A stretch of DNA of 64,000 bases, taken from the NCBI GenBank assembly GCA_017545665.1, contig JAFWKQ010000048.1:1-64000 (forward strand). The letters are read 5' to 3'. The DNA comes from Atopobiaceae bacterium (GTDB lineage: Bacteria; Actinomycetota; Coriobacteriia; Coriobacteriales; Atopobiaceae). The notes beneath the pieces were generated by a model that had not been told where the DNA came from, searched no databases, and worked only from the letters and a program-made list of their open reading frames with translations. Below are positions 1 to 64,000 of the stretch, piece after piece; the stretch's first letter is position 1, and every line of letters begins with the position of its first letter. Made by a program: the position numbers and the translations under genes.

Positions 1-105
1 GCCCTGCTCATGCTCAGGTGCGGCGACTGCCAGCCCCAGCTCCCGGGTCGCCCGGTGAAGGCGAGGAAGAAGGGCGTGAAGGGAGCGAAGAGCGTTGCTG
101 CCTAG
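1..105 (+). CDS. 3' end of an unidentified gene, cut by the window edge
   Basis: Frame 1 is open from the window edge to a TAG at 103-105. The 34 visible residues begin ALLMLRCGDCQ and end in a basic tail (ARKKGVKGAKSVAA). Because phage structural genes resume at 5.86 kb in the same direction, this could be the C-terminus of a portal or minor head protein lying upstream of the scaffold gene. That is only an inference from position. The family cannot be named from so short a piece. Confidence 0.4.
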   Translation, partial: ALLMLRCGDCQPQLPGRPVKARKKGVKGAKSVAA

Positions 106-145
106 GCTAGCCCCTTGTCACACAAACTACCGAAGCCTCTCATTT

Positions 146-188
146 TTTAGGTCAACATCTTGACAGAATCTAGGTATAGACCTAGACT
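146..188 (+). promoter_or_regulatory. Promoter with two palindromes, upstream of the restriction cassette
   Basis: TTGACA at 160-165 and TAGACT at 183-188 are separated by 17 bp, a good sigma-70-type promoter. Two inverted repeats overlap it. GTCAA-catc-TTGAC (151-164) covers the -35 box. TCTAGGT-atag-ACCTAGA (169-186) fills the spacer and enters the -10 box. Palindromes placed like this are typical of operators for small dimeric repressors. The ribbon-helix-helix-like protein encoded at 227 is a natural candidate ligand (inference). Confidence 0.65.
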
Positions 189-226
189 GTAATCATGATG
201 CTGCATTTGTGTCTATTGGAGGTGCC

Positions 227-535
227 ATGCCGTCTGAGGCTCAGAAGAGGGCTGATCGCAAGTACAAGCACGAGAAGACTCGGCAATTCTGCTTGCGCTT
301 CTATCCCTCCGAATCAGAGATATGGACGTTCCTCTCCGAGCAGGAGAACAAGCAGGGCTTTCTGAAGGGCCTGATTAGCAGGGAGATGGAGGCCGCGCCA
401 GGCGGTCAAGCCACAACGGCGTTTCGTTCGGCAGAAACGCGCAGGTCAGAGCGTGGTGCAGGACACCGGGGGGCGTCTGCTGTCGGTTCCTCGTACAATG
501 GTGGGTTGGACTCGGTTGGAAGGGCGGATTCGTAA
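227..535 (+). CDS. Small ribbon-helix-helix-like protein, possible cassette regulator
   Basis: A 102-residue basic protein. The start at ATG 227 is chosen because GGAGG lies just upstream (218-222). Residues 1-52 are charged and resemble small phage or mobile-element RHH/Arc-type proteins: a KxxFCLRFYPSE strand followed by two helices ending GLISREM. The second half is Gly/Ser/Arg-rich and looks disordered. The stop overlaps the start of the next gene (TAATG), so the two are probably translationally coupled. Given its position behind a palindromic promoter, it may be the controller protein of the restriction system. It has no similarity I can see to classical HTH C-proteins, so function is inferred from context only. 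Confidence 0.5.
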   Translation: MPSEAQKRADRKYKHEKTRQFCLRFYPSESEIWTFLSEQENKQGFLKGLISREMEAAPGGQATTAFRSAETRRSERGAGHRGASAVGSSYNGGLDSVGRADS

Positions 536-2511
536 TGATGCAAGTAGACAAGGCTTCGGTCATCCAGCCGGAAACCATACTGGACTTCATCGATGGAACC
601 ACGCAGCGCAAGGACACTCCAGAAGAGCGCGTGCGGCAGGAAATCCTCAAGTCGCTCGTGAGAGAGTACGGCTACAAGAAGGATCAGATTGAGGTCGAGT
701 ACTCCATCAAGTTCGGCAGCAATCGCAAGGCGGTGGATGTTGCCATCTGGAAGCCCGGACAGCCGCACACGCAAGAGGGCATCTACATCATCGTGGAGTG
801 CAAAGACCCCAAGACCAAGAGCCGCGGCAAGAAAGACGGCGTCGACCAGATGCACTCCTACGCTTCCGCCTGCATGAACTCGACGTATGGCATGTGGACC
901 AACGGAGACGAGCTTCTCACCTTCCGCTACGTCGTAGACAAGGATGGCAAGCGTATTCCCGATCCAGTTCCCGACATCCCGCACGCAGGAGGCGAAGTGC
1001 CGGACGATGCGCCGAAGTTCGACCAGCTTCGCCCCGCCGCAAGTGATTCGCTTCTCTACTCGTTCCGTCGTTGCCACAACTACATCGCGGGTAACCAGGG
1101 CATCCAGAAGGCCGAAGCGTTTCTCGAGCTTCTCAAGATTATCTTCTGCAAGATTCAGGATGAGCGCGACTCTTCTACACCCACCTTCTACATCACGCCG
1201 ACCGAACGGCAAGGGGCCGCTGGTAAGAAGAAGTGCCGCAAGCGCATCGAGAAGTTGTTCGAAAGCGTGAAGCAGTCCTACGAGACTATCTTCAAGGGCG
1301 ATGAACAAATCGGCCTGACCGACGACGTGCTCGCCTACATCGTCTCGCAGCTCCAGATGTATTCGCTGCTTGAGAGCGACGTTGATGTGAAGGGCCACGC
1401 CTATGAGACCATCGTGGGTTCGAACCTTCGTGGCGACAAGGGCCAGTTCTTCACGCCGCGCAACATGTGCCGCATGATGGTGCGCATGGTCGACCCCGGG
1501 GAGGATGACGTTATCCTCGACCCGGCAATGGGAACGTGCGGGTTTTTGGTTACCGGGATGAACTACGTGCTCGATAAGATTCGCGATTCCGTCGAGGCAA
1601 GCGGACGCAATAAGACCGTGAAACAAGAGGCGCTTGCAAGGAGAAAGCATGACTTCCTTGCGCGTCATATCGTAGGCGTCGACTTCGATCCCATCCTGGT
1701 ACGAGCATCCAAGATGAACATGGTTATGAACAACGACGGCACTGGTCAGCTCTTCCACGCCAATTCGCTTGAACCGTTCTCATCCTTCTCCCCCGAACTG
1801 CAGAAGGCGCTGCGCCTAGATGCCCAGGACGTGAAAGAGAACACGGCTCTACAGGAGGGGCATGGCGTAACGGCAATCATGACCAACCCTCCATTCGGTT
1901 CCAAGATACCCATCGAAGACCCTGCGATTCTCGAAACCTTCGACCTCGGACACTCGTGGAACTATGTCGAGGACGACTTCGAGTGGAAAATGGACGCTAG
2001 GCTCGTTGCCCGCCCGCCCGAAATCCTCTTCATCGAACGGTGCATCCGCCTTCTGGAACCCGGCGTTGGCGTTGCCGCCCTCGTCATCCCGAACGGCATC
2101 TTGGGTAATCCTGGTCTGGGTTACGTGAGGCAGTGGATACTTCGCCACGCAAAGATTCTCGGCTCGATTGATATGCACCCCGACGCCTTCCAGCCCAACG
2201 TCGGTGTCCAAACGTCCGTACTGGTGCTACGCCGCTGGGATCACGACGAGGAAGCCTATTGTAAGGATGGCACGTTCCAGGATTACAAGATATTCATGGC
2301 AATCTGCGACCACGTTGGTCACGACAAGCGAGGACAGACTACCTACGTTCGTGATGACGAGGGATACCCCATCGTACGTGAGCAAACGACGGCCGTTACC
2401 GGAATCGTTGCTTCCGACGATGAGAGCGAGCACGCATCGAAGGAGCGCGTGGTGGACGATGAGACAATGGCGATTGCCGATGCCTTCCTCGAGTGGAGGC
2501 GAGACCAGTGA
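535..2511 (+). CDS. BcgI-like fused nuclease / N6-adenine DNA methyltransferase
   Basis: A 658-residue protein. Residues about 30-135 form an HsdR-N-like PD-(D/E)XK nuclease domain, with D68 in AVDVAIW and E88/K90 in IVECK. Residues about 250-520 are a type I-style N6 methylase: GQFFTPRN (303-310), SAM-binding DPAMGTCGF (329-337) and catalytic NPPF (451-454). Restriction and modification in one chain with a separate specificity subunit is the arrangement of BcgI-type (type IIB/IIG) systems rather than classical HsdRMS, because no translocase helicase is encoded. The expected role is methylation of host sites and cleavage of unmodified DNA when complexed with the next gene's product. The gene overlaps both neighbours. 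All key residues look intact. Confidence 0.85.
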   Translation: MMQVDKASVIQPETILDFIDGTTQRKDTPEERVRQEILKSLVREYGYKKDQIEVEYSIKFGSNRKAVDVAIWKPGQPHTQEGIYIIVECKDPKTKSRGKKDGVDQMHSYASACMNSTYGMWTNGDELLTFRYVVDKDGKRIPDPVPDIPHAGGEVPDDAPKFDQLRPAASDSLLYSFRRCHNYIAGNQGIQKAEAFLELLKIIFCKIQDERDSSTPTFYITPTERQGAAGKKKCRKRIEKLFESVKQSYETIFKGDEQIGLTDDVLAYIVSQLQMYSLLESDVDVKGHAYETIVGSNLRGDKGQFFTPRNMCRMMVRMVDPGEDDVILDPAMGTCGFLVTGMNYVLDKIRDSVEASGRNKTVKQEALARRKHDFLARHIVGVDFDPILVRASKMNMVMNNDGTGQLFHANSLEPFSSFSPELQKALRLDAQDVKENTALQEGHGVTAIMTNPPFGSKIPIEDPAILETFDLGHSWNYVEDDFEWKMDARLVARPPEILFIERCIRLLEPGVGVAALVIPNGILGNPGLGYVRQWILRHAKILGSIDMHPDAFQPNVGVQTSVLVLRRWDHDEEAYCKDGTFQDYKIFMAICDHVGHDKRGQTTYVRDDEGYPIVREQTTAVTGIVASDDESEHASKERVVDDETMAIADAFLEWRRDQ

Positions 2512-3914
2512 CGGCCAAGCCCCTGACAAAGTCTGTCCGTCTATCCACCATTCTCGGCGGCGACACGCGACTTGAGGCGTCGACCTACCTGCGAGATGGA
2601 TACGGTTTCGTGCGACTTGCCAATCAGTGCACAAATCATGTGAGACTCGGTGATTTGGCGGATATATGGCAACCAAGTAGGTTGGCCGGATATACCGTGC
2701 CTGATGGCAAGGGTCTACCTTTCTTAACCGCCGGTCAGGCATTTGAGGACTTTCCACGAGTCCGGAAATGGCTGGCTGCGCCGTTCGTTCCTCAAGTAGA
2801 AAGCCGATATGTCAAGCAAGACTGGCTACTGCTTACCTGCTCCGGCGTCGTGGGCAACATCACCGCTGTGTACCCACACCATTTGAGCAAGGTCATCACT
2901 CACGATCTCTTGCGAATAGTGCCAAAGGGAGCGAACGAATACGGCTGGCTTTACGCCTATATGAGGACCGACTTCTTCAAGCAAATCGCGCAGGCCGCAC
3001 AGTACGGCCACATGATTAAGCACATCGAGGTCGAGCACGCCATCGAGTTTCCTGTGATTATGCCAGAGGACGCCATTCGCAATGAGATTAGTGACAAGGC
3101 GGCCAGAGCAATTCACATGCGCTCGCAAGCTTGGGGATTGCGCGATGAGGCATTTAATCTTTTGGAGAAGGCCATGGGTGCAGACATGAGCGCCCATCAG
3201 CCTGTTGCTGGAAACCAGACCATCGTTAATCTGTCGAAGGTGCTACCCAACAGATCGCGCCTCGATGCCGATAGCTATGCAGGACAGATAAGCTTTGTTG
3301 ACGATTTGATTGAGTCTGCAGGCTGGGGCTATATGGAGGACTTGACGGCTGGTGTGGAGGAGCTGCCAAGGTTCAAGAGGTTTTACGGCGACTCAGACGT
3401 TCCTTTCGTCGGTACTTCCGAGGTGTTTGACGTTAACGCCCGGCCAACCAAATACGTCTACGCAAAACTCGTAAAGAACTGGGAGCGATATATCCTTCAC
3501 GCCGGCACAATGGTTATGGCCTGTTCTGGACAGAAATACGGCCTTCTTGGGCGAACTCAACTGCTCACTACTAACCACGAGGGCATGTTTGGAAGCAACC
3601 ATTTGCTACGAATCTACCCTGACGCCGAAAAGCTCTTGCCGGGTTACCTACTCGCCTTTCTGAATGACCCTGTTGTCGGAAGGCCAGCTGTCGTCCGTTG
3701 CGCATACGGAACCTCGGTGCCTCAGTTCAGTCCGATGGACATCAAGAAGATCAGAATCCCACGACTCGGCGCTGCCAACGAGAAAGCCATTGCCGACCTG
3801 ATGGACGAGTCAATAGGGATGTCAGCAGCGGCAGACCGCCTTGAGAACGAAGCGACGAAACTTGCGCAGGAACAAATAGATACGGCCATTGCCGAAGTAT
3901 CCGACGGCAAGTAG
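2508..3914 (+). CDS. Restriction-modification specificity subunit (HsdS-like)
   Basis: A 468-residue protein with the layout of an S subunit: two target-recognition halves (about 25-215 and 245-450), each ending in a helical segment. The repeated theme of a start-of-TRD 'LGDLADIW..' block and later 'PFVGTSEVF', 'CSGVVGN' and 'ACSGQKYG' blocks is typical of HsdS TRDs. I chose GTG 2508, which overlaps the methylase stop (GTGA) and has GGAGG at 2495-2499, over the in-frame GTG at 2493. It should supply sequence recognition for the nuclease-methylase fusion. No frameshift or truncation is seen; the target sequence cannot be predicted. Confidence 0.82.
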   Translation: MTAKPLTKSVRLSTILGGDTRLEASTYLRDGYGFVRLANQCTNHVRLGDLADIWQPSRLAGYTVPDGKGLPFLTAGQAFEDFPRVRKWLAAPFVPQVESRYVKQDWLLLTCSGVVGNITAVYPHHLSKVITHDLLRIVPKGANEYGWLYAYMRTDFFKQIAQAAQYGHMIKHIEVEHAIEFPVIMPEDAIRNEISDKAARAIHMRSQAWGLRDEAFNLLEKAMGADMSAHQPVAGNQTIVNLSKVLPNRSRLDADSYAGQISFVDDLIESAGWGYMEDLTAGVEELPRFKRFYGDSDVPFVGTSEVFDVNARPTKYVYAKLVKNWERYILHAGTMVMACSGQKYGLLGRTQLLTTNHEGMFGSNHLLRIYPDAEKLLPGYLLAFLNDPVVGRPAVVRCAYGTSVPQFSPMDIKKIRIPRLGAANEKAIADLMDESIGMSAAADRLENEATKLAQEQIDTAIAEVSDGK

Positions 3915-3944
3915 GCTTTCGTAGAGCGACGAAGGAGAAAGACC

Positions 3945-5714
3945 GTGGCAAGCTCAATCTACACCCCGATACCCTTGGCGATTGGCAACATCTTGAAGGA
4001 CGTACTCACCGGCAAGATAGGCCTGCCCGACCTCCAGCGCCCATTCGTATGGAAAAACGACAAGGTTCGTGACCTGCTCGACTCCATGCTCAAGGGATAC
4101 CCCATTGGCTACATCATGCTGTGGGAAGCGCCGGGCGACACCGACGACAAGGCGACGTTCATCGGCACCGGAGAGAAGGCGTACAAAGCGCCGAAGGAGC
4201 TCGTCATCGACGGCCAGCAGCGCCTGACTGCGCTTCTCAGCGTGTTCTACGGCGAGCCCGTCAAGGACAAGAGCTACAAGGAGCGCGTCATTCGTATCTC
4301 CTACGACCCGATTGAGCGCGTGTTCAAGAACGCCGACGCCGCCACCGACCGCGACCCTCGCTACGTTTCGTCGGTAACCGAGGTGTTCCAAGCTGACCGG
4401 GACAAGACCTACTACGACTATCTGGACGCCTTCTACGAGCGAATCAACCAGTCGAATGCCAAGAAAGGCGAAGAGCCTATCAGCAACGAGGACAAATATG
4501 CCATCCGTCGCGGCTTCGACGACCTGCTGGCACTTGAGAACTACATCACGCCGACGCTCTCTATCACGAGCCAGGCGGATGAGGAGATGGTGGCGGACAT
4601 CTTCGTGCGCGTAAACTCGAAGGGACAGGCGCTTGGACAAGACGACTTCATCATGACGCTGCTCTCGGTGTACGAACCGGAGATGCGCGAGCGAATCGAG
4701 GAGTTCTGTGCTAAGAGCCACGTACCCTCACACGGCACGTCATACAACCCGCTCATCAAAGTGTCTCCTACGCATATCATTCGTGCGACCGTCGGGCTTG
4801 GCTTCAAGCGCGGGAGGTTGCGCTACGCCTACCAGATCATGCGCGGACGCGATCTCAAGACGAAAGAAACCAGCGCAAAGACACGTGCCGAGAACTTCGA
4901 GAAGTTCGGCGATGCGCTCGACAAGGTGCTTGATCTGAACAACTGGCATGCCTACATCAACATTCTCGCCCAGGCGGGCTACATCAGCGCGAGTCAGGTG
5001 ACCTCGGCAAACGCTCTGTTCTTCTGCTACGCCTTCTACCTCATCGGCAAGTACGAGTTCGGCATGGAGACGCTGCCGCTGCAGAAACTCACGCGTCGCT
5101 GGTTCTACGCTTCCGCGCTGACTGCTTTCTACGTCGGGTCGTTCGAGTCTGACTTCGAGCGGCAGCTCAACGACGTGTCAGCACTGAGCACAGCGGACGA
5201 ATACGTTGCGTACTTCGAGCGTGAGATCGGCGCGATGCTCACTGACGACTACTTCCGCGTGACGCTTCCGCTCAACTACGACGCAAACGAGGCAACTGGC
5301 CCGTCGTGGCAGGGTTTCGTAGCGGCGCAAATCGTGCTTGGGGCCAAGGTTCTGTTCAGCACCGCACCACTCGCCCAGCTTCTTACCATGGGCTCTTCCG
5401 GCAAGAAGAACGCACTGGACAAGCATCACCTGTTCCCCGACCACTACCTCAAGGAGCAGGGCTACTTCTCCAATCGCAGCAGCAGGGCGAACTTCACGTA
5501 TCTCGACTACCAGAACAACATCTACATCCAGGACGATGCACCAGCCGATTACGTACCGCGCTACCGCGATGCACTTGGCGATGACGAATTCAAGCGTTGC
5601 TGTCGTGAGCATGCACTGCCCGAGGGCTTCGAGTGCATGGATTACGAGGACTTCCTTGCTCAGCGGCGGATTCTTATGGCGCAGCTCGTGAAAGATGGCT
5701 TCGAGAAGCTGTAA
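3945..5714 (+). CDS. DUF262/HNH GmrSD-like nuclease-family protein
   Basis: A 589-residue protein starting at GTG 3945, with AAGGAG just upstream. The N-terminal DUF262 domain (ParB/Srx-like) shows LQRPFVW (30-36) and the nucleotide-binding signature DGQQR (89-93). The C-terminal segment has an HNH/DUF1524-type motif, KHHLFP (493-498). This is the architecture of GmrSD-type type IV modification-dependent endonucleases and of BrxU/SspE-like effectors. In those families the DUF262 domain hydrolyses NTP and the HNH domain nicks DNA. It is the third gene of the restriction cassette (30-bp gap), so it may add a second defence layer, for instance against phages with modified DNA. Its exact target is unknown. 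Confidence 0.8.
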   Translation: MASSIYTPIPLAIGNILKDVLTGKIGLPDLQRPFVWKNDKVRDLLDSMLKGYPIGYIMLWEAPGDTDDKATFIGTGEKAYKAPKELVIDGQQRLTALLSVFYGEPVKDKSYKERVIRISYDPIERVFKNADAATDRDPRYVSSVTEVFQADRDKTYYDYLDAFYERINQSNAKKGEEPISNEDKYAIRRGFDDLLALENYITPTLSITSQADEEMVADIFVRVNSKGQALGQDDFIMTLLSVYEPEMRERIEEFCAKSHVPSHGTSYNPLIKVSPTHIIRATVGLGFKRGRLRYAYQIMRGRDLKTKETSAKTRAENFEKFGDALDKVLDLNNWHAYINILAQAGYISASQVTSANALFFCYAFYLIGKYEFGMETLPLQKLTRRWFYASALTAFYVGSFESDFERQLNDVSALSTADEYVAYFEREIGAMLTDDYFRVTLPLNYDANEATGPSWQGFVAAQIVLGAKVLFSTAPLAQLLTMGSSGKKNALDKHHLFPDHYLKEQGYFSNRSSRANFTYLDYQNNIYIQDDAPADYVPRYRDALGDDEFKRCCREHALPEGFECMDYEDFLAQRRILMAQLVKDGFEKL

Positions 5715-5790
5715 GCTCCGATGCAAATAGGTGCCGTTTCCGGTTTGAACCCGGCTTGCTAGACCATCGCCCTGAACGACAGTTTGTGAC

Positions 5791-5823
5791 GGCCCTCTAA
5801 CCTGTTCGCAGTGTTAGAGGGCC
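5791..5823 (+). terminator. Rho-independent terminator closing the restriction cassette
   Basis: GGCCCTCTAAC (5791-5801) pairs with GTTAGAGGGCC (5813-5823), an 11-bp perfect stem with an 11-nt loop, followed by a T-rich stretch (GATTTGCTTTT). It ends the cassette just before the phage scaffold gene. Together with the promoter at 160-188 it makes the inserted unit transcriptionally self-contained. Confidence 0.75.
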
Positions 5824-5862
5824 GATTTGCTTTTGTCGGCCATGACCGAAAGGCAGGCCGAC

Positions 5863-6357
5863 ATGGCAGGTGATAACCATGGCGACAAAACGCAGGAAGA
5901 GCCGCAAGCCGCGCAAGAGCACGGGCACGAGCAGACGGCGCAAGAACAGCTGCAGGTGAGCAGCAAGGATTGGGAGAAGGCCGTCGCCGAACGCGACGAG
6001 AAGATCGCGGCTCTCGAGACACAGGTTGCCGAGGCCGCCAAGAACGCCGAGACGGCAGAGCAGCTGCGCAACCAGATCGCCGAGCTCAAGGCCCAGGGCG
6101 AGTCCGACCGGATCGACTTCAAGCTTCAGCTCGCGGGCGTGCGCAACGTGAAGGCCGCGCGTGCCATCCTCGATGACCACGGCGGTGACGTCGACGCGCT
6201 CAAGGAGGCCGAGCCGTGGCTGTTTGCTGACACTACCGCCAAGCAGCAGGGCGGTAGAACCGGGCTTCCTAACGCCGGCACGAGCACGGACGCCGGCAAG
6301 ACCATGAGGCGCTGGCGTAGGCTCGCCGGCCTTGACGATTCCAACGACAAAGCATAG
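5863..6357 (+). CDS. Phage scaffolding protein (GP20-like)
   Basis: A 164-residue acidic protein, mostly one long coiled coil (about 35-95: repeated KDWEKAV, DEKIAALETQVAEA). The following segment, FKLQLAGVRNVKAARAIL, is characteristic of the phage minor structural protein GP20/scaffold family. Start ATG 5863 is preferred over an in-frame ATG at 5842 because AAGGCAGG lies upstream of it. It sits immediately before the major capsid gene, as scaffolds do. It should nucleate procapsid assembly and then be lost or cleaved. Confidence 0.82.
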   Translation: MAGDNHGDKTQEEPQAAQEHGHEQTAQEQLQVSSKDWEKAVAERDEKIAALETQVAEAAKNAETAEQLRNQIAELKAQGESDRIDFKLQLAGVRNVKAARAILDDHGGDVDALKEAEPWLFADTTAKQQGGRTGLPNAGTSTDAGKTMRRWRRLAGLDDSNDKA

Positions 6358-6369
6358 GAGGACTGAGGC

Positions 6370-7383
6370 ATGGCCAACAGCATCGAGTTCGCGAAGAACT
6401 ACACGGGTATCCTCGACGAGGTCTACCAGAGGGCGGCGGTGTCTCGCTGCCTGAACAGCGGCAATCGCATGGTCCGCGCGGGCCGCAACGCCAAGGAGAT
6501 CCTCATCCCCAAGATCTCCGTCACGGGGCTCGGGGACTACACCCGAAACGTCGGCTACAAGACGGGCTCCATCACCTACGAGTACGAGACGCACAGCTTC
6601 GGCTACGACCGGGCCATCCGTCTGTTCGCGGACGTGATGGACGTGGAAGAAAGTGGCGTACTCGACTGCTTCGTCGAGGCGGGCGCGGAGCTTCAGCGCA
6701 CGCAGGTCGCGCCGGAGGGCGACGCGTACACCTTCAGCCAGATCGCATCGACCGAGGGCGTGACCGTGAAGGGCGAGGATCTCTCCGAGGCGTCCGCCGT
6801 TGACGTGCTCGCGGCACTGCGCGCCGTGACCAACGACATGGACGAGAAGCAGGTCTCGACGGGCAGCCGCATCCTCTTCATCACGCCCACGCTGCGCGGC
6901 GTCCTGGACGACTTCTCGCTGGCGAACCCCACGCGCTCGAACCGCGTGCTCGAGCGTTTCAGCCGCATCGTGGAGGTGCCGCAGGTGCGCTTCTACACGG
7001 CAATCGACCTTCTCAGCGGGGACGACGACCAGTTCGGCTACCAGAAGGCGGCGGGCACCTACGTGGCCACCACGGACACCGAGGTCGACAGCACGAAGAC
7101 CTACTACACGAAGAGCGGCGACGAGTACACGGCGGTGGCGTCCCCCACGAAGAGCGGGCTCTCGAGCTACTACGAGCTCAAGGGTGCTGGTGCCGACATC
7201 AACTTCATGGTCGTGGAGAAGTCGGCCGTGATCAAGTACGACAAGCACGTGGCGTCGCGCGTGTTCAGCCCCGACGAGCTGGAGGCGCTGGACTCCTACA
7301 TGCTCAAGTACCGCAAGTACGGCATCGTGAGCGTGCTGGAGAACAAGCTCGACGGCGTTTACGTGAGCGCGAGCACGGAGTAG
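6370..7383 (+). CDS. Phage major capsid protein
   Basis: A 337-residue protein, 12 bp after the scaffold gene, with GGAGGACTGAGGC upstream of the ATG. The N-terminal block (SIEFAKNYTGILDEVYQ; RNAKEILIPKISVTGLGDY) and the mid-region (LFADVMDVEESG; SRILFITPT) match major capsid proteins of Gram-positive siphophages with an HK97-type fold. Residues about 225-275 contain a short inserted beta-rich segment with STKTYYTKSGDEYTAV. This motif is more familiar from tail-tube and other virion proteins, where it is thought to form a small surface domain. Confidence 0.82.
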   Translation: MANSIEFAKNYTGILDEVYQRAAVSRCLNSGNRMVRAGRNAKEILIPKISVTGLGDYTRNVGYKTGSITYEYETHSFGYDRAIRLFADVMDVEESGVLDCFVEAGAELQRTQVAPEGDAYTFSQIASTEGVTVKGEDLSEASAVDVLAALRAVTNDMDEKQVSTGSRILFITPTLRGVLDDFSLANPTRSNRVLERFSRIVEVPQVRFYTAIDLLSGDDDQFGYQKAAGTYVATTDTEVDSTKTYYTKSGDEYTAVASPTKSGLSSYYELKGAGADINFMVVEKSAVIKYDKHVASRVFSPDELEALDSYMLKYRKYGIVSVLENKLDGVYVSASTE

Positions 7384-7387
7384 TCCC

Positions 7388-7729
7388 GTGGCAGTAGCGG
7401 TGACATACCAGTTCTATAAGGACGTTTACGGGGGCGGTCTTTCTGAGGCCGCCTTCGGGCTTGCGCTGCCTGCGGCTTCTCGTCACGTGCGGTGGCTGGT
7501 GGGTGGCGCGGAACCTTCCGAGGACGAGCTTGAGAGCTATCAGCGGGCCGTGTGCGCGGCCGTGGACGCATTCGCGGAGTTCGGCGAGGGGCAGGTCGGC
7601 GGGTTCTCGCTCGGTGACTTCAAGGTGACCCACTACGAGGACGAGGGCACGACCGGCGAGGAGATCGCCACGGCCGATGCTCTCAAGGAGCTGGTGGGGA
7701 CCTCGCTGGCGTTCTGCGGGGTACGATGA
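7388..7729 (+). CDS. Phage head-tail connector protein (gp6-like)
   Basis: A 113-residue protein starting at GTG 7388, four bases after the capsid stop. It is short and largely helical: residues 15-65 carry the AxxxAxxHVRWL and YQRAVCAAVDAFAEF helices usual in HK97 gp6-like connectors. Its position directly after the capsid gene supports this. It should form the first ring below the portal. The 3' end overlaps the next gene. Confidence 0.68.
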   Translation: MAVAVTYQFYKDVYGGGLSEAAFGLALPAASRHVRWLVGGAEPSEDELESYQRAVCAAVDAFAEFGEGQVGGFSLGDFKVTHYEDEGTTGEEIATADALKELVGTSLAFCGVR

Positions 7730-8055
7730 TGCGGGGCTTGAGGCCGATACCGTTGCGGCTGCTGGCCGATGACGCCGTGGTGAGGGTGCCCGACGGTGCA
7801 GGCGGCTATGCGGAGGGCGTGGCCGTGTCGCACGTGCGGTTCGCGCGGACGCAGAGCGTCGTGGATGACGGACATCGGTCGGCTGATGCTGGCAGCGGCA
7901 AGGTCTACGTCGATGCCGTGAACAGCGGCGGTGCCTTCGAGGTGCCTGCGGGGTCGCGCATCGACATCGGCGGGCATTCCTACCTCGTGGCCAAGTGCAG
8001 GCGGTGCGAGGACTTCAACGGGCACGTGCACCACTGGGAGCTGGTAGTGAGATGA
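7726..8055 (+). CDS. Phage head-closure / minor capsid protein
   Basis: A 109-residue, beta-rich protein. It has the pattern of 'putative minor capsid protein' (Minor_capsid_1) head-closure proteins: an N-terminal PIPLRLLADDAVVRVP, a central VSHVRFARTQ strand, and a C-terminal hydrophobic IDIGGHSYLVAKCRRC followed by HHWELVVR. Its start overlaps the connector stop (ATGATG over TGA) and its stop overlaps the next start (ATGA). This indicates strong translational coupling in the morphogenesis operon. Confidence 0.7.
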   Translation: MMRGLRPIPLRLLADDAVVRVPDGAGGYAEGVAVSHVRFARTQSVVDDGHRSADAGSGKVYVDAVNSGGAFEVPAGSRIDIGGHSYLVAKCRRCEDFNGHVHHWELVVR

Positions 8056-8441
8056 GCTGCGCGGAATCGATAAGAAAACTGCTGGTAGACGTCCACTTCA
8101 CAAGCAGCTTCACAAAAGTTTGCCCGTCGGCGTTCGACTGCGAGGAGCCCATCGTGGTGACGGAGGGCGCGTTCGAGCGCGAATTCCGTTTGACCGAAGA
8201 GGAGCGCGGGTCGGTCGTGGTGACGGTGATGGTGGTGCGGGAGGTTGCGGCCGATGCTGAGTCCATTGCCGTCGCCGCCGAGCTGGCGGTGCGCAGGGCC
8301 GACTGGGAGCCGTATGCGGATGCGGGCGGATATCGGATCGTGGGCATCGACACCACGGCGCCCACCTTCAAGGAGCGCGATTCGAGCGGGCGGTACGTCT
8401 GGACGTTCGACGTGATGTGCACGGTGGTGAGGTCGCTGTGA
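8052..8441 (+). CDS. Probable phage tail terminator
   Basis: A 129-residue protein starting at ATG 8052, which overlaps the previous stop. The layout resembles small tail-terminator/tail-completion proteins: a helix with SIRKLLVDV, then strands, then a helix ending LAVRRADWEPY, then FKERDSSGRYVWTFDVMCTVV. The last segment (a 'phxxkDxxGryvw' strand pair) is the most telling part. Family assignment is by pattern and gene order. In a normal siphophage the tail-tube, chaperone and tape-measure genes would follow, but here they do not. Confidence 0.55.
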   Translation: MSCAESIRKLLVDVHFTSSFTKVCPSAFDCEEPIVVTEGAFEREFRLTEEERGSVVVTVMVVREVAADAESIAVAAELAVRRADWEPYADAGGYRIVGIDTTAPTFKERDSSGRYVWTFDVMCTVVRSL

Positions 8442-8605
8442 AGGACAAGTCTGACGACAAGAATACAAATGGCCGTGACGGCGAACTGCGCCTTCTCGCT
8501 GATGAGCTGATGAGAAAGCCCAGGAAGGGCGGCTCCGTTGACGAGATGAGCCTGGAGTCGCGGCGTCGCGCCGTCGCGTACGGCAGGGCTAGGGGCAACG
8601 CATGA
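8438..8605 (+). CDS. 55-residue phage protein, unknown
   Basis: Starts at GTG 8438, overlapping the preceding stop (GTGA), and ends overlapping the next start (ATGA). The product is small, charged and helical (GELRLLADELMRKP; LESRRRAVAYGRARGNA). It occupies the place where tail tube, assembly chaperones and tape measure are usually encoded. It may be a small adaptor, or the remnant of a larger tail gene with clean fused ends. I do not recognise a family. Confidence 0.55.
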   Translation: MKDKSDDKNTNGRDGELRLLADELMRKPRKGGSVDEMSLESRRRAVAYGRARGNA

Positions 8606-9315
8606 GGTCGATCGTCTACAACGGGGTCGACCTGTCGGAGTGGTGCTCGGCCGAGGTCGTCGAGAAGGCCGCTCTGCCCGTGGTGCCCGACACGATGGCC
8701 GTGCCGGGGCGTGCGGGCGCGCTGCTCGTCTCCGGCCGCATACCGCCCAGGCTCGTGCGTGTGCGGCTGTACATGGACGCCGGGTTCAGGCCCGGGACCA
8801 ACGGGCTGGCCGACATCCGGCACAGGGTCTACGCGGCGCTTTGCTCCACCATCGGCGGGACGCTGCGGCTGCCCGACGAACCGGAGTACGAGTACCGCGA
8901 TGCGGTGTGCACCGATGCGGGCGCGTGGACGTCGCTCTTCGAGGACGGCAGCGGCGAGGTTTCGTTCGCGCTGCTCGATCCTGTGGCCTACGGGAGGGAA
9001 CGGGCCGAGATTGGCATGTTGTTCGAGGTCGGCGGGTCGTGGCCCACGTGGCCGGCGTTCGAGCTGGTCGCCTCGGCTGGCTCTGCCGTGCAGGTCGGCT
9101 GCGGCAATGCCATCGTGCGCGTTGAACATGCCTTCTCTGGTGGCGAGGTGGTGCGCATCGACTGCGAGAGCGAGGGCGTGACTGTCGACGGTGTCGACAC
9201 CCGTGCAGACGTGACGCTTGCGAGCGACTTCTTCTCTCTTGCGCCTGGTGGCGTGACGTTGACGTTCTCGGGATGCTCGACCCATGCAACCACCTTCCGC
9301 GAGAGGTGGCTGTGA
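8602..9315 (+). CDS. Phage distal tail protein (Dit-like)
   Basis: A 237-residue protein. The N-terminal YNGVDLSEW, the GRAGALLVSGRIPPRLVRVRL strand region, the DIRHRVYAAL helix and LFEDGSGEVSFALLDP follow the Dit/Sipho_tail family. A C-terminal galectin-like beta domain (about 150-237) is also present. It should form the hub of the tail tip, between tube and tail-associated lysin or receptor-binding proteins. Stop and start overlap both neighbours. Confidence 0.78.
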   Translation: MRSIVYNGVDLSEWCSAEVVEKAALPVVPDTMAVPGRAGALLVSGRIPPRLVRVRLYMDAGFRPGTNGLADIRHRVYAALCSTIGGTLRLPDEPEYEYRDAVCTDAGAWTSLFEDGSGEVSFALLDPVAYGRERAEIGMLFEVGGSWPTWPAFELVASAGSAVQVGCGNAIVRVEHAFSGGEVVRIDCESEGVTVDGVDTRADVTLASDFFSLAPGGVTLTFSGCSTHATTFRERWL

Positions 9316-10535
9316 TGGCTGACGCGGTACCCACGGTCTTCTGGTTCGACCGGTTCGACGAGCGAATCGGAATCCTTCCCGTCGTCGGTGAGCTGGTTCA
9401 CGCCGAGGAGCTCAACGGCGAGGACACGCTCGAGTTCGAATGCCGCGATGTTCCCGCCAAGGGCGACCGGCTGCTGTGGCAGGACGGCGACGTGTGGCGC
9501 GAACACGTTGTCGTGAGGACCGACGAGCCGCTCGATGGCTTGTGCTCGGTGTATGCGGAGTCTTCCTTGTGCGAGCTTTTGGACGACTTCATCGAGGAGC
9601 AGCATCTGGTCTCGCGCACGGCGGCGCAGGCGCTGGCGGTCGTGCTGGCCCCCACGCGCTGGACCATCGCGTCGTGCGACGTGGCTGGGTCGGCGGGCTG
9701 CGTGCTCTACCACGTGAACGCTCTCTGGGCGCTGCGGAGGGTCGCCGAGGTCTGGGGCGGCGAGGTGGAGCCCGTGATAACGGTGGCCGGTGGTCGCATT
9801 GATTCCCGGTCCATCCGCTTCAAGCAGCAGCTGGGAAGCTGGAAGGGTCTTCGCTTCACCTACGGCAAGAACATGGCGGGATGCACGCGCACGGTGCTCG
9901 AGCAGGACGTCTACACGGCGCTCTACGGCTTCGGCGCTGGCCTTCCCGTGACCGACGAGGACGGGCGCTACACGGGCGGCTACCGCAAGAAGCTCACGTT
10001 CGGCGAGGTGAACGGCGGCGTCAACTGGGTCGGCGACGAGGACGCACGGCTCGTGTGGGGGCGCTGGAACGCCGACAGGACGGCCAAGGTTCACAGCTTC
10101 GGGCAGGTGACCTTCTCGGAGTGTGACGACCCGGCCAGGCTGCTCGCGCTCACCAGGAGGGCTCTCGTGGATGCGGTGCAGCCGAAGGTCTCCTACGAGA
10201 TCGACGTGGCCGCGCTCGATGGTGGCGACTGCGCCCTGGGCGATACCGTTGCCGTCATTGACTCGTCGCGGACACCCGAGTGGCGTCTGAAGGCCCGCGT
10301 GGTGAGGCGCGTGCGGACGTTCGGGGATGCCGTCGTCTGTCGCGTGATCATCGGCACGGTGCAGCAGGTCGACTATGCGGTGACGAGCTCTCTTGCCGCT
10401 GACGTGGCCGCGCTGCAGAACGACGTGGCGGGCATCGACGGCAACCTGAGCGTGGCGACCTCGGTGCAGGTCGTGGAGAGCACGGTGACCACCGCCATCG
10501 ACGACCTGGACGAGCTTGCCGACCTCGACTTCTGA
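9315..10535 (+). CDS. Phage tail endopeptidase / tail-associated structural protein (Tal-like)
   Basis: A 406-residue protein. The start at ATG 9315 overlaps the Dit stop (TGATG). It has the prophage_tail/endopeptidase pattern of gp27-like baseplate hub proteins: early ELVHAEELNGEDTLEFE, then ALYGFGAGLP, GRYTGGYRKKLTFGE and a LGDTVAVIDSS strand. The C-terminal 50 residues form a short coiled coil (VAALQNDVAGIDGNL). It should close the tail tip. No lysozyme or peptidase catalytic domain is recognisable, so it may be purely structural. Confidence 0.72.
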   Translation: MADAVPTVFWFDRFDERIGILPVVGELVHAEELNGEDTLEFECRDVPAKGDRLLWQDGDVWREHVVVRTDEPLDGLCSVYAESSLCELLDDFIEEQHLVSRTAAQALAVVLAPTRWTIASCDVAGSAGCVLYHVNALWALRRVAEVWGGEVEPVITVAGGRIDSRSIRFKQQLGSWKGLRFTYGKNMAGCTRTVLEQDVYTALYGFGAGLPVTDEDGRYTGGYRKKLTFGEVNGGVNWVGDEDARLVWGRWNADRTAKVHSFGQVTFSECDDPARLLALTRRALVDAVQPKVSYEIDVAALDGGDCALGDTVAVIDSSRTPEWRLKARVVRRVRTFGDAVVCRVIIGTVQQVDYAVTSSLAADVAALQNDVAGIDGNLSVATSVQVVESTVTTAIDDLDELADLDF

Positions 10536-10588
10536 CGGCGGGGTTGTGACGCAGGCATACCCTGAGCGGAGACTCTAGGAGGTGCTTC

Positions 10589-12031
10589 GTGCTCGACGGA
10601 TACGGACTTCATAGGCTGGTTTGGGACGCCTGCGACGAGCGGTTCGGCGACGTGCTGGTGGCTTCTCCTGCCGACGCCTGCGGTCGAGGGATCTCGCTTT
10701 CTGTGAGGGAGGATGGTTCTGCGGCCGACCTGACCGGCGCTACCGTCTACTTCGTATGGCGGCACAAGGTGACCGGCGAGCGCGGGACCGAGCCGTTTGC
10801 TGTTGTCGATGCTTCTGCTGGCACGTTCGAGGTCTACTACCCAGCTGCTATGCAGGAGGCCGAGGGTGCCGTGCAGGCGCAGGTCATGGTCTCGCGCGGG
10901 GACGACACCTACATCAGCTCGCGCGTGTTCACCATCCGCGTGGAGCCGGTTGTCATCGGCGGCGAGGAGCATCAGGACGGCTTCACGCTGTTCTTAGACG
11001 CCATCAACGCCTACGAGCACGCGACCGAGATCACGACCGACGCCGCCACGGCTGCGAACGCTGCGGCTACACTGGCCAATACGGCGCGGGAGAACCTGAC
11101 GGCGGCGGCCGAGCGCGGCGACTTCGACGGTGCCGACGGCGAGGATGGAGCTGACGGCTTTTCACCTACAGCCACCGTGACGCAGACCGAGGGCGGTTGC
11201 ACCATCACGATCACCGACAAGAACGGCACCACCACGGCCGACGTGGCCAAGGGAGTCAAGGGCGACAAGGGCGATACGGGTGACGTCGGGCCGCAAGGTC
11301 CCAAGGGCGACACAGGCGACCAGGGACCGCAGGGAATCCAGGGCGAGGTTGGTCCGCAGGGTCCCAAGGGCGATACGGGCGAAACTGGGCCGCGAGGACC
11401 GCAGGGTATTCAAGGCGAAACCGGAGCCACAGGCGCTACTGGCCCCCAGGGTCCCAAGGGCGACAAAGGAGACATTGGCGCGACCGGAGCCCAAGGACCG
11501 AAGGGCGACACCGGTGACACGGGGCCGCAGGGTGCGACTGGCCCTTCCGGCGCTGACGGCGTCTCCTGCACGCACTCATGGAACGGCTCGGTGCTGTCCG
11601 TCACGAGCGCGTCAGGTACGAGCTCAGCTGATTTGCGCGGGCCGCAGGGCATTCAAGGTGTCCAAGGTGCCACTGGTCCACAAGGCGAGACGGGACCGCA
11701 GGGAGAGACTGGCGCGACCGGTGCCACGGGACCGCAAGGGCCGAAGGGCGACACGGGCGATGACGGCGCGGACGCCACGATCACCGGCGCTACTGCCACT
11801 GTCGATTCTTCCACCGGCACATCGTCAGTGAGCGTCACGCTGGGCGGCACGGCTTCTGCCAGGACGTTCGCCTTCGCGTTCCACAACCTCAAGGGCGAGA
11901 CGGGCGCGACGGGACCGACCGGGCCGCAGGGGCCGGCGGGAACCACGCCTGACCTCTCTGCTTACGCGACCAAGCAGTACGTGGACGATGCCATCGCAGC
12001 GCTCGCCAATCTCGAGGAAGAGGAGTTCTGA
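10589..12031 (+). CDS. Phage baseplate upper protein / collagen-like tail fibre
   Basis: A 480-residue protein starting at GTG 10589, with AGGAGG at 10577-10582. Residues 1-110 resemble the BppU N-terminal domain ([45 protein letters not shown]). Three blocks of collagen-like G-X-Y repeats follow (about 225-325, 350-395 and 430-450), broken by small beta segments with [11 protein letters not shown] and [16 protein letters not shown]. The protein should trimerise into a rod carrying the receptor-binding part. The repeats are also visible in the DNA as runs rich in GGGCCGCAGGG and AAGGGCGACAC, a likely site of length variation. Confidence 0.72.
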
Positions 12032-13422
12032 TGGCCGTAGGCACCGTTTCCACGCGCATCCTCACCGACATAGCCAACGCGATCCGCTACCAGGCGGGCG
12101 TGGCGACCACCTACAAGCCACGCGAGATGGCCGCTGCCGTAGCGGCTCTCGACGGGACTGACGCCGGGGGCTACCAGGCGCAGCCGTACATGACGCTCGA
12201 GTCGGGCGTACTGCCGGAGTCTGTCTTCTCCGACATCGCCGACGCCATACGCGGTCAGAACGGGCTCTCGACCCTGTACGCGCCTGGTGACATGGCTGCT
12301 GCCATTCTCGCCTTGGAATGGGATGTTGGCTACAAGATCCGGGCGTTGCTGCTCGACGACGGCACCTTGGAGATCAACTACTACGAGCGGCGCACGTCTG
12401 TGACTGGCGGGCGCATCATGCAGGTCTTCGAGATCGACCCAGCAGGATATTCGAGCGCGAGCGCTAGGTCCTACGACTCGATCAAGCTGCTGGTGAAGAA
12501 GGTCTACATCGACTCGACCATCGCGGGCCTTGGCCTCACGAACTGCAACTACTGGTTCAATGCGTTCTCCAACTGCACCGAGGTGAGGGGCTTCGAGAAC
12601 CTGTCCGGCATGACCAGCGCCAACCAGATGTTCACGAGCTGCACCAGCCTTGAGACGATCTACGCCACGAGCTTCAGCAACTCGGGGCTCTCGGGCTCGC
12701 TCATGTTCAACAGCTGCAACCGCCTCGTGGGCGGCACCGACGGCTTCGTGCCCTCCACCACGAGCGGCGCGAGCGTGTGCAAGCTGGGCGCGGGCGGCGT
12801 TCTGACCGACCCCAACGACGACCGGCGCACTTGGTTCTGGGCGCACTACTACGCCGACGGCGAGGGCGTGCTCACCGCCACCTCGACGCCCGACGCCGCG
12901 CGCGAGCTCGTCGCCTCCGGGCGGATTTGCGCAATCGGCAAGTACGTGGGGCTCGGCTTCACGCCCTGGGATGGCGTGACTGGGGCGACGCACCGCCAGC
13001 ACCTCACGAGCGCGACATTCGCGGCGGACATGGCAGGCTTTTCGTACTTGAACTTCAACTACCTGTTCTACTCGTGCACGAACCTCGCGAGCGTGAATGG
13101 CCTGGGCAACCTCTCTGGCGTGCGCTCGATGCGCTACATGTTCAGCTCCTGCGCCTTCACGGCCATCGACTTCCGGGGTTTCGACCCGTCGACGCTCACG
13201 GACCTTTTCTACACGTTCTCGGGATGCAGCAAGCTCACGACGATCTACGCGGACAGCACGTGGGCGCTGCCTTCGAGCGGCCTGACGGGGTCGCAGTGCT
13301 TCTACTCGTGCTCCACGTCTTTGGTTGGCGGTAACGGCACCGCATGGGCCAGCAACAAGACGGCTTACACGTACTTTCGCATCGACACGGCGAGCACGCC
13401 TGGGTACATCACAGCGATTTAG
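12031..13422 (+). CDS. BspA-like leucine-rich repeat protein, probable phage receptor-binding protein
   Basis: A 463-residue protein; the start overlaps the fibre gene stop (TGATG). Residues 1-110 hold two copies of a short domain (ILTDIANAIRYQ / VFSDIADAIRGQ, each followed by a DMAAA helix) common in phage tail proteins. Residues about 165-463 contain DUF285/BspA-type repeats: NAFSNCTEV, QMFTSCTSLETIYA, YLFYSCTNLASV, YMFSSCAFTAI, YTFSGCSKLTTIYA. BspA repeats are usually found in surface adhesins that bind host or bacterial partners. As the last gene of the tail operon it is the best candidate for the receptor-binding tip. Confidence 0.72.
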   Translation: MAVGTVSTRILTDIANAIRYQAGVATTYKPREMAAAVAALDGTDAGGYQAQPYMTLESGVLPESVFSDIADAIRGQNGLSTLYAPGDMAAAILALEWDVGYKIRALLLDDGTLEINYYERRTSVTGGRIMQVFEIDPAGYSSASARSYDSIKLLVKKVYIDSTIAGLGLTNCNYWFNAFSNCTEVRGFENLSGMTSANQMFTSCTSLETIYATSFSNSGLSGSLMFNSCNRLVGGTDGFVPSTTSGASVCKLGAGGVLTDPNDDRRTWFWAHYYADGEGVLTATSTPDAARELVASGRICAIGKYVGLGFTPWDGVTGATHRQHLTSATFAADMAGFSYLNFNYLFYSCTNLASVNGLGNLSGVRSMRYMFSSCAFTAIDFRGFDPSTLTDLFYTFSGCSKLTTIYADSTWALPSSGLTGSQCFYSCSTSLVGGNGTAWASNKTAYTYFRIDTASTPGYITAI

Positions 13423-14770
13423 TGGATGCGGGAAGCATCAGGATACGACCGTCTGTCACTTCGTCGAAGAGCGCGTCGATATCCTCGTAGACGCCCTGCA
13501 GCTCAGAGTCGATGGCGTCAAGGACAAACCTGTCTCGAAGAGCCGGCTTCGTCACAAGACTCCACTTGAGCTGTTGGTACGAGTACTTCGCAAAAGTGAT
13601 CCACTGGGGGTAGTTGATGGCCATGGGGTTCTCCGTGAAGACCACCTTGCCAGCATTGATGGCGGTAGCGGCGGAGTGGGCGGTGAACAGCATCGTCCCA
13701 AGCTTCGGCATCTTCTCGTGATTCATGCTAAGGGGAATCGCGTCCTTGATGGCAACTCCCTCCTTGATCCGCTTTATGGCATAGCCCAGCCGCACGACGA
13801 CCTCTATGAGCATCGCGCTCACCGACATCGAGCAGAAGTGAATGAAGTCGTAACCCTCGTAGTACATGCCCTGAACAATCTCGGCGACCGTCTGCTCGTA
13901 TTCGCCGATGCTGCCGAACTGCAGGAGGTTGAACAGCCCCATCATGGGGGCGGGCAGCCCCATCGAGGTTGTCATGTCTGACTTGAGGTGTGCCACCTGC
14001 TTCGCCAGGGCGGCGAAAACGTCCGCCTCGGTGCGGTCTGCATAGTTCTCCATGACCTGCGAGACGACCTTGCCGGCCTTGTCTATGGTGGTCATTCTCC
14101 CCGTGAGGATGTCGGCAACGCCGAACACGAAACCGAGCAGGGGATCGTGCCCGAGGGACAGCAGCCTGTGGTAGTAGGCAGATAATCCTTCGACCCATTC
14201 GGTAGTGTTGCGGTTGTCCTGTGCGTCAAACGGGACCTTGCTGACCTTCGAGTTGGCCAGCCTCTCCATCTCCTCGGGCGGAAACCTCCGGTCGAACGCA
14301 TCGCGGATATAGTTGGAAAGAGGCCCGGCCTTGAGCCCATCGGGCGTCTTCTGCGGGATGCCAACGAGTAGGATGTCCACGGCCCCCGCAAGCAGTCCTG
14401 CGGCGACGGCAATCGCAACATCGAACTTGTCCAACCTGTGGATCTGGTTGTATTCGAAGTTGAGCCTTCGTATGGCGAGGGCGTTCTCCCTGAGCTCCTC
14501 TGCGGTGAAAAGGTCCTCGATCTCCACATCGCAACCGATGGCTTGTTCCGCCTCGGCGCAAAGGTCGTCCCACGACGGCATGCGGATAACTGCTCGCTGC
14601 GTCGAGCTGGCGCGCGTCACGTTAGGTGGAAGCGCATATCCGAGCTCGCTGAGAAGCCTCTCGCTCGCTGCGATGCGCTCTTCGATTCCGCTTGTGTCGG
14701 GTGCCTCAATCTCGTCAAGCTGCTTTGCCTGATAAGCGAGGACCTTGTTGATGCGCTTCTCGTCTTCCAT
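13409..14770 (-). CDS. Membrane protein of unknown family, prophage cargo
   Basis: A 453-residue protein encoded convergently to the tail operon, overlapping its last gene by 14 bp. The N-terminal 60 residues are charged and helical. Hydrophobic stretches lie at about 120-145 (VAIAVAAGLLAGAVDILLVG), 225-245 (GHDPLLGFVFGVADILTG), 285-300 and 325-350. Between them is a hydrophilic region with FDRRFPPEEMERL. I do not recognise a named domain. It starts 4 bp after the stop of the glycine-rich membrane gene, so the two are almost certainly co-translated partners. The position, opposite to and outside the virion operon, is typical of lysogenic-conversion or anti-phage cargo (inference). Confidence 0.65.
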   Translation of the reverse strand: MEDEKRINKVLAYQAKQLDEIEAPDTSGIEERIAASERLLSELGYALPPNVTRASSTQRAVIRMPSWDDLCAEAEQAIGCDVEIEDLFTAEELRENALAIRRLNFEYNQIHRLDKFDVAIAVAAGLLAGAVDILLVGIPQKTPDGLKAGPLSNYIRDAFDRRFPPEEMERLANSKVSKVPFDAQDNRNTTEWVEGLSAYYHRLLSLGHDPLLGFVFGVADILTGRMTTIDKAGKVVSQVMENYADRTEADVFAALAKQVAHLKSDMTTSMGLPAPMMGLFNLLQFGSIGEYEQTVAEIVQGMYYEGYDFIHFCSMSVSAMLIEVVVRLGYAIKRIKEGVAIKDAIPLSMNHEKMPKLGTMLFTAHSAATAINAGKVVFTENPMAINYPQWITFAKYSYQQLKWSLVTKPALRDRFVLDAIDSELQGVYEDIDALFDEVTDGRILMLPASTKSL

Positions 14771-14774
14771 GGGG

Positions 14775-15329
14775 CTATGCGGCGTCGTCGATCCCGAGGT
14801 CCTGGCGAAGGTCCTTCACTGCGCGCTCGAGAAGGACGTTCAGGCTCTGCAGGTACTCCATTCGCTCCTTGCTGGCGTCGACCTCGTCCTTGAGCGCCTG
14901 GATGATTGCCTGGTGCTTTTCGAGGGCGGCCTTGTAGAGACGCTCCTTCTCCTGCTTCAGCTGCTTGTTCTTAAGATGGGACGCCGTTCCGACGCCGACC
15001 GCTGCAAGGGCGGCCACAGGAGCTGCCAGAACAAACACTCCTGCAACCATGCCCCCGCCCACTATGCCGCCGGCGGCAGCGAGCCCCGACGTAATGCCGG
15101 CAGCAGAGAGTCCGACCGTGCCAAGGCCGTATAGGGCGGCAAATGAGCCAACGCCTCCGATACCCGCGCCCAGAGCGCCTGCCAACACTTCGGGAATCGA
15201 GCTCTCGCGAATCGTGCGGCCTTTGTCATTGAGCGCGGCACCCGCTTCGTTCACGACGTTTACGACCTGCTGCAGGGAGTCCCCGCTTTGGAAGATCATG
15301 TCCTTCTTCTTTTTCACGTACTCGCCCAT
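14775..15329 (-). CDS. Glycine-zipper membrane protein, prophage cargo
   Basis: A 184-residue protein. The start at ATG 15329 (MGEYVKKKK) is chosen because GAGGT lies 7 bp upstream; an in-frame TTG at 15371 is less likely. Residues about 50-115 form a long Gly/Ala-rich hydrophobic stretch with GALGAGIGGVGS, GGIVGGGMVAGV and AAVGVG. These repeated GxxxG spacings suggest helices that pack or insert as a pore. The C-terminal 65 residues form a charged coiled coil (KQEKERLYKAALEKH; VDASKERMEYLQSL). This is like the effectors of some abortive-infection systems and colicin-type domains, but no family is recognised. Paired with the 453-residue membrane protein. Confidence 0.62.
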   Translation of the reverse strand: MGEYVKKKKDMIFQSGDSLQQVVNVVNEAGAALNDKGRTIRESSIPEVLAGALGAGIGGVGSFAALYGLGTVGLSAAGITSGLAAAGGIVGGGMVAGVFVLAAPVAALAAVGVGTASHLKNKQLKQEKERLYKAALEKHQAIIQALKDEVDASKERMEYLQSLNVLLERAVKDLRQDLGIDDAA

Positions 15330-15370
15330 GGTCAGACCTCGCTGGGAATAGTCGCTTGTTGATGATGCCA

Positions 15371-15416
15371 ATTATAAGGCGCATACACTGGGCATTAGGT
15401 CAACCCGCCGTTGACA
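15371..15416 (-). promoter_or_regulatory. Possible promoter/operator of the membrane-protein pair
   Basis: On the minus strand a perfect TATAAT (15376-15371) precedes the 14775-15329 gene. A TTGACC lies upstream (15403-15398), but at a 21-bp spacing, longer than ideal. GTCAAC-ccgcc-GTTGAC (15399-15415) is a 6-bp palindrome overlapping the TTGACC. It shares TTAGGTCAAC and TTGACA with the palindrome in the restriction-cassette promoter at 147-165. Confidence 0.4.
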
Positions 15417-15438
15417 TCTGCCCATGCGGTCAAGCGAA

Positions 15439-15467
15439 ACGGGGCCAAGCATGATGCCTGACCCCGT
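15439..15467 (-). terminator. Hairpin downstream of the small acidic protein gene
   Basis: A near-perfect palindrome: ACGGGG (15439-15444) pairs with CCCCGT (15462-15467), and the interior CAaGCAT/ATGCcTG also pairs. On the minus strand it is followed by TTTCGC, so it is a modest terminator for the gene at 15489-15797. Confidence 0.5.
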
Positions 15468-15488
15468 GCAAATCGGATTGCCTTATGT

Positions 15489-15797
15489 CTAGATGGACTC
15501 AAGCTCCCGGTACAGCGGGTCACCCTCGCCGACGAGGACGTCCCACCACCATTCGGGACTCTCCACTCCCGATTGGCAGAGCATGTCGAGCAGCTTGCTG
15601 CGAGCTTCAGGCGGCAGCTGCTCGAAGTCGGCGCGCATTGCGTCGAGCATGGCCTTGCTGGTGGAAATCATGTCGTTGCAGATCTCCTTCTTCTCCTCGA
15701 GCGAGTAGCTCTCGGGCGAGTAGCAGCAGAGGTCTGCTTTGAAATAGGCCATGTCCTCGGCCTGCTGCAGGGCGGTCCAATCGGTGTTCGTAGTCAT
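15489..15797 (-). CDS. Small acidic protein of unknown function
   Basis: A 102-residue, strongly acidic protein starting at ATG 15797 with AGGAG just upstream. It is predicted to be all helical, with YSLEEKKEICNDMI, MRADFEQLPPEARSKLLDML and a tryptophan-rich ESPEWWWDVLVGEGDP near the end. It is separated by about 160 bp and a hairpin from the membrane-protein pair, so it is probably its own transcript. The size, acidity and position at the prophage edge resemble anti-restriction or anti-CRISPR proteins, but no motif proves this. Confidence 0.55.
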   Translation of the reverse strand: MTTNTDWTALQQAEDMAYFKADLCCYSPESYSLEEKKEICNDMISTSKAMLDAMRADFEQLPPEARSKLLDMLCQSGVESPEWWWDVLVGEGDPLYRELESI

Positions 15798-15945
15798 TGC
15801 TCAGCTCCTAACACTTAGTAGTTATTGAAATGAATCGCAGTTGGAAGGGTGTGCTTGCCGTCTCTGGATTCCGCGTGGACGCTTACGATTTTGGGCATTC
15901 GGCAGGGCAACAACTTGACCCTGTTGTGGTAGGATAATGCGCTAC

Positions 15946-16020
15946 GCGGGTGTCGCCAAGTGGTACGGCACGAGCTTCCCAAGCTCGCATTCGCGGGTTC
16001 GAATCCCGTCACCCGCTCCA
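15946..16020 (+). tRNA. tRNA-Gly (CCC)
   Basis: A complete cloverleaf: acceptor GCGGGTG (15946-15952) pairs with CACCCGC (16010-16016). The anticodon stem is CGAGC/GCTCG with loop TTCCCAA, giving anticodon CCC; the T-arm is CGGGTTCGAATCCCG. Discriminator T and CCA are encoded (16018-16020). It lies at the edge of the prophage-like block and could be an integration landmark. However, phage genes lie on its 5' side, which is unusual for insertion at a tRNA 3' end. Confidence 0.95.
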
Positions 16021-16029
16021 GAGCGAAAC

Positions 16030-16064
16030 AGAGCGGTCTCCAGCAACGGAGGCCGCTCTTTTTT
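16030..16064 (+). terminator. Terminator of the tRNA-Gly gene
   Basis: AGAGCGGtCTCC (16030-16041) pairs with GGAGgCCGCTCT (16048-16059), followed by six T. The stretch from here to 16240 has no convincing gene. Confidence 0.85.
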
Positions 16065-16240
16065 GGTGGACATGTTTGGTGGACTTTGGTGAGGGATACG
16101 TAGTCCCAACGAGTCCTATCGAGGGTAAAAACGCCCAGCTCAGGGGCTATCTGGTACCTGGCGGTATGTGGTTGATTTGGATTGGGAAGCTACTGCCTTA
16201 CCACTTGGCGACACCCGCATTTCGCAGTATCTTAGCACAA

Positions 16241-16274
16241 AAGCAAAAAAGGGAACAGGTCACTTGTTAGCTTT
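16241..16274 (+). repeat. Degenerate copy of the CTGACAAG palindrome family
   Basis: Contains GGGAACAGGTCACTTG, close to the core of the perfect copies at 42190 and 58513. It covers the 3' end of the ATPase gene and supplies its stop codon (16267-16269). A second degenerate copy in the same orientation lies beyond the other end of that gene (17741-17776). Confidence 0.6.
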
Positions 16275-17655
16275 CATACATCGCATTGATGTCTATTGCC
16301 AGGATGTCCTCGTCCATTACCTCGGACGTGAAGCCGCTCAGCGAAAAGAGCACGATTCTGGGTGTGTGCACAGGAAGGAGGTCGACCTTCTCCATGAGCT
16401 TGACGAGCTCTCCCTTGTCGAATTTCTGGTTACGAAACTTGCATTCGCCCACAAGAACGACGCGCCTTCCTTCCTTTCCCACAAGATCGAGCTCAATCTG
16501 ACGAATCTTGCCGTTACTATCCTTTACGTTTGTTTGTAGCTCCTCTATTTCCGTCGCAAAGAAGGGCAGTTCATCGGACCCCATGTGCGAAAAAAGGTAT
16601 TGCCGTGCCATCTGTTCGAATACAGGACCCATGTAGTCGTGCAAACGCCCTCTAACAACCTGCTCGTAGTACTTGTCGCCTCGACCCGCGTTAACGATGC
16701 TCTGCGCCCTGCTAACGTACTTGAACCAGAATGCCACCATGCCGTCGCTAAGGACGTAATATGGCCTCTTGCCAGAGGTTCTTTTCTCCAGGATGCCTGT
16801 TTCCATTAGCATTCGAAGGTAGTACGATACGTCCCCTCCGCCCGAGTCTTTCGAAATTTCGCTGTATTTTGTATGGCCAGCGGCGACTGAAGAAATGACA
16901 GTGTTAAAGGCTGTGGGGTTCATTCGCTCTGCAGTTACGAGCGTTTGTACCTGCTCGTCGGTAAAGTATCCCGTGTTCGAGAAGAACTGCTCCGCGATGT
17001 TTTGGTCCAAGGATATCGTATCGTCAAACTGCTCTAAGTACTTTGGAATCCCACCAGTAACGCCATATACAATCGCCTTCTCTTCTTGTGTGTAGCGAGG
17101 AACAAAGTAGGCTGATTCAAGATAGCCCATTGGCTGCAACTTAAGCTCGAGGGTGCTTCTGCCATGAAGAGGAGCACCCTCGCCCAATACCGAATCTCTC
17201 ATGAAGCTTATAAGTGATCCGCACAAGATGAGGTACAGCTGCGTGTCTTTCCATTCGTGATCTACGAATCGCTGTAGCAGCGAATTCATGTATCGGCACT
17301 CTTTGGCCAAGTAGGGGTATTCATCAATTACAAAGACGATTCGCTCCTTCACCGCACGCCTTGTGACAAACTCAAAGACAGCCTCAAAGCTTTCAAATCG
17401 AATCGACCCTATGAGGTCAGGTGCCAAACACGATAAGACCACCTCGCCCATAGTTAGGAGCTGTTCGCTCTCATCGCGCTCCAATGCTACGAAGGAAATT
17501 GTCTTGAATCCGGACTCATCCACAAACTTGTTTATGAGGGTGGTCTTTCCGACCCTCCGCCTTCCGTAGATTACCGTCATCTGAAAGCCGGGTGCATCGA
17601 GTTTCGAGCGCAGCGCATGCAATTCCTGCTGTCTGCCAAAGAACTTACGAGTCAT
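16267..17655 (-). CDS. ATPase with DUF234 / PD-(D/E)XK-like C-terminus
   Basis: A 462-residue protein with GGAGG upstream of the ATG. The N-terminal P-loop ATPase has Walker A YGRRRVGKTTLI (about 30-41) and Walker B IVFVIDEYPYL (about 116-126). A winged-helix region follows (KYSEISKDSGGGDVSYYLRML). The C-terminal DUF234-type domain has QIELDLVG, then VLVGECKF, a D...E-x-K pattern like PD-(D/E)XK nucleases. This is the archaeal-type 'ATPase, DUF234' family, widespread in gut bacteria and archaea. A mobile or defence role is suspected for it but not established. It is isolated, and bracketed by two degenerate repeats. Confidence 0.82.
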   Translation of the reverse strand: MTRKFFGRQQELHALRSKLDAPGFQMTVIYGRRRVGKTTLINKFVDESGFKTISFVALERDESEQLLTMGEVVLSCLAPDLIGSIRFESFEAVFEFVTRRAVKERIVFVIDEYPYLAKECRYMNSLLQRFVDHEWKDTQLYLILCGSLISFMRDSVLGEGAPLHGRSTLELKLQPMGYLESAYFVPRYTQEEKAIVYGVTGGIPKYLEQFDDTISLDQNIAEQFFSNTGYFTDEQVQTLVTAERMNPTAFNTVISSVAAGHTKYSEISKDSGGGDVSYYLRMLMETGILEKRTSGKRPYYVLSDGMVAFWFKYVSRAQSIVNAGRGDKYYEQVVRGRLHDYMGPVFEQMARQYLFSHMGSDELPFFATEIEELQTNVKDSNGKIRQIELDLVGKEGRRVVLVGECKFRNQKFDKGELVKLMEKVDLLPVHTPRIVLFSLSGFTSEVMDEDILAIDINAMYES

Positions 17656-17692
17656 CTATCCTCCACAGCCTCTTGATTTATGAGGTAAGTAT

Positions 17693-17740
17693 ACCGAAAT
17701 CCATTTAGCCTAAATCAATTTTGCCAAAATTCATTTCGGT
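17693..17740. promoter_or_regulatory. Palindrome upstream of the ATPase gene
   Basis: ACCGAAAT (17693-17700) and ATTTCGGT (17733-17740) form an inverted repeat. The similarity extends inward (TATACCGAAATCCATTT versus the reverse complement TTTACCGAAATGAATTT). It lies 37 bp upstream of the minus-strand ATPase start and may be its operator. The sequence here is much more AT-rich than its surroundings. Confidence 0.5.
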
Positions 17741-17776
17741 AAAAGCTGACAAGGGAATAGGTCGCTTATTTGCTTT
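17741..17776 (+). repeat. Second degenerate CTGACAAG-family copy flanking the ATPase gene
   Basis: AAAAGCTGACAAGG followed by AATAGGTCGCTTATTTGC is a diverged copy of the 58513-58549 hairpin. With the copy at 16241-16274 it makes same-orientation repeats about 1.5 kb apart around the ATPase gene. Confidence 0.55.
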
Positions 17777-17907
17777 ACGGGTGCGCTATGCTCCGTAATT
17801 TGCCGCATATATATTCGCTAATTAGCATAATAATTAGCAGAAGGAAACTTCATAACCACCGAGCGAAAGAGTATTATTGCGTTAATCCAAAGAGGGGGAG
17901 GCTTGGC

Positions 17908-19191
17908 ATGCATAAGCGAATGACGCGTGAAGAGGCAGAGGCTTCGATTGCGGGACTGCAGCGAAAGATTGAGCGCTATGCGGAGCTTGCCGTAAAAAAG
18001 GGCGCGGCAGTACAGCGAGGTCAGGAGCTCGTAATAAATGCACCGGTGGAGCGTGCGGACTTCGCTCGGCTTCTTGCAAAGAAGGGCTACGATGCCGGCG
18101 CAAAGCACGTAACGGTTATATGGGCGGACGATGCAGTGGCGCGTCTTGAGTACGAGCACATGGATTTGGGTTACTTCGAAAGCGTTCCGGAATGGAAGCG
18201 CGAGCAGCTCAATTCTCTTGCGGCGGATGGCGCGACGTTTTTGCACGTGCGTGGCAACGACCCCAATGCCCTGGTGAACATAGACCCCAAAAAGCTGGCG
18301 TTGCGTGCGCGAACCCAAAGCACGCAGTGCGACGTGTATCGTGATGGCTTGGACTTTGGAAAGAACGCATGGACCATCGTAGGGGCGCCGGTTGCGTTGT
18401 GGGCGAAGAAGGCATTCCCCGACGCATCGGAATACGAGGCAACCTATTTGCTGTGGGACGCAATACTGGTTGCGGCGCGAGCGGATGGGCCGGATCCCCA
18501 GTCCGAGTGGGAGCGTCATAACGCCACGTTCGAGAAGAACAAGCGCATTCTGAACGGGTATACGTTCGATAGGTTGCACTATCGCTCTGCCAATGGTACG
18601 GATTTGGAAGTGGGCATGAACCCCGGCCACGTATGGATGGGTGGCGCGTGCCGTACGGTGGACAGTGTGGTTTTCTTTCCCAACATCCCTACCGAGGAAG
18701 TGTTTACCTCACCCGACTGTAGACGTATTAACGGTGTAGTACACTCTGTATTACCGCTGGTATACGCAGGTAATGTAATACAAGACTTCTGGTTGCGGTT
18801 CAAGGACGGCAAGGTTGTGGAATACGATGCATTACAAGGAAAAGACGTCCTTGGAAGCATCCTTGAGACGGACGAGCGCTCACGCATGCTGGGGGAGTGC
18901 GCCCTCGTTGCCAAAGACACCCCTATTCGGCAGAGCGGTCTTTTGTATTACGACACGTTGTTCGACGAAAACGCGAGCTGTCACCTTGCCTTGGGTACAG
19001 GCTTTCCCGAATGTTTGGACAAGGGCTTTAGCATGAGCAAAGAGGAGCTCATGGAGCATGGCGTAAACCAAAGCACCACGCACGTTGACTTCATGATAGG
19101 TGCGGACGACCTGGAAATCGTTGGTATTACGCGCGTCGGCGACGAGGTGCCGGTGTTCACGGACGGCCGCTGGTCCTGGAGCGTTGACTAA
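17908..19191 (+). CDS. M29-family aminopeptidase (aminopeptidase T/PepS type)
   Basis: A 427-residue protein. The start at ATG 17908 is chosen for GGGGGAGG 7 bp upstream; the frame is open further 5' but without signals. Family features run through it: RKIERYAELAVKKGAAVQRGQELVI near the start, then LHVRGNDPNAL, NIPTEEVFTSPDC (metal-ligand E), LLYYDTLFDENASCHLALG (metal ligands) and HVDFMIG near the end. M29 enzymes are cytoplasmic, two-metal aminopeptidases with broad specificity, used in peptide turnover. The length fits the family (about 410). The gene appears monocistronic. Confidence 0.88.
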   Translation: MHKRMTREEAEASIAGLQRKIERYAELAVKKGAAVQRGQELVINAPVERADFARLLAKKGYDAGAKHVTVIWADDAVARLEYEHMDLGYFESVPEWKREQLNSLAADGATFLHVRGNDPNALVNIDPKKLALRARTQSTQCDVYRDGLDFGKNAWTIVGAPVALWAKKAFPDASEYEATYLLWDAILVAARADGPDPQSEWERHNATFEKNKRILNGYTFDRLHYRSANGTDLEVGMNPGHVWMGGACRTVDSVVFFPNIPTEEVFTSPDCRRINGVVHSVLPLVYAGNVIQDFWLRFKDGKVVEYDALQGKDVLGSILETDERSRMLGECALVAKDTPIRQSGLLYYDTLFDENASCHLALGTGFPECLDKGFSMSKEELMEHGVNQSTTHVDFMIGADDLEIVGITRVGDEVPVFTDGRWSWSVD

Positions 19192-19198
19192 CATATAT

Positions 19199-19228
19199 GG
19201 GACAAAGGGGACAGTCCCCTTTGGACAC
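19199..19228. repeat. REP palindrome, CAAAGGGGAC family
   Basis: Arms CAAAGGGGAC (19203-19212) and GTCCCCTTTG (19214-19223) around a single A. It lies 11 bp after the aminopeptidase stop. It has the same core as the copies around the RAYT gene at 46 kb. Confidence 0.85.
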
Positions 19229-19507
19229 AAATATTATTAATGTGCATAATAAATCGAACTGGGGCAGTTGCCTCCTACACATGCACCCCAAAACTGGCTG
19301 CATGTGTAATTGAACATACCTTATTCATTGACACATATAAACCCTGTTTCCGCTCACGGGACGCGTTGAAACGCTCGGCGAATCTCATTTGCAAACATAT
19401 AAGGCCTATTGGCGAAACCTGCTAACTTGAAGCAAAATGCGGATTTTTAGGCTTCTTTTCAGAAATATAAAAATCCGAATAAGTAAACGAAGCAGGGGGA
19501 TGAAAAA
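19229..19507 (+). promoter_or_regulatory. AT-rich leader of the surface-protein gene with two hairpins
   Basis: No gene is seen. ACACATGCA (19277-19285) pairs with TGCATGTGT (19299-19307). A TTGACA lies at 19328-19333. CGGATTTTT (19440-19448) pairs with AAAAATCCG (19469-19477), just upstream of the ribosome binding site (AGGGGG) of the adhesin gene, so it could affect its translation. I looked for a c-di-GMP-I riboswitch core and did not find one. Confidence 0.4.
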
Positions 19508-22500
19508 ATGAAGAAGGGTTCGGGCTTTTGGCTTAGGAACAAGTCGTTGGCGCGCTTTATGAGCGTTTTGGTGAGCGTGTCTATGATCTTGAGTCTTTTG
19601 CCAGCTCAGGGCGTGCAAGAGGCTCGCTCTGAGTTTCTTATGGCAACTGCCGTAGCACAGGAAGACCCCAAGACGAACGAGACGACCGATCCGGGCGGAA
19701 GCAACACAAACAATAGTTCGTCGTCGAGCACAAATAGTTCGTCTACGAACGAGGGTGGCACTCCGTCTGAATCTAAGCCCGAAAGTGACCCCGAACCCTC
19801 AAATGAGCCTGCGAACGAGCCCAAAAACGAGGCTCCCGCGAACAATGCAAATAACAGAGAGAACAACTCTGAGCAAAAGGAGCCAGAACAGTCCTCGTCC
19901 TCCAGCAGCAGCTCGGAAACCAAAGAGCCCGAAAAGACCCCTCAGGGCGCCGACCTTGCCGATTTCATAACCAAGGCAGAGGTTGAGGGTGCCGAGGAGA
20001 AGGACGGAGTGCTGCAGGTAAAGGAAGGGCAAACTTATACCGCGAAGCTCACCTTTACCGAGAATAACGAAAAGCAGTTTGCCACCGAGGGCGAACTTAC
20101 CTATAAGCTGCCTGCCGGCTTTACCCCCGCAGCCGAGCAGCCTGCAGCTAAGGAAGCACTCTATATTACTTACGTTGACGACAATGGCGAGCGCCAGCCT
20201 ATCGAGCTCGGCAAGGAGAGCCGGTGGGTTGATGGCGATACCGTGCATGTGGTGTGGAAGGTCCGTGATGCCGACAAGCGCAGTCCTGAGGAAGTAGCAC
20301 AGGCCCTCGCAACGATCAACGAGCTCACGAGCGTTGAGTTTGAGCTCTCGATTGTTGGCACGTTTGCCGCAGGCACCAAGTCCGTGGACTTTGGCGCTCC
20401 CACCGAGCCCATAGCGATTGAGGTTGAGGCCGCAAAGAAGGACGAGGAGCAGAAGAAGGACGAGGAGAAGAAGGACGAGGAGCAGGACGCCAACAAGAAG
20501 TCTGACGAGCAGAACGCTGATAAGAAATCCGAAGAGCAGAAGAAGTCCGAGGAAGAGGATGCCAAGAAGGCCGAGGAGCTGGCCGCGAGCCTTGCCACCA
20601 GTATGGTCAAGGGTAACAAGGGTCAGAGTGTCGTGACCGCACAGTCTGTGTGGGAGAAGGGCTTGGCGGCGGCACAAGCGCTTACGGCGCAGTCGACGAC
20701 TGTGACTGACCTAAGTCAAGTTGTGAAAAGTGTGTCCATTACTGCACCGCAGAATGAGAGCGGTGCATGCAAGCTCATGCCAGGCGAGACGTATAGCATT
20801 ACTATGTCGTTTGCCGAGAATAGTAACTATCAGTTCCCTGACGATGCTACGCATATGACCTACACCGTGCCAAACGATTTTAAACTCCCCACGACGGGCG
20901 AAAAGGACTTCAAAATAATAGTTACCGATCCAAATGGAGGACAACATACGGTATCGGGAAACAAATACAAAATAAATGATAACAATCAGCTTGAGGTATG
21001 GTTCAACACATCAGACTCCAACTTTGACTATCTAAAAGGTTCTCCCAACGTGCGCTTTAACATGAGCTTTGACGGTGAGTTTGATTCGAGCAAAAACAAA
21101 ATTGAGTTCCCGGTCGGAGTCGATATAGACGTAGAGCTCGACAACACAAGTGAGGTAGATGCAAACAAATCTGCAAAGGTTGCAGACGGCGAGACCGATC
21201 CGTCATGGGTCCTCGAGAACATCCCAGTAGGCGACTATACCGTTACCGAAACCAACAACCCCAAGAAATACGACTTAACTTCCGAATACAAGGTGGGCGA
21301 GAACCGAACCATAAACGACAAGGCAACGTTGAAGGTTGAGAGCGAAAAGACCTTGGCTGTTGACATCACCAACAACACCCCCGACAAGCCTGGCTTCGAC
21401 AAGAAGATCAAGGACACCAACGACACCACCGGCGAGACCAGCGACTGGCAAGACAGCGCGGACTATGACATTGGTGACGCAGTGCCGTACAAGCTCACCG
21501 CCACGCTGCCCAAGGACGTGACGGCCTATAAGAAGTATCACATCACCTTCACCGACAAGATGGAGAAGAGCCTCACCTACAACAAGGATGCCAAGATTAC
21601 CGTTACTGGCAGTGACGGCAAGGTAATACCCGAGTCCGAGTACGAGGCTACCAAGGTTGCCGAGAATGAGCATGACTTCGGCTACACCCTCACGTGGACC
21701 GGCAAGGACCAAAGCTATATTGCCAACGAGGCACTAAACGGAGCAAAGGTGGAGGTGGAGTTCACCGCCACGCTCAACAGCGATGCCGTGCTGGGCAAGG
21801 AAGGCAATGTAAATGCCTGCAAGCTCGCCTACAGCAACAACCCTACATCTAAGGACGACAAAGAAGAGGGCGAGCTGGACTGGGACTACGTAATCGCCTT
21901 CACCTACAAGGTGGACGTAAGCAAGGTGGACGAGAATTCAAGGCCGCTTAAGGGCGCGGAGTTCAAGCTCGAAAAGGAACTTGCAGACGGCACAACCAAG
22001 GAGATCGAGATTACTGCCAGTGAAAGTTCGCTCTTCAACAGAGGCAACGTATTTACTGCCACTGGCTTGGATGATGGAACGTACATCCTCACCGAAACAA
22101 CTGCACCCGAGGGCTACAACAAGATTGACCCGATTGAGTTTACGGTGTCGGCCGAGCACAGAGAGGAATGGCAGTACAATTCCAATCCTGAATCCGACCC
22201 CGTGTTCGACAACGACGGCACTGGACAGAGCAAGCGCCTTGGTAACCTTACCTCGCTCACGGGCGACGAAGAGACGGGCACAATTGAGCTTAAGGCAGAC
22301 GATAAGCTGGAAGGCCTTTCGGGCGACGTGGTCAACAGCAAGAACGGCGCAAACATTGTTGTGAAGAAGAAGGTCTCGAGCTCGCGTTCCGACGACAAGA
22401 AACGTGACTTCAAGTTCAAGGTTACACTGTACAAGGACAAAGAGTACAAGGAAGTCTACAAGAGCATCAACGGCACGTATGGCGACATGAAGTTCAAGGA

Positions 22501-22843
22501 CGGCGTGGCGAACTTCACGCTCAAGCACGACGAGAGCAAGGAAGCCAGCAAGCTGCCGATCACCAAAGACGGTATCTACTACAAGGTTGAGGAAACCGAC
22601 TCTGGCGACCTCACTCCAAACGTATCCAACCCCAGGAAGTCCTTGGATGGATACACCCACACCGTAACCTGCACCAACACCTACAAGTCAAGCACGCCTA
22701 GGAAGAGCAGCACCTCGTCTAGGCTCGCCACAGCCAGAACAGGCGACAATACCAACAACACCATCGTAATAGCGCTTGTTGGTATAGGTGTAATTGGCGT
22801 GATCGCCGGCGTCCTGTCCAAGCGTCGCCGCGCGAGCAAGTAA
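19508..22843 (+). CDS. Large pilin-like surface adhesin with isopeptide/Cna_B domains
   Basis: A 1111-residue protein. It has a signal peptide (about 1-43), a Ser/Asn/Pro-rich stalk (55-145) and a beta domain (150-300). A highly charged repeat follows (KKDEEQ/KKSEEQ, about 308-365). Next come further beta domains, a pilin backbone-type domain (about 615-800), a SpaA/Cna_B domain ending YILTETTAPEGYNKI (about 800-880) and a FctA/DUF7601-like domain (GDMKFKDGVANFTLKH). The C-terminus has LATARTGD, a transmembrane helix and KRRRASK. This is the layout of a sortase-anchored pilin or adhesin, but the sorting motif is non-standard (TARTG instead of LPxTG). No sortase or second pilin gene is adjacent. 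Confidence 0.82.
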   Translation: MKKGSGFWLRNKSLARFMSVLVSVSMILSLLPAQGVQEARSEFLMATAVAQEDPKTNETTDPGGSNTNNSSSSSTNSSSTNEGGTPSESKPESDPEPSNEPANEPKNEAPANNANNRENNSEQKEPEQSSSSSSSSETKEPEKTPQGADLADFITKAEVEGAEEKDGVLQVKEGQTYTAKLTFTENNEKQFATEGELTYKLPAGFTPAAEQPAAKEALYITYVDDNGERQPIELGKESRWVDGDTVHVVWKVRDADKRSPEEVAQALATINELTSVEFELSIVGTFAAGTKSVDFGAPTEPIAIEVEAAKKDEEQKKDEEKKDEEQDANKKSDEQNADKKSEEQKKSEEEDAKKAEELAASLATSMVKGNKGQSVVTAQSVWEKGLAAAQALTAQSTTVTDLSQVVKSVSITAPQNESGACKLMPGETYSITMSFAENSNYQFPDDATHMTYTVPNDFKLPTTGEKDFKIIVTDPNGGQHTVSGNKYKINDNNQLEVWFNTSDSNFDYLKGSPNVRFNMSFDGEFDSSKNKIEFPVGVDIDVELDNTSEVDANKSAKVADGETDPSWVLENIPVGDYTVTETNNPKKYDLTSEYKVGENRTINDKATLKVESEKTLAVDITNNTPDKPGFDKKIKDTNDTTGETSDWQDSADYDIGDAVPYKLTATLPKDVTAYKKYHITFTDKMEKSLTYNKDAKITVTGSDGKVIPESEYEATKVAENEHDFGYTLTWTGKDQSYIANEALNGAKVEVEFTATLNSDAVLGKEGNVNACKLAYSNNPTSKDDKEEGELDWDYVIAFTYKVDVSKVDENSRPLKGAEFKLEKELADGTTKEIEITASESSLFNRGNVFTATGLDDGTYILTETTAPEGYNKIDPIEFTVSAEHREEWQYNSNPESDPVFDNDGTGQSKRLGNLTSLTGDEETGTIELKADDKLEGLSGDVVNSKNGANIVVKKKVSSSRSDDKKRDFKFKVTLYKDKEYKEVYKSINGTYGDMKFKDGVANFTLKHDESKEASKLPITKDGIYYKVEETDSGDLTPNVSNPRKSLDGYTHTVTCTNTYKSSTPRKSSTSSRLATARTGDNTNNTIVIALVGIGVIGVIAGVLSKRRRASK

Positions 22844-22854
22844 TGCCCAACCTT

Positions 22855-22916
22855 AACTAAGGGACAGGCCTCGAGTTCGGATTGAAAGGTCCAAGCTTGG
22901 GGCCTGTCCCTTAGTT
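22855..22916. terminator. Long hairpin after the adhesin gene
   Basis: AACTAAGGGACAGGCC (22855-22870) pairs perfectly with GGCCTGTCCCTTAGTT (22901-22916), a 16-bp stem with a 30-nt loop. It is a likely transcription end and belongs to the same general class as the hairpins at 26656, 32798 and 52124. Confidence 0.7.
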
Positions 22917-23241
22917 GGGGCAACGTTGCAGAACGCGGGCAAATTGACAATCAGAAGAAGGCCACTGATGCTCAAACGTAAGGCAATGCGAAGCCTCGAA
23001 AACTGGTACATTCACAGAACAAAGCAGGCATTACTGGTTACGGGAACGCGTCAGCTATGTGTCTCGCTTAGATGATGATATCGAAGACGGCATACGCGAG
23101 GGGAATCTCTTTAGTGAAAGTGTTGGGCTACGTAGGTAGCGAGACTGCTAGCACGGCCGCGGGATACGTTGCCCCTTGTCTCCTACCGCATGCATGTCCA
23201 GAACGTGGGATGGCAAGGCTGGAGGTCCGACGGCAGAATGA

Positions 23242-23379
23242 GCGACACAAACGGACGCGCCCTGCAGCTGGAGGCTCGAGGGCATCCAGGTGGTGCTCGT
23301 TCCCAAGGGCCAGCCCGCCCCCGGCAACACCTACCTCGGCATCCGCCGGAGCAACTGGCGTCCCTTCCTGCGGCGTTGA
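23242..23379 (+). pseudogene. Possible gene remnant (C-terminal fragment)
   Basis: A 45-codon open stretch without a start, ending in TGA 23377-23379. The translated tail (GIQVVLVPKGQ, then NTYLGIRRSNWRPFLRR) looks protein-like and has better composition than the surrounding noncoding DNA. It may be the 3' end of a decayed gene. No family is recognised. Confidence 0.25.
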
Positions 23380-23471
23380 GGGCGCGAACCCCAAAATGTT
23401 ATCAAGTGACCTGTGGCTTTGTAACTCTTGTTTCTCGTTGCCGCTTCGTGTGCAAGCGCAAAAAGCCTAGG

Positions 23472-23780
23472 TGTACACGAACCGCCAAAAAATTCGCGCC
23501 AATTCCTTTTCAACTGGCATTTTGCGACAATATTGAGAAATACCTGGCGGCTCGTGTACAACGGAGAAGCTCCAATTGTACACGAGCCGCCAGAATCGCT
23601 GAACCAATCTCTCGCGACCTGGGGTTTTGTGGAAATCACGCAAATTCTTGGCGGTTTGTGTGCGGGCATTGCGCCAGGGGAGAGTCGACACACTCCGTCC
23701 TGTGTCACGGGTGTGCCACGGACGGGGGCATTGACACACTCCGTGTGTCACAGTGCCACGGGGACGGGAACGTTTGCATA
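23472..23780. repeat. Cluster of alternating inverted repeats in a 1.1-kb gene-poor stretch
   Basis: Four copies of a 15-16-bp unit alternate in orientation. TGTACACGAACCGCCA is at 23472-23487, its reverse (TGGCGGCTCGTGTACA) at 23545-23560, forward again at 23577-23592, and a diverged reverse at 23649-23663. The inner pair forms an 18-bp hairpin (23544-23561 with 23576-23593). A second direct repeat (GACACACTCCGT at 23687 and 23733) follows. From 22917 to 23965 I see no convincing intact gene. Confidence 0.7.
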
Positions 23781-23965
23781 CTCCGGATGCTGGCGTCGGA
23801 GCCACTTTCTGAGGTGTCGAAAAGTGGTCCTGACATTCGCCTGCGCTCATTTTCTTCCACCGTTTTTTGGCGGCTAGGGTGCCACCCACTGGACTGCGTT
23901 CGGGGGAGTGTGTCCAAAAAACTCTCAATCGTGTTACGCTCGATAGGGGGATTTAAGGGGGCAGC

Positions 23966-26641
23966 ATGGACGATAGGCGTACGGGCGGTATTGTGGCGGC
24001 GGTAACGCTTACCATAACCGCTGCCTTTGTCGCCATTGCCTTTTTGATAATCCACACCAGCATCGACTCTGCCAAAAACCATGCCGAGAGCTCCATGGAT
24101 CTCTATGCCTCCGATCTCTCGTCCGCCGTCGATGCGGTTGTGCGGAGCCAGTTTGACCTCTTGGACGCCTCCATGGTGGACACGGACGTTTCGCAGGCCT
24201 TTACCCGGGAAGACAATGGCACGACGCCAGAGCAAACCTCAGCCACCGTCACTCCGCTGCTCGCCAGGTCCACGCCCAACGCATCCAAGGGGTTGTCTTT
24301 TGCTCTTTCGGGAACGAGTCACGTGCTCTATAGGGCCGACGGAACGCACGCGCGCATTAGCGACAACGACTGGAACCTCTTTTGGTTCGTGTATGACGAC
24401 ACCGTGCGTGGCGACTCGGGCGGGTATCACGTGCATGGCTTTGCAAGCCAGGCGACTCACGAGAGCGAGCTCATAGTGGGAAGGGCTATACGTGGCAATC
24501 CCGCGCACGCCGGCGCGTTGGGGGTTCTTATTCCCGCAACGACCTTGTCCGACGTAATTAGCAACCTTTGGACGCACGAGCCGCCAAACACGATTCTCTA
24601 TAACGACGACGGGACGGTGCTGCTTTGCACGCAAGACCCTTCGCTTCAGGGGTCGAATGTGTTCGATCTGTACCCCAACCTTGCGAGTTCGCTCAAGGAC
24701 CTGCAAAGCGGTAAGACCCAAATGGTGAGGGCGTGGGAAGGTCTCGAAGGCATCCTGCCCCAGGGACAAACGCTCTATGAGGCGCGAAGAAACGATCGGA
24801 CGGGCTGCTTTACGCTCGTTGCTCACAACGCGGAGGACGTGTTTGGTCCCATGCGCGAGCGCGTGACCACGCTGGTTCTTGCTTTGAGCGTCGTTATGAT
24901 CCTGCTGCTGTTGCTCGTGATGTTTATCGTACGGTGGTACCGAACGCGTCTTATGCGCGTGGCAACAACCGACGAGCTTACGGGCTTGGCCAACCGCAAG
25001 TGGTTTACCTCCAGCTTTGAGGCGCTTTCTGCAGAGGGTGTGGGCGAGGCCCACTTAGCGCTCATAGACGTAGACAAGTTCAAGGGAATCAACGACACCT
25101 ACGGCCATGCCTCTGGCGACAAAGCCCTAGCCATGGTGGCCGAAAAGGTGCGTGAGGCGGCTGGCAGCACTGGGATTGCGGGACGCTGGGGCGGAGACGA
25201 GTTTATTGCCGTGCTGCGGGCGCCTGCGGAAGAGGCCGAGGCGCGAGTGCACCAGATGATCGATGCCGTTGCCGGTCAGACGATTGACGAGCAGATTCAC
25301 GTGTCGGTGAGCGTTGGTTTGGCACAGTTGCGGAATGGCGACTCGCTTGAGAGAGCGGTTGAGCGCGCCGATGACGCCCTCTACGTTACCAAGGAAGGTG
25401 GACGTGGGTTCCTTACGGTCTACGAGGAAGGCGTCACGCCGCACATGGCCGACGATCAGGTTGGCACGGTAAGGGGCCCTGCTCAACGGATGGGTGCAAA
25501 AGAGGCCGGCTCGTCGACAAGCGCTGCCAACAGCGAGGATCCAACCACTCCAGACGCGGGTCTCAAGAGGATCAAAAGCGTGCGACCGAGGCTCGATTTG
25601 GTGGTAAAAAGCCTGCTAGAGGCCGTGTACAAGATGGTCCCGTTTGTGGCTGGCGGCGGCATCCTCATTGCCCTTGCGTTTCTTATTGACGCTGCGAGCG
25701 TAGACGTAAACACACTGTCTGCCGAGACACGCGCAAACTTTGGATCGATTACTCCCATTGCCGCTGGTCTGCGCGACGTAGGTTCGGCGGCCTTCAACTT
25801 TATGCTGCCCATTTTTGCGGCGTTCTTTGCGCGCGGACTTGCGGGTGACGAGGCGTTTATGGCTGGCTTTGCGGGCGGGTTCTTGTCTTCGCAGGGAAGC
25901 GCGGGATTTGCCGGCGCCATTTTGGCGGCATGCGTAGCCGCCGTTGTGGTGCGGCTTATGAAGGGGCTCTTGCACGAAACGGGACCGCATCTGCAACGTG
26001 TGGCGCCGGTGCTGCTCTATCCGGTGTTTTCGCTGCTCATTATGTATTTGCTCATGACCTACGTCATAGACCCTGTGGCAAGTGCCTTTGACGCACTGCT
26101 CACCTCGCTGCTCGTTACTCTGCAGAAGGGGAACAGCGTGGTTCTGGGAACTGTGTGTGGCGCCATGATGGCAACCGATATGGGCGGTCCCATAAACAAG
26201 GCGGCGTACCACTTTGGTACCGCTGCCATCGCATCTGGCTCGCCGAACATTATGGCGTCCGTAATGGTGGGTGGTATGGTGCCGCCATGCGGAATCGCCC
26301 TATGCATGCTGTTGTTCCGCAACAGGTTTGATGAGGAGACGCGCGACCAGGGGGCGGCGACGCTCTTTATGGGTCTCTCGTTTATTACCGAGGGCGCTCT
26401 TCCGTTTGTGCTCACCGACCCACTTCGCGTGATCCCCTCGTGCATCGTTGGCTCGGCCGTGGCGGGCGGGCTCTCCGAGGCGTTTGGTTGCACGCTCGTG
26501 GCGCCTCATGGGGGGATTTTTGTTTTCCCCGTTGTGGGCAACCCTCTAATGTACCTGGTAGCTTTGGTAGCGGGCTCGCTGGTCTGCGCCGTAATGCTCG
26601 GTCTTCTCAAACGCAAGGTGGCACAGTTAAACCAGGTATAA
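23966..26641 (+). CDS. Sensor-GGDEF diguanylate cyclase fused to a fructose-type PTS EIIC domain
   Basis: An 891-residue membrane protein. Order: TM1 (9-30), an extracellular sensor (about 31-295), TM2 (301-322), a complete GGDEF domain (about 335-488; DELTGLANR, DVDKFKGINDTYG, RWGGDEF with GGDEF at 409-413), a Ser/Thr linker (500-540), then a PTS fructose-family EIIC (about 545-885). The EIIC part keeps family signatures: FVAGGGILIAL (560-570), GPINKAA (741-747), ITEGALPF (807-814), DPLRVIP (818-824) and PHGG (847-850). No EIIA or EIIB is encoded nearby. The GGDEF site looks active and lacks an RxxD inhibitory site. The simplest inference is c-di-GMP synthesis controlled by sugar occupancy or by the sensor. 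Confidence 0.88.
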   Translation: MDDRRTGGIVAAVTLTITAAFVAIAFLIIHTSIDSAKNHAESSMDLYASDLSSAVDAVVRSQFDLLDASMVDTDVSQAFTREDNGTTPEQTSATVTPLLARSTPNASKGLSFALSGTSHVLYRADGTHARISDNDWNLFWFVYDDTVRGDSGGYHVHGFASQATHESELIVGRAIRGNPAHAGALGVLIPATTLSDVISNLWTHEPPNTILYNDDGTVLLCTQDPSLQGSNVFDLYPNLASSLKDLQSGKTQMVRAWEGLEGILPQGQTLYEARRNDRTGCFTLVAHNAEDVFGPMRERVTTLVLALSVVMILLLLLVMFIVRWYRTRLMRVATTDELTGLANRKWFTSSFEALSAEGVGEAHLALIDVDKFKGINDTYGHASGDKALAMVAEKVREAAGSTGIAGRWGGDEFIAVLRAPAEEAEARVHQMIDAVAGQTIDEQIHVSVSVGLAQLRNGDSLERAVERADDALYVTKEGGRGFLTVYEEGVTPHMADDQVGTVRGPAQRMGAKEAGSSTSAANSEDPTTPDAGLKRIKSVRPRLDLVVKSLLEAVYKMVPFVAGGGILIALAFLIDAASVDVNTLSAETRANFGSITPIAAGLRDVGSAAFNFMLPIFAAFFARGLAGDEAFMAGFAGGFLSSQGSAGFAGAILAACVAAVVVRLMKGLLHETGPHLQRVAPVLLYPVFSLLIMYLLMTYVIDPVASAFDALLTSLLVTLQKGNSVVLGTVCGAMMATDMGGPINKAAYHFGTAAIASGSPNIMASVMVGGMVPPCGIALCMLLFRNRFDEETRDQGAATLFMGLSFITEGALPFVLTDPLRVIPSCIVGSAVAGGLSEAFGCTLVAPHGGIFVFPVVGNPLMYLVALVAGSLVCAVMLGLLKRKVAQLNQV

Positions 26642-26655
26642 GTGTGCCACGCGTC

Positions 26656-26689
26656 TGGGGACCGTCCCTGGGTTGAGGGACGGTCCCCA
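26656..26689. terminator. Bidirectional hairpin terminator
   Basis: TGGGGACCGTCCCT (26656-26669) and AGGGACGGTCCCCA (26676-26689) form a perfect 14-bp stem with a 6-nt loop. It lies between the converging GGDEF-EIIC gene and the DY-rich protein gene. Confidence 0.75.
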
Positions 26690-26715
26690 AGTTGCGACTT
26701 ATGAGTTGGAGAATG

Positions 26716-27732
26716 CTATGCCGCTTCGGTAGTGGCTTCGGTTTTCTGCTCGGCCTTGGGCTGGGCGGCTTTGGTCTCGAGCTTTGCGATGCGGTCCTGA
26801 AGCTTCTGGGGTACTTCGTTGCCCTTGCGAACGAGGGCGTCGCGCTTGTTGTAGAGCTTAACGAGGGTTGCGCGCTCTTTGTCGTTGAGGTTGTTCATGG
26901 TGGCTACGCGCTCTTTGTTGGCTTTGGCTGCAGCCTCTGCCTCGGCCTTTTCCTTTGCCTTGGCTGCAGCCTCGGCCTTTGCCTTTGCGTCTGCCTCCGC
27001 CTTGGCCTTTGCGTCGGCCTCCGCCTTGGCCTTTGCGTCGGCCTCCGCCTTGGCCTTTGCGTCGGCCTCCGCCTTGGCTTTGTCCTCTGCGGCCTTCTTC
27101 TCGGCCTCTGCCTTTGCCTTGCCTTCAGACTCTTCCTTCGCCTTCTTCTCGGCCTCGGCCTTGGCCTCGGTCTTGTCGTTGGTGGAGGGCTTTGCCTGAT
27201 TGTTGCTGGTGGCTGCGGCTTCGCTGATGCTGGCTTCTATTTCTTGGTTGTCTGCCACGGAATTCTGGGCAGCCTCGACGTTCTCGTTGCTGTAGTCAGA
27301 ATCGTCGTAGTCGTAGTCGCTATCGGAGCCGTCGTAGTCGTAGTCGCTATAGTCGGAGTCGGCGTCGTAATCGGTGTCGTCGGAGTCGACGTCCCCGTAG
27401 TCACCGTAGTCATAGGCGGAGTCGTCGATCGCATAGTCTTCGTAACCCTCGCTTGCAACGGCGTCGTTTGCGGCTTGTCCCTGGCTGGCTGCCTGGTTGC
27501 TGGTGGCAGGCGCGGTTTCGTCTAGGACGAGGAGCTCGTCGCCGGTCTGATCGTTGTTCGAGGCGACGGTGGCCGTTTTAGTTGCGTTCTGAGTTGCCTG
27601 GCTCTTGAGTTGGTGCTGAAGCGATGCGTTGGAACCCATGGCATAGGTTGCAACACCGGTGCCGGTAAGGGCGATTGCAATGGCGGCTACTACGGCGACT
27701 TTCTTAGCGTTAATGTTGTTGGTGGCCTTCAT
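26716..27732 (-). CDS. Exported or membrane-anchored DY-rich protein with KAEADA repeats
   Basis: A 338-residue protein. ATG 27732 is chosen because AAGGAG lies 6 bp upstream, inside the longer frame. Residues 1-35 form a signal or anchor segment (VAVVAAIAIALTGTGVATYA). Residues about 85-150 are extremely Asp/Tyr-rich (DYGDYGDVDSDD, DYDYDGSDSDYDYDD). Residues about 185-265 are an Ala/Lys/Glu helix with tandem KAEADAKA units, and the C-terminus is a basic helical segment (NDKERATLVKLYNKRDAL). The acidic Tyr-rich region could bind cations or cell-wall polymers; the repeats suggest a long stalk like TolA. No enzymatic domain is seen. The repeats are nearly identical at DNA level, so copy number may vary. 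Confidence 0.7.
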   Translation of the reverse strand: MKATNNINAKKVAVVAAIAIALTGTGVATYAMGSNASLQHQLKSQATQNATKTATVASNNDQTGDELLVLDETAPATSNQAASQGQAANDAVASEGYEDYAIDDSAYDYGDYGDVDSDDTDYDADSDYSDYDYDGSDSDYDYDDSDYSNENVEAAQNSVADNQEIEASISEAAATSNNQAKPSTNDKTEAKAEAEKKAKEESEGKAKAEAEKKAAEDKAKAEADAKAKAEADAKAKAEADAKAKAEADAKAKAEAAAKAKEKAEAEAAAKANKERVATMNNLNDKERATLVKLYNKRDALVRKGNEVPQKLQDRIAKLETKAAQPKAEQKTEATTEAA

Positions 27733-27919
27733 GGTGCTCTCCTTCACACTTTGGAATTGGTTCCTTTCCTTATCTACCTATAAATACGAGAGGGGCTGCG
27801 GACAATCTCACGCCTAGCTGCAAGAAAAGAGTCAAGAAAATGTCAACATGCGGCGACAAATGTGACAAGTGCTTCTGTTTTTGCGTGTGCCAGTCCGCTC
27901 GGGTGGACGGGCTTGCTGG

Positions 27920-28053
27920 GATCGCGAACGGTGCGGGGCGGCTTGCTGGCTTTGGCCACAGTGTGGCGGAATCGAGCAAACGCGCACCCGGGCTTGCTGA
28001 CTTTGGCCACAGTGTGGCTGATTTCAGCAAACTCACCCGCACCGTTCGCGATC
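27920..28053. repeat. Nested inverted and direct repeats
   Basis: Outer 18-bp arms GATCGCGAACGGTGCGGG (27920-27937) and its exact complement (28036-28053) enclose two near-identical direct repeats. These begin GGCTTGCTGGCTTTGGCC (27940) and GGCTTGCTGACTTTGGCC (27991), with a 51-bp period. Each contains the small palindrome GCCACAGTGTGGC. The gap 27733-28181 between two minus-strand genes holds no convincing gene. Confidence 0.75.
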
Positions 28054-28181
28054 ACAGCAAACGCGGCCTGCCCACTGGCTGGCTGCACATAAAAACGGAC
28101 GTCTTGACCTCCTGGTGATGGCCAAAACGTCCGATTTTGTCTCCACAGTGTTCTGCGACCCCGCGACCCCGCGACCCCGCG

Positions 28182-29396
28182 CTACTCCACTTGCCAGGTA
28201 GACATAAACGCCGCAATCTGGTCGGCAATCTTTTGGTCGCCAATCGCACCGCAGTTGAGCGAAAGAACCACACTCACCTTTTCGTCATTGTCGCGATCGA
28301 TCACAACGCTGGCAACGCTCACGTTGTCGGAGGTGTTGGAACTCGACACGTAGATGGCACGACGTTTGCCCACCGTCATGCGCGACGTGGTGGTATTGGT
28401 ATAGTTCTTGTCGGCTTTGTAGGCGTCGGCAAGTTGCTGAGCTAGCTGTGTGTAGGGGACGCTGTAACGGCTCATCTGGATCATCTGCGAAAACGCCGCA
28501 TGGCCGAGTGACGGTGACAAATACTCGGAGCGTGGATTCACATACACAATGGCGTCGTAGGACTTAATAATCTGTGCGTCCAGATCGCTGGTACGATTGG
28601 TCCACGACTCCGGTACCTGCATATAGCCCACGCTTTCGTTGCCAATGAGCTTAAGATACTGCTCAACCTTAATGGTACTGGGGTCAACCGTAACGCCTTG
28701 CCCATGGTTGGTAAGGTCTACGGCATTGGACATGTCCACCTCGTCCTCGGGCACGAAGTACATCTCCACGCCATCGGCGTTGGTCATGGTGAGCTTCTTG
28801 CTTCTAAGCGAGAGGGCCATCTGTGCGTCGTCGACTTTTACCTTGGCGTTGGTTACGGATTCCGCGTCCCACGTTACCTTTACGGGACCGGAGTCCGTGC
28901 GAAACACGCCGGTGCCGTCGTCCCAAAGCATGAGGGTAATGTATATGCCTTGGTCGGCGTTGGAGTCGAACCACTGCTTGGGCATGTTCTTGTCGGTGGA
29001 GTCTTGGGCCACCCACGTACCCACGAAGAACGCGCGCTTCTCCTCGGGAGAGAGCTCCGGCTCGGGCGGGTTCTCGGGAGGAGCGGGTTGTTCGGAAGAG
29101 CTGGCGGAGTTGTTGGAGGAGGTGGTTACTACGATGCCAACCACTACTGCAGCTATGACCAGCACCGCTACGGCGATAAGGGCGATGAGCTTGGTGTTGG
29201 GCTTGGACTTGGGCGCAGCCTCGGGCTCGGGCTTCGGCGCTGACGCGACCTCCGCCGTCGGCTCTGGCTCAGGCTCGGCCTCCTCCTCCGCCAGCGCCTC
29301 GACCTCCGCCGTGCCCTTGTCTAAGGCCGTACCGCAAGACGGACAAAATCGAGGATTTCCCTCTGGAATGTTGGCACCACAGTTCGGACAGAACAT
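28182..29396 (-). CDS. Zinc-ribbon membrane protein with extracytoplasmic domain
   Basis: A 404-residue protein. ATG 29396 is preferred (upstream GGGAGAAAGG; the product begins with a perfect zinc ribbon). CPNCG (3-7) and CPSCG (18-22) form the ribbon. An acidic Pro/Glu-rich linker follows, then one transmembrane helix (about 70-92, LIALIAVAVLVIAAVVVGIVV), a Ser/Pro linker and two beta domains outside. One (about 120-235) starts FVGTWVAQDS. This is the common 'zinc-ribbon domain-containing protein' form in Gram-positive gut bacteria; its function is unknown. It is 96 bp from the PASTA gene on the same strand and may share its transcript. Confidence 0.72.
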   Translation of the reverse strand: MFCPNCGANIPEGNPRFCPSCGTALDKGTAEVEALAEEEAEPEPEPTAEVASAPKPEPEAAPKSKPNTKLIALIAVAVLVIAAVVVGIVVTTSSNNSASSSEQPAPPENPPEPELSPEEKRAFFVGTWVAQDSTDKNMPKQWFDSNADQGIYITLMLWDDGTGVFRTDSGPVKVTWDAESVTNAKVKVDDAQMALSLRSKKLTMTNADGVEMYFVPEDEVDMSNAVDLTNHGQGVTVDPSTIKVEQYLKLIGNESVGYMQVPESWTNRTSDLDAQIIKSYDAIVYVNPRSEYLSPSLGHAAFSQMIQMSRYSVPYTQLAQQLADAYKADKNYTNTTTSRMTVGKRRAIYVSSSNTSDNVSVASVVIDRDNDEKVSVVLSLNCGAIGDQKIADQIAAFMSTWQVE

Positions 29397-29492
29397 CCTT
29401 TCTCCCTTCCATAGGCAGTTACCAATCACTACCCTTGCCAAAAGAATGGCGATTTGCCCGGAGCGCGCCCCGAGACAAATCGCCACTACGCG

Positions 29493-30830
29493 CTAAATCT
29501 CGCGCGAGCTTACTACGTTGCCGTTTGCGTCGAGTATGCTCTCTATGTTGCCCGTTGTTTCGGAAGCGCTGATTACACTGCCTTCGATGGCGTCTACCTG
29601 CACTTGATACTTGGCCTCGCCAAGATTGAACTCAACGTTGTAATACAAGGTTCCACCGCCATTAATGAGGTCGGAGGTCTTGAGGTCAATGGGATCGCCC
29701 TTTGCCTGTCCGCCCGCTCCCATGGCCTTGGTCGCAATGTCGGTGCACTGCTCCTTGCTGTAGTTGGCCTTATAGTCATCGTTGGAGCTGGACGAGGACT
29801 CTGGCGTAGGCGTCGGCGTAGGCGTCGGAGTCGGCGTAGATTCCTGCGTTGGCGCAGGCGTAGGCGCAGGCGTTTGCACTGGCGTTGGGCGCTTGAGCTC
29901 GAAGGTAACCGTAGAACCTTGGTCGACCTTGGCGTTGGGAGCAGGCTTCATGGAAACGACGGTACCGTCCTCGTTGCCACTGTAGCTGTACTTGAGCCCC
30001 GCGCTCTCGAGCGTCTTAATTGCCTCGTTGCGGCTGTAGCTAAGGATGTTGGGGACCAAAACCTGCGTTGCGGGCTTTTTGCCCAGCGAAACCTCAACGG
30101 TTACGACCGTGCCCTTGTTCACCTTGGTGTCCTTGGCCACACTTTGGCTTATTACCACGTCCTTCTTTACGGTGTCGCTATAGGAGTTGGTGGTGTCGGA
30201 GCCCAGCCCGGCTTTGGCAAGGATGTCGCGAGCCTCGCTGACGCTCTTGCCGGCAACGTCGGGAACGGTCACCTGCTCCTTGCCAAGGCTTACGCTATAG
30301 GTAATAACAGAGAGAACCTGCGCCTTTGTGCCTGGCGCCGCGGATTGGGAGCAAACCTTGCCGGCCTCTACGGTATCGGAGTTCACCTGTGGTCCCGGCT
30401 GCGGAATAAACAGAGCGTCACTGAGCTTCTTCTCGGCTTCCTCGGCGCTAAGCCCGGTGAGGTCGGGAACCTCTACCGAATCGGAGAGCTTGGGACCCTT
30501 GGAAACCACTATGTTTACGGCGGAGTCCTTGTCTACGGTGGCGCCCACGGCAGGGTTGCACTCCAGCACGATATCGCCAAGGGGAACCTCTGCGCTTTCC
30601 TTCTCGGTTACCGACCCGATCTTGAGTCCGGCATTGGAAAGCTCCTTTTGAGCTTCGGTGTGCTCCATGTAGACAATTTCGGGCACCTTGACCTTGGGCT
30701 TGTTTAGAAGCACGAAGGCAGCGACGGCAATGGCTGCCACCACCAGAACGCCAATGACTATGGGTACGACCGGCTTCTTCTTCGCCTCTGGAACTGCCTC
30801 TGGCCCTTTCTTCGGCTCATCCATGTGCAT
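29493..30830 (-). CDS. PASTA-repeat protein with C-terminal PepSY-like domain, no kinase
   Basis: A 445-residue protein. A short cytoplasmic N-terminus and TM helix (about 21-43) precede four PASTA domains (about 48-315). Units can be seen at EVPDLTGLSAEEAEKKL and VPDVAGKSVSEARDIL. A Pro-Thr linker (TPTPTP, about 318-345) follows, then a PepSY-like domain (about 352-445; YKANYSKEQCTDIATKAM, YQVQVDAIEGSVI). PASTA domains normally sense muropeptides in PknB-type kinases and PBPs. Here no kinase or transpeptidase domain is attached, so the protein may act as a wall-bound adaptor or binder. Confidence 0.82.
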   Translation of the reverse strand: MHMDEPKKGPEAVPEAKKKPVVPIVIGVLVVAAIAVAAFVLLNKPKVKVPEIVYMEHTEAQKELSNAGLKIGSVTEKESAEVPLGDIVLECNPAVGATVDKDSAVNIVVSKGPKLSDSVEVPDLTGLSAEEAEKKLSDALFIPQPGPQVNSDTVEAGKVCSQSAAPGTKAQVLSVITYSVSLGKEQVTVPDVAGKSVSEARDILAKAGLGSDTTNSYSDTVKKDVVISQSVAKDTKVNKGTVVTVEVSLGKKPATQVLVPNILSYSRNEAIKTLESAGLKYSYSGNEDGTVVSMKPAPNAKVDQGSTVTFELKRPTPVQTPAPTPAPTQESTPTPTPTPTPTPESSSSSNDDYKANYSKEQCTDIATKAMGAGGQAKGDPIDLKTSDLINGGGTLYYNVEFNLGEAKYQVQVDAIEGSVISASETTGNIESILDANGNVVSSREI

Positions 30831-30946
30831 GCTTCCCTTCTGCTCGTTTATGCGATGAACGTAGTAATTAACGTATCACACGTTGCGTCCTTCGCGCTTG
30901 TCTTCGCCAAACGTGTGACCTGCCCCTCTGGCCGAGTCTTTGCGCA

Positions 30947-31066
30947 GTTACTGCTCACACTCCGCGCCTTTGTTCGGACCGCAAGCGGCGACTCACAAAG
31001 TGAGCGAGCGAAGCGAGCGTGGAGTCGCATGCGGGACCGGTGAAGGCGCGGAGTGTGAGCAGTAAC
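30947..31066. repeat. Long inverted repeat enclosing the GAGCGAGCGAAGCGAGCG repeat
   Basis: Arms of 24 bp, beginning GTTACTGCTCACACTCCG (30947-30970) with the exact complement at 31043-31066, enclose a 72-nt loop. The loop carries the dispersed element GCGACTCAC...GTGGAGTCGC (30988-31028). It sits between the divergent PASTA and CmpB-type genes. The element, without these arms, recurs at 55816-55856 and reversed at 62691-62731. Confidence 0.85.
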
Positions 31067-31170
31067 GATGCGCGTCTTACACCCCTCCAACCTGCCCCAA
31101 CCATGCTAAGCGTGCTTGTCATTTCATGTACAATGAGGGTATTCGCGCGTACGAAGGAGGCGTGGTAAAA

Positions 31171-32769
31171 ATGCAGAACATCTTTCGCAAGCAGGAGAGA
31201 AGGCCCGAAAGCGATGAGCCGCTTACCGAGGCCGAAGCACGCATGCAGGCGGTCGAAGGCGCCGAGGATGCAATAGAGGCAGCGTTTGGCACCGGCAAGG
31301 CCGATCGTGCAAAGATCACACGCGAGGCTCAGCTCGATGCCGCCGAAGCGGTGGCGCGCGCAGGCGAGGCCATGGAGGCCGACGAGGCAGCCGACGAGGC
31401 GGCACGCTTTGCCGTCATTGCCGAAAACATGGGCGACCGCGAGAAGACAAAGGCCGCGCGCTCGCGTGCCAAGGACGCGCGCAAAGACGCCAAGCAAAAG
31501 CACAAAGAGGCAACCAAGTCGGCCAAGGAAGCCTACGACGCCATCAAATTCAGCCAGCCAGGCAAGCTTGGCTTCATGCGCGTGGTACAGATCGTGTATG
31601 CCGTAAACATCGCGTCCATCCTGTTTGCGCTGCTCATGACCTCGCGCGACACGATTGTGTATAACTCCGTTACCATCGTGGACTGGATTACCATTATTTT
31701 GCAGGGCGTGGGCTTCTGGTTCTTCATCAACTATTTCAAGATCACCAAGAAGTTCGTTATCGCAACGGCGGCGTTTAGCGCCGTGGCGCTCATAGTAAAC
31801 AGCCTCATAACAAAAAGCGTAACTCCCTTTACCGTTGTTTGGGGGCTCGCTTGGAACGTCTTCCTCATCCTGTACTTCCTGTTCTCCAAGCGTGTGGACA
31901 AGGTACTGGTAAACGACTTCAAAACATATAGACCAAGGCGCCAGGCGGAGATTGCGAGCAAGCGCCGTGGCTGGCCCTTCGTGCGCAACCTTATCATCTA
32001 CTTCATTGTGTTCTCGGTGCTTGGCCACTGGATGGAAGCGGCCATGTGCCAGCTCATCCGCCTGGGACTCGTTAAGGGCGAGTACGACCCCACCAACACC
32101 ATGCTTTGGCGCGACTGGCTCTATCCCTATCCCATGGAGGGTGCGGCGGTGGTCATAATCGCCCTGCTGCTCTATCCGCTTTGGCGATATCTCATGCGTC
32201 GCTTCGAGCGTCCCATATGGGGTTATGTGGTAAGTTTTGTTGCCAACGCGCTCACCTGCAGCGTCATTGAGTTTTCCATGGGTCTCATTGTTAACGCCAA
32301 CCACCAGCTGTGGGACTACTCCGACATGCCCTTTAACATTATGGGGCAGGTGTGTCTGCAAAACGCGCTGGCCTTTGGCGTGGCGGCTTCGATCATTACT
32401 TGGTTTGTGTATCCCATGCTGGAGCGCTTGCTCGCGCGCATTCCCGACGACACCATGAACATCGTGTTTGTGGTCATTGCCGTTATTGGCGGCATCCTGT
32501 GGTCGCTCTACATCATCGACCCGCCCGCAAACCACCAGGTCTCGCAGGAGGAGGTTACCGCCGAGGCGATTAAGAAGGACAAGGAAGAGCTGCAAAAAGA
32601 GGTTAGCGACACCAAGGAGGACGTGGAGTCCCTGCAGGAGCGGCTCAACGAATCCAAGGGGTTGCTGTCGGATGACCGCGTGAGGATCCAGAAGGAGATC
32701 GACGAGCTCAACAGGAAGGTCGACGATACGCGCAGGTCCGTCGAGAGCGTGGTTGTGCCAACGAAGTAG
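31171..32769 (+). CDS. Multi-TM protein with CmpB (ABC-transporter type IV-like) domain
   Basis: A 532-residue protein. ATG 31171 is chosen for AAGGAGG 10 bp upstream. The N-terminal 120 residues are an Ala/Lys/Glu-rich helical region. TM helices start at about 135 and continue to about 450. The conserved block VLGHWMEAAMC, then LWRDWLYPYPMEGA and GYVVSFVANALTCSVIEF, belongs to the CmpB family (putative ABC transporter type IV). A C-terminal coiled coil (about 465-530) ends the protein. No ATPase is encoded nearby, so a transport role is unproven. Confidence 0.72.
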   Translation: MQNIFRKQERRPESDEPLTEAEARMQAVEGAEDAIEAAFGTGKADRAKITREAQLDAAEAVARAGEAMEADEAADEAARFAVIAENMGDREKTKAARSRAKDARKDAKQKHKEATKSAKEAYDAIKFSQPGKLGFMRVVQIVYAVNIASILFALLMTSRDTIVYNSVTIVDWITIILQGVGFWFFINYFKITKKFVIATAAFSAVALIVNSLITKSVTPFTVVWGLAWNVFLILYFLFSKRVDKVLVNDFKTYRPRRQAEIASKRRGWPFVRNLIIYFIVFSVLGHWMEAAMCQLIRLGLVKGEYDPTNTMLWRDWLYPYPMEGAAVVIIALLLYPLWRYLMRRFERPIWGYVVSFVANALTCSVIEFSMGLIVNANHQLWDYSDMPFNIMGQVCLQNALAFGVAASIITWFVYPMLERLLARIPDDTMNIVFVVIAVIGGILWSLYIIDPPANHQVSQEEVTAEAIKKDKEELQKEVSDTKEDVESLQERLNESKGLLSDDRVRIQKEIDELNRKVDDTRRSVESVVVPTK

Positions 32770-32785
32770 CCTCAGTGGCATCGAC

Positions 32786-32853
32786 CTTAACTTAAATAGG
32801 CCCCAAGTTTGGATTTACCCACAATCTAAACTTGGGGCCTTTCCCAAGTTAAG
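32786..32853. terminator. Hairpin terminator after the CmpB-type gene
   Basis: AGGCCCCAAGTTT (32798-32810) pairs with AAACTTGGGGCCT (32828-32840). Outer CTTAACTT and AAGTTAAG extend the stem with a bulge. The following sequence (TAGCTGTCTTCGCGCAGGAAAGTCT, given here in part: TAGCTGTCTTCGC) resembles the start of the repeat array at 50.5 kb, so this hairpin belongs to a related element. Confidence 0.7.
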
Positions 32854-33038
32854 TCCTCTAGCTGTCTTCGCGCAGGAAAGTCTCTTGGCCATACGCTTAT
32901 TTACCATCTTATGCCTACCCTTAACTGAATAGTGTTTGCTCAACATGCACGACGGGTGAACGAAATGTGTACTATTAAATGTGTGCTATCAATTTAAGTA
33001 CGGCGAACGAGAGACGCAAACGAGGCATGGAGGAACTG

Positions 33039-35966
33039 ATGGCACGGGCGGTAGGGGCAATCAAGCGGAGCGTGATCGTTTTCCTGCTGCTTGTTCTTTC
33101 CCTTTCCACGATAACAATGCCAACGACGCGTACGACGGCTCATGCGCAGGAAAAGGAAAACAAGGTAGTGCGTGTTGGTTGGTACGACTCGTCGTACAAC
33201 ACTATGGATGCGCTCGGGCGTCGCTCGGGCTATGCCTATGAGTATCAGCTAAAGATCGCGGCATATACCGGCTGGAGCTACGAGTACGTTTCGGGAAGCT
33301 GGTCCGACCTTCTGAGGATGCTCATTGAGGGCAAGATCGATCTTATGAGCGACGTCTCATACACCGAAGAGCGATCAAAAAACATGCTGTTTCCCGACTA
33401 TTCCATGGGAACGGAGGAATACTACCTGTTCGTTGCTCCAGGCAACCAGGAGATTCTGTCAACGGATCCTTCCACGCTCAACGGAAAGCGCGTTGGCGTA
33501 AACAGAGAGAGCATACAAGCCGACTTCTATCGCGAATGGGCAAAGCGCAACAAAGCAAACGCCGAGGTCGTAGAGCTGAATACCACCGAGGACGAATCGT
33601 TGCATATGGTGAAGGATGGCAAGATCGACGCCTACGTTACGGTGGACTCCTTTGTGGACCCAGCGCGTGCCATGCCAGTGTACAAGGTGGGATCGTCCGA
33701 CTTCTTCTTTGCCGTAAACAAGAATCGACCCGATCTGCTTACGGACCTCAACAATGCTCTAAGCAGCATCCACAACGAGAACCGCTACTTCAACCAGCAG
33801 ATGTTCGAGCAATACATAAACACGGCAGGCGCAAATGCGTTTCTTTCGGTAAACGAGAAGGGCTGGCTTGCCGACCACGGACCGATTCGTGTGGGCTATC
33901 AAGACAACTACCTGGCATTTTGCGCAACAGACCCAAATACCGGCAAGCTCACGGGTGCTCTAAAGGACTACTTGGAATATGCCCAGAGCTGCATGGAAAA
34001 CGGTCAGCTCTCGTTTGAGCCAAAGGGCTATTCCACGGTGGAGGAGGCCTTGGATGCCTTGAAGAGGGGAGAGGTGGACTGCGTCTTTCCCGCAAGCCTT
34101 GGCGGCTTTGACGGAGAAAAGCAGGGCATCGTTATGACGCCACCGCTTATGAGCACCGACATATATGCGGTTGTGCGGCAAACGGACACGAGCAACTTCA
34201 ACAACAACAGGCACGTGCTCGTTGCGGTTAACGAGGGAAACCCGAATTACGACGCCTATTTGATGGACCATTTCCCCAATTGGCAGTCGGTGTACTTTAA
34301 AACTACCCCTGACTGCTTAAACGCGGTGGCAAACAACATGGCGGACTGTGTGCTCATTAGTAGCTATCGCTACAACAACATATCAAGGCAGTGCGAACGA
34401 CTGCACCTCACAACCATTCCAACGTCCATGAGCCTGAATTCGTGCTTTGCGGTGGAAAAGGGGAACACGGATCTGTATTCCATACTGGCAAAGGTCGTGA
34501 ACCAAGTTCCCGACTCCACGGTTAACTCGTCGCTGTCGTACTACATCACAGAGGACGCCAAGCGGACCTTCACGGACTTCATTGCCGACAACATGGGTAT
34601 TGTGCTGGCAGTCGTCCTTGCCGTAATACTCGTTATTACGCTGCTCCTGCTGCGCAGCAGGCGGGCGGAAAAACTTGCGAAGGAGCTCATTTCGGCAACG
34701 GAGACGGATGCCCTTACGGGGTTGTACAACAGGGACTACTTCTTCCAATACGCCAACCGAATGCGTCAGGAGCAGTCCGACGTGCCCATGGATGCCATGG
34801 TGCTCAACATCGAGCAGTTCCATTCGATCAACGCCGTTAACGGAAGGGACTTTGGAGACCGGGTGCTCAAGACGCTCGGTAACGAACTGCGCATTATTGC
34901 AAAGGAGAACGATGGCATAGGCGGGCGCTTTGATGCGGATCGATTCGACCTCTTCTGCGCTCATGTGGACGATTATCATGGCATTTACGACCGCCTCCAG
35001 CACAAGTTGGAGGAAATGGCGCCAAACACAAGCATTCGCGTTCGCATGGGCGTGTTGCTTGCGCAAACGCAATTGGAGCCCGTGCAGATGTTCGACATGG
35101 CGCGTACCGCCTGCAGCATGGCGCGCGGTCACTTTAAGGAGCACGTTATTGTCTTTGACGAAAAGGTGCGCGAGCAGGAGCTGTTTGAGCAGCGTTTGCT
35201 CAACGACTTGCAACGCGCTTTGGACAGCTACGAGTTTGAGGTTCACTACCAGCCCAAATTCAACATCCAAGGCGATACGCCGAAGCTTGTGAGCGTGGAG
35301 GCGCTCATTCGCTGGAGGCATCCCGAGTTGGGCATGATTGCGCCGGACGACTTCATTCCGCTGTTTGAGCGAAACGGCAAGATCGTGGAAGTGGACAAGT
35401 ACGCTTGGTCCACTGCGGCACGGCAGATTGCCCGTTGGCGTGCGGAGTACGGCAGGATGATTCCGGTTTCGGTTAACCTGTCGCGGATTGACGTGTTTGA
35501 CTCAGGGCTCGAGGAAACGCTTGATGGTATTCTTAAAGAGAATAAACTGGATTACTACGCGCTGAAGCTGGAGGTTACGGAGTCTGCGTACATGGACAAC
35601 GAGGATCAGCTTAAGCACGTCATAAAGAGTTTGCGCGAAAAGGGGTTCACGGTTGAGATGGATGACTTTGGAACCGGATACTCATCCCTCAACATGCTGT
35701 CCTCCGTGCCGATTGACGTCATCAAGATGGACCAGGTTTTTATCAGAAACATAGAGAGCGACAAGAAGAACGTTCGCCTTGTGGAGCTGATTCTGGGAAT
35801 TGCCAAGAGCCTGGATGCGCTGGTAGTTGCGGAAGGCGTTGAAACCGAGTCCCAACTGCAGCTTCTCAAGCGTCTTGGCTGCGCAGTGGTGCAGGGTTAC
35901 TACTTCTCGCGTCCGCTTCACCCGTCTGATTTTGAGGCCAAGTACCTCCAGGAGGAAGAGCGGTGA
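33039..35966 (+). CDS. Tandem SBP sensor, degenerate GGDEF and EAL: c-di-GMP phosphodiesterase
   Basis: A 975-residue protein. ATG 33039 (MARAVG) has GGAGG 5 bp upstream and starts a clean signal peptide. Two SBP_bac_3 (amino-acid-binding type) domains follow: about 40-265, beginning VVRVGWYDSSYN, and 275-505, beginning IRVGYQDNYLAF. A TM helix lies at about 530-552. The GGDEF domain is degenerate: FDADRF replaces GGDEF. The EAL domain has EALIRWRH, EVTESAY, MDDFGTGYSSL and EGVETESQ, so it should be catalytic. The enzyme probably hydrolyses c-di-GMP when a small solute binds outside. It is the first of three overlapping or closely spaced genes (35963, 37596). Confidence 0.88.
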   Translation: MARAVGAIKRSVIVFLLLVLSLSTITMPTTRTTAHAQEKENKVVRVGWYDSSYNTMDALGRRSGYAYEYQLKIAAYTGWSYEYVSGSWSDLLRMLIEGKIDLMSDVSYTEERSKNMLFPDYSMGTEEYYLFVAPGNQEILSTDPSTLNGKRVGVNRESIQADFYREWAKRNKANAEVVELNTTEDESLHMVKDGKIDAYVTVDSFVDPARAMPVYKVGSSDFFFAVNKNRPDLLTDLNNALSSIHNENRYFNQQMFEQYINTAGANAFLSVNEKGWLADHGPIRVGYQDNYLAFCATDPNTGKLTGALKDYLEYAQSCMENGQLSFEPKGYSTVEEALDALKRGEVDCVFPASLGGFDGEKQGIVMTPPLMSTDIYAVVRQTDTSNFNNNRHVLVAVNEGNPNYDAYLMDHFPNWQSVYFKTTPDCLNAVANNMADCVLISSYRYNNISRQCERLHLTTIPTSMSLNSCFAVEKGNTDLYSILAKVVNQVPDSTVNSSLSYYITEDAKRTFTDFIADNMGIVLAVVLAVILVITLLLLRSRRAEKLAKELISATETDALTGLYNRDYFFQYANRMRQEQSDVPMDAMVLNIEQFHSINAVNGRDFGDRVLKTLGNELRIIAKENDGIGGRFDADRFDLFCAHVDDYHGIYDRLQHKLEEMAPNTSIRVRMGVLLAQTQLEPVQMFDMARTACSMARGHFKEHVIVFDEKVREQELFEQRLLNDLQRALDSYEFEVHYQPKFNIQGDTPKLVSVEALIRWRHPELGMIAPDDFIPLFERNGKIVEVDKYAWSTAARQIARWRAEYGRMIPVSVNLSRIDVFDSGLEETLDGILKENKLDYYALKLEVTESAYMDNEDQLKHVIKSLREKGFTVEMDDFGTGYSSLNMLSSVPIDVIKMDQVFIRNIESDKKNVRLVELILGIAKSLDALVVAEGVETESQLQLLKRLGCAVVQGYYFSRPLHPSDFEAKYLQEEER

Positions 35967-37591
35967 TGGTGCATATGCGTTCGCTACGGACAAAGATGAC
36001 CCTGCTTACTGTTTGCATAATCGTTGTTACGGTAGTCAGCATGGCCCTGCATAGCGTGTACTTCATCCGCGATTCCGAGAGGCAGGAATCCAATCAGCTC
36101 CTGTTGCTTTTGTGCGAAACGGGAGAGCGAAACCTCGATTACTACTTCAACAGCGTGCAGAAGTCGGTTGGCAAGGTGGCTGCCATTGCGGAGTCGGATC
36201 TGGACGGCTTAGACGACCAAAAGCTCGCGCAGCACGTAGATCGCATGCGGAAGAGCTTTGACGAGATGGCCTCCAAAACAAACGGAGTCCTAACCTACTA
36301 CTATCGCATTGATCCCGAGATATCCAACAAGGTAAAGGGCTTTTGGTACACCGATCTAAACGGCGAGGGCTTCGTGGAGCACGAAGTCACCGACATTACC
36401 AAGTACGATACGAGCGACACCTCAAAACTTGTGTGGTTTACGGTGCCCAAGTACGAGGGCAAAGCCGTTTGGCTTCCGCCCTATATCACCGACAATCTGG
36501 GCGCGCACGTAATCTCCTACAACGTTCCCATCTACTGGCGCGGCCAGTTCGTTGGCGTGGTTGGCATCGAGATCGACTACAGCACGATGGCAGAGCAGGT
36601 TGAGAGCATTCGACTCTACAACAATGGCTATGCGTTCCTGAGTGACGAAGACGGAAACCTCTTCTTCCATCCGCGCATTGACGTGAGCCAGTATTCCGAG
36701 GACCAGATTCCCAAGGTTCCCGAATCGGCCATCGACAAAAGCACCTTTATTAAGTACAACTACGAGGGCGTGGATAAGATCGCCGCATGGCTGCCGCTAA
36801 GCAACGGAATGCGTCTGAACGTTACGGTGCCGGTATCCGAGACAGAAGGCGATTGGCAGAAGCTCGTGTGGCAAACCATGGCGTTCGCCATCGTTGTGCT
36901 GCTGATTGCAAGCACGTTTACCATGCTGTACACCAAGCGCATTACAAGGCCCTTGGAGGAGCTAACGGACGCTGCCGACCAAGTGGATCGTGGCAACTAC
37001 GACATAGAGCTTACCTATAGCGGAGACGACGAGGTTGGACGGCTCACGAGCACTTTCAAACGACTTGCCGGCCACATGAAAGACCACATAAGCGACCTCA
37101 ACAAGCGTGCGTACGTGGATTCCATGACGCACGTAAGAAACAAGGGCGCGTATTCCACCTACACAGAGGGCTTGCAGCAGAGCTTGGAGAGCAATAACGA
37201 TCTGGCGTTTGCGGTTGGCATGTTCGACTGCGACAACCTCAAGATGATCAACGACAAGTACGGGCACGAAAAGGGCGACGAATACCTTATGCTGGCGTGC
37301 CGTCTGATCTGCCGCATCTTCCAACACAGTCCCGTCTTCAGGATTGGTGGCGACGAGTTTGCGGTTGTTCTTCAGAACGACGATTTGCAGAACAAGGACG
37401 AGCTCTTGCAGAAGTTCAAAGACGCCATGGTCCAGATTAGCGACGATGCGCAAAACGAATGGGAACAGGTGCATGTGGCCGTGGGAATAGCGGTGTACGA
37501 TGCGAAGATCGACCAAAGCGTAAACGACGTTCTGCTTCGCGCAGACCAACTCATGTACGAGAACAAACGTGCGCGAAAGAGGGGAAGGTAG
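35963..37591 (+). CDS. Cache-HAMP-GGDEF diguanylate cyclase
   Basis: A 542-residue protein. The start is GTG 35963 or ATG 35966, both overlapping the EAL gene stop, with AGGAGG at 35950-35955. TM1 lies near 10-32. A double-Cache extracellular domain (about 35-295) contains GVLTYYYRIDPE, KLVWFTVPKYEG and GYAFLSDEDGNLFFHP. TM2 is at about 300-322 and HAMP at 323-375. The GGDEF domain (about 380-540) has a complete RIGGDEF and DCDNLKMINDKYGH. It should make c-di-GMP in response to a small ligand. Pairing with the EAL gene ahead gives opposed activities from one transcript. Confidence 0.87.
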   Translation: MMVHMRSLRTKMTLLTVCIIVVTVVSMALHSVYFIRDSERQESNQLLLLLCETGERNLDYYFNSVQKSVGKVAAIAESDLDGLDDQKLAQHVDRMRKSFDEMASKTNGVLTYYYRIDPEISNKVKGFWYTDLNGEGFVEHEVTDITKYDTSDTSKLVWFTVPKYEGKAVWLPPYITDNLGAHVISYNVPIYWRGQFVGVVGIEIDYSTMAEQVESIRLYNNGYAFLSDEDGNLFFHPRIDVSQYSEDQIPKVPESAIDKSTFIKYNYEGVDKIAAWLPLSNGMRLNVTVPVSETEGDWQKLVWQTMAFAIVVLLIASTFTMLYTKRITRPLEELTDAADQVDRGNYDIELTYSGDDEVGRLTSTFKRLAGHMKDHISDLNKRAYVDSMTHVRNKGAYSTYTEGLQQSLESNNDLAFAVGMFDCDNLKMINDKYGHEKGDEYLMLACRLICRIFQHSPVFRIGGDEFAVVLQNDDLQNKDELLQKFKDAMVQISDDAQNEWEQVHVAVGIAVYDAKIDQSVNDVLLRADQLMYENKRARKRGR

Positions 37592-37595
37592 GCGT

Positions 37596-39590
37596 ATGCG
37601 TCCATCAACGTGGAGGGAATGCGTCAAAGGTGTGCTACTCCTGCTCTTCTTAATGATGCTGGCGGCTGTTGCGTTGCCAGCCGTCGCGCATGCGCAGGAG
37701 CAGCCGAAGGTCGTGCGCGTTGGCTGGTACGAATCCCCCTTCAACAGGTTGGACGAGCACGAACGACGCTCTGGCTATGCCTACGACTATCAGCAAAAGA
37801 TCGCAGCCTACACCGGCTGGAAATACGAGTATGTGGAGGGCAGTTGGGCCGATTTGCTCCAAATGCTGCAGGATGGCAAGATCGACCTGATGAGCGACGT
37901 GTCCTACACGGACGAGAGGGCGGAGCGGATGCTCTTCTCTGCGTTGCCCATGGGCGCAGAGGAGTACTACCTCTTTGCAGCCCCTGGCAACTATGATATT
38001 TCCACCGAGGACTACAACACGTTCAAGGGAAAGAAAGTCGGTGCTCAAAAGGGAAGCGTGCAGATCGGCTACCTTCGCGACTGGGCTAAGACCAACAACA
38101 TTCAGGTGGAAATCGTAGAGCTCACGGGATCGGAGGAGGACAACATAGCAAAGCTCGCCAACGGCAACATAGACCTGTATCTGTCGTTGGACGGGTTCTT
38201 CGACAAAAAGGTTGCCGTGCCTGTTTGCAGGGTTGGCACCTCCGACTTCTTCTTTGCCGTAAACAAGTCTCGTTCCGACCTTTTGGTTGAGCTCAACAAC
38301 GCGATGAATAGGATTCAGGACGAGAATCAGTATTACGACGAGCAGCTTTATGCCAAATACTTGCAGGTTTCCAGCGTGAACAACTTCGTTGACGCCCACG
38401 AGAGGGAATGGCTCGATCACCATGGCGCCATTCGGGTGGGATATCAGGACAACTACCTTGCCCTTTGCGCAAAGGACCCAAAGACGGGGGAGCTCACCGG
38501 TGCGCTCAAGGACTGGCTTGACGTCGCGGCCTCCAACATAGATAACTACGACGTGCGATTTGAGCCCGTGTGCTATCCATCTTCTGCCGCTGCTATGGAG
38601 GCAATGGGAAAAGGTGAGGTAGACTGCGTGTTCCCGGCAAACCTCACTGCCTATGACGGAGAGACTCAGGATGTTTTTATTACGCCGGCGATCATGCGCA
38701 CCGATATGTCTGCGGTTATACGCGAGGCGGATCAAAAGACCTTTGCAAGCAAAGAGCGCATAACCGTGGCAGTCAATGCCAACAATCCCAATTACGAGAT
38801 ATTCCTAAAGGACCACTTCCCGGACTGGCTCCCCATCTATTTCGATGACACGCAGGAGTGTTTAAAAGCCATTGCCGATGGGCAAGCGGACTGCTTGCTG
38901 ATCAGCAAATACCGCTACAACAACATAGCGAAGACCTGCGAGAAGTACCATCTAACTACGTTGTCGACGGGCGTGGAAATGGACTACTGCCTTGCGGTAA
39001 ATCGGAGCGACACGGTTTTGTACTCCATTCTGTCTAAGGCCGCGGCCGTGGTGCCAACGTCTACGGTCAACGCAGCGCTTACGCATTACTATATGGAGGA
39101 TGCAAAGACAAGCGCCGTCGATGCCTTTGCTCAGGTGCTTCCGATCATTGTGACCTGCGCACTTGTTGTTGCCGCGTTGGTGATGATATTCATGCTCGTT
39201 CGTGGCTTGTGGCTGGACAGGAAGAACGCACAACCTCGGCAGAGGATTCCCGTTAGGGAAGACTTTGTTCTCTTTGACGACCTGCCCATTTCGTATAGCG
39301 TCTATCGCGTTACGCATACCGAGCACAGCGAGCTCTATGATGCGGAGTTTATTTACGTGAACAACATGTTCCTAAAGCTTGGGGGAGTTTCTAGTCAAGA
39401 GGTTATTGGCCATCATGTGAGGGAGCTCTATCCCTACATTGAGGAGGATTGGTTCCAGAGCGTTCGTCGCGCGGCATATGAAGGCGAAAACATAGACACA
39501 GACTACACCGATCCCCTTAGCGGAAAATCGTTCCATCTTATGATCACTCCTGTTATTGCGCCTGGATATTGCGCGGTTACCTATCAGTAA
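37596..39590 (+). CDS. Tandem SBP sensor ending in a lone PAS domain
   Basis: A 664-residue protein starting at ATG 37596, four bases after the cyclase stop. The signal peptide (to about 34) and both SBP_bac_3 domains are close paralogues of those in the 33039-35966 protein (same VVRVGWYxS, RSGYAYxYQ, DLMSDVSYT and IRVGYQDNYLAxCA blocks). After the TM helix (about 520-545) there is one PAS domain (about 555-664; ISYSVYRVTHTE, FLKLGGVSSQEVIGH). The chain then stops: no GGDEF, EAL or kinase follows. It may signal by partner binding, or the output domain was lost. The next gene in the same direction is a CDF exporter. Confidence 0.83.
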   Translation: MRPSTWRECVKGVLLLLFLMMLAAVALPAVAHAQEQPKVVRVGWYESPFNRLDEHERRSGYAYDYQQKIAAYTGWKYEYVEGSWADLLQMLQDGKIDLMSDVSYTDERAERMLFSALPMGAEEYYLFAAPGNYDISTEDYNTFKGKKVGAQKGSVQIGYLRDWAKTNNIQVEIVELTGSEEDNIAKLANGNIDLYLSLDGFFDKKVAVPVCRVGTSDFFFAVNKSRSDLLVELNNAMNRIQDENQYYDEQLYAKYLQVSSVNNFVDAHEREWLDHHGAIRVGYQDNYLALCAKDPKTGELTGALKDWLDVAASNIDNYDVRFEPVCYPSSAAAMEAMGKGEVDCVFPANLTAYDGETQDVFITPAIMRTDMSAVIREADQKTFASKERITVAVNANNPNYEIFLKDHFPDWLPIYFDDTQECLKAIADGQADCLLISKYRYNNIAKTCEKYHLTTLSTGVEMDYCLAVNRSDTVLYSILSKAAAVVPTSTVNAALTHYYMEDAKTSAVDAFAQVLPIIVTCALVVAALVMIFMLVRGLWLDRKNAQPRQRIPVREDFVLFDDLPISYSVYRVTHTEHSELYDAEFIYVNNMFLKLGGVSSQEVIGHHVRELYPYIEEDWFQSVRRAAYEGENIDTDYTDPLSGKSFHLMITPVIAPGYCAVTYQ

Positions 39591-39642
39591 GTCGTGTATT
39601 GTATGTATGTCATGCGTGTGGGCGTTTGAGGAAGGGCGGAAC

Positions 39643-40752
39643 GTGGCGTCGCGAGAAAAGCAGGTTGTAAGAACCGGCACAATCAACGTTGTGGGCAACC
39701 TTCTGCTGGCAATACTCAAGTTTGTGTTGGGTGCAATAACGCAGTCCATTGCCATTACGCTCGATGGCGTAAACAGCCTAACCGATAGCTTTACCAGCGT
39801 GCTCACGATTGTGGGAACAAAGATTGCGCAACGTCCGCCCGATTACGAGCATCCCTTTGGACATGGGCGCTATGAGTACCTTACCTCCGTCGTCGTGGCA
39901 TCGTTGATTATTGCGGCAGGAGCCTCTTCGCTCAGCAGCTCGATTCACGCGATTGTGGATGGGAGCACGTCTACGTACACAGTAATGGCGCTTGTCCTCA
40001 TTGGCTTCGCGAGTGTTACAAAGGCGGGGTTGGGCATCTATACGCGTGCCGTTGGAAAAAAGCTGGACTCGTCGCCGCTCGTTGCCAATGGCACCGATTC
40101 GCTCATGGATTCCATCGTCTCGGCTTCCACGCTGCTGGCTGCCATCCTAAACATGGCGTTTGGCATTGGCATCGAGTCGTATCTTGCGGCTGCCATCTCT
40201 GTGTTCATCATAAAGAGCGGCATACAGATTCTTCTGGAAACGATTTCCAAGATCGTTGGCGAGCGACAAGACCCTCGGCTTGCGAATCGTGTGGAAAAGG
40301 CTGCGCGATCGGTTGAGGGGGTAAAGCTCGTAAGCGGCATCGTGATTACGGACTTTGGCCCCAACAAATACGGTGGCTCACTTCATGTGACGGTTGACAA
40401 AAACATGACCGTCTCCGAATTCGACGAAATTGCGCGTGAGGTGTATAGGCGCGTTATAGATGAGTGTGGGGTAGTGCTTGTTTCGGTGGGTGTTTATCCT
40501 GCGGAAGAGATTAGTGACGAAAGCCGAAAGCTGCGCGCGAAGGTGTCGCGTTTCTTGTGGAGCCACGAGCACATAGTCGAGGTGCGCGGGCTCATTGTGG
40601 ATGTGGAACGCAAGATTTGCCGGTTTGACGCTGTGGCCGACTATTCCATACAAGACCTAGGTGCGTTTGGGAACGAACTGAACCTTGCCTGCCAAGAGGT
40701 GGTGCCAGGCTTCACGTTCGAGCCGCACGTGCGGGGTGACGTTGGCGACTAG
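39643..40752 (+). CDS. Cation diffusion facilitator, probable Mn2+ exporter (MntE-like)
   Basis: A 369-residue protein; GTG 39643 is chosen, with GGAAGGGCGG upstream. Six TM helices span residues about 12-210, and a cytoplasmic domain follows (about 215-369). The metal site residues are N44/D48 in TM2 (DGVNSLTDS) and D152/D156 in TM5 (NGTDSLMDS). CDF proteins with N/D-D plus D-D sites, rather than the H-D of Zn exporters, are associated with manganese. The EHPFGHGRYEYL loop is conserved in the family. Gene order suggests co-transcription with the sensor set, but the link may be incidental. Confidence 0.83.
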   Translation: MASREKQVVRTGTINVVGNLLLAILKFVLGAITQSIAITLDGVNSLTDSFTSVLTIVGTKIAQRPPDYEHPFGHGRYEYLTSVVVASLIIAAGASSLSSSIHAIVDGSTSTYTVMALVLIGFASVTKAGLGIYTRAVGKKLDSSPLVANGTDSLMDSIVSASTLLAAILNMAFGIGIESYLAAAISVFIIKSGIQILLETISKIVGERQDPRLANRVEKAARSVEGVKLVSGIVITDFGPNKYGGSLHVTVDKNMTVSEFDEIAREVYRRVIDECGVVLVSVGVYPAEEISDESRKLRAKVSRFLWSHEHIVEVRGLIVDVERKICRFDAVADYSIQDLGAFGNELNLACQEVVPGFTFEPHVRGDVGD

Positions 40753-40857
40753 CGCAATTGCATGAACGCAAACCGCGCTATATAAGTGCGTTTTTGGTGC
40801 CATCTTGCATCGTTTGTATGCTTCGTGCATGATGGAATTGCTGGCAAACGTGCTCAT

Positions 40858-42195
40858 GTGAAGGACACGCCTTTGGACTTTATTCGTGCGCATCAGCTCG
40901 ATATGATGCTGTTCCTTAGTGGCAGCTGTGGCATTTTGGCGGTTATGACCCTTATGCCAAGGTTTTTGTCGGTTAAAAGAAGGTCCATCCTATTGATGAT
41001 GGAACTCGCCTCCATGATGCAGCTTATCTTCGACCGACTCTCGTACGAATTTCGCGGCAACGAAAGCCTGTTTGGCGGCTTTATGGTGCGAATCAGCAAC
41101 GCAATGACCTACTTCCTGATTCTGCTTATCCTGCTGTTGGTTTCCTATTTTATAAAAGACCTGTGTATGAACGAGGGTGGGCTAAAGGAGCTTCCAAAGC
41201 GGTTGAGGGTCTGTGACGTTCTGTTTGTAATCGGAACGATGCTCATCATTGTTACTCAGTTCACGGGCCTGTACTACACCTTTGACGCGCATAACAACTA
41301 TCAGAGGGCAGCGGGGAACGTGTTTAGTTACGTTTTGCCCTTCTTAATGGTGATCATTCAGGAATCGGTGCTTATACGGTATGGCAGCAAGCTCAATCGA
41401 AAGCTTGTGTATGCCTTGGCAATTAGCATCATTCTTCCAACATTTGCGGCTATCATACAGTTCTTCAACTACGGTGTCTCGCTCATTAGCATGACTTTGG
41501 TGCTCGTTGTGAACGTGTTCTTCGTGTATACGCTTACTGCGCTGGGCGCAGAGGTGGGGCAGGCAAGGACCCGCGAGATCGAGTTCTACAAGGAGGCCCA
41601 AAAGAGAGAGGCCACCCTGTTTGAAGAGACCGTTGAGGCGCTGGCTAACGCAATTGATGCAAAGGACAAGTACACGCACGGGCATTCAACGAGGGTTGCG
41701 ATTTTGTCGAAGCTTATTGCCGAGGAGGCTGGTCTTTCGGAGAAGGAGTGCGAAGAGGTGTATTTTGCCGCACTTCTGCATGACGTGGGAAAGATTGGTG
41801 TGCCCGACGAGGTTATCAATAAGCCTAGTGGACTCACCGACGAGGAGTTTGAGCAGATCAAGCAGCATCCGGTAACTGGCAACCAGATCTTGTTGAGCAT
41901 TAGGCAGTCACCCTATTTGAGTATTGGCGCGCACTACCACCACGAGCGCTACGATGGCTCGGGATATCCCGAGGGGCTTTCGGGAGAGGACATCCCCCGG
42001 ATTGCCCGAATAATTGCAGTTGCCGACGCCTACGATGCCATGACCTCAACGAGAAGCTACCGCGGCGCGCTTGCGCGGAAGAAGGTTCGAGACGAGATCG
42101 CAAACGGCATGGGCAGGCAGTTTGACTACGACTATGCCGCCATTATGCTGCGCCTCATAGACACTGGCGTCGCCGACGAAGTGACAAAGAGCTGA
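40858..42195 (+). CDS. Membrane HD-GYP phosphodiesterase
   Basis: A 445-residue protein; GTG 40858 is the best start in frame, although the ribosome site is weak. Seven or so TM helices cover residues about 12-235. A short linker leads to an HD-GYP domain (about 265-435) with HGHSTRVA, LLHDVGKIGVPDEVINK and HHERYDGSGYPEGL, all key residues intact. HD-GYP proteins hydrolyse c-di-GMP to GMP. The N-terminus resembles 7TM receptor-like sensor modules. Its stop codon (TGA 42193-42195) lies inside a CTGACAAG-family palindrome. Confidence 0.85.
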   Translation: MKDTPLDFIRAHQLDMMLFLSGSCGILAVMTLMPRFLSVKRRSILLMMELASMMQLIFDRLSYEFRGNESLFGGFMVRISNAMTYFLILLILLLVSYFIKDLCMNEGGLKELPKRLRVCDVLFVIGTMLIIVTQFTGLYYTFDAHNNYQRAAGNVFSYVLPFLMVIIQESVLIRYGSKLNRKLVYALAISIILPTFAAIIQFFNYGVSLISMTLVLVVNVFFVYTLTALGAEVGQARTREIEFYKEAQKREATLFEETVEALANAIDAKDKYTHGHSTRVAILSKLIAEEAGLSEKECEEVYFAALLHDVGKIGVPDEVINKPSGLTDEEFEQIKQHPVTGNQILLSIRQSPYLSIGAHYHHERYDGSGYPEGLSGEDIPRIARIIAVADAYDAMTSTRSYRGALARKKVRDEIANGMGRQFDYDYAAIMLRLIDTGVADEVTKS

Positions 42196-42312
42196 CAAGG
42201 GGACAGGTCACTTGTCAGCTTATCTGTTGTTTTTCCATTGATGTGACATGGGGACAGGTCACTTGTCAGCTTTTTCGTTCGTGCGCAACAACCTATCTGT
42301 TGTTTTTCCATT
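42190..42312 (+). repeat. Tandem partial duplication of a CTGACAAG palindrome and its flank
   Basis: The first copy is perfect: AGCTGACAAG (42190-42199) pairs with CTTGTCAGCT (42211-42220). The second is degraded (42243-42270). Each is followed by TATCTGTTGTTTTTCCATT (42221-42239 and 42294-42312). The unit has therefore duplicated once, with drift. It likely ends the HD-GYP transcript. Confidence 0.75.
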
Positions 42313-42417
42313 AATGGCCAGCGTCACACGTAGTAACGAGAATTGCGTTATTATTAAATCCGTGTGAGTAATGGACGCGCAGGGAGCGCGGACCGCACTA
42401 TTCGTAAAGGAGAGGAC

Positions 42418-45400
42418 ATGGCGAGAAAATTCAAGTCCATGGACGGCAACAACGCAGCGGCATGGGTGTCGTACGCGTTTACTGAGGTAGCGGGAATCTA
42501 CCCCATCACGCCGTCCAGCCCCATGGCCGACTACGTCGACCAGTGGGCAGCCAAGGGCCAGAAGAACATCTTCGGTACGCCCGTTAAGGTCGTGGAGATG
42601 GAGTCCGAGGCCGGTGCCGCAGGTGCCGTGCACGGCTCCCTTGGCGCAGGCGCGCTAACCACCACCTACACGGCGTCGCAGGGCCTGCTGCTCATGATCC
42701 CCAACATGTACAAGATCGCAGGCGAGCAGCTGCCTTCCGTGTTCCACGTGTCTGCCCGTACCGTGGCGAGCCATGCGCTCAACATCTTTGGCGACCACTC
42801 CGACGTTATGGCCTGTCGCCAGACCGGCTTTGCCATGCTCGCCGAGACCAACGTGCAGGAGGTCATGGACCTCGGCGCCGTTGCGCACCTCTCGGCCATT
42901 AAGGGTCGCACCCCGTTCCTGAACTTCTTTGACGGCTTCCGCACCTCTCACGAGATCCAGAAGGTCGCCATCTGGGACTACGACGACCTCAAGGACATGG
43001 TAGACATGGACGCCGTCCAGGCCTTCCGCGACCATGCCCTCAACCCCGAGCACCCGCACGCGCGCGGCAGCCACGAGAACGGGGACATCTTCTTCCAGCA
43101 TCGTGAGGCCTGCAACACCACCTACAACGACCTCCCCGCGGTCGTCGAGGACTACATGAACCAGGTCAACGAGAAGCTCGGCACCAACTACCACCTGTTC
43201 GACTACTACGGCGCGCCCGATGCGGACCGCGTGGTGGTGTGCATGGGCTCCTTCTGCGACGTGCTTGAGGAGGTCATCGACTACCTCAACGCCCACGGCG
43301 AGAAGGTCGGCCTCGTTAAGGTTCGCCTGTACCGCCCCTGGTCGGTCGAGCACTTTGTTGCCGCGCTGCCCAAGACGGTCAAGAGCGTTGCCGTTATGGA
43401 TCGCACCAAGGAGCCCGGCTCCATTGGCGAGCCTCTGTACCAGGACGTCGTCACCTCGCTGTTCGAGAGTGGCATCGAGGGCGTCAAGGTCATCGGCGGC
43501 CGCTACGGCCTCGGCTCCAAGGACACGCCTCCCGCGAGCGCCTTTGCCATCTACGACGAGCTCAAGAAGGCCGAGCCCAAGCGCGAGTTCGTGGTGGGCA
43601 TCGTGGACGACGTCACGGGTCTGTCGCTCGACGAGCCTACCGACGCCCCCAACACCGCCGACCCCTCCACCATCGAGTGCAAGTTCTGGGGCATCGGTGG
43701 CGACGGTACCGTGGGTGCCAACAAGAACTCGATCAAGATCATCGGCGACCACACCGACAAGTACGTCCAGGCCTACTTCCAGTACGACTCCAAGAAGACG
43801 GGTGGCGTCACCATCAGCCACCTGCGCTTTGGCGACAGCCCCATCCGCTCGCCCTACTACGTGAACAAGGCCGACTTCGTGGCTTGCCACAACCCGAGCT
43901 ACATCGTTAAGGGCTTCAAGATGGTCCGCGACGTCAAGCCGGGCGGCAGCTTCCTCATCAACTGCCAGTGGAGCTTTGAGGAGCTTGAGAAGCACCTCAA
44001 CGCCGAGGCCAAGCGCTACATTGCCAACAACAACATCCACGTGTACCTCATCAACGCCATCGACCTGGCGCTTGAGGTCGGCATGGGCAAGCGCACCAAC
44101 ACCATCCTCCAGTCCGCGTTCTTCGCGCTGGCCAAGGTGCTGCCTGCTGCCGATGCAGTTAAGTACATGAAGGATGCTGCCGAGTACTCCTACGCCAAGA
44201 AGGGCCAGGCCATCGTTGAGGCCAACTGGAAGGCCATCGACGCCGGTGCCACCGCCTTCAAGGAAATCGAGATCCCCGAGAGCTGGAAGACGGCCACCGA
44301 CGAGCCCAGCGTCCTTACGGTCGAGGGTCGCGAGGCCATCGTCAAGCAAGTTAAGGAGCTACTGCACCCCATCGACATGATGGACGGCGACTCCCTGCCC
44401 GTCTCCGCCTTTAAGGACATCGCCGATGGCCAGTTCGAGCTCGGTGCCTCTGCCTATGAGAAGCGCGGCGTAGCCGTGTTCGTGCCCCACTGGGACGAGT
44501 CCAAGTGCATTGAGTGCAACACCTGCGCCAACGTGTGCCCGCACGCCACCATCCGTCCGTTCGCGCTGGACGAGGCCGAGGCTGCCGCGGCACCCGAGCA
44601 GATGCGCACCAAGCCCATGATGCCGCCCAAGAAGTTCCCCAACATGAAGTTCACCATGGCCATCAGCCCGCTCGACTGCATGGGCTGCGGCGTGTGTGCC
44701 GGCATGTGCCCCAAGGGCGCCCTCACCATGGTTGGCCAGGAGGAAGAGCTCGACCAGCAGCCCGTCTTCGACTACTGCGTGGCCAACGTCACCGAGAAGG
44801 AAGGTGCCGTTGCCGCCAACCTCAAGGGCATCCAGTTCAAGAAGCCGCTGCTTGAGTTCTCCGGCTCCTGCGCAGGCTGCGCCGAGACCGCTTATGCTCG
44901 CCTGGTAACCCAGGTGGCCGGCGACCGCATGTTCATCTCCAACGCCACCGGCTGCTCCTCCATTTGGGGCAACCCCGCGGCTACCAGCCCCTACACCACC
45001 AATGCCGACGGCCACGGTCCCGCATGGAACAACTCCCTGTTCGAGGACAACGCTGAGCACGGCCTGGGCATGGAGCTTGGCTACAAGGCGGTTCAGAACA
45101 AGGTTGCCACGCAGCTCGAGGCTTGGGCCGCAACCGATGAGGCCAAGGCCGCCGTTGAGGCATGGAAGGCTTCTCTCAACGACGCCGAGGAGTCCAAGAA
45201 GACCGCTGCGGCACTCATTGCCCTGCTCGAGGCCGACGGCTCCGACGCTGCCAAGGCGATTCTGGTTGACAAGGCTTATCTCACCAAGAAGAGCTTCTGG
45301 ATCTTCGGTGGCGACGGTTGGGCGTACGACATCGGCTTTGGTGGACTCGACCACGTGCTTGCCTCCGGCAACAACGTGAATGTGTTCGTGTTCGACACCG

Positions 45401-45942
45401 AGGTGTACTCCAACACGGGCGGCCAGGCTTCCAAGGCTTCCAACATCGGTCAGGTTGCGCAGTTCGCGGCCGCCGGCAAGGAGATCAAGAAGAAGAGCCT
45501 CGCCGAGATCGCGATGAGCTATGGCTACGTGTACGTGGCACAGGTTGCCATGGGCGCCAACCCCGCTCAGACCCTCAAGGCCATCCAGGAGGCCGAGGCA
45601 TACGACGGCCCGTCCCTCATCATTGGCTACAGCCCGTGCGAGATGCACTCCATCAAGGGCGGCATGACGCACTGCCAGGACGAGATGAAGAAGGCCGTGG
45701 CGTGCGGTTACTGGAACCTCTTCACCTTCAACCCCGCAGCACCCAAGGGCAAGAAGTTCACGCTCACCAGCAAGGAGCCGGCAGGCGGATACCAGGAGTT
45801 CCTCCTCAACGAGGCTCGCTACAACCGCCTTACCCGCGAGTTCCCCGAGCGTGCAACCGAGCTGTTCGAGCGCAACGAGCAGGCGGCGATGGATCGCTAC
45901 CAGCACTTGCTCAAGCTCAAGGAGCTCTACGCCGAGGTGTAA
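42418..45942 (+). CDS. nifJ: Pyruvate:ferredoxin (flavodoxin) oxidoreductase
   Basis: A 1174-residue single-chain enzyme, the usual length for the homodimeric type. ATG 42418 has AAAGGAGAGGAC just upstream. It converts pyruvate, CoA and oxidised ferredoxin to acetyl-CoA, CO2 and reduced ferredoxin in anaerobic catabolism. Visible features: N-terminal IYPITPSSPMADYVDQW, two [4Fe-4S] motifs (CIECNTCANVCPH and CMGCGVCAGMCPKG, about 700-770) and the TPP-binding end (GGDGWAYDIGFGGLDHVLA; EVYSNTGGQASKAS). Codon use is strongly biased to C-ending codons, more than neighbours, as expected of a highly expressed gene. It has its own terminator at 45977. Confidence 0.96.
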   Translation: MARKFKSMDGNNAAAWVSYAFTEVAGIYPITPSSPMADYVDQWAAKGQKNIFGTPVKVVEMESEAGAAGAVHGSLGAGALTTTYTASQGLLLMIPNMYKIAGEQLPSVFHVSARTVASHALNIFGDHSDVMACRQTGFAMLAETNVQEVMDLGAVAHLSAIKGRTPFLNFFDGFRTSHEIQKVAIWDYDDLKDMVDMDAVQAFRDHALNPEHPHARGSHENGDIFFQHREACNTTYNDLPAVVEDYMNQVNEKLGTNYHLFDYYGAPDADRVVVCMGSFCDVLEEVIDYLNAHGEKVGLVKVRLYRPWSVEHFVAALPKTVKSVAVMDRTKEPGSIGEPLYQDVVTSLFESGIEGVKVIGGRYGLGSKDTPPASAFAIYDELKKAEPKREFVVGIVDDVTGLSLDEPTDAPNTADPSTIECKFWGIGGDGTVGANKNSIKIIGDHTDKYVQAYFQYDSKKTGGVTISHLRFGDSPIRSPYYVNKADFVACHNPSYIVKGFKMVRDVKPGGSFLINCQWSFEELEKHLNAEAKRYIANNNIHVYLINAIDLALEVGMGKRTNTILQSAFFALAKVLPAADAVKYMKDAAEYSYAKKGQAIVEANWKAIDAGATAFKEIEIPESWKTATDEPSVLTVEGREAIVKQVKELLHPIDMMDGDSLPVSAFKDIADGQFELGASAYEKRGVAVFVPHWDESKCIECNTCANVCPHATIRPFALDEAEAAAAPEQMRTKPMMPPKKFPNMKFTMAISPLDCMGCGVCAGMCPKGALTMVGQEEELDQQPVFDYCVANVTEKEGAVAANLKGIQFKKPLLEFSGSCAGCAETAYARLVTQVAGDRMFISNATGCSSIWGNPAATSPYTTNADGHGPAWNNSLFEDNAEHGLGMELGYKAVQNKVATQLEAWAATDEAKAAVEAWKASLNDAEESKKTAAALIALLEADGSDAAKAILVDKAYLTKKSFWIFGGDGWAYDIGFGGLDHVLASGNNVNVFVFDTEVYSNTGGQASKASNIGQVAQFAAAGKEIKKKSLAEIAMSYGYVYVAQVAMGANPAQTLKAIQEAEAYDGPSLIIGYSPCEMHSIKGGMTHCQDEMKKAVACGYWNLFTFNPAAPKGKKFTLTSKEPAGGYQEFLLNEARYNRLTREFPERATELFERNEQAAMDRYQHLLKLKELYAEV

Positions 45943-45976
45943 TCGTGGTGTAACGCCTTAAGGCACAGATCTTATC

Positions 45977-46004
45977 GGGCGCGTCCTTCGGGGCGCGCCT
46001 TTTT
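45977..46004 (+). terminator. Terminator of nifJ
   Basis: A GC-rich stem GGGCGCGTCC / GGGGCGCGCC around a TTCG loop is followed by TTTTT. Confidence 0.85.
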
Positions 46005-46075
46005 GGTACAAAGGGGACAGTCCCCTTTGTCCCGCTTTTGCGTGTGGGTACAAAGGGGACAGTCCCCTTTGTCCC
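46005..46075 (+). repeat. Two REP palindromes before the RAYT gene
   Basis: Two copies of the CAAAGGGGAC-A-GTCCCCTTTG core (46009-46029 and 46051-46071), 42 bp apart. Both are followed by TCCCGCTTTT, which distinguishes the tail side. The reverse-orientation copy after the gene (46926-46957) carries the matching AAAAGCGGGA on its left. Confidence 0.9.
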
Positions 46076-46142
46076 GCTTTTTTTGTGGCGTGTGCGATGT
46101 GATACGATGGCTCCCCATCAACGGACGAGGAGGGGAGGGCTT

Positions 46143-46919
46143 ATGCCACGTCAACAGCGCAAACATGCCGCGTCGGGATTCTATCATGTGGTAACCAAAG
46201 GGGATGGTGACCAAGTAATATTCGAAGACGCAAGAGACAAGTACCGCTACCTCGAGTTCTTCTCGGATGCAATGGCAAGGAACGGTGTGGTTGTCCACGC
46301 GTATGTGCTTATGGACAATCACACCCATGCGTTGTTGCAGGACACGAGCCTTTCTCTCGCACCGCTCAGCGCAGCCATGAAGCAACTCGACGAGTCGTAC
46401 GCAGGATACTTTCATGCAAAGTCGGGAAGGGTTGGCCATGTGTTTCAGGGACGCTTTTGGAGTGAGCCCGTGGAGAAGGACAGCCATTATCTGTGTGCCG
46501 CACGCTATATTCATGCCAATCCCGAGGTCGCTGGCATGTGCTCTGCAGCGGAGTACAAATGGAGCAGCATGGGCGCGTATCTTGGTAAGGACGAGGAGGT
46601 TCCCATAACCAGCACGCAGTTCCTGCTTGAGTTGTGTGATGGAAGGGACGAGTTTGTGCGCTTTAGCACGAGTGGGAACGAATGGCCGCAGGCGTTTAAG
46701 GGAAGCCTGCTGAGGTCCCACTTGGATTTGGGATCGCTCATGGGAATAGCCAAGCGGATCGTGGGGGATCAGGTTTTGGAGAGCCTGCCTACCATGACCA
46801 TGCGTGATAGACTTCCGCATGTTGCGGCGCTGTACGAGCATTCCTTTACCGCACCGCAGATTTGCATGGTCACAGGGTTGGGAAAGAATACGGTCGCGCG
46901 CCTCATTGCGCGTTCTTGA
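46143..46919 (+). CDS. RAYT: REP-associated tyrosine transposase (Y1_Tnp)
   Basis: A 258-residue protein; ATG 46143 follows AGGAGGGGAGGG. The Y1/HUH single-strand transposase features are clear: N-terminal GFYHVVTKGDG, the HUH pair in MDNHTHALL and a catalytic-tyrosine helix (QLDESYAGYFHAKSGRVGH). VFQGRFWSEPVEKD and YIHANPEVAGM blocks follow, then a C-terminal helix-turn-helix (TAPQICMVTGLGKNTVARL). RAYTs are domesticated IS200/IS605-like enzymes that act on REP palindromes. This copy is bracketed by inverted REP elements, the expected arrangement. Confidence 0.9.
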   Translation: MPRQQRKHAASGFYHVVTKGDGDQVIFEDARDKYRYLEFFSDAMARNGVVVHAYVLMDNHTHALLQDTSLSLAPLSAAMKQLDESYAGYFHAKSGRVGHVFQGRFWSEPVEKDSHYLCAARYIHANPEVAGMCSAAEYKWSSMGAYLGKDEEVPITSTQFLLELCDGRDEFVRFSTSGNEWPQAFKGSLLRSHLDLGSLMGIAKRIVGDQVLESLPTMTMRDRLPHVAALYEHSFTAPQICMVTGLGKNTVARLIARS

Positions 46920-46925
46920 GCAAAA

Positions 46926-46957
46926 GCGGGACAAAGGGGACTGTCCCCTTTGTCCCA
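46926..46957 (-). repeat. REP palindrome after the RAYT gene, reverse orientation
   Basis: Core at 46932-46952 with a central T (the complement of the A in upstream copies) and GCGGGA on its left. It is therefore inverted with respect to the pair at 46005-46075. Confidence 0.9.
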
Positions 46958-46977
46958 TAGGAAGGGAGTGCAGCTAG

Positions 46978-47607
46978 ATGGAGGAGTTTAGCCTGGGACG
47001 GCCTGCAGTCGTATGCAGGTGGCGACTGTCAAACGGAAGGCTTCCGCTGGAGAATCGACACCTACGCGCTCTTGCGGCACGAAAGACGCCAAACGAGGTA
47101 ATAACGACGTCTTTGGTGGCATGGGCAAAGCAGCATATGGAGTGGACGCTTGCCGACGGCACCACAAAGCATCCGGACGGCGTTCTAATGCTGGTGGTGG
47201 ATACCGATGGCAGGGCGGCTATGTCGGTGGGTGCGTATCATCAGCTTACGCACTTGTCGGCAAATGACTTGTTGCAACGCGCGCAGAACGCGCGTAAGGA
47301 GGCTCAGTCGCTCTGCGTGGCGCCCGAGGAGCTGTGGGTTGTGCGTGACGATGTTCTTTTGTGGGCAACGTCGTCGCAGTTTTCGCCGGCAGGTGCCTGC
47401 TCGCTGGTGTACGACCTGGCCAAGACGCTGGGGATGACGGTGCGGCGTGACGAAGAGCTGTTGGATAGCGCGGCAACGAAGGGCTTTGCCGCGGAGGAAG
47501 TGTTTTTGGTCTCGGACGAGCATGGCGTCGTGCCAGCCAGCGATCGCACTGGCGCACGGGCGCAAAAGTTCAAAGCGAGCTATGAGCGCCTCCTAAGCCA
47601 AGCCTAG
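46978..47607 (+). CDS. Aminotransferase class IV-like protein, shortened
   Basis: A 209-residue protein with GGGAG 9 bp upstream. The second half follows the class IV (branched-chain/ADC lyase-type) pattern: SQFSPAGACSLVYDLAKTLGMTV, then FAAEEVFLVSDEHGVVPASDRTG and a final helix. The usual N-terminal domain is much reduced (about 110 residues) and I cannot place the PLP lysine with confidence. It may be a divergent or non-catalytic relative. REP elements lie on both sides. Confidence 0.42.
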   Translation: MEEFSLGRPAVVCRWRLSNGRLPLENRHLRALAARKTPNEVITTSLVAWAKQHMEWTLADGTTKHPDGVLMLVVDTDGRAAMSVGAYHQLTHLSANDLLQRAQNARKEAQSLCVAPEELWVVRDDVLLWATSSQFSPAGACSLVYDLAKTLGMTVRRDEELLDSAATKGFAAEEVFLVSDEHGVVPASDRTGARAQKFKASYERLLSQA

Positions 47608-47613
47608 CGCTTT

Positions 47614-47644
47614 GGGTACAAAGGGGACAGTCCCCTTTGTACCC
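47614..47644. repeat. REP palindrome, perfect 15-bp arms
   Basis: GGGTACAAAGGGGAC (47614-47628) pairs with GTCCCCTTTGTACCC (47630-47644) around one A. This is the longest perfect copy of the family in the window. Confidence 0.9.
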
Positions 47645-47679
47645 AGTGTGAGTTCAAACTTAGCGAGCTTTAGGGTTTT

Positions 47680-47703
47680 ATTGTCACGCTGTTGTGGTAG
47701 AGT
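47680..47703 (+). promoter_or_regulatory. ATTGTCACGC element upstream of the glycosyltransferase operon
   Basis: ATTGTCACGC (47680-47689) followed after 8 bp by TAGAGT (47698-47703). The same 10-mer with the same spacing to TATACT lies before the LytR gene (50795-50818). It is either an unusual promoter (11-bp spacing from TTGTCA) or an operator next to a -10 box. Confidence 0.45.
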
Positions 47704-47732
47704 CGAGAGGTTCATACACAAGAGAGGAATCA

Positions 47733-47825
47733 ATGAGTCCAGAGCGCATCGCGCGTACGCGTTTGGCCAAACAGATGTGCGCAGGCCAAGAGACTCACGT
47801 CGTGGAAGGAGGCGATGTACGGTGA
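47733..47825 (+). CDS. 30-residue leader ORF coupled to the glycosyltransferase
   Basis: ATG 47733 with GAGAGGA upstream encodes MSPERIARTRLAKQM and 15 more residues. It ends at TGA 47823-47825, overlapping the GTG start of the next gene (GTGA). The strong ribosome site AAGGAGG of the next gene lies inside it. It may serve only to couple translation, or may be a small basic peptide. Confidence 0.45.
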   Translation: MSPERIARTRLAKQMCAGQETHVVEGGDVR

Positions 47826-49093
47826 ATCCGGTAATCGTTATTCCTACCTATTGGTCGGAGGGAGAGGAATCCCACGATGTGCGTGAGGTGGGAACCTACG
47901 ATCACGCGACGCCCATATCAAAGCCTGTGCCAGAGCTCCAAACCTGCCTTGAGTCACTCGAGCAGGTCCGCGGTGTCTTGCGCGTTATCATTCTTCTCGT
48001 CGCACCGCCAAATTGTGCCGACGCCGCGCGAGCACGCGTAAACGGCATATGCCTGTCCCACCCCAACCTCAATCCGCTTATCATTGGCAATCGCGAGGCA
48101 AAGGTGGTGGAGAACGCCATCCACGTGGTTGCGCCCAAGATGGAGGGCGAGACGGTGTCGCTGCGTGGCTATGGCGCCATACGCAACATGGGACTGGTGG
48201 TCTCTGCCATTCTTGGTCACGACATCGTGGTGTTCATGGACGACGACGAGGTGGCGCTCGACGAGAACTTCCTCATAGACGGCGTGTACGGTCTCGGCCT
48301 CCTTACGCGACAAGACCTGCCCGTCTCGGCAAAAACCGGCTACTTCTTCGATCGCAATGACTCCTGCTATGCCGACGAGTCGCTTACCCGTTGGTGCGAC
48401 AAGTTCTGGTCCAAGCGTTCGGAGTTTAACTCGTGGATGGAAGGTGCCCAGCGCTCAACACGTATATCGCGGTCCAACTATGTGTGTGGCGGCTGCTTTG
48501 CGCTGTATGCCGATGCCTTCTGCCATGTGGCGTTTGACCCCTACATCACGCGTGGAGAAGATCTCGATTATCTGTTTAACCTGCGTATGAATGGCTTGGA
48601 CGTGTGGTTCGACAACCAATGGGCGGTGCGTCACCTTCCTCCCAAGTCACCGTCGCGCGCGAGCCGCTTTTTGCAAGACGTGTACCGCTGGACGTACGAG
48701 GTGGAAAAGCTCGATGTGGCCAACCACCGCATTGGTCTGCGTCCCATAACTCCCGAGTCGTTGCAACCGTACCCCGCTCCGTGGATAGGCTCGGAGGTAC
48801 ATCGCCGCATATTCCTCACCTCGTTGCTGCGCTCGATTGCTGGGCCAGAGCGCGAGGAGTACTTCCACATATGGCTTCACGCTCGTGGCGAAGCCCGTGC
48901 ATGGGCGCGTCGCATGCGCGAGAACTACCTTGCGTTCCAAACCTACTGGCCCGGTATGATGAGCGCCTTGTGGTGCAACGAGCCGCTGGCAAACGCCATT
49001 CTGGAATCGGGCACACCCATTGTGCCTCGCCGGCGCAAGAGACGTCGTCGTAGGCGCGAAGAACCTCAGAACAACAGGGACGGGCAGCAATGA
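47822..49093 (+). CDS. Glycosyltransferase family 2-like protein
   Basis: A 423-residue protein; GTG 47822 has AAGGAGG 9 bp upstream. The N-terminal strand VIVIPTYW and the nucleotide/metal motif VVFMDDDEVAL (DxD-type, about 140-150) mark a GT-A fold. FDPYITRGEDLDYLFNLRMNG (about 240-260) holds the ED acceptor-site motif. The C-terminus is very basic (RRRKRRRRRRE) and hydrophilic, with no membrane helix. It probably adds sugars to a cell-surface polymer or glycolipid. Its overlap with the sensor kinase gene suggests regulation of, or by, envelope state. Confidence 0.75.
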   Translation: MNPVIVIPTYWSEGEESHDVREVGTYDHATPISKPVPELQTCLESLEQVRGVLRVIILLVAPPNCADAARARVNGICLSHPNLNPLIIGNREAKVVENAIHVVAPKMEGETVSLRGYGAIRNMGLVVSAILGHDIVVFMDDDEVALDENFLIDGVYGLGLLTRQDLPVSAKTGYFFDRNDSCYADESLTRWCDKFWSKRSEFNSWMEGAQRSTRISRSNYVCGGCFALYADAFCHVAFDPYITRGEDLDYLFNLRMNGLDVWFDNQWAVRHLPPKSPSRASRFLQDVYRWTYEVEKLDVANHRIGLRPITPESLQPYPAPWIGSEVHRRIFLTSLLRSIAGPEREEYFHIWLHARGEARAWARRMRENYLAFQTYWPGMMSALWCNEPLANAILESGTPIVPRRRKRRRRRREEPQNNRDGQQ

Positions 49094-50451
49094 TAGGTCG
49101 TCTGATCGATAAGATCGGCGGATGGACGTCGGCTTTGGCTGCGTTCTTAATGGTTGGAACACTCGGCTTGCTTTCGTGGGGCATTACGACCAGCAACATT
49201 TGGGCCACGATGATCGCAGGCGTTCTTTTGGCGCTTCTCATTGTGTTGGGCGGCTCGCTCATCCTGGTGCCCGACAATCTGCGCTCGCAGGCAACCGAAC
49301 GTACCCTGCGCGTGGCCTCGAGTATGTTGGAGCACATGCGCGGAGGTCTTACTGCCTCAAATTGCAACGCCGCATGCCAGCTTATCCTGCCCGAAACCGA
49401 GGCGCAGGCCGTGTCGATAACCAACACTGAGGTCGTGCTGGCCTATGTGGGCGAAAACATGGCGCTGTTTCCGCCTGGCTCGCCAAACACTGCGCCCACG
49501 ATGGAAGTGCTGCGGTCCATGCGTATGGAGACCTTCTCAACACGCAATCGTCAGCGCATCATGATGGAAGGCCCCGTAGGGCAAGACCCCAATACTTTCG
49601 ACCAAGAGCGACAGGGGTATCCTGTGAGTGTAATCGTGCCGCTCATCGTCGCCGACGAGGCGGTGGGTACGCTCAAGCTGTACTACCGCAGCGGACAGCA
49701 GGTTGACCGCACGCAACTCACCATTGCGCGCGGGCTTTCCAACCTGCTTTCGGCTCAGCTTTCGTCCTTTGAGCTGGACCGACAGGCCGAGCTTACGGCA
49801 CGTGCCGAAGTAAAGGCGTTGCAGGCGCAAATCAACCCGCACTTCCTGTTCAATTCGCTCAACACCATCGCGGCGCTTACGCGTATCGATCCCACCAAGG
49901 CGCGCGACGTCCTACGGGAGTTTGCCACCTTCTATAGGCGTACGCTGGAAAGCTCGGAAGAGAGCATTACCCTCGAGCAGGAAATGGAGCAAACGCGTCG
50001 CTACCTTACGATCGAAAAAGCTCGCTTTGGCGAGGATCGCATAGTGGAAAGCGAGTATCTTGAGAAGGACTTGGGCAAGGTGATGGTGCCGTCGTTTTTG
50101 GTGCAGCCTATTGTTGAGAATTCCGTGCGGCATGCCATGCGCGACGAGGGACCGCTGCACATAGACGTGCATGCCACCGTGGATGGCAATGACGTTCTTA
50201 TTGCCGTGGCAGACGACGGCCTTGGCATGGACGAGGACGCGGCCGAGTTGCTCTTGCGGCAGGCTCGGCCCAACGAAACTGGCAGCGACGAAGGTACGGG
50301 TATTGCCTTACGTAACGTGGCGGAGCGCATTGAGCGCTTCTACGGCAAGGGCTCGGGCATCGAGATCATGTCTCGCCTGGGAGAGGGAACGGTGGTCACG
50401 CTGCGGCTGGGCGATGCCGCACCCAGCGAGGAATTGCCGAGCGACGATTAG
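49090..50451 (+). CDS. LytS-type sensor histidine kinase
   Basis: A 453-residue protein; ATG 49090 overlaps the previous stop. Two TM helices (about 12-60) precede a GAF-like domain (about 75-235; SVIVPLIVADEAVGTLKLYY). A His_kinase domain follows with ALQAQINPHFLFNSLNTIAAL (phospho-His in NPHFLFN), then an HATPase (IVENSVRHAM, DDGLGMDED, GTGIALRNVAERI). This is the LytS/YehU class, usually paired with LytTR regulators that control wall or metabolic genes. Its partner regulator is encoded at 50862, beyond the repeat array. Confidence 0.9.
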   Translation: MIGRLIDKIGGWTSALAAFLMVGTLGLLSWGITTSNIWATMIAGVLLALLIVLGGSLILVPDNLRSQATERTLRVASSMLEHMRGGLTASNCNAACQLILPETEAQAVSITNTEVVLAYVGENMALFPPGSPNTAPTMEVLRSMRMETFSTRNRQRIMMEGPVGQDPNTFDQERQGYPVSVIVPLIVADEAVGTLKLYYRSGQQVDRTQLTIARGLSNLLSAQLSSFELDRQAELTARAEVKALQAQINPHFLFNSLNTIAALTRIDPTKARDVLREFATFYRRTLESSEESITLEQEMEQTRRYLTIEKARFGEDRIVESEYLEKDLGKVMVPSFLVQPIVENSVRHAMRDEGPLHIDVHATVDGNDVLIAVADDGLGMDEDAAELLLRQARPNETGSDEGTGIALRNVAERIERFYGKGSGIEIMSRLGEGTVVTLRLGDAAPSEELPSDD

Positions 50452-50488
50452 GCGACGGAAAGCCGCAGGCTTGGGGCCCATCCAAGCT

Positions 50489-50725
50489 AAAGTCTGTAGC
50501 TGCCTTCGCAAAGTCTGTAGCCCCTCTTGCAAAGTCTGTAGCCCCTCTCGCAAAGTCTGTAGCTGACCTTGCAAAGTCTGTAGAGTTTCGAAGTGTGTTC
50601 AAAATCGATAAGCCCGTGAGCTGCGGAAACTTCGTAAAAGCCAATTTGAACCTACAGACTTTATGCGCGGGATTACAGACTTTGCAAGGGAGGCTACAGA
50701 CTTTGCGAGAGGGGCTACAGACTTT
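50489..50725. repeat. Nine-copy array with exact 21-bp period, five forward and four inverted
   Basis: AAAGTCTGTAG starts at 50489, 50510, 50531, 50552 and 50573, exactly 21 bp apart. After a spacer, its reverse complement CTACAGACTTT (one copy TTACAGACTTT) starts at 50652, 50673, 50694 and 50715, again exactly 21 bp apart. The bases between units are only loosely conserved (CCCCTCT, GCTGCCTTCGC). 21 bp is two helical turns, so bound proteins would sit on one face. The array lies between the lytS and lytR genes, upstream of the lytR start. No gene is seen in this gap. Confidence 0.9.
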
Positions 50726-50794
50726 GTCGAATGGGAACGATGTGCCATGCGCCATCGCATTCTACTACTGCGCTAATTCTGTCCCTTACTCGAA

Positions 50795-50818
50795 ATTGTC
50801 ACGCAATAACGCTATACT
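50795..50818 (+). promoter_or_regulatory. ATTGTCACGC element and -10-like box before lytR
   Basis: ATTGTCACGC (50795-50804), 8 bp, TATACT (50813-50818). The spacing is identical to that at 47680-47703. Confidence 0.45.
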
Positions 50819-50861
50819 CTCTTGTGGATTGGTATGTCTTTGTAGGGATGGAGAATACCGA

Positions 50862-51581
50862 ATGCTTAACGCGATGATTGTGGATGATGAAGCCCCCGCC
50901 CGTTCCGAGCTGCGCTATTTGCTTGAGGAAACTGGTCGGATGGGCTCTATTGTGGAGGCTTCGAGCGCACGCGAAGCCGTGGAACGTCTCATGGAAAACC
51001 GTGCCGACGTTATGTTCTTGGACATCTCGATGCCCAAGACCAGCGGCATGCAGCTAGCGGATGCCCTGCACAAGCTCAAGAATCCGCCCGCGGTCGTGTT
51101 TGTCACCGCGTATAGCGAGTATGCACTGGAAGCCTTTGGCGTGGATGCCGTCGATTACCTCATGAAGCCGGTGGAGACGGCTCGCCTTGCGCAGGCGTTG
51201 GACAAGGTTCAGGCGCGCGTGAGGCCGCCCAAGCAGTCTGCTCCTTCCGTTGAGCGCATTCCCGTAGAGAAGAGCGGCCGCAAGGTTCTCGTACCCGTGG
51301 ACCAGATTCGCTACATCGAAGCCAAAGACGACTACTCCTGCATCTATACCGATACCGATCGCTATCTGTCTACCATCTCGCTGGCAAAGCTCGAGGCCAA
51401 GCTTACCGACCACGGGTTCTTCCGCGTACATCGCGGCTACATCGTCAACCTGGCATACGTGGAGGACGTGGAAACGATCTCTAGCGGCATTCTGCAACTT
51501 GGCATCAATGGCGTGGAAGGCAAGAAGATCTCAGTTTCGCGCCGTCGTGTGGTTGCGCTCAAGCGCGCATTGGGGCTCTAG
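50862..51581 (+). CDS. LytTR-family response regulator
   Basis: A 239-residue protein; ATG 50862 is chosen (GGAG upstream; the receiver domain starts directly). The receiver (about 1-118) has the acidic pocket VDDE, phospho-acceptor D54 in FLDISMP and the conserved K in LMKPV. The LytTR DNA-binding domain (about 138-238) shows IRYIEAKDDYSCIYT, FFRVHRGYIVNL and ISVSRRRVVALKR. Such regulators bind direct repeats on one helix face, which makes the 21-bp array upstream a candidate target. Usually phosphorylated by a LytS-type kinase, here the product of 49090-50451. Confidence 0.92.
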   Translation: MLNAMIVDDEAPARSELRYLLEETGRMGSIVEASSAREAVERLMENRADVMFLDISMPKTSGMQLADALHKLKNPPAVVFVTAYSEYALEAFGVDAVDYLMKPVETARLAQALDKVQARVRPPKQSAPSVERIPVEKSGRKVLVPVDQIRYIEAKDDYSCIYTDTDRYLSTISLAKLEAKLTDHGFFRVHRGYIVNLAYVEDVETISSGILQLGINGVEGKKISVSRRRVVALKRALGL

Positions 51582-51584
51582 CAC

Positions 51585-52103
51585 ATGCGTTTTGACATCG
51601 TATCCGACACCCATGGCCACCTTTCGGAAGAGCTCTTGGACGAGCTCAACGGCGCCGATATGATTATGCATGCAGGTGACTGCTGCTCTTACGAGGATTA
51701 CCAAATCCTTTGCGATATTGCGCCGCTGGCCATGTGCTTGGGCAATAACGACTGGGGCATGGACTACGGTCCGGATGTGGATCGCGTTACGCGCGTGTTT
51801 AGGTGTGGGTTGCGTTGGCAGCTCTGCCATTACGAGGAACGGCTGGACCTGGCTACCTGCGACGTTGCCATATGTGGACACAGCCATAGGCCGTCGGTGG
51901 ACTGGGAAAGGAGCCCGGGCGGCTTGGGTAAGGTTCTTGTGATGAACCCTGGCAGCCCCACGTTTCCGCGCACCGCACAGGGGCCAACCATAGGCCGTAT
52001 TATGGTGGAGCCCAATGGGGTTATCCAAAGCGCGGAAATAGTGGAGCTCCAAGAGAGAAGTGACGATGGTGGCTGGAGTTTCGCGCGCTTCTTCGGGCTC
52101 TAG
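51585..52103 (+). CDS. YfcE/MJ0936-type metallophosphoesterase
   Basis: A 172-residue protein starting three bases after the regulator stop. The calcineurin-like metal-site motifs are all present: DTHG (with D of SDTHG), HAGDC, LGNNDW and GHSHRP. Proteins of this size are manganese-dependent phosphodiesterases of uncertain physiological substrate. Co-transcription with the two-component pair is likely. Confidence 0.85.
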   Translation: MRFDIVSDTHGHLSEELLDELNGADMIMHAGDCCSYEDYQILCDIAPLAMCLGNNDWGMDYGPDVDRVTRVFRCGLRWQLCHYEERLDLATCDVAICGHSHRPSVDWERSPGGLGKVLVMNPGSPTFPRTAQGPTIGRIMVEPNGVIQSAEIVELQERSDDGGWSFARFFGL

Positions 52104-52123
52104 CAGCAAGGCACAGTGACCCC

Positions 52124-52186
52124 GCAGGTTGGGAAGGGCCCCAGTTGAGGTTACGTAAACCTCAACTGGGGCCCTTCCCAACCTGC
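52124..52186. terminator. Very long bidirectional terminator hairpin
   Basis: A perfect 29-bp stem (52124-52152 with 52158-52186; inner part GGCCCCAGTTGAGGTT) and a 5-nt loop ACGTA. It lies between the converging phosphoesterase and PAP2 genes. The stem exceeds what termination requires. Confidence 0.85.
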
Positions 52187-52208
52187 AAGCTGCTCATCAT
52201 TCGCACCG

Positions 52209-52991
52209 CTACGAGGGATCGTCCTCGCGGGGAAGCTTTCCCTTCCTTTGCTCCCAGCGCATGTGGCGTGCGCGCATGCTGCTGGTATTGTCGGCTACGT
52301 AAAGTCGCTCTGGCTCGACGTAGGCAGGGCTCGCCACCTCCTCGGCGTGGAGCGTTCGTTCCTCGGGCATGAACAGGGGGCAGAACACCTTCACATAAAC
52401 GGCCAGCCATGCAATGGATACGCAAAAGCCGGCGATGACGTCCGACGCGTAGTGCACGCCCAAATACACGCGGCTCATGCCAACAAGCACCACCATGAGC
52501 GCAAACGACAGGCAGCACAGCCAGCGTATGATCTTGTCTCGTTCGTAGTTCCATACCATCCAGGCACAAAGACCGTAAAAGGCCATGGAGACCATGGAGT
52601 GGCCGGAGGGAAAGCTGTAGCCAACTTCCGAGATCAGGCGGAAGCCATCGGGTCGTGGACGTTGTACGAGGTACTTGAGCAGCTGGTTTATGGCCACCAC
52701 ACATACAAGGTTAACCGCTGCGCACAAACCGGGCCGTCTGCCGGGAGCAAAGGCTGCCACCATAAGGAACATGCCCGCAATGACTACCGGCGACGACAGG
52801 TTGGAGAAGCCCTCCATAATGGCCGTAAGCCAAGGTCGCCGCAGCCGCAGCACCAAAAAGCTATAGGCCGTTGCATCGAGGCGCAGGATGTCGTCTGAGC
52901 GGATGTCCTGCACGACGGCCAGAAACACGATGGCCGCTATGGCAATAACCACATAGTGCAGGTTGTTCTTGAGTATTGACGATAGACGCAC
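52209..52991 (-). CDS. PAP2-family membrane phosphatase
   Basis: A 260-residue protein with GGAGG just upstream of GTG 52991. Five to six TM helices. The three phosphatase motifs are intact: KYLVQRPRP, SFPSGHS and SRVYLGVHYASDV. The C-terminal 55 residues are cytoplasmic and charged. Family members dephosphorylate undecaprenyl pyrophosphate, phosphatidic acid or similar lipids at the membrane; the substrate here cannot be told from sequence. Confidence 0.9.
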   Translation of the reverse strand: MRLSSILKNNLHYVVIAIAAIVFLAVVQDIRSDDILRLDATAYSFLVLRLRRPWLTAIMEGFSNLSSPVVIAGMFLMVAAFAPGRRPGLCAAVNLVCVVAINQLLKYLVQRPRPDGFRLISEVGYSFPSGHSMVSMAFYGLCAWMVWNYERDKIIRWLCCLSFALMVVLVGMSRVYLGVHYASDVIAGFCVSIAWLAVYVKVFCPLFMPEERTLHAEEVASPAYVEPERLYVADNTSSMRARHMRWEQRKGKLPREDDPS

Positions 52992-53109
52992 AGCACCTCC
53001 TCTAAAGTAAGGGGCAGCCCCTTTACAGCAGTGTTGTTGGTGGCGGTGATGCCACGCAAAACTGCAGCATAGGGTCTGCCCTTGTTGTTTCGCTTACGTA
53101 GCAAAAATG

Positions 53110-53427
53110 CTACAGATGCTCCTCAAGCTCGGCGACAAGTGCTGCCTTGGGCTTGCTGCCCACCATCTGATGTGCGACCTCACCGTTCTTAAACAGTATA
53201 AGCGTCGGGATGGACATAATTCCAAATTGCTGTGCGAGGGAGCTTTCCTCGTCTACGTTGCATTTAAAAACGGTCAGGCGATCGGACATCTCTTCGCCGA
53301 TTTGCTCGACAATGGGACCGAGGGCGCGACATGGTCCGCACCAGCTTGCCCAAAAATCTACAAGCACGGGCTTGGGAGCGTTGACGACATCTTCCTGGAA
53401 CCGCTCTGCGGTGAGTTCTGCTGCCAT
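53110..53427 (-). CDS. trxA: Thioredoxin
   Basis: A 105-residue protein, typical of the family, with the active site WCGPC (about 29-33) in DFWASWCGPCRALGP and the cis-Pro loop SIPTLILFKNG. AAAGGA precedes the ATG. It reduces cytoplasmic disulfides with a thioredoxin reductase (not in the window). Confidence 0.95.
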   Translation of the reverse strand: MAAELTAERFQEDVVNAPKPVLVDFWASWCGPCRALGPIVEQIGEEMSDRLTVFKCNVDEESSLAQQFGIMSIPTLILFKNGEVAHQMVGSKPKAALVAELEEHL

Positions 53428-53508
53428 ACTTTTTCCTTTCCGTAAGCCCCGTGAGGGACGTTGAGCTAATCTTAGCTTTGGTTATACCCGATTTTCTAAA
53501 GTTCATGC

Positions 53509-54084
53509 ATGGAAGAGAAGGATGCGAGCGGACAAATGGCTCTAAGCGGTAGAACGTACGGTCAAATGCGTGGAAACGCGTGTGTGCAAAAGATGAGGGC
53601 GGAGCTTGCGCGACTCGACGACGCTGGCGTGCAGACGGTGGGAAACGCGTTCTCGTCCGTGCTTTTGGCAAAGGGCAAGCCAGGGCCGGCGGAGGAGGCC
53701 GGGGGCGAGTTGCTAAGTGGCGCGGATGGCAAGGCGTTGCGTGCGGCGTTGCTCAAGTTGGGCTACGACCCCCAGGATTGGGCGGCCATAGATGCCAGCG
53801 TGGACGCGGGACTGTTTAGGCGGGCAGTCGCTGCGCTGGATCCCAACACGCTGGTGGCGTGTGACGAGGCCGCCGCGGCGCTGGTGCGCGACGCCTTTGC
53901 CGACGACCTGTGTGTGCTGAGCGACCTTAAGGACGCGGTGCTTTCGCCAGGCAGGGTGGTGCAGGTGGCGGGTATGCGTGTGCTCAATTTGGGCGGCTTT
54001 GAGGAGGCACTTTCGAGCGACCGACAAAAGCAGGTGGTGTGGTCTTATCTCAAGAAGATACCGCCGCTGGGCGAGCCCTACTAG
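53509..54084 (+). CDS. Conserved-looking protein of unknown function
   Basis: A 191-residue protein with Ala-rich helices. It is cytoplasmic, with no signal or TM segment. Distinct pieces are KLGYDPQDWAAIDAS, LDPNTLVACDEAAAALV and a C-terminal block GRVVQVAGMRVLNLGGFEEALSS. I do not recognise a domain. The start at ATG 53509 lacks a good ribosome site; ATG 53536 is an alternative. Composition and codon use match neighbours, so it is probably a real gene. Confidence 0.6.
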   Translation: MEEKDASGQMALSGRTYGQMRGNACVQKMRAELARLDDAGVQTVGNAFSSVLLAKGKPGPAEEAGGELLSGADGKALRAALLKLGYDPQDWAAIDASVDAGLFRRAVAALDPNTLVACDEAAAALVRDAFADDLCVLSDLKDAVLSPGRVVQVAGMRVLNLGGFEEALSSDRQKQVVWSYLKKIPPLGEPY

Positions 54085-54095
54085 CCAAAGTGGGC

Positions 54096-54116
54096 CAAAG
54101 GGGACTGTCCCCTTTG
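54096..54116 (-). repeat. REP palindrome, CAAAGGGGAC family
   Basis: Arms 54096-54105 and 54107-54116 with a central T, so the same orientation as the copy after the RAYT gene. It lies between the unknown gene and metF. Confidence 0.88.
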
Positions 54117-54223
54117 TACCGCTAGGCCATGCACAAAATCGATGGAGTCCATTCGGAAAAACAGATAGTCGCATCGCGTGTGCAACAGGTACCATCAATA
54201 CACGCGGCAAGGAAGGAACTATC

Positions 54224-55093
54224 ATGCGAATTAACGAGATCCTGGAGAAGAAGCAGACGTTCTCGTTTGAGATTTTCCCTCCGCGGGGAGACCTGCCCGT
54301 TGAGCAGGCCATGGTTATTGCGGAAGACATGGCGCACGAGCGGCCGGATTGGATTAGCGTAACCTTCTCGGCGGGCGGTTCGGGGAACACGGGCAATACC
54401 GCAGCCATCGCTTCCAGGATTCAGCGGCACACGGGAACGAATGCGCTGGCACACCTTACGTGTTTGGGCTCGAGCAAGGCCGACGTGAACGCGTATGTGC
54501 AACACCTGCAAGAGGGCGGCGTGCAAAACGTTCTGGCGTTGCGCGGGGATCGCGCGCCGGGCCGTGCGGCGGTGGACTTCTCCTATGCAAGCGAGTTGAT
54601 TGAGTACCTAAAGCGTACGGCGCCCAGTTTGTGCATAGGCGCGGCGTGCTATCCCGAGGGACACGTTGAGGCGCCAAGCCTTACGGCCGACATCGAGTCG
54701 CTTAAGCGCAAGCAAGATGCGGGCGCCGACTTTTTGGTGACGCAGCTGTTCTTTGACAATGAGCTGTTCTATCGCTTTCGCGAGGCGTGCGTGCGGGCGC
54801 GCATAAAGATTCCCATTACCGTGGGCATTATGCCGTTTACCAGCACCAAGCAGATCACGCGCATGGCGTTTACCTGTGGTGCGTCCATTCCTGCGCGGGT
54901 GATAAAGCGCCTTATTGCGGCGGGAGACAATCCAGTTGATCAGGCGCGTGCGGGCGTTGAGTATGCCTGCGAGCAACTGTGCGATTTGGCGGCTAACGGC
55001 GTGGACGGCCTCCATGTGTATAGCATGAACAAGCCAAACGTGGCACGCGCCGCCCACGAGGCGTTGAGGGCATGTGGATACTGCAAGGAGTAG
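54224..55093 (+). CDS. metF: 5,10-methylenetetrahydrofolate reductase
   Basis: A 289-residue TIM-barrel flavoenzyme; ATG 54224 has AAGGAAGGAAC just upstream. Family motifs: FSFEIFPPRG at the start, SVTFSAGGS, LTCLGSSKADV, NVLALRGD, AACYPEGH, DFLVTQLFFDN and PITVGIMP. It makes 5-methyl-THF, the methyl donor for MetH encoded 0.9 kb downstream. I saw no SAM or SAH riboswitch in the 107 bp before it. Confidence 0.93.
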   Translation: MRINEILEKKQTFSFEIFPPRGDLPVEQAMVIAEDMAHERPDWISVTFSAGGSGNTGNTAAIASRIQRHTGTNALAHLTCLGSSKADVNAYVQHLQEGGVQNVLALRGDRAPGRAAVDFSYASELIEYLKRTAPSLCIGAACYPEGHVEAPSLTADIESLKRKQDAGADFLVTQLFFDNELFYRFREACVRARIKIPITVGIMPFTSTKQITRMAFTCGASIPARVIKRLIAAGDNPVDQARAGVEYACEQLCDLAANGVDGLHVYSMNKPNVARAAHEALRACGYCKE

Positions 55094-55742
55094 AGAGCTG
55101 CTGCGCTACCTTGGCCATGGAGGTCAGGATGTGACGCCCGAGCTCAAGAGGCGCATGGATGCCATGTGCGAGCTGTGTGACGAGGTGGCACGGCCCGCAT
55201 GCGTGGTGCAGGCGTTTGACGCGAGGCAACTTCCGCTCGACCTCCCGGGAAACGACATTGCCGAGCATCTGCGCGATGCCTGCGAGGTGGTGCTCTTCGC
55301 CGTAACCCTTGGCCATGGGGTTGATCGGGAACTGCGCAAGCTTGCGGCAACCGACTCGCTTGGTCAGGTGGTGTTTGACGCTGCGGCAACGGCAGCTATA
55401 GAGCGCGAGGCAAGCCGGGTGGAGGCAAAGGTGCGCTTGGATGCGGCGCGGCGGGGGCTCTATTGCAGCTGGCGTTTCTCACCGGGTTACGGCGACTTGC
55501 CGCTGAGCGTTCAACCTGCGATTTTGCGGACGCTCAACGCAACGCGGCGCCTGGGCATAACGCTTACCCCGTCCTATCTTATGATTCCCACCAAAAGCGT
55601 GACGGCCATTGTGGGCGTGCATCCTACGCCCCAGCCAGGGCTGGCGTCGAGTTGTGCGGTGTGCAACCTGAGCGAGTTTTGCGAACTGCGCAAGCGCGGA
55701 GCGACGTGTGGGTCAAATAGCAGACCTGCCGCCAGTAGATAA
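55074..55742 (+). CDS. Stand-alone MetH reactivation-domain protein
   Basis: A 222-residue protein; GTG 55074 overlaps the metF 3' end. Its core (CSWRFSPGYGDLPLSVQPAIL, given in part: RFSPGYGDLPLSVQ; then RRLGITLTPSYLMIPTKSVTAIVG) is the vitamin B12-dependent methionine synthase activation domain. A C-terminal Cys motif (CAVCNLSEFCELRKRGATC) may bind a metal or cluster. The domain is fused to MetH in E. coli, but split here. It should help reactivate oxidised cobalamin on the MetH encoded downstream. Confidence 0.85.
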   Translation: MDTARSRELLRYLGHGGQDVTPELKRRMDAMCELCDEVARPACVVQAFDARQLPLDLPGNDIAEHLRDACEVVLFAVTLGHGVDRELRKLAATDSLGQVVFDAAATAAIEREASRVEAKVRLDAARRGLYCSWRFSPGYGDLPLSVQPAILRTLNATRRLGITLTPSYLMIPTKSVTAIVGVHPTPQPGLASSCAVCNLSEFCELRKRGATCGSNSRPAASR

Positions 55743-55815
55743 GTGTTTGTCTGGGGTCACCCGCGTCCCGTGCGATTAGGGAGGGCATGATTCGCCCCTG
55801 CCCTGCCCGCAATCG

Positions 55816-55856
55816 GCGACTCACGCAGTGAGCGAGCGAAGCGAGCGTGGAGCCGC
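55816..55856 (+). repeat. Dispersed GAGCGAGCGAAGCGAGCG element
   Basis: GCGACTCAC, GTGAGCGAGCGAAGCGAGCG, then GGAGCCGC. The same element is inside the long inverted repeat at 30947-31066 and, reversed, at 62691-62731. It lies in the 227-bp gap before metH. Confidence 0.85.
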
Positions 55857-55969
55857 ATGTGGGTGGGGTGGGGGCGTGGATCTTGTCTGGCACATTTGCG
55901 TTTTCCATAGCGCATGTACTGTAAAATCGAAAGGCGTCTTTGTGTAAGGACATGCCAAAAGGAGCTTGT

Positions 55970-58513
55970 ATGGCCAACAGCGATTCGATTCACGCGCCCA
56001 AGGACCGTTTGGAATCTCGCGTCACGCGTGCGACCGACGGCTACCTCGAAGAGGTGCTTGCAGGACAAAAGCCTCTGCTCTTTGACGGTGGTATGGGCAC
56101 GATGTTGCAGAAGGCGGGACTTGCTGCGGGAGCGGCGCCTGAGCTGCTGTGTCTTACGGATCCAACAAAGATAACGGCAATACACGCTGCCTACGTTACG
56201 GCAGGCAGCGATGTGGTAACCACCAACACCTTTGGCGCCAACGCGCTCAAGCTTGCCGAGGCGGCGCATGCCGCGGGTCTTGTGCGCGTGCCAACCGTAA
56301 CGCAGGTGTTCGAAGCTGCGGTGGCCTGCGCGCGGGCGGCGAACCCCCGCTACGTGGCCGCAGACATTGGCCCCACCGGCTCTCTGCTGCGTCCCTTGGG
56401 CACGCTGAGCTTTGACGATGCGTACGATCTGTTCGCTGAGCAGGTGTGTGCGGCGCGAGATGCCGGAGCGGACCTGGTGGTAATCGAGACCATGGCCGAC
56501 ATTCTGGAAGCCAAGGCGGCGGTGCTCGCCGCAAAGGAAAACTGCGACTTGCCCATATTCTGCACGATGACGTTTGGAGAGGACGGCCGTACGTTTTTGG
56601 GCACGACACCCGAGGTGGCGGCAGTCACGCTCGGCGCGTTGGGCGTGGATGTGCTGGGAATCAACTGCTCGCTGGGGCCGGCAGACGTGGCTCCTCTGGC
56701 AGAGCGCATGATAGCGTGGTCGCCGTGTCCGGTAATGGTGCAGGCCAACGCGGGCCTTCCCAGCGTGGTGGATGGCCAAACCGTCTACGACATCGAGCCG
56801 CGTGCGTACTGTGAGGCAGTAGCGCCCATGCTTCGCGCAGGGGTGAGCGTGGTGGGAGGTTGCTGCGGCACCACCCCCGAATACATCGCGGGACTCAGAG
56901 AACTCATTGCTACGCATGGGCCGACCCACGAATCCCGGCCTGTTTCCACGCATCCGTTCGTGGTTACCAGCGCCCAGCAGCCCTTCTCACTCGAGGCCGG
57001 ACAGGTGGGCGTCATTGGCGAGCGGATAAACCCTACGGGCAAGAAGCGCCTAAAGGAGGCGTTGCGCACCAGCAACTACGACTACGTTTTGGGTGAGGCC
57101 ATAAAGCAAGAGCGCGCGGGTGCGCAGGTGCTAGACGTCAACGCCGGCCTGCCCGAAATCGACGAGCGCGCTACGCTGGTGCGCCTGGTAGAGGAGCTGC
57201 AAGGCGTAACTACGCTGCCGCTGCAAATCGACTCCACCGACCCTGCGGCCATAGAGGCGGCGGTGCGTGTGTATCCGGGCAAGCCCATCATCAACAGCGT
57301 CAGCGGCAAGCAGGAGTCCTTGGATGCCATTCTGCCGCTCGCTCGGCACTATGGCTGCGCGGTGGTAGCCCTTACTTTGGACGAAGACGGCATACCCTCC
57401 ACGGCCGAGGGGCGCCTCGCGGTGGCAAAGCGAATCGTTGCGGCCTGCGACCAGCAAGGCATCGCCCGCGAGGATGTGCTCGTGGATTGTCTTACCATGG
57501 CGGCCTCCACCAACCAGGATGCGCCGCGAGCCATTCTGGAAGCTGTGCATGCCACAAAGGCCGAGCTTCCGGGCGTGCGCACGGTGTTGGGCGTGAGCAA
57601 CATCAGCTTTGGTCTGCCGTTCCGAGAGCTTCTTAACGCCACGTTCCTTACCGCAGCCTTTGCGGCCGGGTTGGATCTGGCCATCATGAACCCGCTCTCC
57701 CAGCGCTTTATGGATGCGGTTTGTGCATGGCGTGTGTTCAACGGAGAAGACCAGGGCGCGCAAGCATACATTGCGGCCAACGCAGGCCGTACGGACGGCG
57801 CGAGCTCGGCCGCTGCGACAAACGCCTCGAACGCGTCGGCAGCCGCGCAGGATGCAGCCGCGAGCAATGTGTCTGCCACGGATCCCCATACACCCGCGGA
57901 TCAGGTGCAAAGTGGCGTGCTGGAAGGGCGCGCGGAGACGGTGTCTAAGGCAACGCAAGCCCTCCTAAGTGAGGGCGTGGATCCGCTCGCCATCGTTAAC
58001 GACGTGCTCATTCCCGCGCTGGACCGGGTGGGCGACCTCTTTGAGAAGGGCACGTTCTTCCTGCCGCAGCTCATGGCCTCGGCAGAGGCGGCCAAGGCGG
58101 GCTTTGGCGTCGTGCGTGAGGTGGCGTCGGCCAGCGACGTCTCCGCAAAGGGTCACATTGCCTTGGCCACCGTAAAGGGCGACATCCACGACATCGGGAA
58201 GAACATCGTCAAGATGCTTCTGGAAAACTACGGCTACCAAGTGCACGACATGGGTCGCGACGTGGATCCGCAGGCGTTCGTGGACGAGGTCGTGCGCCAT
58301 CACATTGCCCTTGCGGGACTCAGCGCGCTTATGACCACAACGGTTCCGGCGATGGCCCAAACCATCGAGCTCCTGCGCGATCAGGCTCCGTGGTGCAAGG
58401 TAATGGTGGGCGGAGCGGTTTTGAATCCCGAGTACGCGCGTATGGTGGGCGCCGACTACTACGCGAAGGACGCCAGCGAGGCGGCACGCGTTGCGGCGGA
58501 GGTGTTGGACTGA
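55970..58513 (+). CDS. metH: Cobalamin-dependent methionine synthase lacking the activation domain
   Basis: An 847-residue protein; ATG 55970 has AAGGAG at good spacing. The homocysteine-binding domain (about 20-310) has LFDGGMGTMLQ and the Zn ligands GGCCGTTPEY. The folate-binding domain (about 340-600) begins VGVIGERINPTGKKRLKEA. Then a low-complexity Ala/Ser/Asn linker (about 605-650) leads to the cobalamin cap and binding domains (about 650-847) with GDIHDIGKNIV (the B12-ligand His in DxHxxG) and ALMTTTVPAM. It stops where the activation domain would begin, and that domain is supplied by 55074-55742. Confidence 0.93.
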   Translation: MANSDSIHAPKDRLESRVTRATDGYLEEVLAGQKPLLFDGGMGTMLQKAGLAAGAAPELLCLTDPTKITAIHAAYVTAGSDVVTTNTFGANALKLAEAAHAAGLVRVPTVTQVFEAAVACARAANPRYVAADIGPTGSLLRPLGTLSFDDAYDLFAEQVCAARDAGADLVVIETMADILEAKAAVLAAKENCDLPIFCTMTFGEDGRTFLGTTPEVAAVTLGALGVDVLGINCSLGPADVAPLAERMIAWSPCPVMVQANAGLPSVVDGQTVYDIEPRAYCEAVAPMLRAGVSVVGGCCGTTPEYIAGLRELIATHGPTHESRPVSTHPFVVTSAQQPFSLEAGQVGVIGERINPTGKKRLKEALRTSNYDYVLGEAIKQERAGAQVLDVNAGLPEIDERATLVRLVEELQGVTTLPLQIDSTDPAAIEAAVRVYPGKPIINSVSGKQESLDAILPLARHYGCAVVALTLDEDGIPSTAEGRLAVAKRIVAACDQQGIAREDVLVDCLTMAASTNQDAPRAILEAVHATKAELPGVRTVLGVSNISFGLPFRELLNATFLTAAFAAGLDLAIMNPLSQRFMDAVCAWRVFNGEDQGAQAYIAANAGRTDGASSAAATNASNASAAAQDAAASNVSATDPHTPADQVQSGVLEGRAETVSKATQALLSEGVDPLAIVNDVLIPALDRVGDLFEKGTFFLPQLMASAEAAKAGFGVVREVASASDVSAKGHIALATVKGDIHDIGKNIVKMLLENYGYQVHDMGRDVDPQAFVDEVVRHHIALAGLSALMTTTVPAMAQTIELLRDQAPWCKVMVGGAVLNPEYARMVGADYYAKDASEAARVAAEVLD

Positions 58514-58549
58514 AAAGCTGACAAGGGGACAGGTCACTTGTCAGCTTTT
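58513..58549 (+). repeat. CTGACAAG-family palindrome, perfect copy
   Basis: AAAAGCTGACAAG (58513-58525) pairs with CTTGTCAGCTTTT (58537-58549). It is directly after the metH stop and ends in TTTT, so it can terminate the methionine operon. Confidence 0.85.
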
Positions 58550-58562
58550 GAATCCGAGTCGC

Positions 58563-58868
58563 AAAAAAAGGCGGCCCTTAAGGCCGCCTGCATTTTCCTA
58601 GAACTTTGGACTCACCCTCTCGCGCTATCCACGACCGCCGGTCCGTCCCTAGGTTGTGTTCCTGCGCGACTGCATCGGTTCTTCCGAATGTCGACTTCTA
58701 ACTGACTTGGCGCTTACCGTTCGCCTTCGTAAGCCTGCTTCTGCTAAGGCCTCATGCTAACTCGGGACACGCAACGCCAGTCGCGGGAACCTTATGACTC
58801 GTTTTGCTGTGCACTGGCATCACCCCCTGTGTACGATCGCCCCAATTCGTTGCGATCTGTTTTGATAT
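58563..58868 (-). ncRNA. Putative structured RNA, about 300 nt, minus strand
   Basis: On the minus strand, TGTACA (58900-58895) and TATAGT (58878-58873), 16 bp apart, form a promoter. About 300 nt later a strong terminator follows (GGCGGCC / GGCCGCC and seven T, 58588-58563). Between them no ORF is convincing. Helices can be drawn: GCCAGT/ACTGGC, GCTTAC/GTAAGC, CATTCGG/CCGATG with a GAA-rich loop, and CCTAG/CTAGG near the 3' end. I could not match it to tmRNA, RNase P, SRP RNA or a cobalamin riboswitch, although CCCGCGACTG vaguely recalls the last of these. Confidence 0.6.
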
Positions 58869-59043
58869 CTCGACTATAGTTGAAGCGGCTTAAATGTACA
58901 GTAATTAATGGACAATTGACGGTGACTGGCTCAATTTTAGCTGTGAGCGGCACGATCTTCGAACAGGGTCAGCGATTTATAGAAGACAATCTCAAAATTA
59001 TGGTTGATAAGTGCGGGGTGTTCGTAGTAACATACATTTCTAC

Positions 59044-59130
59044 GCGGGCGTGGCGGAATTGGCAGACGCGTACGGTTCAGGTCCGTATGGGGGCAACCCC
59101 GTGAAGGTTCAAGTCCTTTCGCCCGCACCA
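59044..59130 (+). tRNA. tRNA-Leu (CAG)
   Basis: Acceptor GCGGGCG pairs with CGCCCGC. The anticodon stem TACGG/CCGTA has loop TTCAGGT (anticodon CAG). A long variable arm (GGGGGCAACCCC) marks a class II tRNA. CCA is encoded at 59128-59130. A possible promoter (TTGATA 59004-59009, TAACAT 59028-59033) lies just upstream. Confidence 0.95.
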
Positions 59131-59140
59131 TAGCATTACG

Positions 59141-59169
59141 AGCGACCTTGCACGAGCAGGTCGCTTTTT
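59141..59169 (+). terminator. Terminator of the tRNA-Leu gene
   Basis: AGCGACCT (59141-59148) and AGGTCGCT (59158-59165) form the stem, followed by TTTTT. Confidence 0.85.
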
Positions 59170-59241
59170 CATTTTAAGAGCCAAGGAATGCGTTGCGGGG
59201 GAACGCGCTGTAGGGTTGCGAGGGGCCTGCAGAGCCCAAGA

Positions 59242-62200
59242 TCAACCCAACAGCTCCCCAAGCTTCTCCATAATCGCGGGAACGTCGTACGGTTTTGTGA
59301 GGTACCCGTTCATGCCGGTATCCAGCGCGACCTTTCGATCCTCCTCAAAGGCGTTTGCCGTAACAGCCACAATGGGAACCTCTGCCTTTTCTCTATCGTC
59401 CAGTGAACGAATTCGCTTCGTCGCCTCATAGCCATCCATGTTGGGCATTTGAATGTCCATTAGAATGATGTCGAAGTATCCGGCGGGCGCAGCCTCGATT
59501 TTCTCTACGGCCTCTACGCCATCGTGGGCAATCTCGACGGCGAGTCCATTTCCCGTGAGTATTGCCTCTGCGATCATCTGGTTCATCTCGTTGTCCTCTG
59601 CCAAAAGGACACGCTTTCCCAAGAGATTCGGCGTCGCCGGCGTTTCGCCCTGCCCCTCAGGCTTCTCGTTTTGGGCATCCATGAACGGCTGTGCCAGCAC
59701 GCTTCGCAACTCGGACATGAACAGTGGCTTTGAGCAGAAAGCCGTCACTCCGGCCTCTTTTGCCTCATCCTCTATGTCTGCCCAGTCATATGCCGTCAGG
59801 ATGATGATCGGCGCACTGTCTCCAATTTCCTTGCGGATTCTGCGCACCGTCTCTATGCCGTTGAGGTCCGGCATCAGCCAGTCGACTATATAGACCTGGA
59901 ACTCGTCGCCCTGATCTATTGCCTCCTTGGCACGTATTACGGCCTCCTTGCCGTAATTGGTCCAATCGGGCCTCATCCCAACTTCGCGTAGCATTGAGCA
60001 TATGGAAAGGCACGTGTTGGTATCGTCGTCCGCTACGAGCGCCCGAAGTCCCTTTAGCTCTGGCAGCGGATCGAGCTTGGTGGAAACGGAGCTTATCTTG
60101 CATGGAAGCTCTACTACGAATTCGCTGCCCTCGCCCTCGGCAGAATGCACCGTTATTACGCCACCCATCATGTCGACGATGTTCTTCGTAATCGCCATTC
60201 CAAGCCCGGTTCCCTGAATACCGCTAACCGTGCTTGTCTTTTCGCGGGTAAACGCCTCAAAGATCGTCTTCTGGAATTCCTCGCTCATGCCGATGCCATT
60301 GTCTTTAATGCGGAACTCAAAGCAGGCGAGGTCGTTGGCTGGCGATGGCTTTTCGATAATCCGGAAGCTAATGGTCCCTCCGGCCGGAGTGAACTTGATC
60401 GCATTGGACAGGATGTTCAGAAGTATCTGATTCAGGCGGAGTTTGTCCGTAACAATGTCCTCGTGCACGACGTCCTGCGTGTCGATGAACAGCTCCAGCT
60501 GCTTGGAGTCGATGTTCGGCAGAATGATCGTTCTTAGGTCGTGGATTACGTCGGGGAGATGCACGTCGGTCTCTTCGATGGTAACCTTGCCGCTCTCGAT
60601 GCGGCTCATGTCCAGCACGTCGTTGATGAGCGACAGGAGATGCTGGCTCGATATTGAGATTTTCTCGAGGTAGTCCAGCACCTGCTCCTTGTTGTCGATG
60701 TGAGATGCCGCCAGGGCGGTGAAGCCCACGATGGCGTTCATCGGTGTGCGAATGTCGTGGGACATGTTGTTGAGAAAGGCGGTCTTGGCGCGGTTGGCAT
60801 GCTCCGCCGCAATGAGCGCGTCGGAAAGTGCCCTCTGGCTCTCGGCGAGCTCGTTGTTCTTTGCCTCAAGCTCCAGGCGTGCGGTCTCCTTTTCTGCGAC
60901 CTCCCTCTTCGTGCGACGTACGTCGCGGACCAGCAGCGCAACGATAATTGCAACAATCGCGAGGATGATAAGGGCGATGAGGGCCGTATGGTCCCTTAGC
61001 GCGTCAACAAAATCGTAGGTGTACAGTCCGCTGGTATATCGGTACGAGATGCTCTGCGCGTAATCGGCGCCCAGCACGTTGATTCCACGGTTGAGGAGCT
61101 TTAGCAGCCCCTCGTTGCCGATTTCCACGCCAAAGCATCTGGCATCGTTGTAGGTGGTTTGGTAGAGGGAGAGGTCCTCGTACTTTCTGTTTCGCAGAAT
61201 GTCGTTTGCACGAAGGCCGTTAAGCGTTACGCATCCCGCCCTGCCGGCAAGAACGGCGTCGAGGCACTCCTCGCTCGACGGGTAGAACGTGATTTCCGCA
61301 TTGGGGTAATTTGCCTGGACGAAGTAATACTGCATGCTGTTGTTCTCGTTTACGGCGAAGTGCTCTGTGGTCTTATCGCTGAATTCGCCTTTGTAGACCA
61401 GTTCGGCAGGTGACGAGGACACGGGGCTGGACAGATAGATTCCGTTTTCTTCCGAATAGTAAAGTCCTCCACCCACGGGGAAGGCCACGTCTATATCGCC
61501 CGACCGTATTGCGGCGATCATGTTGTCGTAGCTTGCGTAGGCCGTGTAGGATACAGCCATGTCTCGCATTCCCAGCGTATTGAGGATGTTGGGGACGATG
61601 TCTTTAACAATGCCCGTTACCTCGCCTTGCTCGTTGGTATCGCTGTAGGGAAGGTAGTTATCCAAATAGCCCACACGGAGCGAAGAGTGGGTGCTCATCC
61701 ACTCCTTCTCCGATTGCGAGAAGGCCCTGGCCGTAACGCTGGAGGAATAGTACTTTGCCCTCAGGGTATTCAGGTAGTTGGGCTCTTCTGCGGCAAGGAG
61801 CGTCTGCGCGGAATTGAGCTCCGATAGAAGGTCGGGCCGATTGATGCTCGCGCAGAGGTAGTAATCCGATGCACCAAAAATGCCGAGCACCTCTGCATGC
61901 TCTCTGCTGTGGGCGCCGTCGCTTTCTGCGGCGAGCACGTCCACGTCTTGAGAGTCGAAGGCTTCGAACAGCTGCGTGTAGTCGGAATAAGTAACGACCT
62001 CCGCCGACACATGGTGGTCTTCTAGGTACGTGTTCAGGGCACCAACCATCGCGCTGTCCAGCACGCCGATTCTGCGCCCGGCCAACGTGGCGGGCTCGGT
62101 GGTAATCCTTGAGTCTGCTTCGTGTTTGACGAGGTAGTAAGACTCGCTGCCCATCACGGCGTCCGGATAGGCAATCAGCGAGGCTCGGTCCTCTTTCCAT

Positions 62201-62523
62201 GCGAGGCCTGCGAGCAAATCGATCTTGCCGTCAAGAAGCGCCTGATAGAGCTCGCCGAAGTCGCCATAGACGTATTCATACCTCCAGCCCGTGTACTCCG
62301 ACAGCTTTTGATAGTACTCGTAGGCATAGCCCGTCTTGATTGCGCCTTCACGTGCCCCTTCTTGGAACACCTCGTTCTCGTAGTAGCCCACGCGGACGGT
62401 GGTCGTATTGGTGTTGGCATAGGCAACGTTGCAGAGGACGAAGGCCATGGCAACGGCCATACAGACAATGGAAACGAGGCGGAACAGCCACGACCGGCGA
62501 AGTTTGTTTTTAATCCTCTCCAT
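59242..62523 (-). CDS. Hybrid histidine kinase with tandem SBP sensor and two receivers
   Basis: A 1093-residue protein with AAAGGA before ATG 62523. It has a signal-anchor (about 15-37) and two SBP_bac_3 domains (about 42-275 and 283-510; VRVGYYENE, LRVGYLDNYLPYS) like those of the 33039 and 37596 proteins. A TM helix (about 525-548) and a coiled coil lead to HisKA with MSHDIRTPMNAIVGF and an HATPase (NILSNAIKFT, DNGIGMSEE, GTGLGMAIT). Two receivers follow (phospho-Asp in YIVDWLMPD and LMDIQMPNMDG). No Hpt domain is attached or adjacent, so the downstream partner is elsewhere. It is probably a solute-responsive phosphorelay sensor (BvgS-like). Confidence 0.92.
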   Translation of the reverse strand: MERIKNKLRRSWLFRLVSIVCMAVAMAFVLCNVAYANTNTTTVRVGYYENEVFQEGAREGAIKTGYAYEYYQKLSEYTGWRYEYVYGDFGELYQALLDGKIDLLAGLAWKEDRASLIAYPDAVMGSESYYLVKHEADSRITTEPATLAGRRIGVLDSAMVGALNTYLEDHHVSAEVVTYSDYTQLFEAFDSQDVDVLAAESDGAHSREHAEVLGIFGASDYYLCASINRPDLLSELNSAQTLLAAEEPNYLNTLRAKYYSSSVTARAFSQSEKEWMSTHSSLRVGYLDNYLPYSDTNEQGEVTGIVKDIVPNILNTLGMRDMAVSYTAYASYDNMIAAIRSGDIDVAFPVGGGLYYSEENGIYLSSPVSSSPAELVYKGEFSDKTTEHFAVNENNSMQYYFVQANYPNAEITFYPSSEECLDAVLAGRAGCVTLNGLRANDILRNRKYEDLSLYQTTYNDARCFGVEIGNEGLLKLLNRGINVLGADYAQSISYRYTSGLYTYDFVDALRDHTALIALIILAIVAIIVALLVRDVRRTKREVAEKETARLELEAKNNELAESQRALSDALIAAEHANRAKTAFLNNMSHDIRTPMNAIVGFTALAASHIDNKEQVLDYLEKISISSQHLLSLINDVLDMSRIESGKVTIEETDVHLPDVIHDLRTIILPNIDSKQLELFIDTQDVVHEDIVTDKLRLNQILLNILSNAIKFTPAGGTISFRIIEKPSPANDLACFEFRIKDNGIGMSEEFQKTIFEAFTREKTSTVSGIQGTGLGMAITKNIVDMMGGVITVHSAEGEGSEFVVELPCKISSVSTKLDPLPELKGLRALVADDDTNTCLSICSMLREVGMRPDWTNYGKEAVIRAKEAIDQGDEFQVYIVDWLMPDLNGIETVRRIRKEIGDSAPIIILTAYDWADIEDEAKEAGVTAFCSKPLFMSELRSVLAQPFMDAQNEKPEGQGETPATPNLLGKRVLLAEDNEMNQMIAEAILTGNGLAVEIAHDGVEAVEKIEAAPAGYFDIILMDIQMPNMDGYEATKRIRSLDDREKAEVPIVAVTANAFEEDRKVALDTGMNGYLTKPYDVPAIMEKLGELLG

Positions 62524-62690
62524 TGCCTATCCTTTCGCCCATGCAGGCTGGCAACGTGGTTTTGTCAAACGGACGTCGCTTCCGCCCTGACAAAATCTAT
62601 TATACGCGGAGCTTTCCTGCTGCCGCTTGGGGTCATATTCGAGCATGGCCTACGTAGCCCGTTCGCACACCGCGCCCGCGCGGTTCGCTA

Positions 62691-62731
62691 GCGGCTCTGC
62701 GCTCACTTCGCTCGCTCGCTTCGGGAGTCGC
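62691..62731 (-). repeat. Dispersed GAGCGAGCGAAG element, reversed copy
   Basis: GCGGCTCTGCGCTCACTTCG, continuing to GGGAGTCGC, is a diverged reverse copy of the 30988-31028 element. The gap 62524-62869 between the divergent kinase and cupin genes is otherwise without a recognisable gene. Confidence 0.75.
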
Positions 62732-62869
62732 CGCCCGCGGGACGGCGGGGCACGGGGCAGACGGCCATGCGTGGTGCGCATGGGTAGGAATTGTCAATAG
62801 TCATTGGTAATCTTGTTTCTTTGACGCTACGATTGTGCTAAGGGAAAGACTGCCAAAAAGGAGAAGAGC

Positions 62870-63304
62870 ATGGCAAAGACGATGGATCGCGCAGAGTTTG
62901 AGCAGATGGATGCCTTCGGCATTGGGGACGACAACCCCGCCCAGGAGTACTTCCAAGGCAAGACCTACCTCAAGGTGCTCACCGACGAGGGTTGTGCCAC
63001 GCCTCTGTACAATGTTACCTTCACGCCAGGCTGCCGCAACAACTGGCACGTGCATCACGCCACGTCAGGCGGCGGACAAGTGCTCGTGTGCACGGCGGGA
63101 GAGGGTTGGTACCAGGAGTGGGGTAAGCCTGCCGTGAGCCTTACGCCTGGCACCGTCATCACCATCCCCGCAAACGTCAAGCACTGGCATGGCGCCAAGG
63201 CCGACAGTTGGTTTAGCCACGTGGCCGTGGAGGTGCCGGGTGAGGACGGTTGGAACGAGTGGCTCGAGCCGGTGGATGCCGACGACTACGCGGCGCTGGC
63301 ATAG
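62870..63304 (+). CDS. Small cupin-domain protein
   Basis: A 144-residue single-domain cupin; AAAAGGAG lies upstream of ATG 62870. Cupin motif 1 is NNWHVHHATSGGGQVLVC and motif 2 is VKHWHGAKADSWFSHVAV, with the metal-binding His and Glu/Gln pattern. The family is common in anaerobes, often next to LysR regulators, as here (63424). Substrate unknown; related proteins accompany carboxymuconolactone decarboxylase-like genes. Confidence 0.85.
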   Translation: MAKTMDRAEFEQMDAFGIGDDNPAQEYFQGKTYLKVLTDEGCATPLYNVTFTPGCRNNWHVHHATSGGGQVLVCTAGEGWYQEWGKPAVSLTPGTVITIPANVKHWHGAKADSWFSHVAVEVPGEDGWNEWLEPVDADDYAALA

Positions 63305-63423
63305 TCATCATAACGACTGAGGGGACACTCGCAGAAGTCGCGATTTCGTTGACTTGATAACAGCAGGGTATTGCTCATATACTGTCATAAGCATTGCATA
63401 TGTATTTGACAGAGGAGACTGTT

Positions 63424-64000
63424 GTGGAGCTTCGTACCCTGCGCTCGTTTCTTGCCGTGGCACGCGAGGGAAACGTCACCCGTGCCGCGCGTCAGCTGCA
63501 CATTACCCAACCAGCGCTCTCCAGACAGCTGGCAGACCTTGAGCGCGAGATGGGCTGCGCGCTGCTTATTCGTGAGGCGCGCGGTGTTACGCTCACCGAG
63601 CAGGGAATGCTCCTGCGCAAGCGTGCCGAAGAGATCGTAAGCCTGGCCGATCGCACGGAACGCGAGCTGAGGGCTCCCGCGGCCGAGGTGGAGGGCGACG
63701 TGTGGGTGGGTGGTGGCGAATCGCGTGCGATGGCACTTGTGGCGCGAGTTGCCACAGAGATTGCTGCCGAGCACCCTGGTGTGCGTCTGCGCGTTCACTC
63801 GGGCAACGGCGCCGACGTGCTGGAGCGAGTCGAGCGGGGTTTGCTCGACTTCGGTGTCGTCTTTGGGGGTGAGCCGGACGCCCGCCACGAGTGGCTGCGA
63901 CTGCCCCACGAGGATCGCTGGGGGATCCTTTTGCGTCGCGATCACCAGCTGTCAGAGCGTGACGCAATCACACTCGACGACCTGCGCGGTGAGCGCCTCA
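63424..64000 (+). CDS. LysR-family transcriptional regulator, truncated by window end
   Basis: 192 residues are visible, from GTG 63424 (AGAGGAGA upstream). The N-terminal helix-turn-helix is canonical (LRTLRSFLAVAREGNVTRAA, ITQPALSRQLADLE). The effector domain starts at about 90 (GDVWVGGGES) and is cut at the window edge. It lies in the same direction as the cupin gene, 119 bp downstream of it. The intergenic part has an ATAC/GTAT-type dyad near 63380. Confidence 0.9.
   Translation, partial: MELRTLRSFLAVAREGNVTRAARQLHITQPALSRQLADLEREMGCALLIREARGVTLTEQGMLLRKRAEEIVSLADRTERELRAPAAEVEGDVWVGGGESRAMALVARVATEIAAEHPGVRLRVHSGNGADVLERVERGLLDFGVVFGGEPDARHEWLRLPHEDRWGILLRRDHQLSERDAITLDDLRGERL

Follow-up and report, generated by a model that had tools for sequence, protein, structure and literature searches.

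The joining of a transporter fold to a diguanylate cyclase is not new as such: a solved precedent exists in the ammonium transporter-GGDEF proteins (PDB 8qj3, 8qj4 and 8qpf; GGDEF at residues 461–629), for whose structures our literature search found no accompanying paper. For the PTS, a 2022 review (PMC8846402, Fig. 4) counts PTS_EIIC, in Pfam, as rare alongside GGDEF, EAL or HD-GYP domains; as presented there, the entry is a database count that calls PTS_EIIC a phosphoreceiver domain, with no protein studied and no GGDEF-EIIC family described in that context. The same source cites the pairing of EIIA-Glc with PdeS in Vibrio cholerae (Heo et al. 2019), which, as the protein described below may do, links the sugar state of the PTS to c-di-GMP turnover, but through separate proteins, a phosphodiesterase and EIIA phosphorylation as the signal.

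The locus studied here lies in the window (the whole 64,000-nucleotide stretch of DNA that was analysed) and encodes a GGDEF domain fused to a fructose-type PTS EIIC. Like the ammonium transporter-GGDEF proteins it holds a transporter fold and a diguanylate cyclase in one chain; in those proteins, however, the GGDEF domain stands behind an Amt fold, whereas here it precedes an EIIC and follows an extra sensor. The GGDEF domain of the fusion matches their structures at 8e-13, with no sequence relation outside GGDEF, and the membrane part is EIIC throughout, AmtB aligning over 92 residues only (Z about 8). With the fructose EIIABC permeases (FruA) the protein shares a TIGR01427 EIIC (42–55% identity), the substrate-side motifs and the placement of soluble domains ahead of EIIC, but it has a GGDEF domain instead of EIIA and EIIB and has lost a basic/Pro loop on the cytoplasmic side. 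The literature search found no characterised GGDEF-EIIC protein, in agreement with the first-pass annotation, which knew of none with this architecture, yet PTS_EIIC had already been counted together with c-di-GMP domains in PMC8846402.

The gene and its encoded domains

The frame starts with ATG and stays open throughout its 891 codons (Table 1), and both domains lie far above the curated cut-offs (Pfam GGDEF, PF00990, 1.1e-33; Pfam PTS_EIIC at residues 557–829, 1.2e-17; NCBIfam TIGR01427, fructose EIIC, 314.6 bits against a cut-off of 157.55). The single open frame reported by the first-pass annotation is thus borne out, as is the exact position of its GGDEF motif, and no RxxD occurs at the I-site position. 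Neither EIIA nor EIIB was found in the chain by Pfam or NCBIfam, again as had been claimed, nor was any domain besides GGDEF and EIIC. A promoter scan around the gene gave no more matches than expected by chance, and the only Rfam hits in a riboswitch search of the 64-kb window were two tRNAs.

Table 1. Features of the fusion gene and its product, in window coordinates.
Feature	Position	Strand	Evidence
Shine-Dalgarno-like AAGGGGG ahead of the ATG	23955..23961	+	direct reading of sequence
Fusion gene, 891 aa: TM, extracellular domain, TM, GGDEF, linker, PTS EIIC (fructose type)	23966..26641	+	ORF, Pfam, NCBIfam; orthologues
First transmembrane helix, hydrophobic peak aa 5–36	23978..24073	+	hydropathy; model helix 4–30
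Predicted extracellular domain, aa 32–298	24059..24859	+	alignment, structure model, Pfam null
Second transmembrane helix, aa 302–325, running on as signalling helix into GGDEF	24869..24940	+	model, hydropathy
GGDEF domain, aa 333–480; catalytic motif residues invariant in all fusions; without I-site	24962..25405	+	Pfam, alignment, SadC structural match
GGDEF motif, aa 409–413	25190..25204	+	translation
Linker, aa 490–543, disordered and fast-evolving	25433..25594	+	model; dN/dS
PTS fructose EIIC domain, aa 545–882, complete EIIC fold	25598..26611	+	NCBIfam TIGR01427, structure model
aa 627–629 (GDE), site of the family-wide ADRP/AERP/AGKP loop, lost in 9/9 fusions	25844..25852	+	EIIC alignments
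DMGGPINK, aa 738–745, retained	26177..26200	+	EIIC alignments
FITEG, aa 806–810, retained; Glu809 conserved in canonical EIICs, invariant in fused ones	26381..26395	+	EIIC alignments
HGG, aa 848–850, retained	26507..26515	+	EIIC alignments

The cyclase half looks active: beyond the GGDEF motif itself, D368/D370, N376, D377, K476 and R480 are invariant in the alignment of the fusions, and the modelled domain aligns with SadC (4wxw) at a Z of 23.5. The GGDEF domains of the fusions also group together (SH-aLRT 93, with limited sampling). Structure prediction of the joined protein, which had been suggested as a check, gave a whole-chain model with a mean pLDDT of 72 and a pTM of 0.45, in which GGDEF and EIIC are each confident and the linker (residues 490–540) is disordered; because of the low pTM, the mutual placement of the two domains is not predicted.

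The extracellular part is the more variable portion of the chain. It measures about 267 residues in two fusions (that of the window and its 82% orthologue) and roughly 100–130 in the others, with 37–73% identity among them. In the moderately confident model, its second half (residues 190–290) has a strand-helix order resembling that of Cache/PDC domains, a likeness suggested by topology; Pfam, dCache and sCache included, gave no match to residues 32–298. No fold match was obtained for this part of the whole-chain model, which does not in itself point to a new fold.

Occurrence and origin of the fusion

Absence of the fusion from all close relatives would have spoken against a real gene, but intact full-length homologues are present in three further species of the same genus (G001, 82% identity; G002, 66%; G012, 56%). 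A GGDEF and an EIIC domain in one chain are therefore conserved in several genomes of the Coriobacteriia, where the first-pass annotation had proposed to look for them. Further intact homologues occur in an Oscillibacter MAG of the Oscillospirales (L033) and in four Lachnospiraceae genomes (L034/G417, G665, G625 and G811). The 1070-residue protein of G811 is identical to one encoded on the complete circular plasmid pNP243 (NZ_CP146964.1) of the isolate Butyrivibrio fibrisolvens D1, where the coding sequence (WAA20_RS20590, WP_338802811.1) is annotated merely as 'fructose-specific PTS transporter subunit EIIC'. When plasmids were searched with the window protein, pNP243 gave the sole one-piece match from GGDEF through EIIC among the matches listed, and a search of IMG/VR returned plain GGDEF matches only, with no fusion. 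In total, nine distinct intact fusion sequences were recovered from two phyla, in the Coriobacteriia, Oscillospirales and Lachnospirales.

The fusion is rare. In samples of genomes searched at thresholds of 1e-100 to 1e-160, which genes cut by contig ends would escape, intact copies were found in 4 of 398 Coriobacteriia (all in the genus of the window), 3 of 392 Lachnospirales, 3 of 79 Butyrivibrio-genus genomes, 1 of 394 Oscillospirales and 1 of 391 Clostridia drawn evenly; these counts refer to fructose-type EIIC fusions. Several weaker candidates were set aside. Matches to residues 411–887 or 357–884 in Pseudobutyrivibrio and in G076 proved to be canonical EIIABC frames of 640–680 residues with no GGDEF match, and fragments in G013, G016 and G032 were not counted as broken fusions, as none showed an attached GGDEF. 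One genome of another genus in the same family (G037) carries a copy interrupted by frame breaks (L133:6655-9254, minus strand), either a pseudogene or a sequencing error.

That the two halves are separate genes joined by the assembly or by a chance open frame is a reading we regard as close to negligible. The window genome is a draft of 134 contigs and the G037 copy is broken, both of which would fit such an artefact; nine distinct intact sequences in independent assemblies from two phyla, including a complete plasmid from an isolate, exclude chance and mis-assembly, and selection acts across both halves. Comparison of the window gene with its 82% orthologue gives dN/dS values of 0.08 in the GGDEF domain and 0.095 in the EIIC, against 0.21 in the extracellular part and 0.41 in the linker, so that purifying selection acts on the GGDEF half and the EIIC half alike.

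A maximum-likelihood tree built from 83 EIIC domains places the nine fused EIICs on one side of a single branch, apart from the ordinary EIIABC permeases (support 100/100; 200/200 bootstrap trees). The placement of all nine in one clade suggests that the fusion probably arose once and was then transferred between Clostridia and Coriobacteriia, and so between phyla; since the tree contains long branches and is rooted at its midpoint, a single origin is likely rather than proved. The named carriers are mostly derived from rumen or gut. Except in the closest pair, the neighbourhoods of the fusion genes differ among genomes, and none of them contains PTS genes or shows a link to PTS or fructose genes.

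The EIIC half and its Butyrivibrio extension

Modelled alone with AF2, the EIIC half reaches a pLDDT of 89.8 and aligns with the crystal structure of the MalT EIIC (5iws) over 323 residues (Z 18.8, rmsd 4.1), and with glucose IIC structures at a Z of about 10. To see what it keeps and what it has lost, the nine fused EIICs were compared with 131 ordinary (canonical) ones. Of the columns that reach at least 95% conservation in the canonical set, 53 are also invariant in 9/9 fusions, among them E809 of FITEG, H848 of HGG, and D738, N744 and K745. In this family, the residues of FITEG, HGG and DMGGPxNK presumably form the sugar pocket.

Other positions of the EIIC have changed. D627, R628 and P629 are each 100% (rounded) conserved in the canonical EIICs and changed in 9/9 fusions, position 627 becoming G, 628 becoming D, E or Y, and 629 becoming E or A; N799 is likewise changed in 9/9, and all fusions, or nearly all, also differ at S555, A815 and A816. 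The earlier description of a full EIIC with its conserved motifs therefore holds for the substrate side and fails for the cytoplasmic-side loop that the rest of the family keeps. In a set of 20 fructose-like EIICs from Coriobacteriia that are more divergent and for the most part stand-alone, position 628 is still basic and position 629 still Pro or Ala (as ADRPG, AERPG, AEKPG, AGKPG or GKRPA), so that loss of the loop marks the fusions and not divergence in general; the loop itself is a conserved feature found in this analysis, not a published criterion. By helix count from the cytoplasmic GGDEF domain, residues 627–629 would link EIIC helices two and three on the cytoplasmic face; charge agrees with this placement, as the basic stretch at 662–680 falls on the same side. 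The lost loop may have served EIIB docking or phosphotransfer; our search found no structure of an EIIC-Fru/EIIB complex.

Other features of a working EII complex are absent as well, with no EIIA or EIIB in the chain and no PTS gene in the neighbourhoods. The sole fructose EIIB domain of the window's genome lies inside a separate EIIABC permease of 683 residues, and that genome has no EIIB dedicated to the fusion.

In each of the three Butyrivibrio species found to carry the fusion (L034, G665 and pNP243), the frame runs past the EIIC without a stop, through a basic-hydrophobic segment that closes with a lipobox (FTGC or LTGC), into a Peripla_BP_4 domain, which is complete in G665 and pNP243 and cut by a contig end in L034. 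The solved proteins nearest to this domain are D-ribose-binding proteins (2gx6, 6e-41), and dN is far below dS across it too. G625, the Oscillibacter form and the Coriobacteriia forms end with the EIIC. A sugar-binding protein joined to the EIIC lends independent support to sugar sensing. The Butyrivibrio fusion could be a self-processing polyprotein, cut by signal peptidase II, or its binding protein might be translated from an internal ATG. RmcA, as described in PMC8846402, similarly combines a solute-binding domain (SBP_bac_3) with a c-di-GMP enzyme in one chain; in the Butyrivibrio versions, by contrast, the RbsB-like domain is C-terminal, behind the EIIC and lipobox. The three loci with the order GGDEF, EIIC, lipobox and RbsB-like domain (L201:8527-11739, corresponding to NZ_CP146964.1 176146-179358; L034:7587-10532; L170:1195-4416) are annotated only as EIIC.

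Possible working of the fusion and its genomic surroundings

On balance, we lean towards reading the protein as a transmembrane diguanylate cyclase whose C-terminal EIIC does not act as a phosphorylating permease but as a receptor, with a sugar or something similar to a sugar as its ligand. The first-pass annotation had offered two options, and its sensor option, in which EIIC sets c-di-GMP, is favoured over the one tying c-di-GMP production to transport because the presumed substrate-site residues are invariant, the cytoplasmic loop is lost in 9/9 fusions, there is no dedicated EIIB and the Butyrivibrio forms carry a sugar-binding protein. The sensor-GGDEF part occupies the place held by EIIA and EIIB ahead of EIIC in the ancestral EIIABC-Fru, and EIIC dimers would keep two GGDEF domains side by side, the EIIC acting as both receptor and scaffold. 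A ligand in the retained pocket might then shift the helices flanking the GGDEF domain and alter c-di-GMP output, while the small extracellular domain, which flanks the GGDEF at its other end, may supply a second input; in Butyrivibrio, the ligand is probably collected or presented by the RbsB-like lipoprotein encoded in frame behind the EIIC. The architecture and its conservation, the catalytic and the retained substrate-side motifs, the loss of the loop and the lack of an EIIB partner are observed directly; the class of ligand, the direction of the response, the geometry of the dimer and a role of the loop with EIIB we infer. The fusion probably lets the cell change its behaviour upon sensing sugar.

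The alternatives differ in what they ask of the EIIC. In a true transceptor, it would import and phosphorylate sugar with the EIIB that the chromosomal EIIABC-Fru supplies in trans, and the GGDEF domain would read the flux or the cycle of transport. In other PTS families an EIIB can work in trans, the canonical EIIABC of the genome has an EIIB that could do so, and the substrate motifs are kept; we nonetheless find this reading rather unlikely, given the changes in the fusions at the family-wide basic/Pro loop (627–629), N799 and S555, the lack of an EIIB dedicated to the fusion and the separation of the fusion genes from PTS or fructose genes. At the other extreme, the EIIC could be a membrane or dimerisation scaffold only, leaving the Cache-like extracellular domain as the only sensor. 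The order of transmembrane helix, extracellular domain, transmembrane helix and GGDEF is indeed that of ordinary sensory diguanylate cyclases, and in the model the helix from the second transmembrane segment continues into the GGDEF domain, but a mere anchor would not retain 53 family-conserved columns including the pocket residues, and the extracellular part is variable in length and identity and less constrained than the EIIC, all of which makes this quite an unlikely account.

A further reading accepts the EIIC as receptor and would make the fusion a quorum sensor, its ligand being a signal molecule such as autoinducer-2 instead of a nutrient sugar. Autoinducer-2 is bound by binding proteins of the RbsB/LsrB type and by dCache domains, the fructose-PTS protein FruA has been proposed as its receptor in Streptococcus pneumoniae (as put forward in PMC5263250), and its sensing is reported to be common among rumen bacteria, Butyrivibrio included (PMC9540692). 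Pfam, however, finds no dCache_1 in the extracellular part, and the Butyrivibrio binding protein is closest to D-ribose-binding proteins; we consider a signal of this kind distinctly improbable.

Returning to the sugar-receptor reading, we would tentatively add a history, which we rate as somewhat short of probable: a PTS permease became a receptor once, when its phosphotransfer partner domains gave way to a diguanylate cyclase, the pocket being kept and the loop that worked with EIIB lost; the resulting sugar-gated c-di-GMP synthase spread between rumen and gut Coriobacteriia and Clostridia and, in Butyrivibrio, gained a tethered RbsB-type binding protein. If true, a single polypeptide would physically and directly couple a sugar-uptake fold to the synthesis of c-di-GMP, and this in bacteria of the rumen and gut, where the inputs to c-di-GMP signalling have received little study. 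It would also offer a simple system for the change from transporter to receptor, with the pocket kept, the coupling loop lost and an output domain where EIIB was; the existence of a carrier isolate, B. fibrisolvens D1, makes the question testable.

The surroundings of the gene provide some further observations. Directly upstream, at 19508-22843 (+), the window encodes a surface protein of 1111 residues with a pilin backbone (PF16569) and SpaA domains, which would be a plausible adhesion output of the fusion. Convergent with the fusion gene, at 26716-27747 (−), lies a frame of 343 residues with tandem Ala/Lys/Glu-rich repeats of the KAKAEAD type and no Pfam match, and at 29493-30830 (−) a protein that has four PASTA matches together with a PepSY-like domain but lacks a kinase domain. 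The 3.7-Mb Coriobacteriia genome of the window is unusually rich in c-di-GMP genes, with 67 GGDEF matches. Six kb downstream of the fusion, a signalling run at 32979-42195 (+) encodes SBP_bac_3-GGDEF-EAL, dCache-HAMP-GGDEF, SBP_bac_3-PAS and HD_5 (HD-GYP-like) proteins, a c-di-GMP cluster with two solute-binding sensors.
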